A stretch of 64,000 nucleotides of DNA, from assembly GCF_001625215.2 (NCBI RefSeq), contig NC_030383.2:56844949-56908948 (forward strand), given 5' to 3'. This DNA comes from Daucus carota subsp. sativus (Eukaryota > Streptophyta > Magnoliopsida > Apiales > Apiaceae). The position numbers and the translations under genes are program-made. Below the pieces are notes generated by a model. The model was not told the DNA's origin. It was given only the letters and a program-made list of their open reading frames with translations, and ran no database searches. Numbering within the stretch: position 1 is the stretch's first letter; each line of letters opens with the position of its first letter. This document shows positions 1 to 64,000 of this stretch, one piece after another.

Positions 1-6665
<6,665 letters not shown>

Positions 6666-8162
6666 GAACCTGATATTGCAACTTAATGCATTCGATCTTT
6701 GTTGAAATATTGTGGGAAGTGGGGAATAATCAAGTTTATGAGACTCGTTACAATTCGGTGAACAATATCCTGCAAAAATATCACCAGGTATGGGAACTGC
6801 TCAGACAATAGTAGTGATGAAATCAAGGCATATTTAGCTCCAGCTTTTACTTGTTTGTTCTGGTCAATGAGTGTTCATAAGATGTTAAATGCTCAGCTCT
6901 CACATATACTCAAAACAAATGAATTGATCAGATTATGTTGTTTAGGCCATTGCTGTCGAATATATCAAGTAGCACCATTGCTATCGAATATATCATGTAG
7001 ATTCTAAGAATGTAAATAACTTTTTCATTTATCATGATTCTATATTTTATCAAGTACTAACTTATAAAACAGACTCCTCTCTTTTTGAAAAATCCTAAAA
7101 TTTTCTCAATCATTGGAGGAGTAGCCATATTTCTTTATTATGTGAAGGGCTTCCATCAGCTTTCATCGTTGAAAGAGAACGATGGAATATGAGTTAATTA
7201 AAATTATATTTATGAAAATCTTAAATAAGTGTCGAGTTCTGTCTTTAAATGTAAACAATTGAGGGAGAACGAGTTAATTAAACTATAGATATAAAAATCT
7301 TAAACAAGTGTCGAGTTTCGTCTTCTATAAACAATTGAGAGAAAACGATGACGCATGAGTTAATTATTTGTCGAGTGAGGTCCTGGAAACCTTCTATTTT
7401 AATTTTTGAAGCGTCATCTGTTAGATTGGATTATTTCCACAGACACACTTGCGCTCCGTTCTGAGTTTATAAAGAAAAAAATAAATAAAAAGTTCCGTAG
7501 TTTCTTTTTTTTCAAATCTTCTCAATATTGGTGAGAAGAAATCCTTTCAAACAAATATATAAGAGAAATATATTCAAATCCATAAATTCTTTTCATTCCT
7601 CCGCAAAATATCACTAAACAACATTTAAAGAAAATTAAATCTTTCTTCAGTTATAAAAAACTCCAAAATACAGCTTGAAACAACGATGACGACATCCCGA
7701 ATTGATGTATATCTGATTTGTTCTAAAATTTGAAAATCTGAATTAAAATTTTATTTATAATCCAAATAAATTTTGAGTTAGATTTTTGCTTATCGAAATA
7801 GATTGGTCTCAAAACTTAAAAATAATTAAGATCATACACGATCGAGACCTGATCGGAAATCCAAAAGAACGTTTGGATGACAATTAAACTAGATAATGAG
7901 AATGAAGGATATAAAGATGAATATGTCAAAGTGTGTGAAATGAATAATTGATCTATAAAATGAAAATGAGAATTATAATTTATAGCACAAAATGATTAAT
8001 ACAGACATCAACACTTATTTGAGATTATGATTATCATTAACGAAAATTGATCATGAACCAAACATATTCTAAATTCATCAAAGATTTTTAAACTCTCAAA
8101 CGGCGACGAGGGGAGTCTGCGCTCTGCGCTACAGCATACTGTCTGTTGCCTATATTTTGTTA
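6666..8162. other. Non-coding: ALE2 3' flank and start of GH17 duplication
   Basis: AT-rich. The first few hundred bases must contain the ALE2-like 3' UTR. At about 7160-7360 short phrases around 'gagttaatta' and 'aagtgtcgag' recur. From about 7735 the sequence is recognisably homologous to about 18955 onward, the upstream region of glucanase copy 3, so the glucanase duplication unit begins near here. No reading frame I can support. Confidence 0.6.
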
Positions 8163-8387
8163 CTTCTTTTGTCTTATAATAAAAATCACTTTGAATTTTT
8201 ACACGTAATTTGAGACGTAAAGAAAACATATTTTTACATATTATTTTTCGAATTTTCCTTTTTTGAATAAAAATATAGATATTAAATTTTTATTTAGGAA
8301 AATTTGAAAAATAATATATAAAAATATATTTTTTTATATTTCAAATTACGTGTAAAAAGTCAAAATGACTCTTATCATGAGACAGAG
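8163..8387. mobile_element. Stowaway-like MITE in upstream region of GH17 copy 1
   Basis: A 225-bp inverted-repeat element. The left arm (cttcttttgtcttataat...) pairs with the right arm read in reverse (ctctgtctcatgataaga...); the arms share 'tttttacacgtaatttga' exactly. Both ends are flanked by TA. The same position upstream of copy 3 (around 19419-19425) lacks the element, which gives an empty site and supports these borders. Confidence 0.8.
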
Positions 8388-9399
8388 TATCATTTATCTA
8401 TTTGGTACAAACTTTGTTGGATGATACAGGCTATTGAGTTTTAAAACTTTCTAGATTTCTTTGGATCATAAATTTAGGGAAATGTTATATATAGAGCAAT
8501 CTTTTAATATTCAGAGTAATTTGCAAGAATTTGTATTGAAAATATATGATTTGTGTAGATGCAAGGGGCTGAGATTTTTTTTTTTTTTAAAGAAGGGGGC
8601 TGAGAATTGAATATGCTCTGAAACTAAAAATGCTGCTCTGAATTTAATATTTTCCTATATTTAACTCGATTCAATGATAAAATAAATTTGCTAGTCACCA
8701 GGTCATCATTTGATAATGAGATATCAAATTTTTTAGAAAAGTATTGAAATGCGTGATGAGTAGTTGAAAAAAAACCCTGACACTAATCACTATACTAAAA
8801 ATAATTACTTGTTAGAGATTGTGTTAACTATATTTTTTATAATGTAATAGCTAGTATTCCTGTTCGAGCTGAGGAAATGCTGGACACCCCTATAAATTTA
8901 ACTTGACTCGATGTATAAATAGTGTTATTGGTTAGTGGGTCACCGTTCGATAATCGGATATCAAAATATTTTTCAAGTCAATTATGTGTCAAGTCGAATT
9001 CAGATAACCCTCTATGTTGAAGTTTCATCCGTGACTCGAACCTTTGAAGGATATATCTATCTTCATGACGCTAGTAAATGAAACTGGTGCTTATCTTCTT
9101 TGGAAAGGAACAATGAACAAAAATGTAAAGTATATCTTCGATGCCAATTCTCGTGAACTGGTTTGCCACATATTTCCTTAATTTGGCAAAAACTAACCTG
9201 GACCTCAACCCAGGTCTCATGCAATCAACGCCGACTTGAGTTTCAAAACAACCTGAGCGAGCCACGTAAAAGAAACACTTCGGCACGTAGCTTATCACTG
9301 TAACAAACTTGCATGTCATTTTGGCCTCATTTGCCTTGGTGTTTATCACTTTGCCCTCATTCAAGTCATTTCCGACCCGACCCGACCGCTTCTCCACAC

Positions 9400-9407
9400 T
9401 ATAAATA
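9400..9407 (+). promoter_or_regulatory. TATA box of GH17 copy 1
   Basis: Sequence tataaata, 82 bases before the ATG at 9489, in a GC-richer patch (acccgacccgacc). The same box and context occur before copy 3 at 20398. Confidence 0.75.
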
Positions 9408-9488
9408 GGACCAAGTATACTACATGCAGATCACCATCAAAGAAAGTAGAGCAAGAGTTCTCTTAGTATACAAAGCTTTGTTATCAAA

Positions 9489-10692
9489 ATGCATTCCAGA
9501 ATTCCCTTTGTAGTGTTGCTACTTTCCTTATTATCTTCAGGCTTTCTGCAGATTGCCTTAGGTGCGCGAAGCTATTAATTAGGCTTGTTTTGATAAATTT
9601 GTATAAATTTTCTAAAATTTACTAACGTGTACAAAATTTATTTTTGCAGGTCTCAGTAAGATAAGGCCCGACCAGGCGCAACCTGTAGGTGTTACCTATG
9701 GAACATTTGCTGACAATCAACCGTCAGCTCAAGAAGCCGTGGGTCTTGTCCAATCTGTGGGGATCAGGAGAATGAGACTTTATGGCCCGGACCATAATGC
9801 TTTGAATTCCCTCAGGAACACGGGCATTGAAGTTGTGCTTGGCGTCCCGAATGACCATCTCCCGTGGATTGCCTCTAACCAAGACAACGCCAAGCAGTGG
9901 ATCCAAGGCAATGTCCAAAACTACCAGAATGTCAATTTCAGGTTCATTGTTGTTGGCAATGGAATAACTCCGTTCCACGACCAGACTTCCCAGTTCGCGC
10001 AGTTTGTCCTCCCTGCCATGCAAAACATCCAGAACGCAATTTCAGCATTCGGCCTCCAGAACAAAATGAGAGTCACCACAGCCGTGGACCAATCCGAGAT
10101 GCTTAACGTGAACTATCAGCCATCACAGAGTGAATTCAGGCCCGAAGCCAGACAATTCATCGATCCAATCATCCAATTCCTAGTTCACAACAACAATGCA
10201 CCCTTGCTCGTCAACCTTCACCCTTTCTATAGCTTAGTGCACGTAAAGGAAGACATCCCTATGGACTTAGAAGCTCAAGCCCACCGCGAATCCAGAAGTG
10301 CCCGTTTTGATTACGCTACTTTCAGGTCTGCACAAACTCGTGTCCAAGACGGACCACTTATCTACACAAACTTGTTTGATTCAATGGTGGACAGTGTACA
10401 CGCCGCGCTAGAGAAGGCTGGCGGATCCTCCTTGGATGTGGTGGTCTCCGAAGTAGGATGGCCAACGGAAGGACACTCTGCAGCTACTATTGACAACGCC
10501 AGGACTCATAACAACGGATTGATTAATCATGTACAGAGCATTGGGACTCCAAAAAGACCTCAGAAGCGTATTGAGACTTATATCTTCAATTTGTTTGACG
10601 AGAACAAGAGGGATCCGGAGGTCGAGAGGCACTGGGGAATCTTCTGGAACAACAAACAAGCCAAGTACAACATCAATTTCCAAAATCAGTGA
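9489..10692 (+). CDS. GH17 glucan endo-1,3-beta-glucosidase-like protein, copy 1
   Basis: Two exons, 9489-9561 and 9650-10692, with the intron splitting a Gly codon right after the signal peptide, as is usual in PR-2 genes. Product 371 residues. Residues 1-25 form a secretory signal; mature protein starts near LSKIRPDQ. GH17 hallmarks: GVTYGTFADNQPS, RLYGPDHNAL, VNLHPFYS, VVSEVGWPTEG (nucleophile Glu about residue 292) and NLFDENKRDPEVERHWGIF near the C-terminus. The family hydrolyses cell-wall or fungal 1,3-beta-glucan. Unusually, the motif normally read as VGNE(V/I) is VVGNGI, placing Gly129 (GGA at 9961-9963) where the acid/base Glu is expected. The protein may therefore be catalytically weak or dead. 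No C-terminal CBM43/X8 domain or GPI tail is present. Family assignment is firm; enzymatic activity is doubtful. Confidence 0.93.
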
Positions 10693-10723
10693 TAAGTTTA
10701 TGTATAAATAGCAGTTTAGCATT

Positions 10724-10729
10724 AATAAA
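10724..10729 (+). terminator. Polyadenylation signal, GH17 copy 1
   Basis: AATAAA 32 bases past the stop codon. It is conserved after copy 2 (13428) and copy 3 (21721), with the same following sequence aagggttcgg. Confidence 0.65.
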
Positions 10730-10799
10730 AGGGTTCGGGAATGTATGAGTACCCACGAAGAACCAATTTTACAAACTGCTGTTTGTTTGTACCAAAGCT

Positions 10800-11093
10800 T
10801 TACACCAATATATCATTCGGGACACTCTCGAATTTTTTATCTTATTTAAAACACTGTTTTGAGAATTTGTATTAGTCTTAAAAGTAAAAAAGTTAAATTC
10901 AAAAACAAATCGACAATTTGAGGAGTGTTAAAGCCCTACGAGTAACACTGTGTTGAAGACCTATGAGTAACGTTTTTAAAATGTCGACTTGTTTTTGAAT
11001 TTAACGTTTTATTTTTAAGACTGGTAAAATTTCTGAAACGGTGTTTCAGATGAGACCGAAAATTCGAAGGTGCCCCGATGATATATTGGTGTG
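10800..11093. repeat. Long imperfect inverted repeat just 3' of GH17 copy 1
   Basis: Outer ends read acaccaatatatc on the left and gatatattggtgt on the right. Inner arms share 'aaattcaaaaacaa' and its complement. Each arm is about 120 bases with a small loop near 10945. It looks like a MITE or fold-back element. A second copy lies behind copy 2 (from about 13508) and is split by the Mutator-like element, its right arm resuming at about 17157. Copy 3 lacks it. Confidence 0.7.
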
Positions 11094-11791
11094 AAGAGAG
11101 TGTCCAATTTGATAATTAAATTAATTTTAAATCAGATTTTTCATATTTCGTATATTTTTATATGTATGAAAAAAGATATTTTTCGTGTAACAAATTAGAG
11201 TTAGAACGGGTTACGTAATGGTTCGTGAGTTAAAAAGAGTTATATGAGGATTCTTGTTAAAAAAATATTCAAATTGTATATTTATAATTTTATTTTAACT
11301 TCATTATAATTATTTTATGAAATATTATATGATAATGTATTGTGATAAGTGTTTTCAGTATTTATGACTGTTTAACAATATAGGAGTAATAGAGCTCCAT
11401 ATGTTATAAACTTCTAATTCCATAGGGAGAGTACCAAAAAAAAACATAAACAAAAAAAATTTTGAACAACAAATTATATTTATGTTGACATATTATAGCA
11501 TAGTATAGATGTATTCTAATCTTGGGATTTTAATACAAGAGCATCTTGAACTCAGATTTAGCCAACCAATTTTAGTCAATCTCGTTGGGATGCTCTAGTA
11601 AGTTTAAGTCAAATTAATGATGGAGTTCAGTGTTTTAAAAAGTAAAAATTGGTAAAAAAAAACATGAAATAAGAATTAATTGAATTAGTCATAATTAATC
11701 ATATAATTATATATTTAACCGGTTCGAAGAGTATGGAACAGAGACTAATCAAAATTAATCACCGATTTCTTGAATAATAGCGGAGTCTAGC
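11094..11791. other. Duplicated GH17 spacer, left copy
   Basis: AT-rich, no gene. It is collinear with 17232-17717 plus 18712-18895, apart from the retroposon that splits the second copy. At 11539-11595 is a 57-bp mini-element with ends gagcatc/gatgctc, repeated at 17640-17699. Confidence 0.65.
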
Positions 11792-12166
11792 TGTTGGAGG
11801 ACAGGCCTTTCGGCCCAATTCGCTAAGGCCCAAGAGGCCCAGCCCACTATTTAAATTACTTAAATGTTACCATTGTAACATTCGGGGACGGAGATCACGC
11901 CGCATTAAAGCCCCACTATTCTCCTCCCGCATCGGGCGGAACCATTACACACCCAGGAGCTCTCTTCCCCCTATAAATAACTGGTAAATGATGGGTAATA
12001 CTCAATTACACACTCAAGTACACACTTTTCTTACGCTTGCAGTTCCAACTTAGGACCACTAATTTATTCTCACGCCGGAGGTGAATCGGAGAGATAATCC
12101 CTCGCATTCTTCTCCTTTTCAGGTCACATTCAGGTTTCGGCATCTGGCTGAATCTTGGTTCCAACA
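11792..12166. mobile_element. Solo LTR of an LTR retrotransposon
   Basis: A 375-bp sequence starting TGTTGG and ending CCAACA, flanked by the perfect 5-bp duplication ctagc (11787-11791 and 12167-12171). It contains a TATA-like tataaataact at about 11971. The paralogous site near 18883-18897 (gtctagcataacg) has one ctagc and no insertion. No second LTR or internal gag-pol is nearby, so this is a solo LTR, probably left by LTR-LTR recombination. Superfamily cannot be told from the LTR. Confidence 0.85.
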
Positions 12167-12356
12167 CTAGCATAACGTACATATTAGCTACGATGTTCGG
12201 TATAATCTTAACAATATATACTGATTTGACCTATATCAAATTTGTTCAAAAAATTGAGAGTCTAAATATATATTTAATTTGTACTCCCAAATAATTTTTG
12301 AGTTAGATTTGTTTTTTTTTTTAAATTTACTAACGTGTATAAATTTATTATTGCAG

Positions 12357-13396
12357 GTGCTCTGAGGAACGACAACCAAGCGCAACCTGTAGGTGTTACC
12401 TATGGAACATTTGCTGACAATCAACCGTCAGCTCAAGAAGCCGTGGGTCTTGTCCAATCTGTCGGGATCAGGAGAATTAGACTTTATGGCCCGGACCATA
12501 ATGCTCTGAATTCCCTCAGGAACACGGGCATTGAAGTTGTGCTTGGCGTCCCCAACGACCATCTCCCGTGGATTGCCTCTAACCAAGACAACGCCAAGCA
12601 GTGGATCCAAGGCAATGTCCAAAACTATCAGAACGTCAATTTCAGGTTCATTGTTGTTGGCAATGGAATTACTCCGTTCCACGACCAGACTTCTTAGTTC
12701 GCGCAGTTTGTCCTCCCTGCCATGCAAAACATCCAGAACGCAATTTCTGCATTCGGCCTCCAGAACAAAATGAGAGTCACCACAGCCGTGGACCAATCCG
12801 AGATGCTTAACGTGAACTATCAGCCATCACAGAGTGAATTCAGGCCCGAAGCCAGACAATTCATCGATCCAATCATCCAATTCCTAGTTCACAACAACAA
12901 TGCACCCTTGCTCGTCAACCTTCACCCTTTTTACAGCTACGTGCACGTAAAGGAAGACATCCCTATGGACTTAGAAGCTCAAGCCCACCGCGAATCCAGA
13001 AGTGCTCGTTTTGATTACGCTACTTTCAACTCTGCACAAACTCGTGTCCAAGACGGACCACTTACCTACACAAACTTGTTTGATTCCATGGTGGACAGTG
13101 TCCACGCCGCGCTAGAGAAGGCTGGCGGATCCTCTTTGGATGTGGTGGTTTCCGAAGTAGGATGGCCAACGGAAGGACACTCTGCAGCTACTATTGACAA
13201 TGCCAGGACTCATAACAACGGATTGATTAATCATGTACAGAGCATTGGGACTCCAAAAAGACCTCAGAAGCGTATCGAGACTTATATCTTCAATTTGTTT
13301 GACGAGAACAAGAGGGATCCGGAGGTCGAGAGGCACTGGGGAATCTTCTGGAACAACAAACAGGCCAAGTACAACATCAATTTCCAAAATCAGTAA
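12357..13396 (+). pseudogene. GH17 glucanase-like pseudogene, copy 2
   Basis: Corresponds to exon 2 of copies 1 and 3, beginning after the intron acceptor ttgcag at 12351-12356. Exon 1, its signal peptide and the promoter are missing: around 12310 the distal upstream sequence (homologous to about 19030) jumps straight into intron 1 sequence (homologous to about 20610). Compared with copy 3 this is a deletion of about 1.6 kb. A C-to-T change also creates an in-frame TAG at 12695-12697, in place of the CAG codon of the other copies. The remainder to the stop at 13396 is open and nearly identical to copy 3, including the Gly in place of the motif Glu (12665-12667) and an intact SEVGWP. AATAAA follows at 13428. 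I infer no functional product. Confidence 0.9.
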
Positions 13397-15640
13397 TAAG
13401 TTCAAGTATAAAATAGCAGTTTATCATTAATAAAAGGGTTCGGGAATGTATGAGTACCCACGAAGAACCAATTTTACAAACTGCTGTTTGTTTGTACCAA
13501 AGCTTTACACCAATATATCATTCGGACACTTTCAAATTTTTGATCTCATTTAAAACATTGTTTTGAGAAATTGTATTAGTCTTAAAAGTAAAAAGTTAAA
13601 TTCAAAAATAAATCAACAATCTGAGAAGTGTTAAAGCCCTACGAGTAACACTGTGTTAAAGACCTATGAGTAACACTTCTGAAACTGTCGATTTGTTTTC
13701 GAATTTAACTTTTTATTTTTAGGAAAAATTGATTTTTTTGTCACTCAACTTATTACGTTTTTAGAAACTTGCCACCCAACTAATTTTTTTTTTCCTTTTA
13801 CTCACTAATGTTTGGTTTGGATTTTTTTTTTTAGCCACCAACTTAGGTTCAGATTTGATTACTAGCATTATGATAATTTTTTATAGCATCATTTATACAT
13901 AGTGATAGTATGTAATATTTTAATGATGTCGTATGTTTATATCTTTATATATAGTAATAATAATATAAAATGAGCCGATGAAAATTTAAAACCAGGAAAA
14001 ATCGTAATTAGAATTCTAAAAAAATTCAATAATTCATGAATATGAAATCAGTGATTTCAAACAATTCACCCTCCCTAATAAGATAAAGTGTAATTGAGTG
14101 ATATGATGCATCATCTTTCATTATTAAAGTTTCAATCGACTAGCTCCGTCTAAGATCTCTCTTAAATTTATCTTCATAAATTTTAATAACTTCATCTCTT
14201 GCTTCAAAAAAATAAAATAACTTTATCTTATTACAATTTTCAAGATAAATAAATAGAGAGGTTAACTTAATTTTCGATGATTGTCCTCTATAATGCATCA
14301 TTTTATTATTATTACTCACTCCATCCCTCTCATTAGTTTACAGTTTATTCTACTGCTTAGCACGTATTTTAAAACTCCTATAAAACATAGTTTCGTAACT
14401 TATCACCCTATGTAAACGACATTGGAGACATAAAGTACTATATATGAAGATACGGACATTTACCAAATCATCAAAATATTACAGACTACCACTATATTTT
14501 AATAATACTACAAATAATTAATGTAATGCTAATAATCAAATCTGAACCTAACTTCAGTGACAAAAAAAAATAACCTAACATTAGTGAGTAAAATAAAAAA
14601 TATTATAGTTGAATGGTTAATTTTTAAAGAGGCAATAAATTTAGTGACAAAAAAATTTATCATAATGCTAGTAATCAAATCGTTTTAAAATTAAACAAAT
14701 ATCCCCTCAAACTCTTAAAAACTAACAATATCACCACCCTAGCTTTGCCATCAACTTCCAAAAACTTACACTTTCTACCCCCTGCCACGTCAGCACTGGG
14801 GTCCACGTCACCCTGCCACGTGAGTCCCCCACTGCTGACTAGTACTAGTGCGTGGTTTTGATCAAATGGGTGAGCCATCAAGAAACAAACGGCAACGGAT
14901 TTGAGATCGCGAAGACGTCTTCGGTTGAGTTATATATCAAGTAAGTTTTTATCTTTCTAAAGTTGTAAAATCACATCAAAATCAAGAGGATCTTCGTCAG
15001 ATTAGTCTTTGTGAATTATATCCTTGTATTTTAAAACCGCTTCTATTCATAGATTTATTCTTGATTTATCGTCAAACTAATATATTTTTCTTATCTTTGT
15101 TCATAATTTAGTGTGTATCATTTTTCTTATGAATCATCTTTTTTAAAATTTTTGTGAATCTTTGTTGTGCTAAATTAGTTTTTGATCGGCTCTTCGTTCC
15201 GATGTATATCTTTTTGGTTTAGTGTACATGGAGGTGCATTGTTATGATTTTTGATGCCGGTATAGTTTTTGTACGAAAACTTTACATTAATATTCTTGTT
15301 CTTTCGTGACTAGTCACAATATTACTATTGTTTGAGTTCAATGCATATATTCTTAATATGTATTAATTTGGGTGTGTTTTCATGATTTCTTGATTTGTAT
15401 TGTTATACGAATTTCGTTCCTCGTACTTTTTCAGATAGGTTATTAAGGATCTTGAAAATCTTTTCCCAACTTTCACATCTTTTGTGTTTTTTTTAAAAAA
15501 ACCTAAAAATTAGCATTTTTTAAGTTATGCTAATAATTATTTGTTAGGCAAAAAAATTGTTTTTGATTAATATGTTTTAAATGTGCCTTTGATGCTCTTT
15601 AAATGTGTTGTTTGTATTAAGGAATGTTGGTCAACTATTC

Positions 15641-16055
15641 TTAAGTGATATATGGTACAATCAATTACTTGCTTAATTTTGATAATTGATTACTTTTTTT
15701 AAGTTTCTAAGATTCAAATTTTGAATTTTTAAATAAATGTTGCGTGATACATGTTACAATCAATTACTTGTTTAATCTTGAAAATTGATTACTTTTATTA
15801 ACTTTCTAAGATTCAAATTTTGAATTGCTTAAATAAATGTTGTGTGATATATGTTACAATAATTACTTGCTTGATTTTGAAAATTGATTACTTTTATCAA
15901 GTTTCTAAGATTCAAATTTTGAATTTTTTTTAAATAAATGTTGTGTGATATATGTTATAATCAATTACTTGCTTAATTTTGAAAATTGATTACTTTTATT
16001 AAGCTTTTAAGATTCAAATTTTGAATTTTTTAAATAAATGTCGTGTGATATATAT
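15641..16055. repeat. Tandem repeat, about 102 bp x 4, inside the MULE
   Basis: Four successive units share 'caattacttgcttaat', 'attgattactttt', 'aagattcaaattttgaat' and 'aaataaatgttgtgtgata'. The units differ by small substitutions and T-run lengths. Confidence 0.85.
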
Positions 16056-16311
16056 GTGATAGAAATTGAGTACCATATCTTGGAGGTCAAGTCTTACGGC
16101 TTGTTTAGTGACTTTTAATAGTCTAAGTGCCATTTTTTGGAGGCAATAATTGATGGTATAATTATACCTTTAAGAGGTATTTTGTGTCATAGCTGATGAC
16201 TAGTAAATATCAGTATATTATTTTAATGATAATTATTTAGAGTATTATTCATTGTAAATATATTATATATAACGCTTGCTGGCTCTAACTTTATTTCTGT
16301 GTATATATTTA

Positions 16312-16324
16312 TGTGTGTGTGTGT

Positions 16325-16362
<38 letters not shown>
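16312..16362. repeat. GT/AT microsatellite
   Basis: A (gt)n tract running into an (at)n tract of about 35 bases, within the MULE. Confidence 0.9.
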
Positions 16363-16364
<2 letters not shown>

Positions 16365-16833
16365 AATATTTTCATAAATATAACTAGTGAGTTTATTTTT
16401 TATTTTTATGAAATATTTAGTTTAATATATTTATATTTTAATGTTAGTATTTTGCAATTTGGAGAGTATATATTAGTAATATATTTTTATATTATATAAG
16501 TTTTCAAAAGAGTATGATTAATTTTTTTGTTTATTTTCCTGACAAAAATATAAAATCTTTTGTTAGTGTTATTTGTTTTCACAAGTAAATATTAGTATGA
16601 ATTATGAATTTTTATTATTTGTGTGTCTAACCAAAGTTCTCGCTTTGGTTAGACATTATATTTTTTCATAATTATCTCTTGTTTTGTATAAGTTTTAATA
16701 TTCATATTGTTAAATAAGATATTATGTTTTCTGTTAGGAATTACGTCATAATTCGATATATATTTTTTATAATATACACTTTTTTTACTTTAATTATTAT
16801 TCTTATGTTTCTCTTTGTTTGTTTGATTTTCAG

Positions 16834-17010
16834 GATCATGGAAAGAGACTGGGTTTTCTTTTTCAGACTTTAAAGTCTTATTATCTAAACGTCCGGAGAT
16901 ATCTTTGCGTATCTTTCGGTTAAATGATAAACTTTCTAGAATGAAAGAAATCTCTGATGCGGTTATTGTATCTATGATACAACTCATCTACGAGCATGTA
17001 GATCCTGACA
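16834..17010 (+). other. Exon-like fragment within the MULE
   Basis: Preceded by a good acceptor (tttgattttcag). In one phase it reads about 58 open codons (SWKETGFSFSDFKVLL, then ISLRIFRLNDKL), unlike the AT-rich surroundings, and runs into the right inverted repeat. It could be a host gene piece captured in Pack-MULE fashion. I do not recognise the parent protein. Confidence 0.35.
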
Positions 17011-17717
17011 AAAAAAAAATCCGAACCTAAATTGGTGGCTAAAAAAAATCCAAACCTAACATTAGTGAGCAAAACGAAAAAAATTTTGTTGGGTGGCAAG
17101 TTTCTAAAAACATAGTAAGTTGAGTGGAAAAAAAAAATCTATTTTCCTTAATTTTAAGACTGGTAAATTTCTGAAACGATGTTTCAAATGAGACCGAAAA
17201 TTCGAGGATGCCCCGATGATATATTGGTGCGAAGTGAGTGTCAAATTTGATAATTAAATTAATTTTAAATCAGATTTTTCATATTTCGTATATCTTTATA
17301 TGTATGAAAAAAGATATTTGTCGAGTTAGAACGGGTTACGTAATGGTTCGTGAGTTATAAAGAGTTGTATGAGGATTCTTGTTAAAACAATATTCAAACT
17401 GTATATTTATAATTTTATTTTAACTTCATTATAATTTTTTTATAAAATATTATATGATAATGTATTGTGATAAGTGTTTATAAGAGTAATAGACCTCCAT
17501 ATGTTATAGACTTCTAGTTCCATAGGGAGAGTACCAAAAAAAAAACATAAACAAAAAACATTCTGGACAACAAATTATATATATGTTGACATATTATAGC
17601 ATAGTATAGATGTAATCTAATTTTGAGATTTTAATACAAGAGCATCTTGAACTATACAGATTTAGCCAACCAATTTTAGTCAATCCCGTTAGGATGCTCT
17701 AGTAAATTTAAGTCAAA

Positions 17718-18711
17718 TTTTTTTTTTTTTGAAAGGCAAAAGGGAGATTATATTAATAATAATGGACCAGTACATCAGAGCAGATCAGCAAAACATGTCC
17801 AAACGATTCCCTAGCATGTCCAAACGATTCCCTAGCAATCATTACATTTAATTTCAGCAGACATAATACCCTTCCAAAAGCTGCATAAACTGACCACTAC
17901 TGCTACTAATGATCTACTACTACTAGTGATACTAGAAAAGATATAACTAAAGACCCTTTCCATGCAGTTCCTGAACAAACCCTTGAACTTCCATAGTTAC
18001 TCCAGCTCAATGATCTCCACCCCATTCACATTTGCAATAGCATCCATAGCATCTAGAGCACCATCTTCAACGACCGGAGCTTGATCCTCAGCATCATCCT
18101 CCACAGCAGGCTCCAGTTCAGCCTCATGAACAGCAACAAAATGAGGGTCAGCTTGACCTAATCCCATGTCCAAGTGCCAGAGCTCAAACACCCTACCAAA
18201 GGGATGAGCCATAATCACCATAACTTTGAAGTGATGAGCTCCATATTCAGCCAAATACTCAGCCAAAGCGTTAGCTTCAAGATCACAGAGAGAGATATCC
18301 ATATCAAAGCTTGCATCAGCCTTGCGTTGGTTGAGTTGCTGCACAATAAACTGATCATCCGGGTGGACGCCTTCAAGATGAGAGTTTCGCCATTCCCAGA
18401 ATGACTCAAAGTGGTCTGATTCCAGGATGAAGCGTTCCCAACCTTCCAGAAAAGCACATTTGCATCCTTCCAACATGGCCTGAAACTCATTCAACCTGCG
18501 AGACTGAATACCAAGGGAGCCCGAAATCATACGCAAGATTTTCCCACGACTGTTGCGAACAACCACACCGATGCTAGAGACGTTGCCATTGGGAAGAGCA
18601 TTGACAAGGAAACAACCATGCACATTAATTTTGATCTTTCCCTGACGAGGCATAATCATCAACAAATTCAGGCTCAACCATTAAGAGAAAGTGTTAACAA
18701 AGGAGAGGGTT
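17718..18711 (-). mobile_element. Poly(A) retroposon inserted in the GH17 spacer
   Basis: On the minus strand the insert runs from about 18711 to a 13-base poly(A), seen as the T-run 17718-17730. It interrupts a spacer that is continuous behind copy 1 (11610-11620), so the borders are good to a few bases. Target duplication is short or unclear. It carries one reading frame (17997-18659). It could be the 3' end of a plant L1-type LINE, whose ORF2 ends in an RNase H domain, or a processed gene copy moved by LINE machinery. Confidence 0.65.
17997..18659 (-). CDS. RNase H-like (RVT_3-type) domain protein in retroposon
   Basis: A single-exon frame of 220 codons, beginning at ATG 18657-18659 (a second ATG lies two codons on) and ending TAG at 17997. 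The N-terminal half reads like the RNase H-like fold of plant LINE ORF2 proteins and of the widespread plant RVT_3 family: GKIKINVHGCF strand, SSIGVVVRNSRGKIL, NEFQAMLEGCKCAFLEGW and ILESDHFESFW. The first catalytic Asp, normally in 'N-x-DG', is His (NVHG); the Glu and second Asp motifs remain. The C-terminal 60 residues are acidic and Ala/Val/Glu-rich, unlike a nuclease. It sits in a poly(A) insert, so it is a retrotransposon end or retrogene. Expression is unknown. Confidence 0.6.
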   Translation of the reverse strand: MIMPRQGKIKINVHGCFLVNALPNGNVSSIGVVVRNSRGKILRMISGSLGIQSRRLNEFQAMLEGCKCAFLEGWERFILESDHFESFWEWRNSHLEGVHPDDQFIVQQLNQRKADASFDMDISLCDLEANALAEYLAEYGAHHFKVMVIMAHPFGRVFELWHLDMGLGQADPHFVAVHEAELEPAVEDDAEDQAPVVEDGALDAMDAIANVNGVEIIELE

Positions 18712-19926
18712 TAATGATGGAGTTCAGTGTTTTAAAAAGTAAAAATTGGTAAAAAAACATGAAATAAGAATTAATTGAATTAATCATAATTAATCATATA
18801 ATTATATATTTAACCGGTTCAAAGAGTATGGAACAGAGACTAATCAAAATTAATCACTGATTTCTAGAATAATAACGGAGTCTAGCATAACGTACATATT
18901 AGCTACGATGTTCGGTATAATCTTAACAATATATACTGATTTGACCTATATCAAATTTGTTCTAAAAATTGAGAGTCTAAATTTATACTATTTAATTTGT
19001 ACTCTCAAATAATTTTTGAGTTAGATTTGGTTTTGTTTATCGAAATAGATCGATATCAAAACTTAAAAATAATTTAAATCATACACGATTCTGATTGAAA
19101 ATCTAAAAAAACGTGTGAATGAGATATGAGAATGGAAATAAATAATGAGATGAAGAGTATGCGAATGAATATCCCAGATAGTGTCAAATGAATAATTTAT
19201 CCATAAAATAAAAATGGAATTCCAATTACATAACATAAAATGCTAGGATCGGAACTCTTAAAGTCAGGGTTATTTCGAACACCAACACTTATATTTAAGA
19301 TTCTGATTCCTCTTAACTGGACATTAATTATGAAGATCTTTCAACTCTAAAACGGCCACGACGGGAGTCTGCACTCTCTGCGCTACAGCATACAGTGCTG
19401 TCACCTATATTTTGTTACCATATCTATTTGGTTCTAATTTTTTTTGGATGATATAGGCTATTGAGTTTTAAGACCTTCTAGATTAATTTAGATTATGAAT
19501 TCAAGATTTTGTAGATTCATTTGGATTATGAATAGCAAATTTAACTCGATTTAATGATAAAATAATTTTGCTCATTTTCATAATCATATATCAAAATTTT
19601 TCGAGTCAATTCTCAGTCAAATCGGAGTTCGGATAACCCCCTATTTTGATATTTCATCGGTGCCTCCAAACTTCGAACTATATATCTATCTACATGACGC
19701 TAGTAAAAAAACTGGTGCTTATCTTGTTTCGAAAGGAACAATGAGCAAAAATGTGAAGTATATCTTCGATGCCAATTCTCGTGAACTGGTTTGCCACATA
19801 TTTCCTTAATTTGGCAAAAACTAACCTGGACCTCAACCCAGGTCTCATGCAATCAACGACGCACTTGAGTTTCAAAACAACCTGAGCGAGCCACGTAAAA
19901 GAAACACTTCGGCACGTAGCTTATCA
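18712..19926. other. Upstream region of GH17 copy 3
   Basis: No gene. It first continues the spacer shared with copy 1 (about 11615-11791, 12172-12310). From about 18955 it is homologous to 7735-9300, upstream of copy 1. It lacks the solo LTR and the MITE found at the equivalent places. Confidence 0.65.
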
Positions 19927-20293
19927 GAGCATCTCCTGGGGTGCCAAGAGAGGTGCCAAAATGCCATGTGGCATGACATGACATAACAATCTTTTTGGCT
20001 ACCCATTGGAGTGATAGGGGTGCCAAGCAAAGTTGCCAATTTTTGGCACCCTTTGGCATCCTCCCAAAATGGGAAAAATTCATTTATTGTCATAAAAGCC
20101 TATAATATCCTATCTAATTTTAGATAAACAAAATTATAGTATTTTTGACAACTTTAGTTGCCAACCATTGAAGTGAATATTGATAAGAGGGGTGCCAAAA
20201 GTAACTTAAAAGAAAGAGAAAATAAAATATTGATATTTTTGATGAATAAGCATGTTTAGCAATTTTGGTTGGCACCTCACATTGGAGATGCTC
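19927..20293. mobile_element. MITE with GAGCATCTCC ends in GH17 copy 3 promoter
   Basis: A 367-bp insert with terminal inverted repeats gagcatctcc/ggagatgctc. Copy 1's promoter (9286-9302, cttatcactgtaac) is the empty site. Flanks are tca on the left and tcg on the right, consistent with a 3-bp target duplication with one change (Harbinger/Tourist-like). Internally 'ggggtgccaa' and 'ttggcacc' motifs recur. It puts the conserved distal promoter block 367 bp further from the TATA box. Confidence 0.8.
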
Positions 20294-20397
20294 TCGCTGT
20301 AACAAACTTGCATGTCATTTCGGCCGCATTTGCCTTGGTGTTTATCACTTTGCCCTCATTCAAGTATTTCCGACCCGACCCGGCCCCTTCTCCACAC

Positions 20398-20405
20398 TAT
20401 AAATA
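20398..20405 (+). promoter_or_regulatory. TATA box of GH17 copy 3
   Basis: tataaata, 82 bases before the ATG at 20487, in the same context as copy 1. Confidence 0.75.
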
Positions 20406-20486
20406 GGACCCCAAGTACTACATGCAGATCACCATCAAAGAAAGTAGAGCAAGAGTTCTCTTAGTATCCAGAGCTTTGTTATCAAA

Positions 20487-21688
20487 ATGCATTCGAGAAT
20501 TCCCTTTGTAGTGTTGCTACTTTCATTATTATCTTCAAGCTTCCTCCAGATTGCCTTAGGTGCGTGCAGCTATTATATAAGCTTGTTTCGATAATTTTGC
20601 ACAATTTTTTTTTAAAATTTACTAACGTGTATAAAATTATTATTGCAGGTGCTCTGAGGAACGACAACCAAGCGCAACCTGTAGGTGTTACCTATGGAAC
20701 ATTTGCTGACAATCAACCGTCAGCTCAAGAAGCCGTGGGTCTTGTCCAATCTGTCGGGATCAGGAGAATTAGACTTTATGGCCCGGACCATAATGCTCTG
20801 AATTCCCTCAGGAACACGGGCATTGAAGTTGTGCTTGGCGTCCCCAACGACCATCTCCCGTGGATTGCCTCTAACCAGGACAACGCCAAGCAGTGGATCC
20901 AAGGCAATGTCCAAAACTATCAGAACGTCAATTTCAGGTTCATTGTTGTTGGCAATGGAATTACTCCGTTCCACGACCAGACTTCCCAGTTCGCGCAGTT
21001 TGTCCTCCCTGCCATGCAAAACATCCAGAACGCAATTTCTGCATTCGGCCTCCAGAACAAAATGAGAGTCACCACAGCCGTGGACCAATCCGAGATTCTT
21101 AACGTGAACTATCAGCCATCACAGAGTGAATTCAGGCCCGAAGCCAGACAATTCATCGATCCAATCATCCAATTCCTAGTTCACAACAACAATGCACCCT
21201 TGCTCGTCAACCTTCACCCTTTCTACAGCTTAGTGCACGTAAAGGAAGACATCCCTATGGACTTAGAAGCTCAAGCCCACCGCGAATCCAGAAGTGCTCG
21301 TTTTGATTACGCTACTTTCAGGTCTGCACAAACTCGTGTCCAAGACGGACCACTTATCTACACAAACTTGTTTGATTCAATGGTGGACAGTGTACACGCC
21401 GCGCTAGAGAAGGCTGGCGGATCCTCCTTGGATGTGGTGGTCTCCGAAGTAGGATGGCCAACGGAAGGACACTCTGCAGCTACTATTGACAACGCCAGGA
21501 CTCATAACAACGGATTGATTAATCATGTACAGAGCATTGGGACTCCAAAAAGACCTCAGAAGCGTATTGAGACTTATATCTTCAATTTGTTTGACGAGAA
21601 CAAGAGGGATCCGGAGGTCGAGAGGCACTGGGGAATCTTCTGGAACAACAAACAAGCCAAGTACAACATCAATTTCCAAAATCAGTAA
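20487..21688 (+). CDS. GH17 glucan endo-1,3-beta-glucosidase-like protein, copy 3
   Basis: Exons 20487-20559 and 20649-21688; 370 residues. Signal peptide about 1-25 (MHSRIPFVVLLLSLLSSSF), mature part from about ALRNDNQAQPV. Outside the start of the mature chain it differs from copy 1 at very few residues (for example RRIRLYG for RRMRLYG, SEILNV for SEMLNV). It has the SEVGWPTEG nucleophile motif (Glu about 291) and, as in copy 1, VVGNGI with Gly128 (20957-20959) in place of the acid/base Glu. It would be a secreted or vacuolar PR-2-like protein, perhaps still binding beta-glucan but of doubtful activity. Its promoter carries the 367-bp MITE. AATAAA lies at 21721. This and copy 1 are the two potentially functional members. 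Confidence 0.93.
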
Positions 21689-21720
21689 TAAGTTTAAGTA
21701 TAAAATAGCAGTTTATCATT

Positions 21721-21726
21721 AATAAA
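21721..21726 (+). terminator. Polyadenylation signal, GH17 copy 3
   Basis: AATAAA 33 bases after the stop codon. Homology to the copy 1 and 2 downstream regions ends at about 21800, marking the right edge of the tandem unit. Confidence 0.6.
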
Positions 21727-22317
21727 AGGGTTCGGGAATGCATGAGTACCGACGAAGAACCAATTTTACAGACTGCTGTTTGTTTGTAACAAAGCTTTAT
21801 GAGAAATTATCTTGAATAAAATAAATAAACAAGGCTCATGTTATACAAATTTTTGCCGGGTGTGCACAAAGATCTAACTTCAAATCAAACATTTTATACA
21901 GTAAACACTAAGGCAGTGGGTGTGCACATAAATCTAACTTCTAATCAAACATATTCATACTTTTCAGTTGCAAATTAATCACATGTTAGTTGAACATGAG
22001 TCTAAGGAGTATGAAATTTAACAAAAAAATGCCAATAATGATATTGTCAATTTTAATTGTGGAAAGATTTCTTCCACCACTATTTTATAACATGTAAATG
22101 AGCATGAAAACCTATCAAAAATTTAATCAAATTAGGTAGATATAGGAAAGTAGTTCTTTCCGGTAGAACTTAACAATTAAGTAGATAGATGATATGAGTA
22201 AAATGTAATCTCTTTTCAACTGGAACTAGTTGTTGGCGATTATTTATAAAAAATAATCTGTGCTGACATGTAGTTTACTCCAAAATCTTATAATTAACAT
22301 ATAAAAAACTAAACTAA

Positions 22318-23399
22318 GAGGGTGGTATTGTATGATGATTTTTAATGATTTTTATTGACTTTTAAAATCTAGGTGTATTCAATTAAGATTTTTAATTACT
22401 CTTTAAAAGTAAAGAGGTATTGTATCAGGATTTTTAAAAAATCTTTCAAAATTTGAGGTATTGAATTACAACTTTTAAAGAGTTATTAAAAGTCAGTTGT
22501 TATTCAATATATCAATGACTTTGGTGGAAAAATATAATTGATAGACTTTTAATGACTTTTTATAGAAAATTACATATATTTTTTCTGAAAATTGTCAGGC
22601 CATTATTGAAAAGATTTGACATGACTTTATATTCTCTCAATTAACCAGTCGCTAGAGCTAGAGCTTATCACTTCCGGTTCCTCTCTGCCACCAGTCTTTT
22701 CCGCTCTTTTCCAGTCAATATCTTCATGTTCCTGACTGTTTGTATAGAACTTATCATCTATCATATGATTTTTCTTAAAACTGAACAAAAGGATATAAAA
22801 CATTAAACTTGTATTATACCTCCAGCGGTGGTGGTGTAACAAGCTTCTCAAGCTCAATAGTGCTATCATAACTTTCAGTGCTATCAAGCTTCTGTGTCGA
22901 GTTTTTTTGTTATTATATCTCATCGTAGTTATAATTGCTTTCTTATAGGCATCTCTGAAAATTGTTTTGTTCTATAGTATCATGTAGGACTATTATAAAT
23001 ATTATAGTAAACAATATTATAGTATATTCCTACCCTCAAAAAAAAAATATTATAGTATATTCCATATAATACAGTAATAATACTTTGTTCTCGATTTTGT
23101 AGTCGTCAGATTTGAGAACAACACCCAAATTGGGTTATACCAGAAGATCGAGAGGTATAGCAAAAGGTCTAGAGGATTTCAAAGACGTTATTTATGATTT
23201 TAAAAGTCTATTAAAGTATTTGAAAGTCATGAATTTGTAATAAAAAGTCTGTTAAAGTTTTTAAAAGTCATTGTCTTAGAAGTCATGATTTTTTTTCTAA
23301 ATCTTAAGAAGTCAAGAAGAGTCATTAAAATCTATAAAAATCCATTAAAATCATTATCTCAAAATTTGTTATTAAAAGTCATGATACAATATCAGCCCC
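22318..23399. mobile_element. Harbinger/Tourist-like element, 1.08 kb
   Basis: Ends read gagggtggtattgtatgatga on the left and, reversed, ggggctgatattgtatcatga on the right (17 of 21 match). The element is flanked by TAA on both sides (22315-22317 and 23400-23402). The interior carries many 'aaaagtcatt/aatgactttt' subterminal repeats. No transposase was seen, so it is non-autonomous. A TAA/TTA duplication is characteristic of PIF/Harbinger elements. Confidence 0.7.
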
Positions 23400-23594
23400 T
23401 AAATGTGAAATATAAGACTGAGTGAAACAGTTGTATATTGAGGATTTTCTGAAAGAAGATCAATTGATATTATTATAATCTTTAAATCACAAACTACATG
23501 TTATTCAACTAAGAATGTCTTATTGCTGAAAACGAAAATGTATGTTGTGTTACTACATTCATACATTTTCGTTCACATAAACTCCGCGCTTCTG

Positions 23595-23730
23595 AGCACG
23601 ATTGGATAGCCCAATGGTGGGTTTATCCTCTGTTGTCCCGGGACACCCGGGTTCGACTCTGGCTCACCCGAGAATTATTAGAACAGATACTAATTTGTAA
23701 GGCATATAAGCCTGCATTGTCAAAAAAAAA
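23595..23730 (+). mobile_element. tRNA-derived SINE with 15-bp target duplications
   Basis: The 5' part has RNA polymerase III promoter boxes: A box tagcccaatgg (about 23607) and B box gttcgactc (about 23651). A tRNA-unrelated body follows, ending ttgtc and an A-run at 23722-23730. It is flanked by perfect direct repeats aactccgcgcttctg at 23580-23594 and 23731-23745. Boxes, tail and long target duplications are together diagnostic of a SINE. Confidence 0.9.
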
Positions 23731-23796
23731 AACTCCGCGCTTCTGTTCCCTTTCACAAAGGATGTGATCTCCTTCTGCAAAATCTCTTCAGCAATA

Positions 23797-24047
23797 CTCC
23801 CTGCGTCCCCCTCATTTGTTTACATTGAGGGACGGGGGTTCGGCACGCATTCTAATGCTCTTATAAAACGTAGTTTGATAAATTATTTTTAACTTTTTTT
23901 TCTTTTGAATAAAAGTTTGATGTTTATATTTTTATACAAAAAAGAAATTTTTTAAAAATAAGTTATGCAACTATATTTTATATGTCTCTTAAAATGCGTG
24001 TCGAGCAGTGTAAAAAAACTGTAAAGAAATGAGAGGGACAGAGGGAG
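23797..24047. mobile_element. Stowaway-like MITE, 251 bp
   Basis: Terminal inverted repeats ctccctgcgtccccctcatt and, at the right, aatgagagggacagagggag, flanked by TA on each side. Confidence 0.85.
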
Positions 24048-24531
24048 TACAAGATTTAACATCGGTACAAGTGTATAGGAATTAATTAATTAATTATACT
24101 CAACTTACGGCAAAACTATTGTTAAATTTAAACAGGAAAGACTAATCATTTGAAATAGTAGGGTGCCTTTAGAGAATTAACTGTAGTCTTTTGTTTTAAA
24201 ATTTTTACAAATTACTGGACATATTTCGAGTTTTTGAGACTTTAAGTTATTTTGAATAAAGATAATAAACAAGGCTTGTGCGGTTATGTTGGTCATACAA
24301 ATTTTTGCCTTAGATAGTTTAATTTCGTGACACAACCAGACAATGGGTGCATAGTAGAGTTGTGTACGAACCAAACTGTTCACAAACAAGTTCTACTCGA
24401 TTCATTTAAATCTCGTTTTGATTTAATTCGGTTTGTAATCAAACTCCAATTCAAATAATAAATTTTGTTTATTAAGAAACTCGAGTCGAGTATTATAAGT
24501 GTTCGACTCGAGCAGACTCTTCGGTACCATA

Positions 24532-25078
24532 CTCCGTCTGTTTTTTTATTTGACGTTTGACTTTTGACACGTTGAATGGAGAGTAAAATTTATTATTTTT
24601 GATACATTTCTTTGTGAATAAAAAATTGGGGTTTTTTCATAAATACTCAAGTCCAAAATTGTTTTTGCAAAAATACTATATCATTTTTAAATATTTTGTA
24701 AAATTATCAAATTTTTGAAAATATTTGTAAAAATATTGTATGCAACCCGTTGCAACCACCTGCAACCATATTCGCAACCAGGTTCAACCATATTCGCAAT
24801 CCCTGCGGGGCCAATTTACTGAAGTTGCATCTAGTTGCATACCGTATTTTTGCAAAAAAAATTTTAAAAATTAGTATTTTTGCAACTTTTTTCAAAAGAT
24901 AGTAAAATCGCAAAAAAACTTAAAAAATGTGGTATTTTTGATAAATTCCCTAAAAAATTTGGTTATATATTTTTATTCAGAAAAAAAATTTAGAAAATAA
25001 TATTTTTAATTACCCTGTCAAAGTACTTAAAAATGTGTGCCCAAAATCAAAGCGTCAAATAATAAAAAACAGAGGGAG
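24532..25078. mobile_element. Stowaway-like MITE split by another insertion
   Basis: Ends ctccgtctgtttttttattt and, reversed, ctccctctgttttttattat; TA flanks both. The 547-bp span contains a 323-bp insert (24628-24950), so the original MITE was about 215 bp. Confidence 0.78.
24628..24950. mobile_element. Mutator-like MITE nested in the Stowaway-like MITE
   Basis: Flanked by perfect 9-bp duplications taaaaaatt (24619-24627 and 24951-24959). Ends ggggttttttcataaatac and, reversed, gggaatttatcaaaaatac form imperfect inverted repeats. A 9-bp duplication indicates the Mutator superfamily. Confidence 0.75.
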
Positions 25079-26112
25079 TATATCATATATGAATTTTCAA
25101 TATTTAATTTTTTAGAATATAGAAATAAATTTTTTTGGGTAACATCATTAAAATAAGTATATATCAACATCCGTACAGCTGGATTGTCAAGAATTTTTTT
25201 TAAAAAAAATTTAAACATCATTTCAAGACCAAGCATAGTTTAAGTTGTAATAATTTCGCTAGTTGACTGCTAAAATTTTACATCAAATATACTTTTATTT
25301 TTTGCTATTTTTCTAACATCATTAAAATAAATACATCACAACATCTACGTGGTTGGATCATTAAGAAAAAATTTTGGAAAAATTTAAGGTCGATTCGGGA
25401 CCAAACTTGTTTAAAGTTGTAGTAATTTCACTAGTTTGTTAACATTTTACATCATATATATTTTTTATTTTTGATATTTTTGTAACATCATCAAATAGGT
25501 AAATCATAACACCCATACGGTTGGATTGTTAATTTTTTTAAAATAAATAAATTAATTAATCATCAATTCAGGAACTTGTTTTAAGTAATTTTTTTATAAA
25601 TATTCAAATTTTCACGAACGACTCGACTCGACACAAATTGTTCTCGAACTCGACTCGATTCTTAACAAACTCCCGTTCGGAAAAATATATAATATTCAAT
25701 TGCCTAACGATTAAAGTCGACTCATTTAATAAAAACTCAAGATCGATGATCAAAAACTCGACTCAACTCAGTTCGTTTACCGTCATACTATAGAGATATT
25801 GAACTTTTCCGTTGATAACATCTCCACCCCTACATACCGTCTAAATATATATACATGTGTTAATGCATGTTTTACCCCAGTAGCTTCCATCTCGAGTAAT
25901 CTCGACATCGACACTGAAATTCATCATACACACCCATCACAACCATTTGATATCGTTCAATCTCTACAACACCAGTTTATCTACAGCTACAACAACCCCA
26001 GTTTGGCGACACCCACCAATAAATCGAAATTATTGTTCCATTAACTCTTTTCATGTCTGCCACCTTCATCTCCACCTTCACCTCCACTATCTCCACTACC
26101 TCCACCACTACT

Positions 26113-26304
26113 AGAACCAAGTACAAGAAACACATCCACGAATTTTCATCGATTTCTAAAAGATTTCACCATTTTTTGTAACACAGATCACTAAATTTTA
26201 AAGATACCAGAATCAAGTACAAGAAACACATCCAAGAATTTTCATCGATTTCTAGAAGATTTCACCATTTTTTGTAACACAAATCACTAAATTTTAAAGA
26301 TAAT
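26113..26304. repeat. 96-bp direct tandem duplication
   Basis: Two adjacent near-identical units starting agaaccaagtacaag and agaatcaagtacaag. Each contains tttcatcgatttcta and caccattttttgtaacac. Confidence 0.85.
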
Positions 26305-26399
26305 ATCACTAAATTGTATTAAAAATATTACTAAAATGAATTGGTTTTTGGTTTTTAGTTTTTATATTAAAGATTTGTATTTGATCACTCTTCTGTATG

Positions 26400-26760
26400 C
26401 AGTGTTCTAAAAATCCCCGATTTAACCGATTAATCCCCGATTAATCCCCTGCAAGGTCGGTCACCGATTTGATTTCTGAAATCCGATTAATCCTTATATA
26501 TATATTTCTTAATCGAAGTATATATGATAAATTATTAAAATTAAAATACTATATTACTTTAAATATGAATAATAATAGAGTCTATGAATATAATAAATAT
26601 ATTAGTTACTAAATAGCTAATATAATAATAACTAAATATTAAATAATATTTTAATATTAAAATAAATCCGATTTTCACTCCGATTAATCCCCGATTTCCG
26701 ATTAATCCCTGAATCGGTAGCTCAACCGATTAGGTCCGATTTCCGATTTCTGTAACACTG
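26400..26760. mobile_element. hAT-type MITE, 361 bp
   Basis: Ends CAGTGTT and AACACTG, flanked by 8-bp duplications tctgtatg (26392-26399) and cctgtatg (26761-26768) that match at 7 of 8. Subterminal regions are rich in repeated 'ccgattaatcc' and 'ccgatttccgat' motifs on both sides. An 8-bp duplication with CAGTGTT ends is typical of hAT. Confidence 0.82.
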
Positions 26761-26984
26761 CCTGTATGTGTGTATTTAAAATTATGATAATTTTTTCCGT
26801 TTTCAACTAATAATTTTAGTAGGCCAGAGATGCACCGCCACTGCATAAACATGTCTAACTTGGTATATTCAATGTGTTTATAAACTAAATGCAAAATTGT
26901 TTCATCAAGAATCCAATGAATTTGTTATTTTACTGATAATGAATTTCTTTAATGAGTTGCTGATTAATGTAGTCTCAAAGATTT

Positions 26985-27678
26985 TTCCTCTGCAAACCCT
27001 AGTTTTCACTGCTCTTTTTTTTCTCTCGGCAGCGGACAGGGGCTTCCACCGGATCTCTACCGGTGGAGAGCCCCAAAACCTTTTATTTCTTTTCTTTTGT
27101 GTTTTCTTCCTTCTTTTAATAAAACTTTTTTGGACATTAGTTTGTCTTTTCGGATCTAAGGATTCAAACCCTTTTCCGATCTCCCTTTGTTTTTCTTAGA
27201 TCTCAATTTCACGGAGTTATGGATTTCTCGTTCTTCCCAGTGATTTTATTCTCGAAAGTGCCCGAATTATCTTGTTTTTGTGGGTTTGTTCCCGGATCTA
27301 GGGATTGCCTTGGTTTAGCTAATAGTTCGTTTAGGCATCTGGTTGCTAGATTGTCACGCTTGGTTTTGGTTCTTTTGTTGTCTCGCCGTTTGTGTGAGTT
27401 TTGTTATTTTCTCACCGTTTGTGTGAGTATGATGCTTGATTTAGTAATAGAAATTGTCAGAGGATTGCATTCTCAGTCGATAGCTCAAACTGTTTGTGGC
27501 GGAAGCGAAAGTGACGAAGAATGTGTATATATCATCTTCAACAAATCACGTGATTTTATCTCCAAGAAGAATGGATTAATCAGTGATTGTTTCTGTATTT
27601 TGTTGGTTCGACTCGACTGTTTATGTAGATGCCGTATGGCTTTTTATTATTGAATTAACTCATTTATCAAAAAAAAAA
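26985..27678 (+). other. Possible retroposed fragment ending in poly(A)
   Basis: A GC-richer island beginning near gcaaaccctagttttcac, with two open stretches (26897-27199; 27219-27653, 144 codons), ending in an A-run at 27669-27679. Composition and poly(A) suggest a retroposed transcript or a non-autonomous LINE. The frames match no protein I recognise and no target duplication was identified, so it is not called a gene. Confidence 0.3.
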
Positions 27679-27700
27679 ACCGTTCAAATTTTACAATATA

Positions 27701-27935
27701 CTCCCTCTGGTCCTTATTATAAGGCACTAAGATTTTTTGCACACAATTCTAGGTGCTTTGACCACCTACTTAAAATTACTTTTTTTAAAATTTTCTTTTT
27801 CTGAATTAAAATATGTGATATATATTTTAATTTTGAAAATGAAAATTTTTAAAAAAATAATTTTAAATGTGTGGTCAAAGCACCTAGAATTGTGTGTAAA
27901 AAATCTAAATGACTTATAATAAGGACCAGAGGGAG
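27701..27935. mobile_element. Stowaway-like MITE, 235 bp, near-perfect fold-back
   Basis: Ends ctccctctggtccttattat and ataataaggaccagagggag, TA on both sides. Inner arms also pair, through caattctaggtgctttgacc and ggtcaaagcacctagaattg. High arm identity suggests a fairly recent insertion. Confidence 0.9.
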
Positions 27936-29837
27936 TAGTTTCCAATAGTTAATGTACTCAAATTACAGATCATGATGAAATTTGAGGAATGTTAGAAACT
28001 AGCACCCCGGGAAATAAGAGACCTTAACATGCGTTGATTTGAAGGGAATTGGGAGAAGTGGGACAATTGGGGGCTCAAGACTCAAGAGCCTAAGCCCAAC
28101 CTCTAGATCTAAAATCACCCCAAATTGTGGGGTGGGGGTGTCAAAAAAACACTTGAAAGATTTTGTACATTTGTGTCTTTATATGGCTGGTGAGAATTGA
28201 AAGAAGTAGGGTTATATTTATAGATCATAGCTAGGTTTCTTAATTATGAGAAACAACTGGTAACACATGCTACCCTATTCATTTCTTCACAATCATAAAG
28301 TGAAATATTTGTGATCCAAAGGTGAAAAAGTTAAAACACCCCATCTCTTCTTTACATCCCTAGCTACCAATCCATCATTTTCATATCATCAATTGTTTGA
28401 CCCCAATCTACCAATCTAACCGCTGAAAAAGTTAAAATTTAGCAATCTCGTCATCACTGACGAAACTCGGATCGAAAAACTCTTCCAAATAAATAGGATT
28501 TTTTTCTTATTAAATTGTTATTTCGAAAGAATTGATACTAAAAATATGTATCTGTGATTTTTGAAGTTCAGCCAGTAAAAATATTTTAGAAAGGACTAGA
28601 GGATACATTAAGAAGTGTGTGAAAAGGCAAAATTAAGCACGAGAGACTATGTGGATCGGAGTAATGTTATTAGGAACTCGAGAATTAAGTTGACTAATTA
28701 CGTATTTATAGATTGATTACGCAATTGATTATGATACCTCACCTAATAAATGACAGCAAGTCAGAAGAGAACGTAGTAGTACTTGTTTACTCTGTTTCGA
28801 TCAATGATTCTTTGGTTGTACGTACTAAACTAACGTGTGTTAATTATAGCGAATTATGATGAAATATTCATTGTTGAGTTCATTTTCCTGTTAAATTAAT
28901 CTTTTCGTCCTCGTTATGCACGAGCAGCACCCAGAGAGAGATAATGAGGCCAAATTATCTGCACTTCCTTGTACTCGGACTCGGATAAAAGTGTCGAATA
29001 TGAATATATTTCATGTGTTAGTTTCAGTAATATTTTAAAAGTTTTACATATTTTTGATTTATAATAGGAGTCATCGTCCAAGCGTTGATGTCCGAATACA
29101 GAGTGTCCAACACGAGTATTTCGACGCAAAAGTCTGAATAACATAAGTTCCGTATACAGATAGAGCCATAGAGGCGATACGACAGTGGGTAGAAATGTGA
29201 ATCTTATTCTCTTCTCCTGTCTTAATGACTTTATTTCAAGTTATTCTTCTTGTTTTTATTATTCTATTCTAGTCATTTTTAAAAAAAATCGGTGATTAAT
29301 CGAGAGATTTATTGTTACGAGATTGTAACACATTGTCTCAATTAAACGGAAATCCGAACACAGGAAGCATACTTATGAAATAATGTAGTGGACTAGCCGG
29401 CTGGTATAGACGAAGGTGCAAAGTTGCTATATATGGCACCACTGTGATTACCTGGTTGAACAAATCTATACATGTATTATCTATGACGACAATTTCTCAA
29501 GTGCTGGATTCAGATTGTTGGCCCCATTGCTAACTCTTTCACATGCTAGGTTGGTGAACCTATTAAACATTCAAATACACCAAGTCTTTTTCCAAAACAA
29601 CATCATTTGGAGCATACAATATGTTATAAGCTGCAAACAAGTATCTTATAATCTAGAATAATATATATACTATTATTGAAACCGTAATTGATTTATATCA
29701 TAATCACAAATTCAATGTTAGAGTTTGGATTAGCAAATATTTGCCTCAAATGATAACTTCATTCTCATTAGACTCGGTTTTTTAGGATTTCATATCATCC
29801 ACATTCTTGTTAATCTGTTTTCATATTCTTCATTCTC

Positions 29838-29892
29838 AATTTACATTTTCGTCCTGACAAAAAAAAAAAAAAAAAATTTACATTTTCGTCCT
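29838..29892. mobile_element. Poly(A)-only retroposon insertion with 18-bp duplications
   Basis: The direct repeat aatttacattttcgtcct occurs at 29838-29855 and 29875-29892. Between the copies lies only gac plus an A-run. This is the footprint of target-primed insertion of an extremely 5'-truncated SINE or LINE. Confidence 0.7.
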
Positions 29893-30480
29893 CGTCCATA
29901 ATCCAATTTTAATATTGGTCTCAAACGGACACAATTATCATGTGCTACAAGATTTTGGGAGAACCGATAACTGTTTAGTTCCGTCCACGAGCAAGAAACT
30001 TAAGTGCAATTACGGGTGTAAACATACGACTACGAGAGGCAAAAGCAAACCACATCCTGTTAATGTGCTTGTAAAGGGTGATTGGCTATATATGATTCTG
30101 TCAGACGGAGGATAAACATCACACAAGTTGAACAAGGTACATCTCTATTTGCGTATTCAAATTACCAAGCATTTGCTTTCACAGCTGACACCTAAAATAA
30201 TAAAAAGGGAAAGCAGTGTAAATTAAAGAAAGTACATTTATGTTTTGAGGCATTTTGTCCAACCATATGTGATGTAACTGATTCACTCAACTTGTGTTCG
30301 AATTTTTTGGCTAAACTTCATTTCTTTAACCTATTTATATCAGTGTCATAAGTGAAACTCGGAGATTAATTGAATTGATCGGGAATTAATATGATGATTA
30401 ATTGAATAATCGGAAATATAATCAGATCGTCAAGTTACATAACAGAGATAAATCGATGATGGACATGTTTTGATTGTTGC

Positions 30481-30564
30481 AACATGAAGTTGCGAATAAT
30501 GTTCTAACGTGTTTTTGGCATTCGTAATCTGAAGTTGCAGTTGCAGAGTTCGCAACTTCATGTT
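30481..30564. repeat. Perfect 16-bp inverted repeat with 52-base spacer
   Basis: aacatgaagttgcgaa (30481-30496) and ttcgcaacttcatgtt (30549-30564), about 460-540 bases before the PAO5-like ATG. Related 'gaagttgc' motifs occur around it. Function unknown. Confidence 0.6.
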
Positions 30565-31019
30565 AACGTGTTTTATCATCCGAATCTCGAAGTTAATGAA
30601 GTGTACATTGAGTATGAGATTATATGCATGCACCAAATTTTCTGTCTAAATATTAAATTTTGTAAGGTGCAGAAATGGTGTCACTGACTCACTGTGTAGA
30701 GACAGGGATATGAAGAGATAATGGGCTGGCCTTGGGTGATTTGGGAGCATTAGCTTTTTAGAGTTCAATTAAAGTAAATCACAGTCTTTATTAAAGAAGA
30801 TACGTATATAAATTCTACTTAATGTGTTAATGTAAAATCTAATCATCAAACCCCATGTCCTCCTTATTTATATTCTCCTTGTTTAGCAACTCTGGAGTTC
30901 TCACACCCAATATTTAATACTCCACACTCTCTCAGCTCTCATCCACTGCACACCACTTATTTCTTTTTATATGCTTGTGAAACTAGCCAGAACAAACAGC
31001 CTTGTCAAGCCCTTTAACA

Positions 31020-32612
31020 ATGGTGGTCAAGAAGCCAAGAATTGTGATCATTGGTGCAGGAATGGCTGGCCTCACAGCTGCCAACAAGCTTTACACAGCT
31101 CAGAAAGATGGTGAGTCTTTTGAGGTGTGTGTGTTTGAAGGGGGGTCAAGAATTGGTGGAAGAATCAACACTTCAGAGTTTGGTGGTGATAGGATTGAGC
31201 TTGGTGCAACTTGGATCCATGGGATTGGGAACAGCCCAGTTCATAAAATTGCTCAGGAGACTGGGTCTTTACAGTCTGAGCAGCCCTGGGAATGTATGGA
31301 TGGGTTTCTTGATGACCCTGTTACAGTTGCTGAAGGGGGGTTTGAGGTGAGTCCATCACTTGTTGAGGTTATTACAAATCTGTTCAACTCACTTATGGAC
31401 TTTGCTCAGGGTAAGAATGTTGAGTTTCAAGAAAATGTTGCAGCCAAAGCTTTCTTGAATTGTGGGTCTGAAAAACCAAGTCTTGGCTTGTTTTTGAGGA
31501 ATGGGCTTGAGGCCTACTGGGATTCAGTGAAGAATGGTGAGGAAGATGTTGGTTGGAGTAGAAAGTTGCTTGAAGAAGCTATTTTTGCAATGCATGAGAA
31601 TACTCAGAGGACTTATACTTCAGCTGGGGATTTGCTGAATCTTGATTATAATGCTGAGAGTGAGTACAGGATGTTTCCTGGTGAGGAAATCACCATTGCT
31701 AAGGGTTACATGAGTATAATTGAATCTATAGCCTCTGTTTTACCGGATGGTATGATTCAATTAGGCCGAAAAGTCGAAAAGATTGAGTGGCAGCCCAGCA
31801 GTTGTCATGGCACAACTAGGCCAGTCAAGTTACATTTTTCTGATGGAACCTCTTTTTCAGCTGATCATGTAATTGTCACTGTGTCATTAGGTGTGCTTAA
31901 AGCTCGAATTCGCGATGAATCAACTATGTTCTTACCTCCCCTTCCCAGTTTCAAGAACCAAGCGATCTCGAAACTAGGATATGGAGTTGTTAACAAGTTG
32001 TTCTTGCAAGTAAACACAACCCATGATCAAGAAACCAATGAGTCAAGCAAATTCCCTTTCTTGCAAATGGCCTTCCATCAATCCGATTCGAAACTAAAAA
32101 ACCCCAACATTCCTTGGTGGCTGAGAAGAACGGCTTACATAAGTCCAATTTACAAGAAATCAAGTGTGGTTCTAGCTTGGCTGGCAGGAAAAGAAGCTTC
32201 TGCACTTGAGTCCCTTGATGATGAGGAGATCCTCAATAAGGTTTCGACAACAATCTCGAGTTTTCTGTCAAGTCCAACCAAATTATGCAATGGGAATGCA
32301 AGTTCTTTAGGCAATTATGATGGAAAAGAATTGAAATTTACCAATGTTTTAAGGACCAAATGGGGCACTGATCCATTGTTCATGGGCTCATATAGTTATG
32401 TAGCAGTTGGTTCAAGTGGAGAAGATATAGACAAGCTGGCTGAGCCATTGCCAGAAAATGGGTCAGCCTCAGCTCCAGCTCCACTACAAATCCTATTTGC
32501 AGGGGAAGCAACTCACAGAACTCATTATTCAACCACTCATGGAGCTTATTTTAGTGGCTTAAGAGAAGCTAATAGACTTCTCAAATATTACAAGTGTATT
32601 AGTGATCTTTAA
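31020..32612 (+). CDS. PAO5: Polyamine oxidase, PAO5-like (FAD amine oxidase)
   Basis: Intronless, 530 residues; ATG at 31020 is the first Met of the frame and precedes the FAD motif directly. It oxidises polyamines with FAD. The plant PAO5 clade back-converts thermospermine or spermine and is cytosolic. Visible: dinucleotide-binding VIIGAGMAGLTAANKL near residues 9-24, FEGGSRIGGRI, ELGATWIHG (substrate tunnel/FAD contact), KGYMSIIESIASVLP, VTVSLGVLK, and the C-terminal FAD motif FAGEATHRTHYSTTHGAY near residues 497-514. No signal peptide and no peroxisomal SKL-type ending (C-terminus is ISDL). A single exon and about 530 residues match the PAO5 clade, whereas PAO1-4 genes have many exons. 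No close paralog in the window. LDL-type histone demethylases are excluded by the absence of a SWIRM domain. Confidence 0.93.
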   Translation: MVVKKPRIVIIGAGMAGLTAANKLYTAQKDGESFEVCVFEGGSRIGGRINTSEFGGDRIELGATWIHGIGNSPVHKIAQETGSLQSEQPWECMDGFLDDPVTVAEGGFEVSPSLVEVITNLFNSLMDFAQGKNVEFQENVAAKAFLNCGSEKPSLGLFLRNGLEAYWDSVKNGEEDVGWSRKLLEEAIFAMHENTQRTYTSAGDLLNLDYNAESEYRMFPGEEITIAKGYMSIIESIASVLPDGMIQLGRKVEKIEWQPSSCHGTTRPVKLHFSDGTSFSADHVIVTVSLGVLKARIRDESTMFLPPLPSFKNQAISKLGYGVVNKLFLQVNTTHDQETNESSKFPFLQMAFHQSDSKLKNPNIPWWLRRTAYISPIYKKSSVVLAWLAGKEASALESLDDEEILNKVSTTISSFLSSPTKLCNGNASSLGNYDGKELKFTNVLRTKWGTDPLFMGSYSYVAVGSSGEDIDKLAEPLPENGSASAPAPLQILFAGEATHRTHYSTTHGAYFSGLREANRLLKYYKCISDL

Positions 32613-35600
32613 GGGGGGCTTTGTTTGTTTTGTTTGCTAAATAATTTTTAAAAAAAAAGTAGGCCAGCTTAATGGGGACACCTGTCTATCATCTCCTCTT
32701 TAGTATGATCATATATCATTATAGGAAAGATTTGTTTAAGTTATAATGTTGATAGATCTCTGCATTATGGGTATATTAAGAGGTTGGAGGAATGAAAGGG
32801 AGAGATGTAGACATTTTGAGATGTATTGAATGAAATTAAAGAAGCTTCTTTTACAATGTTTATTCATTGCTTTTTCTGTTTGATTGTGATTTCTTAGCTG
32901 CTTTTTTTCCTTTTAATTTCATCATGTCTTGGACCTTGAAAGAAAGAAACTCTCTGGTTGTTGCTGTCAAGGTTAAATTATTGATTGGCATTGAATTTGT
33001 AAAAGCAAAGGAGGAAGATGAAATGCGGCTAGCTAGCTTTGGATCTCATCATCCTTGGCCCATCTCATGTCTCATGACTTTCTTTTGATTGGGTCAGTCA
33101 GACAGGATCCGATAAACCCGGCTCTCTTTCCTCCTAGATATTATTCATTCTCATCGAACTCATGCGGGTTTGCATGTTCGAGTTCACACGACACGAAAGT
33201 ACACGACACGACTGAGGATCGGAAACGGAAATAATGTTGGAGAGTTGTAATTAAGTTAAAGGCATTGGGGATGCGGGGGAGTTGGGGACAATCTATGGCC
33301 TGGCCAAAAAGTAGAGAATAATTCAAAGGGGCAGATTTTAAAAGGGCCCCGAATAGTACTACTCACCTATGCAGAAATTTAACCTAGCTGGGCCAATAAG
33401 GTGTCAATCATTTTGTTGGTTGCCCAAATATACTAGGCAACAATAGTAATGTCATCAGTAACTTTAGTGATGCTCGTGGCAATCTGATTGCTTCAATCAA
33501 TATTGAAAAAGTGTCTTCAGATCCATGCTCTGACGAATCCGCTTATATTTATCTCAACGTCTTGCTAGCTCCTTCCGTCCCGTCCATTTCTTTACATGCA
33601 ATAAACAGTCCGGAGCCTTTGCAAGAGACTACTACAATCATCAATTGCGTTTTCGAGTCTAGACGCAAAAAACAGTGAGCATATCATTTTGAAAGTGTGA
33701 GATTTAACGTATTAAGACCTCCACTAAATTTGTTTGGGAAATCTGATTCTTCTTGAAAACCATGAAATTGATGTTGATACAAAGAGTGCAAGTTGGGTGA
33801 GTGATGAAGAAATATTATTGGAGTTGGGAATCTCTACACACACAGGGGTTATCCTAAGCAAGTTTTGGACCCATGCACTGGAGTTGAAAGCTCCCCTTCC
33901 GTGCATATGAAGACATACATTGAGACACCCTCTTTAACTCATCAAGATTCTCCATGCACCCAATCAATGCTCTCTGCACTACTTGGATTATTGGATTCTC
34001 AATCTATTGTGAGTTATCCCCACATCATTGTTCTTTCGATCTTTCGGCTGATTTTCAAAAATTAATAATGAAACCTGAGTTCTGCAAATATATTATTACG
34101 GGACAGTTTTGTTGATTGAAAATTGCTTTTGCAAAGATTTACACGGGTGTTTGGCGTAGATTTTAAGTTGCTTTTCTTGATTAGAAGTTTGCTTCTACTT
34201 TTGTGTTTATTTGGGCTTATATATGCAGGGATTCAATAAACTTTGGACTTTAAACTCAAAATTATACATTTGTGTAATAACTTAGAAGTTGGTTTAAATT
34301 AGAAATAAATCAGATTTATAGTCAGATTGAGGAGGATGTACTTTTTCAATAACTTATTCTATTTTTTTGATTTTTTATAATAAAAATCAATTTAAACACT
34401 AAAATAAGTAATCTAATAATTTATTTTATTATTTTAGTAATAATAAGTCATATATAATATAAAATTACTCTGGACAAATAATTTAAACTGAGCAGTACTA
34501 TTATATTAAATTATTATAAATCATAATTTTAAATATACTGTGTTTCCCTTTGTTTGGGATGGTAGGCTTAAAATGAAAGCATGTCCGACTTTACTTTAAG
34601 ATTTTTGTTGGTATTAAAATTAAAAAATGTCCAAAACCAAAGTTTCCGAGTTGGTGCCAAAATGCTACTGGCACATGAATAATTAAATAATACTTTGTAA
34701 AAATAATTAAGTCCTTTTTCTTCTGATACATATCATGAGATCACCAACTTCCAGGCTCATCTTTTTCAACTGTCTTTACCAGACAATTATTATTACAAAA
34801 TTTGGAGTAATGGCCCCTTGGCTGATTCCCAAATCTATTATACACATAAGTTGGATTGCTTTATTGGATCATTAGGCCTAATTTAATTATCTAATTCTTC
34901 TGTACTTATCAAACCAACTGATAATGAAACCTTGCTTTAAAAAGACTTATGATGTAAAGTAAAATTCTTTAACTAAAATAATACCACCACACAATAAATT
35001 TATAGGCTTGGATCTAGCTTGAGGTCTAATCATAGGGGTAATATGGTACTATTATTAACAATATGCATAATACCAAATCTATAAATTATAATGCATGTTA
35101 CCTAAACAGAAATATTCTTGTCCTTGCTGATGCTGATTGCTGATAGGATATGTGTCAATGCTGTTAGTTCCCGTAAAATCGCAAATTATGTCATTTGAAA
35201 TATATATTAGATTCTTGAATTACAACTTCTGTAACACTGTATAGGATTTTTGAAAAGAGAATAGAACAGTTGGTCAACTTGTGCTCTCTGTTGCTAAAGT
35301 GTCCTGACAGTTTAAAAGTGGAAGAACAAGTCCAAACTGCATCATGTTCTTAACAGATCCAGTCCTGGAAGATTTTTTTTCATAAGCATAACAAATCTTC
35401 ATATATTCAAAAAACACAACTAAAAAGAACAAATTTTTAGTAACGAGGCGAGGATATAAGTGCACTACAAGAAAAACGGGATTATTTTTTACTGTCGAAT
35501 TGATAGGAAAAGACCCTGTACAGTGTAACGCTGATTAATTTTCATGCGGTTTTGTTCTGATTATGACAGAAAAAAAATGTGTGTGTTTACTGGAGGAGGG

Positions 35601-36337
35601 TGTTGTCTTATTGGATGCATGAACATATATTTATGCAGAATTCAGTAGGTAAATGCTTTCTCTGAGACTAGCAGAAGAAAACAAGGATTGGTATCTGATT
35701 TGATCCCCAGTTTCTGTAGTTAACAGAAGCACTTTGGTCCCCTAACTACTGGTTTTCTCTATGCCCCAATAGTTGGTGCTAGATTTGATTCTCCAACAAT
35801 ACAAATCTTTGCATTTGTTGTTTGTTTCTCTCCAGCTGCATCCTGTTCATTAGAAATAACTTTGTTTCTAACCTTGGGCCTGATCTACATTTTCATTTCT
35901 TAACTTTTACTGTATGTTAGGCACTTGGACCAGGTGTGGGTTAGTCCTAGCCCATACCTGCTAGCTCTACTCTGCACTTTTATGTTTGTCTGGCAGATGC
36001 CAAGAGAGAAAAACAAGCTGGTGACAGTAATGTTTTTGCAGATGATATAGCAAATAAAAATATTAGTTTTTGCAGATTTCGCGATATACTAGATAACTTA
36101 GTTTTGCAAGAGAAAATGAAGGGTCTGATCAATGTAGCTGATAAAAATCTTTTGAATTTATATTGGCTTTTCTGGAAGATATTCCATACAATCTCACCAC
36201 AAGGACTTGGATATACAGCTTCTTTAGACTAACAGGAGATAGTTTTGTGTTTACCTTTGAGCTATAATCAAGTAATATGAACTGAACATTATCTGTTTAA
36301 TCTTTCAACTTACTTTCTTTTTTAGTCTGCAGCAGCT
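32613..36337. other. Intergenic between PAO5-like gene and beta-galactosidase A
   Basis: Contains the oxidase 3' UTR and the 3' flank of gene A. At about 33569 'ctccttccgtcccgtcc' resembles a lone Stowaway-type end. A frame across about 33445-33678 is open and protein-like (ISNFSDARGNL) but has no recognisable family, start or splice context. Otherwise AT-rich with nothing I can support. Confidence 0.5.
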
Positions 36338-39300
36338 TCAATTTCTTCTCAATGCTCGTCTAACCAAAGAAATCTTACTCGGATCACCTCCCCATTCTTC
36401 AAATATAGTCAACTGATTCCCAGTAGGTTTGAGCCATGATTGAGGAATATGATACCTGGAGACCACTAGTTATGACCTCTTGAACGCTTGGTTAGAGGCA
36501 CAGAATTTGAAAAAAATATAAAAAGTGTCTCACCATTTCTGAGAGGGTTCTCCACAACCGGTTAGGCATTTATTCTGATTGTAGGATCCAACATAATTAC
36601 ACGCGCCACAGTTATGATCACGTGCAATGTATCCAGGCCAATGGCGTCCAATGCTTTCACCATTTACCCATATTTGACCTTTTCCCATGCCACTCATATC
36701 TAAAGCGTATGGGCCTGGTTCTTGAGGATTGTCGAAAGTAGCCTGCAAATTCATAGCAGTTGATGAGAGGGACATAAGATCACCATAATCAATCATGCAC
36801 TGATTTAGCAATTTTATAGATTTACCTTGTACCATGACAGGGGTTGCTTCTGAGCAACTGAGGAACCTTCCAACCAGCTGACAGAGGAACTTCTATCAAT
36901 TGTGTGAAGATTTAGAGTTTCGCCTTTTAAGCCAACCTGCTCATATAAGCAAACATCAAAAACATGAAAGCGCTTAGACAATGATTGAGCGAAAGATATA
37001 AGAAACCATGCAACACGAGCTACAAGTTTCAAAAAAAAACACCATATCACCATCAAGATCTCAAGTTTCTCAAGAATTTCTAGTGTAAAATTCATTCAAA
37101 TCTTGAAGTACATGGTATTAAAAAAGTATATACTGTAAAAGCAGACCTTGTATGACCATGTCTGCTTTGTTAAGTCACGGGTTCCCTCATTGAGACCACT
37201 TAAGGTTATTGGACCAAGGACTCCTGCATTCCATCTCTCATAATGCAGGTCAACATTCTGCAATTACTTCACAATTAGATTCATATAGACTTGAAAGTAA
37301 ATTTTACCAGCCGTATAGCTTCTAAAAGAAGCCAGGTAGCTATTAGTCAACTGACCGGAAGACCTGCACATGAGCTTAGTAAAGAGATCGTATTAGTGCC
37401 AGCCGTTAACTTCACATCGCCAGTAAATGTCAGACTTGTCTTCTTTAACCTTCCATAGGCAACTCCTAACAAACATTGAATGCATTATATAAAAAATTAA
37501 GCTATATACAAGAAAATGCTTTTACATGAAATTTTTAGGCGGCTTTGTTGAATTTTCAAAAGCCTTTTTTATGTCCATCTACCTGATGGTTGTCCATTGA
37601 TGAAAACTTGCAAAGCATGTCCTGCAGACGCTATAGTGATAACAGGATCTTTTCCGGTCTTCAAAAACTCTTCATCTGATGCTATATTCACACTAGAGAA
37701 GACAAGTTTAGTAGAGTAGATGTCAAAATGTAGCCCTATTCTTTTTTTGTAGAAGAGATCAAAGAACTGATTGTCTACTTTACGTACTTGGTAAGGTACC
37801 ACAAATAGTCTGTGGAATCCCTGGTGACATTTATTTGCTCGTACAATCCCACCATTGCAACTGCATCGCTATCATTTGCAGTTGGAACTTCTTCAATGGA
37901 TGATTGCCAAGGGAAAGCTCCACCTACAGGAATCATCTTCATGTGAGCACCATGAATCGCCTGTAAAGAGTTTATGGTTACATATTTGAATTATTAGAAC
38001 ATGTGACATCTGAAGAAACTTAATGTGTTCTTAAATTTCAGAGGACACAGAGAAAAAAAATTCCCACTTTCAAAATTCACATGGACTGTCTCTGCATGTT
38101 ACAAATTTATGTAATAAATGTACGTTCCTTACTTTTGCTGTGTTGAAAATCTCGTTCTTGCAGTCAGGGAGAATGCTGATGGACCAAGGAGGCAGATCAT
38201 ATTGCATATTAGAATAGGTTACATTTGCCGAAGATGTGGTATCATAGTTGGCAAGAAATGCAGCACAAGCTCCAGAATTTGACCTATATTCATGAACCTT
38301 CAAATGAATGTATGTGAGGACGAGGGATTTAAATACATTACTTTTTTATATTAGTATTCTATTCAGCTAAATCAACTAACCTCAGAATTTTTGCCTAGTG
38401 ACCAAACTGTAGGATACGATGAAACTAAAGCTGGTTCACATCGTTTGATGGCTTTATGCAACAGTCGCAGATGCCCCCATTTTGGCTCCCTTATTAATCC
38501 TAATACATTATTGATCAGTACAGCAGCAAAAGAGTTATATTAAAATAAAAAATTTAATTTGCATCTACTAATCTAAAAGAAAACTACGAAATCAAGTAAT
38601 TAGTATTATGGAATCTTGCAGGGGTACCGTATTCATCCAGAGGTGCATCATAGTCATAGCTAGTGGTGACGAAGAGACCAGACTCCCGACCAAAGTTTGT
38701 TCCTCCGTGGTACTGAAAAACAAGTGATAAGATAATTAAGAACAAAGATTAACACATTGTATATACACAGATATTAGAAGTGTGATGAAGGGTATAAAAC
38801 AATCCTAGGCACTACAAAAGTGACTTACCATATAGTAATTGACGAATGAACCATTTGCTTGTATGAATCTGGCAACTGCAAATGCCAAGTCTTCAACTGG
38901 TCTGTAAGGGACTGCACCACCAAATTCTGTAAACCTATGTAAATGAGATGTTTACTAACATATTAGAATTGTAGAGGGTACTGATAAACGTATGAACTGT
39001 ACTAAAACTATTAGAGATGACATGATAGAGACTAGGAAGACTTCTCCTACAAATGACTTGTGAAATTATATTAAGGTTTTTAGTATCAATCTCCAATATT
39101 CTCCATACACAAGTATTAAGTGTATAAAACAGATTATAGTCATGCAACTTACCAGCTAGTCCAGAGTTCTGTCCACATTTTGGGTTTATACGGCTTGTTA
39201 GGTGAGTGTTTTGAACAGTAGAAGTCGTTACAAGTATTAATCTGTCATTTCAAAAAAAAATGTGAGCATAATTATCCCTGTAATTTATGATGCAGAGCAC

Positions 39301-40997
39301 AAATTAAGAGAAAACTCCGTTAAAGCTATTAGATCTTCCATCTGAAGAGGCCTTTAAGTTTGCTTACAATCGGATCTGGAGCATCATCCTGTTTGCACAT
39401 GATCCACGGGACATTAGTGTCTAGACTCACAGCCATATGTGCAAACCAGTTTGTATAAGCTCTTCCAGGAGCACCAATTTGCCGTTCTATTGAGCCATAT
39501 TCATTCTCAATCTGTATAGATTACTAATAATCAAAATTATTATGTATTGCTATTCCTTATTAATAAATACTAATCACTTATAGAAAACTAACAGTGGAAT
39601 CATTTGTACTATACTTTGGTATAAAGGGTTAATGTAAAGTGACCTGAGACATTATGATTGGGCCACCCTGAGGCTCAAACATATTTTCTGACTTCATCAT
39701 ATCGACAATTTTTGCTGTGAAATTTTGCATTGCTGCCTGCATGCGTAAAGTGAGCATTAGCCAAGAGCTGTAGAATGTAGAAAGCTTCAGTCATTAACAT
39801 AATTAATTAAAGGTTCAATTTTTGATGCAATTAACCTTGAAAGGTTCGTTATCCGTCCTAAAATCTATGCCAGGTACATATTTAAGCCAAACTGGGAATC
39901 CCCTGCATCAAAACAAAGCATTAAATCATCAAAATGACTATACATATACTTCTATGTAAGAAGCACCCATGTTCCCTAATTGCATTCTATTATGCAGACT
40001 ACATTTTCATATCTAAGATACATTTGGTAGTTCTGGACAAAATTAAATACATTGAATGTCTGTTACCCGAAATTCCACTCAGCACAGACATAGGGGCCTA
40101 TTCGAAGGTGGACATAAAGTCCAGCTTGCTGTACCACTTTGAGAAAACGAACAAGATCATATCTTCCTTCAAAGTTAAACTGAAGAAGACATCAAACGAA
40201 TTGTTCAGCTTAGCATAAAGTCATGCATGCATAATGAAGTGGAAATATTCGAAGTGCAGCCTTAATTCCACTGTAGATTATGCAGAGGACCCTCTCCTTT
40301 AAATTTCTATAATATATCTTTTTCAAGTTATTTTTAAATGAGGTCTGTATTGTCTAAAAGGTATAGAAATTTAATCTTTGCGAATAGAAATTGTGCAGGG
40401 TTGTATCGCACCAGCATTCAGTATTATAAACTTTCAAGTGTCACTCATGGGATGTAACGCTGGAAAGTAAGTAGAAAAAACTTTGTAAGTGTCACACATG
40501 TCGAAAACACATAATGCCTGAAACACATTTCAATTTCCAAACATCACTTTCTTCATTATGGTATTCTGGGACAAACTTGACAACCTGAACTCCTACTTTC
40601 CACAAATTCATATCAATGTCAAGTATGATTACGTTTATAATCTCAATTCTGTTACCAATCAGGAAGAGGATCACCTTTCCGGGGGATGGCTCATGGCCAT
40701 TCCAGAACACATAAGTCTGAATAACATCTAATCCTCCGTCTTTCGCCTTCTGAATCAGATCAGGCCACATCTACATTCCCACACAAATAAAAAATAAATA
40801 AAAAAATATGATAAGACTTATAACATATTAAGCTCAAAGAATACCTCAGGAGTGCTTCTTGGGTAGTGAATAGAACCCGAAAACAGAATCCTCCTCTGAC
40901 CATTGATGATGATAGCTTTGTCATCATACGAAACTGTGGCAGTCACAGAAGAGCAAACAAATGAAAAAATGACTAGCAAAATGCTGATCTTCAACAT
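36338..40997 (-). CDS. Beta-galactosidase (GH35), gene A
   Basis: Secreted cell-wall exo-beta-galactosidase trimming galactan or xyloglucan side chains. Eighteen exons joined in frame: 40845-40997, 40675-40770, 40067-40179, 39836-39902, 39644-39736, 39368-39511, 39153-39241, 38829-38934, 38628-38712, 38381-38499, 38133-38297, 37788-37960, 37583-37692, 37356-37465, 37147-37257, 36826-36936, 36534-36742, 36338-36455; 723 residues. Signal peptide about 1-23, then [16 protein letters not shown]. Catalytic acid/base Glu about 178 in IENEYGS and nucleophile Glu about 247 in [10 protein letters not shown] are both present. GH35 barrel up to about residue 330, then the galactose-binding beta-sandwich domains ([44 protein letters not shown]). 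It ends after [21 protein letters not shown], with no C-terminal SUEL lectin domain. It is the most diverged member of the local cluster. Confidence 0.92.
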
Positions 40998-42717
40998 TGA
41001 GCTAAGCTTGAATTATTGCTTTTTTGTTCATGCACTTCACAAATACTGCTAGAACTTAACAAGTAAGAGAAGAGTGTAAGCAAGAGGAAAGTGAGTCTTT
41101 GCTTGCAATCTTTATTAGTATCTCTTGAAAAAGAGTTGCATTCTTTGTTTTGGCTCTTTTGTGCTTGGCATACAAATGTGAAAAAAGCCAACTTCAAAGC
41201 ACTTTAAAGGGAGATAATTGAGGAGTAGATATATCATAAATGTAATGTGTGTACAAATAGCTCTTAAGTCTCAACATTTTTTACACGAAACTTCTTTCTT
41301 CTATTTGAGGTACTTACAACTGCCTTTGATCTCACTTCTCTTGACTTTTTCTCTATCTCTCATCATTCTATAATACTACCTTTTATAATTCTTGGAAAAA
41401 GGTTCTATGCAAACCATGATAAACCGAGAACCCGAAAATTATGTTGAATAATATAAGATCCTGTTAGAGTATTTTGCGAAACCTTTGTTTTTTTGAAGAT
41501 AGTATTTTGTGGAAAGATAACTTATTTACTTAACATTATACCAGAGTTAAGCTCACTGACAGATCAAAAATATCAGGTTCGAGTTTTCCCACCCACCCGC
41601 ATTAAATATAATAATGCTTGTAGGAATTACCATTCAAGTTTCAGCACCAAACAATCTTCGTTTGGACCATGTATCTGGAAGGACGGTTGTATTTAGCATC
41701 CAAGCAAAGCACTAATATTCGATAAATAAATTTTGTATTTACACTTTTGGAGATTTTGTTGAAGACAATAATAAAGATTAGACAAAGATGGTTACACTAA
41801 AAACAGGTAGGTGTGTTATTAGTTCATTGCTTTATGGTTATGGCGATAATTTAATTATATGTTTTCTTTGCCTACTTAATTTGTAACGAAATGCAGAAGT
41901 TGTTATGAAAAGAGAAGACTTTTCCTACAACAGCAAAAATGAAACTAATTGATCTTAACGTCATGACCTGGTCACAGTTTCTGTTTGTTTCTCCAAATTA
42001 TCTGCTTTATATCTTGTACGTTTTTGCTTTAAAGCTATGCTTACATAATTTATATGGTTATACAATTAAACTTAGCTTAGCCTCGGATCGGAATCGGAAC
42101 TAATAATTCAGGTATTTATTTATCGAGGTTAAAATTAGATCGACTTTATCATTATTAGGATCTAAAAAGTTAGTCATTATTTAAAATGATTTATGTATTT
42201 AATGAATAGATAGAACTACTCGACTCCACTCAAATTGTTCGTGAGCATTTCGAATTTGACTCGATTTGATAAGTTTAACGATCAAACTCGACTCGTTAAA
42301 GTAAAAACTCGAACTCGATGAGAAAAAACCCGACTCGACTCGGTTCGTTTACCAGCATACTACTCATTATTTGTCAAGATTTTAAGACGAAAGTTGTGGT
42401 TTACAGAAATTTAGAAAGAATTCTAGCGTTTGCTTTTCAGTGGACATTAATTTGCTAAAAGGAATAGTAAAAGGTTTTGCTGGCACATGATTCCTTAGTT
42501 TAAATCTGTGTCTATTTCGGTTCCAAACTTCCAAGTGTTTTTCATGCATTTCTAGTGCCTGGGTTAAAAAAATACAAACACAAGTACTAATAAATCGGAT
42601 AGAAAAATAATAATCTCCTGCAGAAAGATGATGGGGCGATGGTCCCTCAGGTAATTGCTGTCAAACAACTTTCTGCGGCAGCTAAAATTAATCGCTGGTA
42701 GATGGCTGCACTAATCG
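40998..42717. other. Gene A upstream region and left part of B duplication unit
   Basis: 40998 to about 41940 is gene A's 5' flank. From 41942 to 42717 the sequence is collinear with 54738-55508 (both contain catgacctggtcacag and gaaagatgatgggg) and includes hAT-like 'gactcgactcg' sequence. No gene. Confidence 0.6.
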
Positions 42718-42922
42718 TGTTGGCATTACATGATTAATATTTATTCTCTATACTACACGTGTACATACAGCCTGTCAACAGCATATAGTTTGTTAGAGAA
42801 TTAGTTAGCTTGCTTGTATATATTGTAGTGTAAAGCACTCTGTAAGACTTAGTTAGTTGAATACAAGTTTTACTTTTCTGTTCTCTCTCTCCATGTTAGC
42901 TTAACAAACTGTGAGTTCAACA
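42718..42922 (+). repeat. 5' LTR of copia element
   Basis: Starts TGTTGGCATT and ends GAGTTCAACA; 205 bp, no difference seen from the 3' LTR. Confidence 0.96.
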
Positions 42923-42934
42923 TGGTATCAGAGC
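42923..42934 (+). other. Primer-binding site of copia element
   Basis: tggtatcagagc immediately after the LTR, the classic complement to the 3' end of plant initiator methionine tRNA. Confidence 0.92.
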
Positions 42935-43218
42935 GACACCGATCTACTCATCTCCGTTCATCTCCGCCGTAACTCCGCTGCTTGTTCCTTCATCTCCGCT
43001 GCTTGTTCATCTCCGGTGATTTCTCCGGTGATTTCGTTTCTCACTTTATTTCGTTGTTTCTCTCTGTTACTGTACATATTTGTTGCTTCGTTGTTTTGTT
43101 GATTCGTGATTGTTCAATCTTGCTCGTTTTACTCTGGTGATTGTTCGTTACCATAGCGATTAATTCAGAGATTTAGTCTTCACTTCTTAATTGATTGATT
43201 ATTTTGAGTTGTAACATC

Positions 43219-46200
43219 ATGAGTTCTTCAAACAATCATGTTTTCGATCACAATTCTACCACTCTTCAAGATAATCCACTGCATTTGCAATCATCAGACA
43301 GTCCAGGAATGAAACTTGTGAGTGATTGTTTTGATGGAACTGGATTTAGTAGTTGGAAAAGATCAATGAGAATTGCCTTATCTGCTCGCAACAAGTTAGG
43401 GTTTGTTGATGGAAGGATTCCAGAACCAGATCCTTCTTCTCCTTCGTTTACCAGCTGGTCTCGTTGTAATGACATGGTAATTTCATGGATTCTTGGTGCC
43501 TTGGACAAGACCATTGCTCGTAGTGTTAGTCGTGCTGATTCGGCTTATCAAATGTGGAAAGAACTTGATGAGCGCTATAATGTCTCTAATGGAACACAAC
43601 TGTTTGCTTTGCAAAAGGATCTTTGTGAAATACGTCAAGGAAATAGCACTGTTGCTGATTACTTCACCAGATTGAAAGTCTTGTGGGATGATGTTGATTC
43701 TCTTTGCCTCACTCCTGTTTGCACCTGTGAAGCAGCACCTAAGAATGCTGTTTTGCGTCAGAATCAACGAGTTGTCAAATTCCTTATGGGTCTAAATGAA
43801 TCTTACAATGTGATGAGAGGTTCTATTCTGATGTCCAATCCTCTGCCATCCATCAGTCAAGTGTACAATCTTCTTCTACAGGAAGAAGCTCAACGAGAAA
43901 TTCATTCTTCTCACAATCTGATAACAGATTCTACATCACTTCATGTCAATTCCAAGCCATTTTCTTCTCAGACTTCTCAGGCTTCTCAGGGTCAATTCAA
44001 GAAATCTAATCTTACTTGCAAATACTGCAAGAAGACAGGGCACACTATTGACAAATGTTACAGAGTTCATGGCTTCCCATCTGATTTCAAGTTCACAAAG
44101 TCTACTAAAAGGTTTGCTGCAAATGCTGATGTCCTCCAACATGATTCTACTCCTGACACAGTTGCAGATTCTACAACTTCATCAAATAATTCTGCTCCAG
44201 CTATGACTCCAGAATTGTACTCTCAATTGCTCCAGCTTCTCAAAACTACTAAGCCACCAGATCAAGATACTTCTTATGCAAACTTTGCTGGTAACTCTCT
44301 CTGTTCAGACTCTATAGTTGCTTGTATGTCTCAATCTGACTCTGCTACTTGGATCATAGATAGTGGGGCTAATGATCATATGTGTTCACAGAAACATTTA
44401 TTCAGTTCACTTACCATCCTAAACACACCTCTAACCATATCTCTGCCTAATGGTCACATTTTACACATCACTTCCATTGGCACTGTTCCAATATCACATG
44501 ATATCACTCTTGCCAATGTCTTATATGTTCCACTGTTCCAGTTCAATCTTCTTTCTGTGAGCAAATTAACAAGTCAGCTGAATTGTACCTTACAATTCAC
44601 TAATGACTTTTGTTATTTGCAGGAATCTTCACAGAAGAGACAACTGGAAATTGGTAAAGCATTTAAAGGCTTGTATCTTCTTTCATATTCCAGCTCTGCA
44701 TCTTCATCATCTTCATCAGACACTTCTGTCACCTTTCCAAATGTCATTTCTGCTTCTATTGCTAATACTAGTAAGACTTTTGCTAGTAATAATAAAGAAT
44801 GCATGATATGGCATACCAGATTAGGTCATTTACCTTTTGACAAACTTAAATCATTACATATTTGTAATGTTGACTCTATGCTTGATGTACCTTGTATTGT
44901 TTGTGCTAAGGCAAGACAACAAAGGTTGCCATTTCCTGTCAGTCATATTCACAGTAAAAGTCCTTTTCAATTAATTCATGTTGATGTTTGGGGCCCATAC
45001 AAGGTTCCCACTTACAACAAATTCAGATATTTTCTTACCATAGTAGATGATTTCTCTAGAGCTACTTGGACCTATTTGCTTGCTAACAAAAGCTCTGCTT
45101 TTGACTTCCTTAAATCATTCATTATCTTAGCTGAGAAACAATTCAAATTACCTGTACAATCAGTAAGGTCTGATAATGCTTTAGAAATTGGTCTCAGTCA
45201 TGCTGCTAAAGATTTCTTTAAATCTAAAGGCATTCAACATCAGACTTCTTGTGCTTTTACTCCACAACAAAATGGAGTTGTGGAGAGAAAACACAAGCAT
45301 TTACTAGAGACAGCCAGAGCTCTTCTCTTCCAATCACAGCTTCCTGTTAAGTTCTGGGGTGATTGCATCCTTACAGCCACTCACCTTATTAATCTCTTTC
45401 CTTCCAGAGTTTTAAATAATCTTTCTCCTTATGAAGTATTACTCAAGGAAAAACCCAGTTTTGATCACTTAAAACCTTTTGGTTGTTTAAGCCTGGTGAC
45501 TACTCCAAAACCTCATAGGGATAAATTCACCCCCAGAGCAATCACTTGTGTCTTTCTTGGTTATCCACAGGGCAAGAAAGCCTATAAATTTTACAGTCTG
45601 GAAACAAAGCAAATTTTAATCTCCAGAGATGCTGTTTTCTATGAAAACCATTTTCCATATGTAGATGTTAATTCCTCTACATTCTTTCCCTTACCTGTCC
45701 CTGATTTCCCTATTCCTGATCAATCTATTCCTACTGTTGTGTCACCATCACAGTCACCATCACAGTCTATCCCTTCACAATTTTCTACACAGTCTCCCAC
45801 ACACTCTTCTACTCCTACAGTCTCTCATACACCTATACAGTCCTCCTCTTCATTTCAACAATCTGAAAGTTCTGTCTCAGATTCACCACAGCCACCACCT
45901 CTCAGAAAATCAACCAGAACTTCAAAACTGCCAAACTATCTAACAGATTATGTTCATTCTGTACATAATGCTTGTTCAGATTCTTTGTGTTCATGCACCA
46001 TTACCTCAAATTGTATTCCTCTTAATTCATTGCTTTCTCCTCAATCTGTTTGCTGTGCTATTCCCACACCACTTCCTCTCCAAATACCAGTTGCAGAGCC
46101 TAAATCTTTTGCAGAAGCAATGATCTACCCAGAATGGCAGCAGGCTGTGGCTGCTGAGTTTTCTGCATTAGAAGCCAATAATACCTGGAAGTTAGTCCCC

Positions 46201-47646
46201 TTGCCTCCTGGTAAAAAGGCAATCTCCTGTCGTTGGGTTTTCAAAGTAAAACATAATGCTGATGGTTCCATCGAGCGTTACAAAGCTCGACTAGTTGTTA
46301 AAGGGTTCACTCAAAAGGCTGGTATTGATTTTACTGAAACTTTTTCTCCAGTTGTTAAGATGACAACTATTCGAACTCTTGTTGCTACTGCAGTTAAGAA
46401 ACAATGGCACATGTACCAGCTAGACGTGAACAACGCCTTCTTACATGGCGATTTATTTGAAGATGTTTATATGCAATTACCTCCAGGTCTTGAAGTTAGT
46501 GATTCCACATTAGTTTGCAAACTCATTAAATCCCTTTACGGACTTCGTCAAGCATCCAGAAATTGGAATTACAAACTCTGTTGTGCTCTCTTGTCACGGG
46601 GATATTCTTATTCCAAGAATGACTACTCACTCTTCTACAAAAAAACAGGATCATCTACTGTTTTTCTAGCTGTCTATGTTGACGATATCTTACTGGTTGG
46701 GGATGACTTAACTGAGATTACTGCTGTAAAAGCCTTTCTCAACGACACCTTCAAAATCAAAGACTTGGGAAATCTGAGTTATTTCTTAGGTCTTGAGTTT
46801 CAGAATGTTTCATCTGGTATGGTTGTTTCTCAAACCAAATTTACTCAAGACTTGCTCAAAGAATTTGATTGTCTCGATGCTCCACCTGCAGTCAGTCCTC
46901 TTGATCCTACTATTAAACTTATCCATGATCAAGGCGATCCTGTTTCTGACTTTTCTTCATACAGAAAGTTGGTTGGCAAACTGAATTTTCTCACTAACAC
47001 ACGTCCTGATATATCATTTGCTGTCCAACACCTTAGTCAATTCATGAGCTCTCCTCGAGTTCCACATTGGGAAGCAGCTTTACATGTTCTCAGATACCTT
47101 AAGCTTACTCCCAGTCAAGGTTTATTTTACAACTCAAATCCAGTATACAATCTTACTGCCTATTGCGATGCAGACTGGGCTGCTTGCCCACATACTCGAA
47201 AATCTGTGAGTGGTTTTGTTGTTATGCTAGGTGACAGCATTATTTCCTGGAAATCAAAGAAACAGCACACTGTTTCTTTATCTTCAGCAGAAGCTGAATA
47301 CCGTTCTATCCGCCGCATTACTGCTGAACTTGCTTGGCTATCTCGTCTTCTAAATGAACTTTCTGTTCCAGATGTGACACCTATTCCAGTGAAGTGTGAT
47401 AGTCAATCTGCAATATACATAGCTAAGAACCCAGTTTTCCACGAGCGAACGAAACACATTGATTTGGACTGCCATTTCGTTCGTGAAAAACTAAGTTCTG
47501 GTCTTATTTCACTTTCCTACACTCCTACAGCATTACAGCTTGCGGATGTGTTCACCAAAGCCCTGAATGGTGTTAAACATCAGAACATTATGTCCAAGTT
47601 GGGTGTGCTCCCCTCCAACTTGCGGGGGGGTGTTGGCATTACATGA
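43219..47646 (+). CDS. Copia gag-pol polyprotein, intact
   Basis: A single frame of 1475 codons. The start is the ATG at 43219 (ATGAGTTCTTC), the first Met with a leader of normal length; upstream codons of the frame have only near-cognate TTG. Domains in order with approximate residues: gag ([12 protein letters not shown], 20-210); CCHC zinc knuckle [14 protein letters not shown] (267-280); aspartic protease [12 protein letters not shown] (377); GAG-pre-integrase [10 protein letters not shown]; integrase with DDE residues in HVDVWG (587), RSDNA (651) and GVVERK (688); reverse transcriptase from [17 protein letters not shown] (990) with [13 protein letters not shown] and YVDDILLVG (1153); RNase [18 protein letters not shown] (1316) and LSSAEAEY. 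No frameshift or stop. The last few codons and TGA lie inside the 3' LTR. It could encode everything needed for transposition. Confidence 0.96.
47622..47630 (+). other. Polypurine tract of copia element
   Basis: gcggggggg abutting the 3' LTR; it lies within the polyprotein frame, near its end. Confidence 0.8.
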
Positions 47647-47835
47647 TTAATATTTATTCTCTATACTACACGTGTACATACAGCCTGTCAACAGCATATA
47701 GTTTGTTAGAGAATTAGTTAGCTTGCTTGTATATATTGTAGTGTAAAGCACTCTGTAAGACTTAGTTAGTTGAATACAAGTTTTACTTTTCTGTTCTCTC
47801 TCTCCATGTTAGCTTAACAAACTGTGAGTTCAACA
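47631..47835 (+). repeat. 3' LTR of copia element
   Basis: Reads the same as the 5' LTR over 205 bp. It supplies the polyprotein stop codon (TGA 47644-47646). Confidence 0.96.
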
Positions 47836-48226
47836 AATCGCATGCCAGAAATTCGGATCCAAATTATCATTGTCGCTTGTATAACTATATTAATGTCGTA
47901 TGGATGATTATATCCTACCGAATCACATCCACAATCATATCAATATCGCATGGATCAACACAACTACTATACCGGCAACTCAATGTTGTTTAGTTTCTAT
48001 TTTCTGGTTTTTATAATGTTTCTATTTGGTAAAGAAAGTTCTTGTAGCATGACAAAGAAGATATATATTGGAATAAGCTGATTTGGTTACATGTGGCTCA
48101 ATATACATTCATATTCAAAATCTATATTGGCCATTCTGTGATTCATTTGCTATATGTTCTCACACCACCACTAAGGGTGCCCAAATTTTAACCAGAATTT
48201 TATCTGGTATGAACTTGTATTCTACT

Positions 48227-51200
48227 TCAATTTTCTGATGGCAATGTTCTTTTGACCAACGAAATCTCGAAAGGATTACCTCCCCATTCTTCAAAAATAA
48301 CCACCTGATTTCCGGTTGGTTTTAACAATGATCGGGGAACATGATACCTGAAAACAAAAGTTCATCATAAGAATTTAGCATTTTTTTCTTTTTTTTTTCC
48401 TTTCTATGGCAAAAATTGACACTTCAAATTGTTTAAAGCTTGTATTACCATTTTTGAGAGGGTTGCCCGCAATTGCTCAAGCATTTAGTCGCATCGTACA
48501 TGCCAGCATAATTGCAATTACCACAACCGCTACCAAGAGCTATGTAACCAGGCCAATGGCGTCCAACACTTTCACCATTTATCCAAATTTGACCTTTCCC
48601 CATACTACCCATATCTAATGCTAATGGGTCAGATCCTTCTGGAGCATCGAAAGTACCCTGCAAAGTGTGAAACAATTATACAAAAAACCTCATTTACCAT
48701 ATACAGCTGTAATTCAATCTATATCTGTCAAATTGGCGCATATAAATATGAAAATGTGATAAATTTACCTTGTACCATGATAGCGGTTGCTTCTGAGCTA
48801 CCAAGGATCCTTGTACCCACTCAGCAGAAGAACTTTCACCAAGTGTATGCAGACTCGAAGATATGCCTTTTAAACCAACCTTCTCAGCATCAGAAAAATA
48901 GAGATAAAAATTAGCCTTTTATCAGTATCTCAAGTCTTTGACATTGTATCGACTTGATTTCAAATAAAGTGTCCCTCTCTTAATTATAAGAAACTGTAGA
49001 TGTATGCAAACCTTGTAGGACCAATTCTGCTTTGTTAAGTCTCGCCCGTTTAAGGTAACTGGACCAAGAACCCCTATGTTGTATGTCTCGAAATGAACAC
49101 CAACATTCTGAAACAGATTATAAAGGAATCTAAGAATGCTAAGTCTAGAGGACATATAATATGATCTAAACAAAAATTTCATGGCTAAAGTTTTGATGAG
49201 CTAACCGCAAGACCCATAGAAGAGCTCAGCAAGGAAATCTTGTTAATACCGGCCTTCAATTTCACAGTGCCTTTAAATGTCAGTCTTGTATCTTCCAGAC
49301 TTCCGTAAGCAACTCCTGTCATTAAAAAGAGATTTTGTAAGTTAAAGAACGTTCTAGACATTTGAACAAAATTATGACAGCCATTTACCTGACGATTGTC
49401 CATTGACAAAAACCTGCAAAGCGTGTCCTGCTGACATAACAGTAAGAATAGGATCTTCTCCATTCTTGAGGAACGCTTCATTCGATGATATATTCACACT
49501 GGAGAGAAAATAGTAAGAACATAAACTTTGTTGTACAAAGATTTTTAGAGCGGTAGGAACAAATGCTTTAAGGACAAGATAACGATTAGCATTCGTAGAG
49601 GATAGTTCTTACTCTACGAGGTACCACAAATAATCTGAAAAATCTTTAGTGAGATTTAACTGCTCATACAACCCCCACTTTGTGAAAGTATCACCATCAT
49701 CAGCAGAAGGAGCTCCTTCAGTGGACGATTGCCAATTGAAATCTGCTTTCACAGGGACCATAGTCATATGAACACTAGTGGGTACCTGCAAAGTTTATAT
49801 ATTTTGGCGTGACAAGTAGATTGAAGTAATTATTGTAAATCATAATGCATTAGCTTCAAATTTCCTTACCTTGGCAGAGTTGAAAACTTCATTTTTGCAG
49901 TCTGGAAGAATGCTGATGGACCATGGAGGAAGGTCATATTGCTTATTAAAATAGTCAACTTTCGCCCAAGATTCAGTATCATAGTTGGCAAGAAATGCAG
50001 CACACGCCCCTGATTTTGCCCTATACTCGTGAGCCTGTAAATAGAGATATGTGAGAAGGACAATTTACTTGAACAAAACCAAAAGCATTGGAGAACTGCT
50101 TAAGTCAGCTAAGTTAGATTGACCTCGGAGTTTTTGCCAAGTGACCAAACCGTAGGATCTGCTGAAACTAAAGCTGCTTCAGCTTGCTTGATGGCACTAT
50201 GCATTAGTTTCAAATGTCCATATTTTGGTTCCCTCGCTAATCCTAATACACGATCCATCATGAACATTGTCAAAAAAAATTTATGAACGTATAACCTTCG
50301 ACTAATGAACAAAGTTGAAACACAAATTAAGAAACTGTGCATACCGTATTCGTCAAGAGGTGCATCATAGTCATAGCTAGTGGCAACAAACATACCCGAA
50401 GATTCCCGGCCAAAATTAGTTCCTCCATGGTACTAATACAGTAATATTCAAGTCGACATGTAAGAGAAAAGCATCAACTCAGCCGAAATAACATCATTTA
50501 TCAAATGACTTAGTTTCACTTCAGATAATGTGAAAAGCTTCAACTTACCATGTAATAATTAAAGAAAGAACCCTTATTTTGCACGAATCGTAGGACTGCA
50601 AAAGCCAGGTCTTCGGCTGGTCTATAAGGGACCGCGCCACCAAATTCTGTTAACCTGCATATAATCATGGACCATGTATTATCCCACAGTAAATAATAAG
50701 TAAAGGAGTTGCAGTGTGATTAGTTGAGGGCCCTTGGCCAATAGCCTCAATCTTAGGTAGATAATCCCATGCTTTAGGCAGATTCAGTATATTAAATTTG
50801 ATATAGTGAAGATTATATCCGTTTAGCTTACCAGCTTGTCCAGACTTCAGTCCACATCTTGGGTTTATACGACTTCTTCGGAAAGAATCCCTCACAGTAG
50901 AAACCATTGCAAGTGTCTATCTGCAATTACAAATAATAAAACATGATTCTATTTTCAAAGCCAAATAAATAGAAGTAGCTGCCTTTACTTCTTGTACTAC
51001 GTCAAATATGTGCGCGCTTTCATTGAAAATCACTTACAATTGGATCAGGTACATCGTCTTGTTTGCACATGATCCATGGTACACCAGTATTAAGGCCTAC
51101 AGCCATGCTTGAGAACCATTTCGTATAAGCTTTTCCTGGAGCACCTATTTCCCATTCTACCGGACCATATTCATTTTCAATCTGCATAACGTAATCATCA

Positions 51201-52239
51201 AAAAAAATGTCACTCTTTTTTACTAATTCCAAAATAACAAAATATTAAACTCGTGATTCAGTTTATTAAAAAAAAGCATAAGGACCTGAGACATGATAAT
51301 TGGTCCGCCCTGGGGTTCAAACAACTTGTTCGACTTCATCATGTTGACAATCATTTCTGTAAAACGTTGCATTTCCGCCTTTGTTTCATAAGAGTCAAAA
51401 TCAGTACACAATCAGAAGTCAAGAAAGTGATGAATTTAATAATTCTTAAATATAACTTACCTTAAAAGGATCATTGTCAGTTCTAAATGAAATTCCAGGT
51501 ATAAACTTAAGCCAGGAAGGAAATCCCCTGCATCAAAACAGAATAATCCACATGAGAATATGAGATCATTACATCTACAGAGACAGACAGATAGTTAAGT
51601 TACAATTCTACATGTTAAAGTACATGGATTACCCAAAGTTCCATTCAGCACAAACATAAGGGCCAATTCGGAGGTGGACATAAAGGCCAGCTTCTTGCAC
51701 GGTTTTAATAAAACGAACAAGATCATACCTTCCCTCAAAATTAAACTGGAAAGGGCACAAATTCATGAATCATTCAGTTTAGCACAAAGAAAACACACAT
51801 ATACACTCCATTAGTAAAATTTCGAGTTTTCGACATTACTTTTCCTCGAGTAGGTTCATGTCCATTCCAGAACACATAAGTCTGAATAACATCCAAGCCT
51901 CCATATTTAGCCTTTTTTATAAGATCAGGCCACATCTACAATTGCAAAAATCAAGAAGATACACTAAATTAAAGACTTCATTTTTATCTACCAATATTAC
52001 ACCAAACAACAAAATTAATAATTTGTGTGTGTGTGTGTGTGTGAAGTGCATTAGGGAAAGATGACCTCAGGAGTGCTTCTTGGGTAGTGAATAGAACCAG
52101 AAATGAGAATCCTTCTTTGACCATTAATGATGATAGCTTTATCATCATAAGTAACTGTAGCACTAACAGAACTACAAGTGCATAAGAATATAACAACCAG
52201 AGACACAAGCCAACTTAATATTTTACATACTAAATCCAT
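48227..52239 (-). CDS. Beta-galactosidase (GH35), gene B
   Basis: Eighteen exons in frame: 52066-52239, 51840-51935, 51633-51745, 51461-51527, 51286-51378, 51038-51181, 50832-50920, 50549-50654, 50345-50432, 50124-50242, 49870-50034, 49613-49785, 49389-49498, 49206-49315, 49012-49107, 48769-48879, 48449-48657, 48227-48347; 727 residues. Hydrophobic signal peptide [19 protein letters not shown] to about residue 27, then [16 protein letters not shown]. Acid/base Glu about 185 (IENEYGP) and nucleophile Glu about 254 ([10 protein letters not shown]) are intact. Secreted cell-wall exo-galactosidase by family. Compared with A and C, the exon at 49012-49107 is 15 bases shorter: five codons (after VTLNG) are missing in frame. 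No lectin domain. Intron 1 holds a (TG)n tract at 52025-52042. TATA-like tatataag lies at 52325-52332. Near-duplicate of gene C. Confidence 0.93.
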
Positions 52240-52324
52240 AGTAAAAGGACTGTTATTTTGAGTATTACAAATTTGATTCTTGATTTTTCACTTCACAACA
52301 TATTACTCCCATAGAAAATAACAT

Positions 52325-52332
52325 CTTATATA
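52325..52332 (-). promoter_or_regulatory. TATA box of beta-galactosidase B
   Basis: tatataag on the minus strand, 86 bases before the ATG, conserved at 60246-60253 before gene C. Confidence 0.6.
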
Positions 52333-52339
52333 GTGGAGG

Positions 52340-52510
52340 GAGTATTAAAGACGCTGATAAACTGTCACTAAAGATTAAGTAGCGGTTATAAATAATAATA
52401 TCTATTAAAGACGCTGATAAACGGCCAACTAAAGATTAAGTAGCGGTAATAAATAATAATATCTCGGTGATAAGCTGTCATAAAAGCTAAAGATAAGATA
52501 TTCCAATGTG
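52340..52510. repeat. Degenerate direct repeats in gene B promoter
   Basis: Units containing 'ttaaagacgctgataaac', 'ctaaagattaagtagcgg' and 'aataataatatct' are repeated twice, with a third partial unit (ggtgataagctgtc). The same family is expanded upstream of gene C (about 60290-60710). Confidence 0.75.
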
Positions 52511-54578
52511 AAAAATATTGATAAAGGGGCATAATGAGTAAATTATCTTTTAGCATACAAATTAATGATGATAAATGAGAGAGATATCTTCTATTTTGTT
52601 TGAAAAGAAAAATGTTGGATGAATAAAAATTTTGCGTGCATTATCCGAAAAACCATATTTTATTCAATCTTAAAAAGAAACTAGGCTTGAATTGGAATTT
52701 TGATGAATTTTATATATGAATTTTAATGAATTGTATCTAATTTTGATTTTTTATTTTATCTGAAGTCTAGCAAACTACATATCCCAGAAATTATTTCCGA
52801 ATCGTAATTAATAATTGATTTCACTCGTATTAAAAATAATGCAACCCACTATATGCAAATAAACCAGTAAACCACCCAATAAAAATAATCTTTTGTTTGT
52901 CAGGTTAATTGGAGAAAAAAAAGGACACAAGATTTTGGGGTAGCATTACTCGATAGACTGAGTCTCAAACTAATTTTAAATATATTTCCAAATATCAAGT
53001 AGGGTAGTGCTACATATTCATATTTTATATCAATTTTTTCTGGAATGACGTGACAAATAAATTACAGTTTTTAATCGGATGATTTATATGTATACAAAGA
53101 GTCTTCATTATTATTAACATGAATCGAACGATTAATACAAAATATTAATAATTAAAATTTGAATAATTTTTAAATTATCTAGATTTTTATATCAAATATA
53201 CGTATATTTTTATCATGCCGCGTCTACTCTGCTACATCATCTACTATAAGGCCCACATAATCTGGGATAAGGCCCGAATCAATTTCACAAGATATGATTA
53301 TGGAAATATAAAAAGCAGGACGGAAAATTCGGGATATAAGTCTTGAATTAATTTCGCTTTCATATTTACCTCGTTTCTTTTTTTTTTTTTGTCGGACGGT
53401 TTCATTTTCATATTTACCTCTAAAATAAATAAAAAAGTATAAAATCTAAACTGACAGGGATTCTTATGGAAATTGAATTTAACTGAATTAGTGATCAGTC
53501 GGTCACTACCATTATATTCATAATATTTTGTGTCATGTTATATTCTGATTGTATTTACAATATTTTGATGTTATAGCGAGTTTTTTCCGCCCCATATTCA
53601 ATATGGTGTGTACTTTGTTGTACTTGTGCTAATGAAAATCAATAAACGTATACTTGTAAATAAAAAAAGTTATGAGCAATCAAACTAGTTAATCCCATTA
53701 TTGCTCATACAAAATGACATCAAGGTCATCCAAGTAAAAATATCTCATGTCGGGTGTTTTGCTCTCTTTTTTTCACACTCATATTGATTATACAATACGA
53801 AATATATTGGTTATACAATACAAAACCTACATTTAAGAATTATCCCTCATTAATCTCTGTTACGTAGCAAGTAATAAATTTTCTTAGAGGGTTTATTTGT
53901 TCAATTGGACAAACTCTATCGGAGTCTCAACTCTCAACAGCCTTATAATATACGAGTATTTGTGTTTTAATAACATCTCGAAGAGTAATATGTATATTGT
54001 TGGCCGCTAAATTAATCGGGTAAAATTTTTGTTAAGGAGGGCAATGATTACTCCATTGACAAGGCTTTTATCGTTGGAAATGCTCTACTACGTACAGTCT
54101 ACAATGCATTTTCCTTAAACATCACAATGAAACATCTTTCTTTTATGGAGAGGAGATGAAACATTTGAAATTTTACAAACTATGAGAAAGACTACACAAA
54201 TAATTTCATGTCTGAACCAGTCTCATGCAATATTTGGTGACTGTGACCGGAAAAGGCTACAGAAATAAAAGCTCATGAACAAGCAAAAAAGAAAAGAAAA
54301 TTCTTGGGACAAGACAAAAAATATATATATTCATATATTGGAAGAAGCTTATTTGGTTACAAGAGGCATAATATACATTTACATTCGAAATCTATATTGG
54401 CCTATTGGTGTTTCATTTGACTATACATTTTCAACACCACAATTGAAGGGGCGCTTGAATGAACCAGGAAATTATCTGGTTTCATTCTGAGAGCTGTAAT
54501 ACAAGTATTCAAGTAAAAAAATTCTATTTATATTCTTCTGTATAGTATAGTGCTGCAGTAGCAGCTTCGATTTTCCGA
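52511..54578. other. Spacer upstream of gene B, duplicated upstream of gene C
   Basis: No gene. Collinear with about 60950-63366 (shared aaactaggcttga, ttaataattgatttcactcg, ctactataaggcccac, ttgttcaattggac). The right copy has an extra segment at about 62308-62548. Confidence 0.65.
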
Positions 54579-54687
54579 TCACAGTGTTCTTCTGACCAGT
54601 GAAATCCCGAATGGATTACCTCCCCATTCTTCAAAAAAAACCAGCTGATTTCCGGTTGGTTTTAACCATGATCAGGGAACATGATAC
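54579..54687 (-). pseudogene. Orphan last exon of a beta-galactosidase (gene D-type)
   Basis: Equivalent to exon 18 of gene D (63367-63475): same 109-base length and stop position, with [18 protein letters not shown] and TGA preserved. About 50 bases of intron 17 follow (to about 54737). There homology to gene D stops and sequence matching gene A's upstream region (41942 on) begins. No other exons are nearby. It marks the joint of the tandem duplication. Confidence 0.88.
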
Positions 54688-54737
54688 CTGAAAACAAAAG
54701 TTTGACACTAGAATTTCAGCAACTCTTATTTCTTTAT

Positions 54738-55508
54738 TAAACTAATCGATCTTACCGTCATGACCTGGTCACAGAATCTGTTTATTTTTCCAAATTATTT
54801 GCTTTATCTCTTCTATGTTTGCTTAAAAGCTATGCTTACATAATTTATATGTGTATACGATATACTTACCTCGTCTGGGATCAAAATCCGAACAAATGAT
54901 TCGGGTATTTATTTATCGAGGTTAAAATTATATCGACTATATTAGTGTTAGGATCTAAAAAGTTAATTCATTATTTGAAATGATTTATGTATTTAGGATA
55001 TGCATTTAACGAACTGCTCGAACTACTCAACTCGACTCAAATTGTTCGTGAGCATCTTAAACTTTACTGATTTAATAGTTTAACCATCAAACTCGACTTG
55101 TTAAGTAAAAATTCGAACTCGATAAGAAAAAACTTGACTCTGCTCAGTTCATTTAGCGGCGTACTACTCATCATTTGTCATGATTTTAATACAACAGTTT
55201 GTGCTTTACAGAAAATTTAGAAAGTATTCAAGTGTTTGCTTCTCAGTGGACATTAATTTGCTAAAAAGAAAACGTTTTGCTGGCACATGATTCCTTAGTT
55301 TAAATTTATGTCTATTTTGGTTCCAAGTGTTTTCCATGCATTTCTGGTGCCTGGGTTAAAAAACTACAAACACAAGTACTAATAAACCAGATAGAAAAAA
55401 AAAATCTCCTGCAGAAAGATGATGGGGAGATGATCCCTCAGGAGATTGCTGTCAAACAACTGTCAGCGGTAGCTAAAAATAATAGCTAGTAGATGGCTGC
55501 ACTAATCA
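54738..55508. repeat. Segmental duplication of 41942-42717
   Basis: Collinear and near-identical to gene A's far upstream region, with small indels. Its right end, ctaatca, is the empty counterpart of the copia insertion site. Homology continues directly into the gene B and gene C 3' flanks (47841 and 55509). Confidence 0.88.
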
Positions 55509-55556
55509 CATGCCAGGAATTCGGATCCAAATTATCATTGTCGCATGTATAACTAT

Positions 55557-55737
55557 AGAGTAGTGCTGGGTGCACAAAATTGTGTACATAAAATTTGTAC
55601 ATAATGACATGTCAGTTGATGTGGTGAGTTTTAATTGAAGTTGTTGATGTAAATACAGAGGGTCCATTCCAATTAAAACCACCACATGTCATTATGTACA
55701 AAATCTTGTACACAATTATGTACACCAAGCATTTTTC
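55557..55737. mobile_element. hAT-like MITE, 181 bp
   Basis: Inserted in the C unit with perfect 8-bp duplications ataactat (55549-55556 and 55738-55745). The B unit (around 47880-47890) has a single ataactat. Inverted arms share 'aattgtgtac' and 'tgacatg' motifs. Confidence 0.82.
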
Positions 55738-56117
55738 ATAACTATATCATGTTGCATGTATGACTAAATCCTACCGAACTACAGGCACAACCATATCATA
55801 TCGCATGGATCAACCCAACTATCATACCGGTAACTCAATGTTGTGTAGTTTCTATTTTCTAATTTTTATAAAGATTCTATTTGGTAAAGAAAGTTCTTGT
55901 AGCAAGACAAAAAGTTATATATTGGAATAAGCTTTGGTTACATGTGGCTCAATACACATTCATAATTAAAATCTATATTGGTCATTTTGTGCTTCATTCC
56001 ACTATATGTTCTCAACACCACAATTGAAGGGAGCCCAAATTCTAACCAGAATTTTATCTAGTATGAACTTGTGATATCTTTCTTCTGTTTAAATTTAGTG
56101 CAGCAGCAGCAGCTACT

Positions 56118-59100
56118 TCAATTTTGTTCCGTTCTTTTGACCAACGAAATCCCGGAAGGATTACCTCCCCATTCTTCAAAAATAACCACCTGATTCCCAG
56201 TTGGTTTTAACAAGGATCGGGGAACATGATACCTGAAAACAAAAGTTCAGTACTAATAGTTCAACAATTTTTCTTATTTTTTCCTTTCTACGACAAAAAA
56301 TGACACTTCAAATTGTTTAAAGCTTGTTACCATTTTTGAGAGGGTTCTCCGCAATTGCTCAAGCATTTAGTCTCATCATAAGTGCCAGCATAATTGCAAT
56401 TACCACAACCGCTACCACGAGCTATGTAACCAGGCCAATGGCGTCCAACACTTTCGCCATTTATCCAAATTTGACCTTTTCCCATGCTACTCATATCTAA
56501 TGCTAAAGGGTCAGATCCTTCTGGAGCATCGAAAGTAGACTGCAAAGTTTAAAACAATTATACAGAAAACCTCATTTACTGTATAAAGCTGTAATTCAAT
56601 CTATATCTGTCAAATTGGCGCATACAAATATGATGAATTGATGATGTGATAAATTTACCTTGTACCACGACAGCGGTTGCTTCTGAGCTACCAAGGATCC
56701 TTGTAGCCACTGAGCAGAAGAACTTTCACCAAGTGTATGCAGACTTGAAGCTTGGCCTTTTAAACCAACCTGCTCAACATCAGAAAAAAAGGGATCAAAT
56801 TTTAGCCTTTATCAGTACCTCAAGTCTTTGACATTGTATCGACTTGATTTCATATAAAAAGTTCCTCTCTTAATTATAGAAAACTGTAGATGTATGCAAA
56901 CCTTGTAGGACCATTTCTGCTTTGTTAAGTCTCGAGTTCCCTCACTCAGACCATTTAAGGTAACTGGACCAAGAACCCCTATATTGTATGTCTCGAAATG
57001 AACACCGACATTCTGAAACAGATTATAAAGGAATCTAAGAATGTTAATTCTAGCGGAAATATATATTATGATCTAAACAAAAATTTCAGGCTAACAGTTT
57101 GATGAGCTAACCGCAAGACCCACAGAAGAGCTCAGCAAAGAAATCTTGTTAATGCCAGCCTTCAATTTCACAGTGTCGTTAAATGTCAGTTTTGTATTTT
57201 TCAGACTTCCGTAAGCAACTCCTGTCATTAAAAAGAGATTTTATTAGTCCACAATATGAAATCCTGCAACAATGTTCTTATAAAAAGAATTATAAGCCAC
57301 GCATTAGTCAATTCACCTGACGATTGTCCATTGATGAAAACCTGCAGAGCATCTCCTGCTGACGTAACAGTAAGAATAGGATCATCTCCATTCTTGAGGA
57401 ACGCTTCATTCGCTGATATATTCACACTGGAAATAAAATAGTAAGAACATAAAATTTGTTGTACAAAGATTTTTAGAGCTGTAGGAACGATTAGCATTCA
57501 GAGGATAGTTCTTACTCTATGAGGTACCACAAATAATCTGAGAAATCTTTAGTAAGATTTAACTGCTCATACAACCCCCACTTTGTGAAAGTATCATCAT
57601 CATCAGCAATAGGAACTTCTTCAGTGGAAGATTGCCAATCGAAAGCTGCTTTCACAGGGACCATATTCAAATGAACACTATTGGAATGTACCTGCAAAGT
57701 TTATTTTTTTTGCGTGACAAGAAGATTGAAGTAATTATTGAGCATAATGCATTAGCTTCAATTTCCTTACCTTGGCAGAGTTGAAAACTTCATTTTTGCA
57801 GTCCGGTAAAATGCTGATGGACCACGGAGGCAGGTCATATTGCCTATTGAAATAGGTAACTTTCGCTGAAGATTCAGTATCATAGTTGGCAAGAAATGCA
57901 GCACAAGCTCCAGTTTTTGCCCTGTACTCGTGAGCCTGTAAATAGAGATATGTGAGAAGGACAATTAACTTGAACAAAAACAAAAGCATTTGTGAACTGC
58001 TTTAGCCAACTAAGTTAGATCGACCTCGGAGTTTTTGCCAAGTGACCAGACTTTAGGATCAGCTGAAACTAAAGCTGCTTCAGATTGCTTGATGGCACTA
58101 TGCATTAGTTTCAAATGTCCATATTTTGGTTCCCTCGGTAATCCTAATACATGATCCATCATGAACATTGTCAAAAACAATTTATGAATGTATAACCTTC
58201 CATTGATAATATTCCTACTAACCAATGAACAAAGTTGAAACACAAATTAAGAAACTATGCATACCATATTCGTCAAGAGGAGCATCATAGTCATAGCTGG
58301 TGGCAACAAACAAACCAGAAGATTCCCGGCCAAAATTAGTTCCTCCATGGTACTGATACAGTAATATTCAAGTCCACATGTAAATGAAAAGTATCAACTC
58401 AGCTCAAATAACATCATTTAATCTAATGACTTAGTTTCACTCCAGATAATGTGAAAAGCTTTGACTTACCATGTAATAATTAAAGAAAGAACCCTTATTC
58501 TGCACGAATCGTAGGACTGCAAAAGCCAAGTCTTCGACTGGTCTATAAGGGACCGCGCCACCAAATTCTGTTAACCTGCATATAAACATGGACCATGTAT
58601 TATCCCACAGTAAATAATGAGTAAAGGAGTTGCAGTGTGATTAGTTGAGGGCCCTTGGCCAATAGCCTCAATCTTAGGTAGATAATCCCATGCTTTAGGC
58701 AGATTCGATATATTAAGTTTGATATAGTGAAGATTATATCCGTGTAGCTTACCAGCTTGTCCAGACTTCAGTCCACATCTTGGGTTTATACGACTTCTTC
58801 GGAAAGAATCCCTCACAGTAGAAACCATTGCAAGTGTCTATCTGTGATTACAATTAAAGAAACATGATTCTATTTTCAAAGCCAAGTAACTCCTTGCCAA
58901 GAAAGTTTCTGCTGATAAGAAGGTGCATCTATAATTGAAATTCACTTACAATTGGATCAGGTACATCGTCTTGTTTGCACATTATCCATGGGACACCAGT
59001 TTTAAGGCCTACAGCCATGCTTGAGAACCATTTTGTATAAGCTTTTCCTGGAGCACCTATTTCCCATTCTACCGGACCATATTCATTCTCAATCTGCACA

Positions 59101-60159
59101 ACATAATCATCAAAAAAAAATGTCGCTCTTTTTTTACTAATTGCAAGTTAAAAAAATATTAAACTTGTGATTCAGTTTATTAAAAAAAAGGCTCAAGGAC
59201 CTGAGACATGATAATCGGTCCACCCTGGGGTTCAAACAACTTGTTCGACTTCATCATGTTGACAATCATTTCTGTAAAACGTTGCATTTCCGCCTATGTA
59301 ACACAAGAGTCAAAATCAGTAAACAATCAAACGTTAAGAAATAATGAATTTAATAATTCTTGAATATCCGATTTTCTATATAACCTACCTTAAAAGGATC
59401 ATTATCTGTTCTAAACGAAATTCCAGGAATAAACTTAAGCCAAGCAGGAAATCCCCTGCATCAAAACAGAACATAAAACAAAGAGAACAATCCACATGAG
59501 AATATGAGATCACCATATCTAGTTAAGTTACAATTCAACATGTTAAAGTACATGGATTACCCAAAGTTCCACTCAGCACAAACATAAGGGCCTATTCGGA
59601 GGTGGACATAAAGGCCAGCTTCTTGCACGGTTTTAATGAAACGAACAAGATCATACCTTCCCTCAAAATTAAACTGGAAAGGAAAAAAATGATGAATTAT
59701 GTAGTTTAGCATAAGGAACACACATATATACACTGCATTAGTAAAATTTTGAGTTTTACACATTACTTTTCCTTGAGTAGGTTCATGTCCATTCCAGAAC
59801 ACATAAGTCTGAATAACATCCAAGCCTCCATCTTTAGCCTTTTGTATAAGATCAGGCCACATCTACAATCACAAAAATCAAGAAATACACTAAATTAAAG
59901 ACTCCATTTTTATCTACCAAGATTACACCAAACAACAAAATTAATAATTTGTGTATGTGTGTGAAGTGCTTTAGGGAAAGAATACCTCAGGAGTGCTTCT
60001 TGGGTAGTGAATAGAACCAGAAATGAGAATCCTTCTTTGACCATTGATGATGATAGCTTTATCATCATAAGTAACTGTAGCACTAACAGAACTACAGGTG
60101 CATGATAATATAACAACCAGAGACACAAGCCAACTTAATATTTTACATACTAAATCCAT
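56118..60159 (-). CDS. Beta-galactosidase (GH35), gene C
   Basis: Eighteen exons in frame: 59986-60159, 59767-59862, 59561-59673, 59389-59455, 59201-59293, 58950-59093, 58753-58841, 58470-58575, 58265-58352, 58025-58143, 57771-57935, 57516-57691, 57317-57426, 57112-57221, 56902-57012, 56659-56769, 56331-56539, 56118-56232; 731 residues. Signal peptide as in gene B ([19 protein letters not shown]). GH35 catalytic Glu residues about 185 (IENEYGP) and 254 ([10 protein letters not shown]), then the beta-sandwich domains and ending [20 protein letters not shown]. It differs from B by one extra codon in exon 12, five more in exon 15 and two fewer at the C-terminus. Secreted cell-wall exo-galactosidase by family. 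Its promoter is rearranged: the proximal module with TATA and start codon is present twice. Very similar to B across exons and introns. Confidence 0.93.
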
Positions 60160-60245
60160 CGTAAAAGGACTGTTAATTTCAGGATGACAAATTTGGTTCT
60201 TAGATTTTCCACTTCACAGCATATTGCTATCATGGAAAATAACAT

Positions 60246-60253
60246 TTTATATA
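60246..60253 (-). promoter_or_regulatory. Proximal TATA box of beta-galactosidase C
   Basis: tatataaa on the minus strand, 87 bases before the ATG at 60159. Confidence 0.6.
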
Positions 60254-60289
60254 GTGGAGGGATTTCGACAAGATAAGAATAAGTAGTTG

Positions 60290-60712
60290 TCACAAGTATT
60301 AAAGATTCTTTTAACGGTGATAAACGGTCGCTAACAATTAAGTAGCGGTCACAAATAATAATTATTCTCTCTAATGGTGATAAGGGATCATAAATAGTAA
60401 AGATAAGATATTCGAATGTAAAAAATAGTGATAATGGTGATAAGGGGTCATAAATAGTAAAGATAAGATATTCGAATGTACTAAATCCATCGTAAAAGGA
60501 CTGTTATTTTGAGGATTACAAATTTGATTCTTGATTTTCCACTTCACAACATATTACTACCATGGAAAATAACATCGTATATAGTGGAGGAAGAGTATCA
60601 AAGATACTGATAAATTGTCACTAAAGATTAAGCAGCGGTCATATATTATAATATCTATTAAAGACGCTGATAAACGGTCACTAAAAACTAAGTAGCGGTC
60701 ATAAATAATAAT
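60290..60712. repeat. Expanded promoter repeats upstream of gene C
   Basis: Several units with 'ggtgataa', 'cataaatagtaaagataagatattcgaatgta'-type cores (two almost identical at about 60377-60420 and 60437-60480) and 'aagtagcggtca'. Related to the shorter array upstream of gene B. Confidence 0.75.
60478..60598 (-). promoter_or_regulatory. Second copy of the proximal promoter and start codon of gene C
   Basis: On the minus strand it contains a TATA-like element (about 60578-60583), the conserved leader and ATGGATTTAGTA (ATG at 60488-60490), the first four codons of the B/C reading frame, before diverging into repeats. It matches gene B's promoter (52230-52345) more closely than it matches gene C's own proximal promoter at 60150-60255. 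Confidence 0.8.
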
Positions 60713-60713
60713 A

Positions 60714-60948
60714 CTCCCTCCATCCCAAATTAGATGAGCTCGTTGACTTCGGACACGCATTTTAAAGTTCATTGACCGCATAGCTACATTACTTTTTTTT
60801 GAAATTTTATTTTTACAAATAAAAATTTAAATATGAAATTTTCATTTATAAAAAAAATTTAAAAAATAAATTTCAGAACAACACGGTAAATACACCTTAA
60901 ATTACGTGCCCAAAATCAACTATCTCATCTAATTTGGGATGAAGGTAG
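60714..60948. mobile_element. Stowaway-like MITE, 235 bp, in gene C upstream region
   Basis: Ends ctccctccatcccaaattag and, reversed, ctaccttcatcccaaattag, with TA duplications. Gene B's promoter (aataataatatctatt, about 52395) is the empty site. Confidence 0.88.
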
Positions 60949-63366
60949 TATCTATTAAAGACGCTGAAAAGATAAGATATTCCAATGTGAAAAATATTGA
61001 TAATGGGTCATAAAGAGTAAATTATCTCTTAGCGTACAAATGATAATAAATAGGAGAGATATCTTCTATTTTGTTCAAAAAGAAAAATGTTGGATGAATG
61101 GTGGATGAACAAATAAAAATTTTGCCTGCATTATCCGGAAAATGATATTTTATTTAATTTTAAAAAGAAACTAGGCTTGAGTTGGAATTTTGATGAATTT
61201 TATATATGAATTTTAATAGATTGTGTTTAATTTTGATTTTTTATTTTATGTGAAGTCTAGCAAACTACATATCCCAAAAATTATTTCCGAATCGTAATTA
61301 ATAATTGATTTCACTCGTATTAAAAATAATGCAACCCACTATATGCAATTAAACCAGTAAACCACCCAATAGAAATCAGTCTTTTGTTCGTCAGGTTAAT
61401 TAGAGAAAAAAATGAGACAGGATTTTGGGATAGCATTACTCGATAGATTGAGTCTCAAACTAATTTCAAAAATATTTCCTAATATCAAGTACGGTAGTGC
61501 TACATATTAATGTTTTATATCAAATTTTTCTCAAATGACGTGACAAATAGATTACTAATTTTAATCGGATGAATATTTATATGTATGTAGAGAATCATCA
61601 TTATTATTAACATGAATCGAACCGATCAATACAAAATATTACTAACTACAATTTGAATAATTTTTAAATTATCTAAATTTTTATATCAAATATACGTATA
61701 TTTTTATCATGCCACATCTACTATGCTGCATCATCTACTATAAGGCCCACATCATTTGGGATAAGGCCCGAATCAATTTAACAAAATATAATTATGGAAA
61801 TATAAAAAGCACGATGAAAATTTCGAGATATAAGTCTTGAATTAATTCCGCTTTCATATTTACTTTTTTTTCTTTTTCTTTGCCGAGCGCTTTCATATTT
61901 ACCTCTAAAATAAATAAAAAGGTATAAAATCTCAACTGACAGCGATTCTGGTGGAAATTGAATATAACTGAATTAGCGATCAGCCAATCACTGCCATTAT
62001 ATTCATAATATTTTATGTCATGTTGTATTTTGTTTGTATATACAATATTTCGATGTTATATTGAGTTTTTCCCGTCCCTGATTCAATATCGTGTGTTTGT
62101 TGTACTTGTGCTAATGACAATCAATTAACTTATACTTATATATAAAAAAAATTATGAGCAATCAAACTAGTTAATCTCTTTATTGCTCATACAAAATGAC
62201 ATCATTGCTCATACAAAATGACATCAAGGTCATTCAAGTGAAAATATCTCATGTTGGTTTTTTTTTTCTCTCTTTTTTTTTTACACTCATTGTAGTTATA
62301 CAAGATCGCGCTCAAGAGAAAATCAGTCCTTAAAATACAACCATGGAACCACTAAGGTTCTGCTGCACAGCCTTAAATTTTAAATAGATTTTTAGGATCT
62401 AAAATTTAAATACATGTTATTTTCATGTTTTTTCGTCGTTGTTTGTGTTCAAAAATAATTTTAAAATATAATATATGGATATTGACATTTTTTACATACT
62501 TATGGGTTCTCTCTCTAATGGTTATCTTTTGAACATGACTCAGGTTATACAATACGGAACCTACATTTAAAAAGATGCAGCTGAATTCATTGGAGCAAAA
62601 TTTTGATTTAGGGGTCCATATGTAAAAAGGACAAATATAAGAGACGTGCAGGTAATAAAAAAAATTTAAAGGGTTTATTTGTTCAATTGGACAAACTCTA
62701 TTGGAGTCTCAACAGCCTTATAATATACGAGTATTTGTGTTATAATAGCATCTCAAAGAGTAATATGTATATTGTTGGCCGCTAAATTGATCTGAGTAAA
62801 ATTTTTGTTAAGAAGAGCAATTATTACACTATTGACAAGGCTTTTATCGTTGGAAATGCTCTACTACAGTCTACGAAGTACGAATCATCTTCCTTAGACA
62901 TCACAATGAAGCATCTTTCTTTTGTGGAGAGGAGATAAAGCTTGTGGAATTTTACAAACTATAAGAAAGACTACACAGATAATTCCATGTCTGAACCAGT
63001 CTCATGCAATATTTGGTGACTGTTACCGGAAAAGGCTACAGAAATAAAAGCTCATGACAAAGCAAAAAAGAAAAGAAAATTCTTGGGACAAGACAAAAAA
63101 TATATATATTCATATATTGGAAGAAGCTTATTTGGTTACAAGAGGCTTAATATACATTTGACATTCGAAATCTATATTGGCCTATTGGTGTTTCATTTGA
63201 CTATACATTTTCAACACCACAAATTAAGGGCGCTTGAATGAACCAGGAAATTATCTGGTTTCATTCTGAGAGCTGTAATACAATTATACAAGTAAAAAAC
63301 TTTTATTTATATTCTTCTGTATAGTATAGTGCTGCAGCAGCAGCAGCAGCAGCTTCGATTTTCTGA
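60949..63366. other. Spacer between genes C and D
   Basis: No gene. Duplicate of 52511-54578. About 62308-62548 is extra relative to the B-side copy and may be a further small insertion. A (GCA)n run sits at about 63334-63352. Confidence 0.6.
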
Positions 63367-64000
63367 TCACAATGTTCTTCTGACCAGTGAAATCCCGAAT
63401 GGATTACCTCCCCATTCTTCAAAAATAACCAGCTGATTCCCGGTTGGTTTTAACCATGATCGGGGGACATGATACCTGAAAACAAAATTTTGACACTTGT
63501 ACTTTAGCAACTCTTCTTTTTTTTTTCCCTTTTGTTGCAAAAAAAAAAAAAAATTGGCACTTAAATATGTATAGGGCTCTCGTCTCACCATTTTTGAGAG
63601 GGTTGTCCGCAATTGCTCAAGCACTTCTTTTCAGTGTAAGTCCCTGCATAACTGCAGGTGCCACAGTTGCTACCACGAGCGATGTAAGCAGGCCAATGGC
63701 GTCCAACACTTTCGCCGTTTATCCAAATTTGACCTTTCCCCATGCTACTCATATCTAATGCTAATGGGCCAGATTCTCGTGGAGCATTAAAAGTAGCCTG
63801 AAAAGTTTAAAAATATTGATGAATAAAAACCACATTTACCATATATAGCTCTTATTTATCTCTATACGTTAACTCTGCCCATAAAAATAAAATTTGAATT
63901 GATGAAATTACCTTGTACCAGGATAGTGGATGCTTCTGACCAACCAATGATCCTTCTAGCCAATTACTAGAAGAACTTCCACCAAGTGTGTGAAGACTCA
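63367..64000 (-). CDS. Beta-galactosidase (GH35), gene D, 3' part only
   Basis: The last three coding exons are visible on the minus strand: 63912 to beyond 64000 (exon 16, cut by the window), 63589-63797 (exon 17) and 63367-63475 (exon 18, ending TGA). Exon sizes and phases match genes A-C. Exon 17 carries the beta-sandwich signature [19 protein letters not shown] and Cys-rich [19 protein letters not shown]; the C-terminus is [18 protein letters not shown]. The catalytic domain lies beyond the window, so activity cannot be judged. Confidence 0.9.

Follow-up and report, generated by a model that had tools for sequence, protein, structure and literature searches.

An old clade of GH17 proteins without the catalytic acid/base glutamate is maintained under purifying selection

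The stretch of DNA analysed here (the window, 64,000 nucleotides) carries a GH17 gene, copy 1, in which the general acid/base Glu is replaced by Gly. This Glu was lost long ago, and the genes that share the loss form one clade, which was shown by calculation to be under purifying selection and to have been maintained after loss of the catalytic residue. We assign a probability of roughly 0.55 to the reading that the clade is an old, maintained family of secreted, non-hydrolytic, glucan-binding GH17 pseudoenzymes; its fold, secretion, loss of hydrolysis, glucan binding and biological role are what we infer. To the changed codon described in an earlier note, the analysis adds a Tyr-to-His change at 10219-10221 and a loop insertion at about 10243-10305.

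The three window copies and the acid/base position

Copy 1 encodes a protein of 371 residues with a hydrophobic N-terminus and a single GH17 domain. PF00332 was the sole Pfam family found in it at E 0.001, and the strength of that match bears out the earlier assignment to GH17. Copy 3, with 370 residues, is as complete as copy 1, and copy 2 is broken. The features were located as follows.

9489..9561, + strand: copy 1 exon 1 (73 nt), hydrophobic leader MHSRIPFVVLLLSLLSSGFLQIAL, joined in frame to exon 2 across GT..AG
9562..9649, + strand: copy 1 intron, GTGCGC..TTGCAG (GT-AG)
9650..10692, + strand: copy 1 exon 2, GH17 domain, PF00332 E 2.7e-87 over profile 1-306
9961..9963, + strand: acid/base position, GGA = Gly104 of P0001 (barley EII Glu93)
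10219..10221, + strand: cleft Tyr (barley EII Tyr170) changed to His190, CAC; His in 12/12 clade rows, Tyr in 35/35 other GH17 rows
about 10243..10305, + strand: clade-specific longer loop after NxHP, with K199, D/E201, P203 and R218
10450..10452, + strand: nucleophile Glu267, GAA (barley EII Glu232), kept in 12/12 clade rows
10600..10602, + strand: Glu317 (barley EII Glu280), kept in 12/12 clade rows
about 12313-13396, + strand: copy 2, broken and without exon 1; TAG at 12695-12697, Gly codon at 12665-12667
20487..20559, + strand: copy 3 exon 1
20649..21688, + strand: copy 3 exon 2, GH17 domain, PF00332 E 3e-87 over profile 1-306
20957-20959, 21215-21217 and 21446-21448, + strand: copy 3 codons for Gly, His and the nucleophile Glu

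The earlier note had read GGA (Gly) at the acid/base codon in copies 1 and 3 and in pseudogene 2, and GAA at the nucleophile of copy 1, and both readings were correct. The GGA at 9961-9963 is in frame within FRFIVVGNGITPFHD, and all three copies have GNG where the aligned GH17 enzymes have GNE. Over 333 compared residues, copy 3 matched copy 1 at 331 and copy 2 matched it at 328. In the 1017 bases of exon 2 that they share, copies 1 and 3 were 98.6% identical; identity elsewhere was 85% in the intron, 94% in the 5' flank, 95% in the 3' flank and 93% in exon 1. The start of exon 2, which encodes the mature N-terminus, diverged strongly (9650-9675 versus 20649-20671, 12 of 20 aligned bases identical); these first bases and exon 1 were conserved no better than the flanks.

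The copy 1 protein matched seven distinct PDB sequences by phmmer, all of them plant GH17. Five of the seven were aligned, one being the potato enzyme with its nucleophile mutated, with 6jms and 1ghs outside the set, and residues were mapped onto barley EII through its phmmer alignment row. This alignment to GH17 proteins of known structure, proposed in the earlier note as a check, placed Glu opposite Gly104 in 5/5 chains with no gap within four residues. Neither the alignment with the solved chains nor that of the 47 GH17 rows put an alternative Glu at the acid/base position. A shifted alignment with another Glu as acid/base was rejected, since the residues after GNG are variable and include no conserved Glu. 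Asp146 as a new acid specific to the clade was weakened by the presence of Asp at this position in the Hevea and banana chains. A local pseudogene or a sequencing or assembly error was ruled out because Gly also occurs in another 12 distinct gene copies, which lie on other contigs.

A single-sequence structure model of the window protein had a mean pLDDT of 43. Foldseek searched with this model placed GH17 chains at ranks 1-9, but with a TM of about 0.4 and 13.6-15.4 A rmsd, values that do not speak for any fold. The (beta/alpha)8 barrel is instead implied by sequence similarity, by which copy 1 would have the GH17 fold. In the portion of PMC11080057 used here, Glu93 and Glu232 are the catalytic pair of barley EII and Tyr170 belongs to the conserved residues of the cleft that binds substrate. 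The same text reports no products for barley E93A and E94A, which carry Ala at the acid/base Glu, although its Table 1 prints '+' for HvGII E94A on beta-1,3-glucan, at odds with the text. The excerpt of PMC4033164 calls the two catalytic Glu 'strictly conserved', and the paper finds high conservation of both in the algae, land plants and fungi that it covers.

The window holds several further genes. Tandem beta-galactosidase-like genes occupy 48379-63884 on the - strand, with GH35 (PF01301) and BetaGal_gal-bd in two fragments; the repeats lie 7882 and 7258 bases apart, the last is cut by the window end, and a weaker copy of the repeat (61%) lies at 36530. A Copia-type LTR retrotransposon at 42717-47835 contains an open frame of 1483 codons and has at its two ends direct repeats of 206 bp with 100% identity; it is probably a recent insertion. 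An ALE2_N domain (3399-3857) and a kinase domain (5847-6662) within 3399-6665 are probably parts of one receptor-kinase gene, and a 536-codon open frame at 31002-32612 carries a flavin amine oxidase domain (PF01593) over nearly its whole length.

The clade in the genome and its linked changes

We searched the window's own 441-Mb genome with the PF00332 profile and obtained 110 matches. The acid/base site was read in 77 loci, chosen for a profile range covering or nearly covering it; the other 33 matches were the three window copies and 30 fragments outside the site. The residue was Glu in 42 of the 77 loci, Gly in 18, Lys in 1 (L031), Asn in 2 (L053 and L073) and Asp in 1 (L061). Another 11 had an aligner gap though their text was GN or GD followed by EP, and 2 were cut off. 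The 18 Gly loci represent 12 distinct gene copies, with six copies on contig C6 doubled by a perfect inverted repeat. This repeat, at C6:34.49-34.66 Mb around about 34.575 Mb, was identical on the opposite strand over 9001/9001 and 6001/6001 bases (L080 versus L090, L091 versus L092), and is either an assembly error of the fold-back type or a palindrome of very recent origin.

Twelve intact clade genes were found on five contigs (C1, C2, C3, C5 and C6): copies 1 and 3, six genes on C6, and L014, L026, L033 (Gly) and L031 (Lys). Eleven of the 12 have Gly at the acid/base position and one has Lys; among the Gly codons, 8 are GGA and 3 are GGG. The ten genes outside the window showed 54-74% identity to copy 1. 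Broken clade copies were L051 (C2), L070 (C7) and window copy 2, and L052 (C7) was interrupted. The GNK gene L031 (C3:2552011-2552982) is separated by about 56 kb from ordinary GNE genes clustered at C3:2.609-2.628 Mb. Beyond this genome, no relative usable as an alignment row was confirmed in 21 viral-contig stretches or in 82 genome-contig stretches, with one peptide pattern used for each of the two collections.

A tree was built from 47 full-length rows, 12 from the clade and 35 from other GH17 including the Asn row L053; it excludes L051, L052, L054-L077 and the duplicates. All 12 clade rows fell on one side of a single branch with support 100/99. A larger group of 20 rows (100/99) contained the 12 clade rows, L027 and seven rows (L001-L006 and L030) which we take to be defence-type (PR-2-like) glucanases. 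The sister of the clade within this group and most of the branching order inside the clade had no clear support. In an 18-row tree made without the two diagnostic columns, the clade again stood apart from six outgroup rows (100/100). The earlier note had placed the Glu-to-Gly change before the tandem duplication; it is indeed far older, marking a clade spread over several contigs. L053 fell outside the clade in the tree, and L061 and L073 are other GH17 loci with a residue other than Glu at this position.

In 23 columns the residue is conserved across 34 or all 35 of the other GH17 rows. The clade keeps 20 of these in at least 11 of its 12 rows and Pro156 in 10/12, and two are lost in 12/12 rows, namely the acid/base Glu104 and Tyr190, the latter replaced by His. 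Trp270 and Tyr238 are kept in 12/12. The nucleophile is encoded by GAA in 11 of the 12 genes and GAG in 1, and the Glu317 codons also vary synonymously. Retention of the cleft is incomplete, with Asp57 present as D/E in 9/12 rows, Phe275 as Phe in 9/12 and Glu288 as Glu in 6/12 (barley numbering). In the longer loop after the NxHP motif, presumably beta6-alpha6, K199, P203 and R218 are present in 12/12 clade rows, and position 201 is acidic in 12/12 (D in 9, E in 3).

Glu (GAA) can become Lys (AAA) or Gly (GGA) in one step, and two steps separate GGA from AAA. The Lys gene L031 and the Gly gene L033 were sisters in the 18-row tree, where the branch joining the other ten rows had support of 52/87. 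From these codon steps, the sister pair and this branch, it appears that the Tyr-to-His change may have come first and that Glu may then have been lost more than once.

Two distinct genes on C6 have a Gln/Gly-rich stretch before a GH17 domain of the GNG type and in the same frame. L080 (reverse strand 3737-5632) is a 632-codon open frame with a stretch of 282 residues, 123 Gln and 79 Gly among them, and L081 (reverse strand 6465-8345) is a 627-codon open frame with a stretch of 261 residues. Inspected only roughly, the 900 bases upstream of L080 gave no convincing leader exon. Hydrophobic leader-like starts were present upstream of three of five loci looked at (L014, L026 and L031), and a similarly rough inspection gave no leader upstream of L033 or L051.

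Selection and age

Copies 1 and 3 differ by 12 synonymous changes, one of them in the stop codon, and 2 nonsynonymous changes. Their dN/dS, a calculation that the earlier note had called for, was 0.044 (0.048 without the stop). Three other close clade pairs gave 0.147 (L009-L012), 0.184 (L016-L021) and 0.186 (L043-L047). Neutrality was improbable for each of the four pairs, with P from 4e-7 to 2e-4 for kappa 1-4 and counts rounded to whole changes. The earlier note had argued for retention from two open reading frames, which is a weak basis in copies 98.6% identical; dN/dS supports it better. Synonymous divergence between clade lineages ran from about 0.9 to saturation, and the clade is therefore old.

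Broken copy 2 gave a dN/dS of 0.038 against copy 1, with two double-change codons uncounted, a value that points to a recent break or to conversion. Given this low value in a broken copy, the test speaks for the lineage and is no proof that any single copy works today.

Candidate functions and known systems

The product of these genes would be a protein of the GH17 fold with a hydrophobic leader, its general acid/base gone and most of its cleft intact. Without the acid/base, the protein should be unable to hydrolyse beta-1,3-glucan by normal double displacement. Callose and pathogen glucan are substrates of GH17 enzymes. Because most of the cleft and the nucleophile have been kept under selection, ligand binding would be the simplest retained function, and the clade probably consists of lectin-like proteins that bind beta-1,3-glucan, either callose or glucan of microbial origin, in the apoplast or cell wall. 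Anchoring or cross-linking of the protein at that site would fall to the Gln/Gly-rich members.

The strictly kept nucleophile seems to exceed what a pure binder would need, and it fits altered catalysis too. A tentative alternative, which we consider unlikely on balance, is an enzyme of altered mechanism in which the nucleophile still attacks the sugar, acting as a hydrolase with a new substrate or as a transglycosylase. The leaving group would be protonated by a substitute acid (His190, Asp146 or Asp/Glu201 of the loop), or the substrate would have a good leaving group that needs no acid, as in myrosinase. The presence of the nucleophile, Glu317, Trp270 and Tyr238 in 12/12 rows is consistent with such an enzyme, as is the linkage of the acid/base loss to Tyr-to-His in 12/12 and to a loop acidic at 201 in 12/12. 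Glucanosyltransferases occur within GH17 according to the part of PMC9745967 consulted, though G7048 there keeps both Glu. However, Asp146 is also present in ordinary GH17 chains (Hevea, banana), one clade member has Lys at the acid/base position, and the sole model, at mean pLDDT 43, offers no usable geometry for a substitute acid. In its specific form, with E-to-G, the fixed Y-to-H and the acidic loop together making a nucleophile-only GH17 transferase or activated-glucoside hydrolase, and a Gln/Gly-rich fusion in two genes, we hold the idea to be similarly doubtful.

It is less probable still that the clade members are decoys or inhibitors, inactive paralogues that bind pathogen glucanase inhibitors (or pathogen enzymes) and so spare the active ones. 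The Phytophthora XEG1 decoy is a known precedent. The clade is multi-copy with tandem clusters and sits in the 20-row group (100/99) with the seven defence-type rows and L027, and the phrase 'paralogous decoy' occurs in the excerpt of PMC8960721. However, the low dN/dS of the close pairs is unlike the usual mark of an arms race.

A storage or structural wall protein, in which the GH17 barrel is a mere stable scaffold as in the GH18 proteins narbonin and concanavalin B, is improbable: a barrel serving purely as scaffold should have lost its cleft, and here most of it, including the nucleophile, is kept. The two distinct C6 genes with a Gln/Gly-rich stretch in frame with the domain would be the clearest case for this explanation, and GH18 seed proteins without catalytic residues do exist (PMC3091745, in the section available). 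Neutral decay, with dying genes and a meaningless acid/base change, would account for broken copy 2, L051 and L070 and interrupted L052, but is very hard to reconcile with 12 intact genes, large silent divergence, dN/dS of 0.04-0.19 in four close pairs and linked substitutions fixed in the clade.

We retain glucan-binding pseudoenzymes as the preferred reading. The earlier note had offered a non-hydrolytic role or an alternative proton donor, which is still a reasonable pair of options. A clade that breaks the two-Glu rule under purifying selection is a convenient case for finding out what a glucanase fold can do once the acid/base is gone. Tallies of 'beta-1,3-glucanase genes' for plant genomes may also include proteins that do not cut glucan; the clade makes up 12 of the 47 full-length rows here.

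No comparable GH17 clade was named in the titles and abstract openings of the matches listed in the open-licence PMC literature. The closest known proteins are the plant GH17 enzymes of solved structure (Hevea 4hpg, potato 3ur7, banana 2cyg and barley EII 1aq0), which aligned over the whole domain with phmmer E from 3.5e-87 to 4.4e-70. The clade resembles them in keeping the nucleophile and most cleft residues, and differs in its Gly or Lys for the acid/base Glu, His for Tyr170 and a longer loop. A likeness of another kind is to myrosinase, a GH1 retaining glycosidase in which the acid/base Glu is changed to Gln and which acts on an activated substrate with ascorbate as base. Like the clade it lacks the acid/base Glu; it belongs to a different family.

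Glycosidase pseudoenzymes are already known from plant GH18 (PMC3662789 and PMC3091745, as excerpted) and beetle GH28 (PMC6549527, likewise). The GH18 lectins, storage and inhibitor proteins (TCLL, XIP, narbonin and concanavalin B) have the fold without chitinase activity in the parts of PMC3662789 and PMC3091745 cited, and differ from the clade in family and in sugar. Tamarind TCLL binds sugar, according to the same portion of PMC3662789, whereas for the GH17 clade the ligand would be glucan; TCLL has lost three catalytic residues (Ala128, Val130 and Phe186 in their place), and in the clade the nucleophile stays. The GH28 pseudoenzymes of leaf beetles, in the text of PMC6549527 available, are inactive paralogues beside active ones in a multigene family, as proposed for the clade; those are insect polygalacturonases, with a role shown there by gene silencing.
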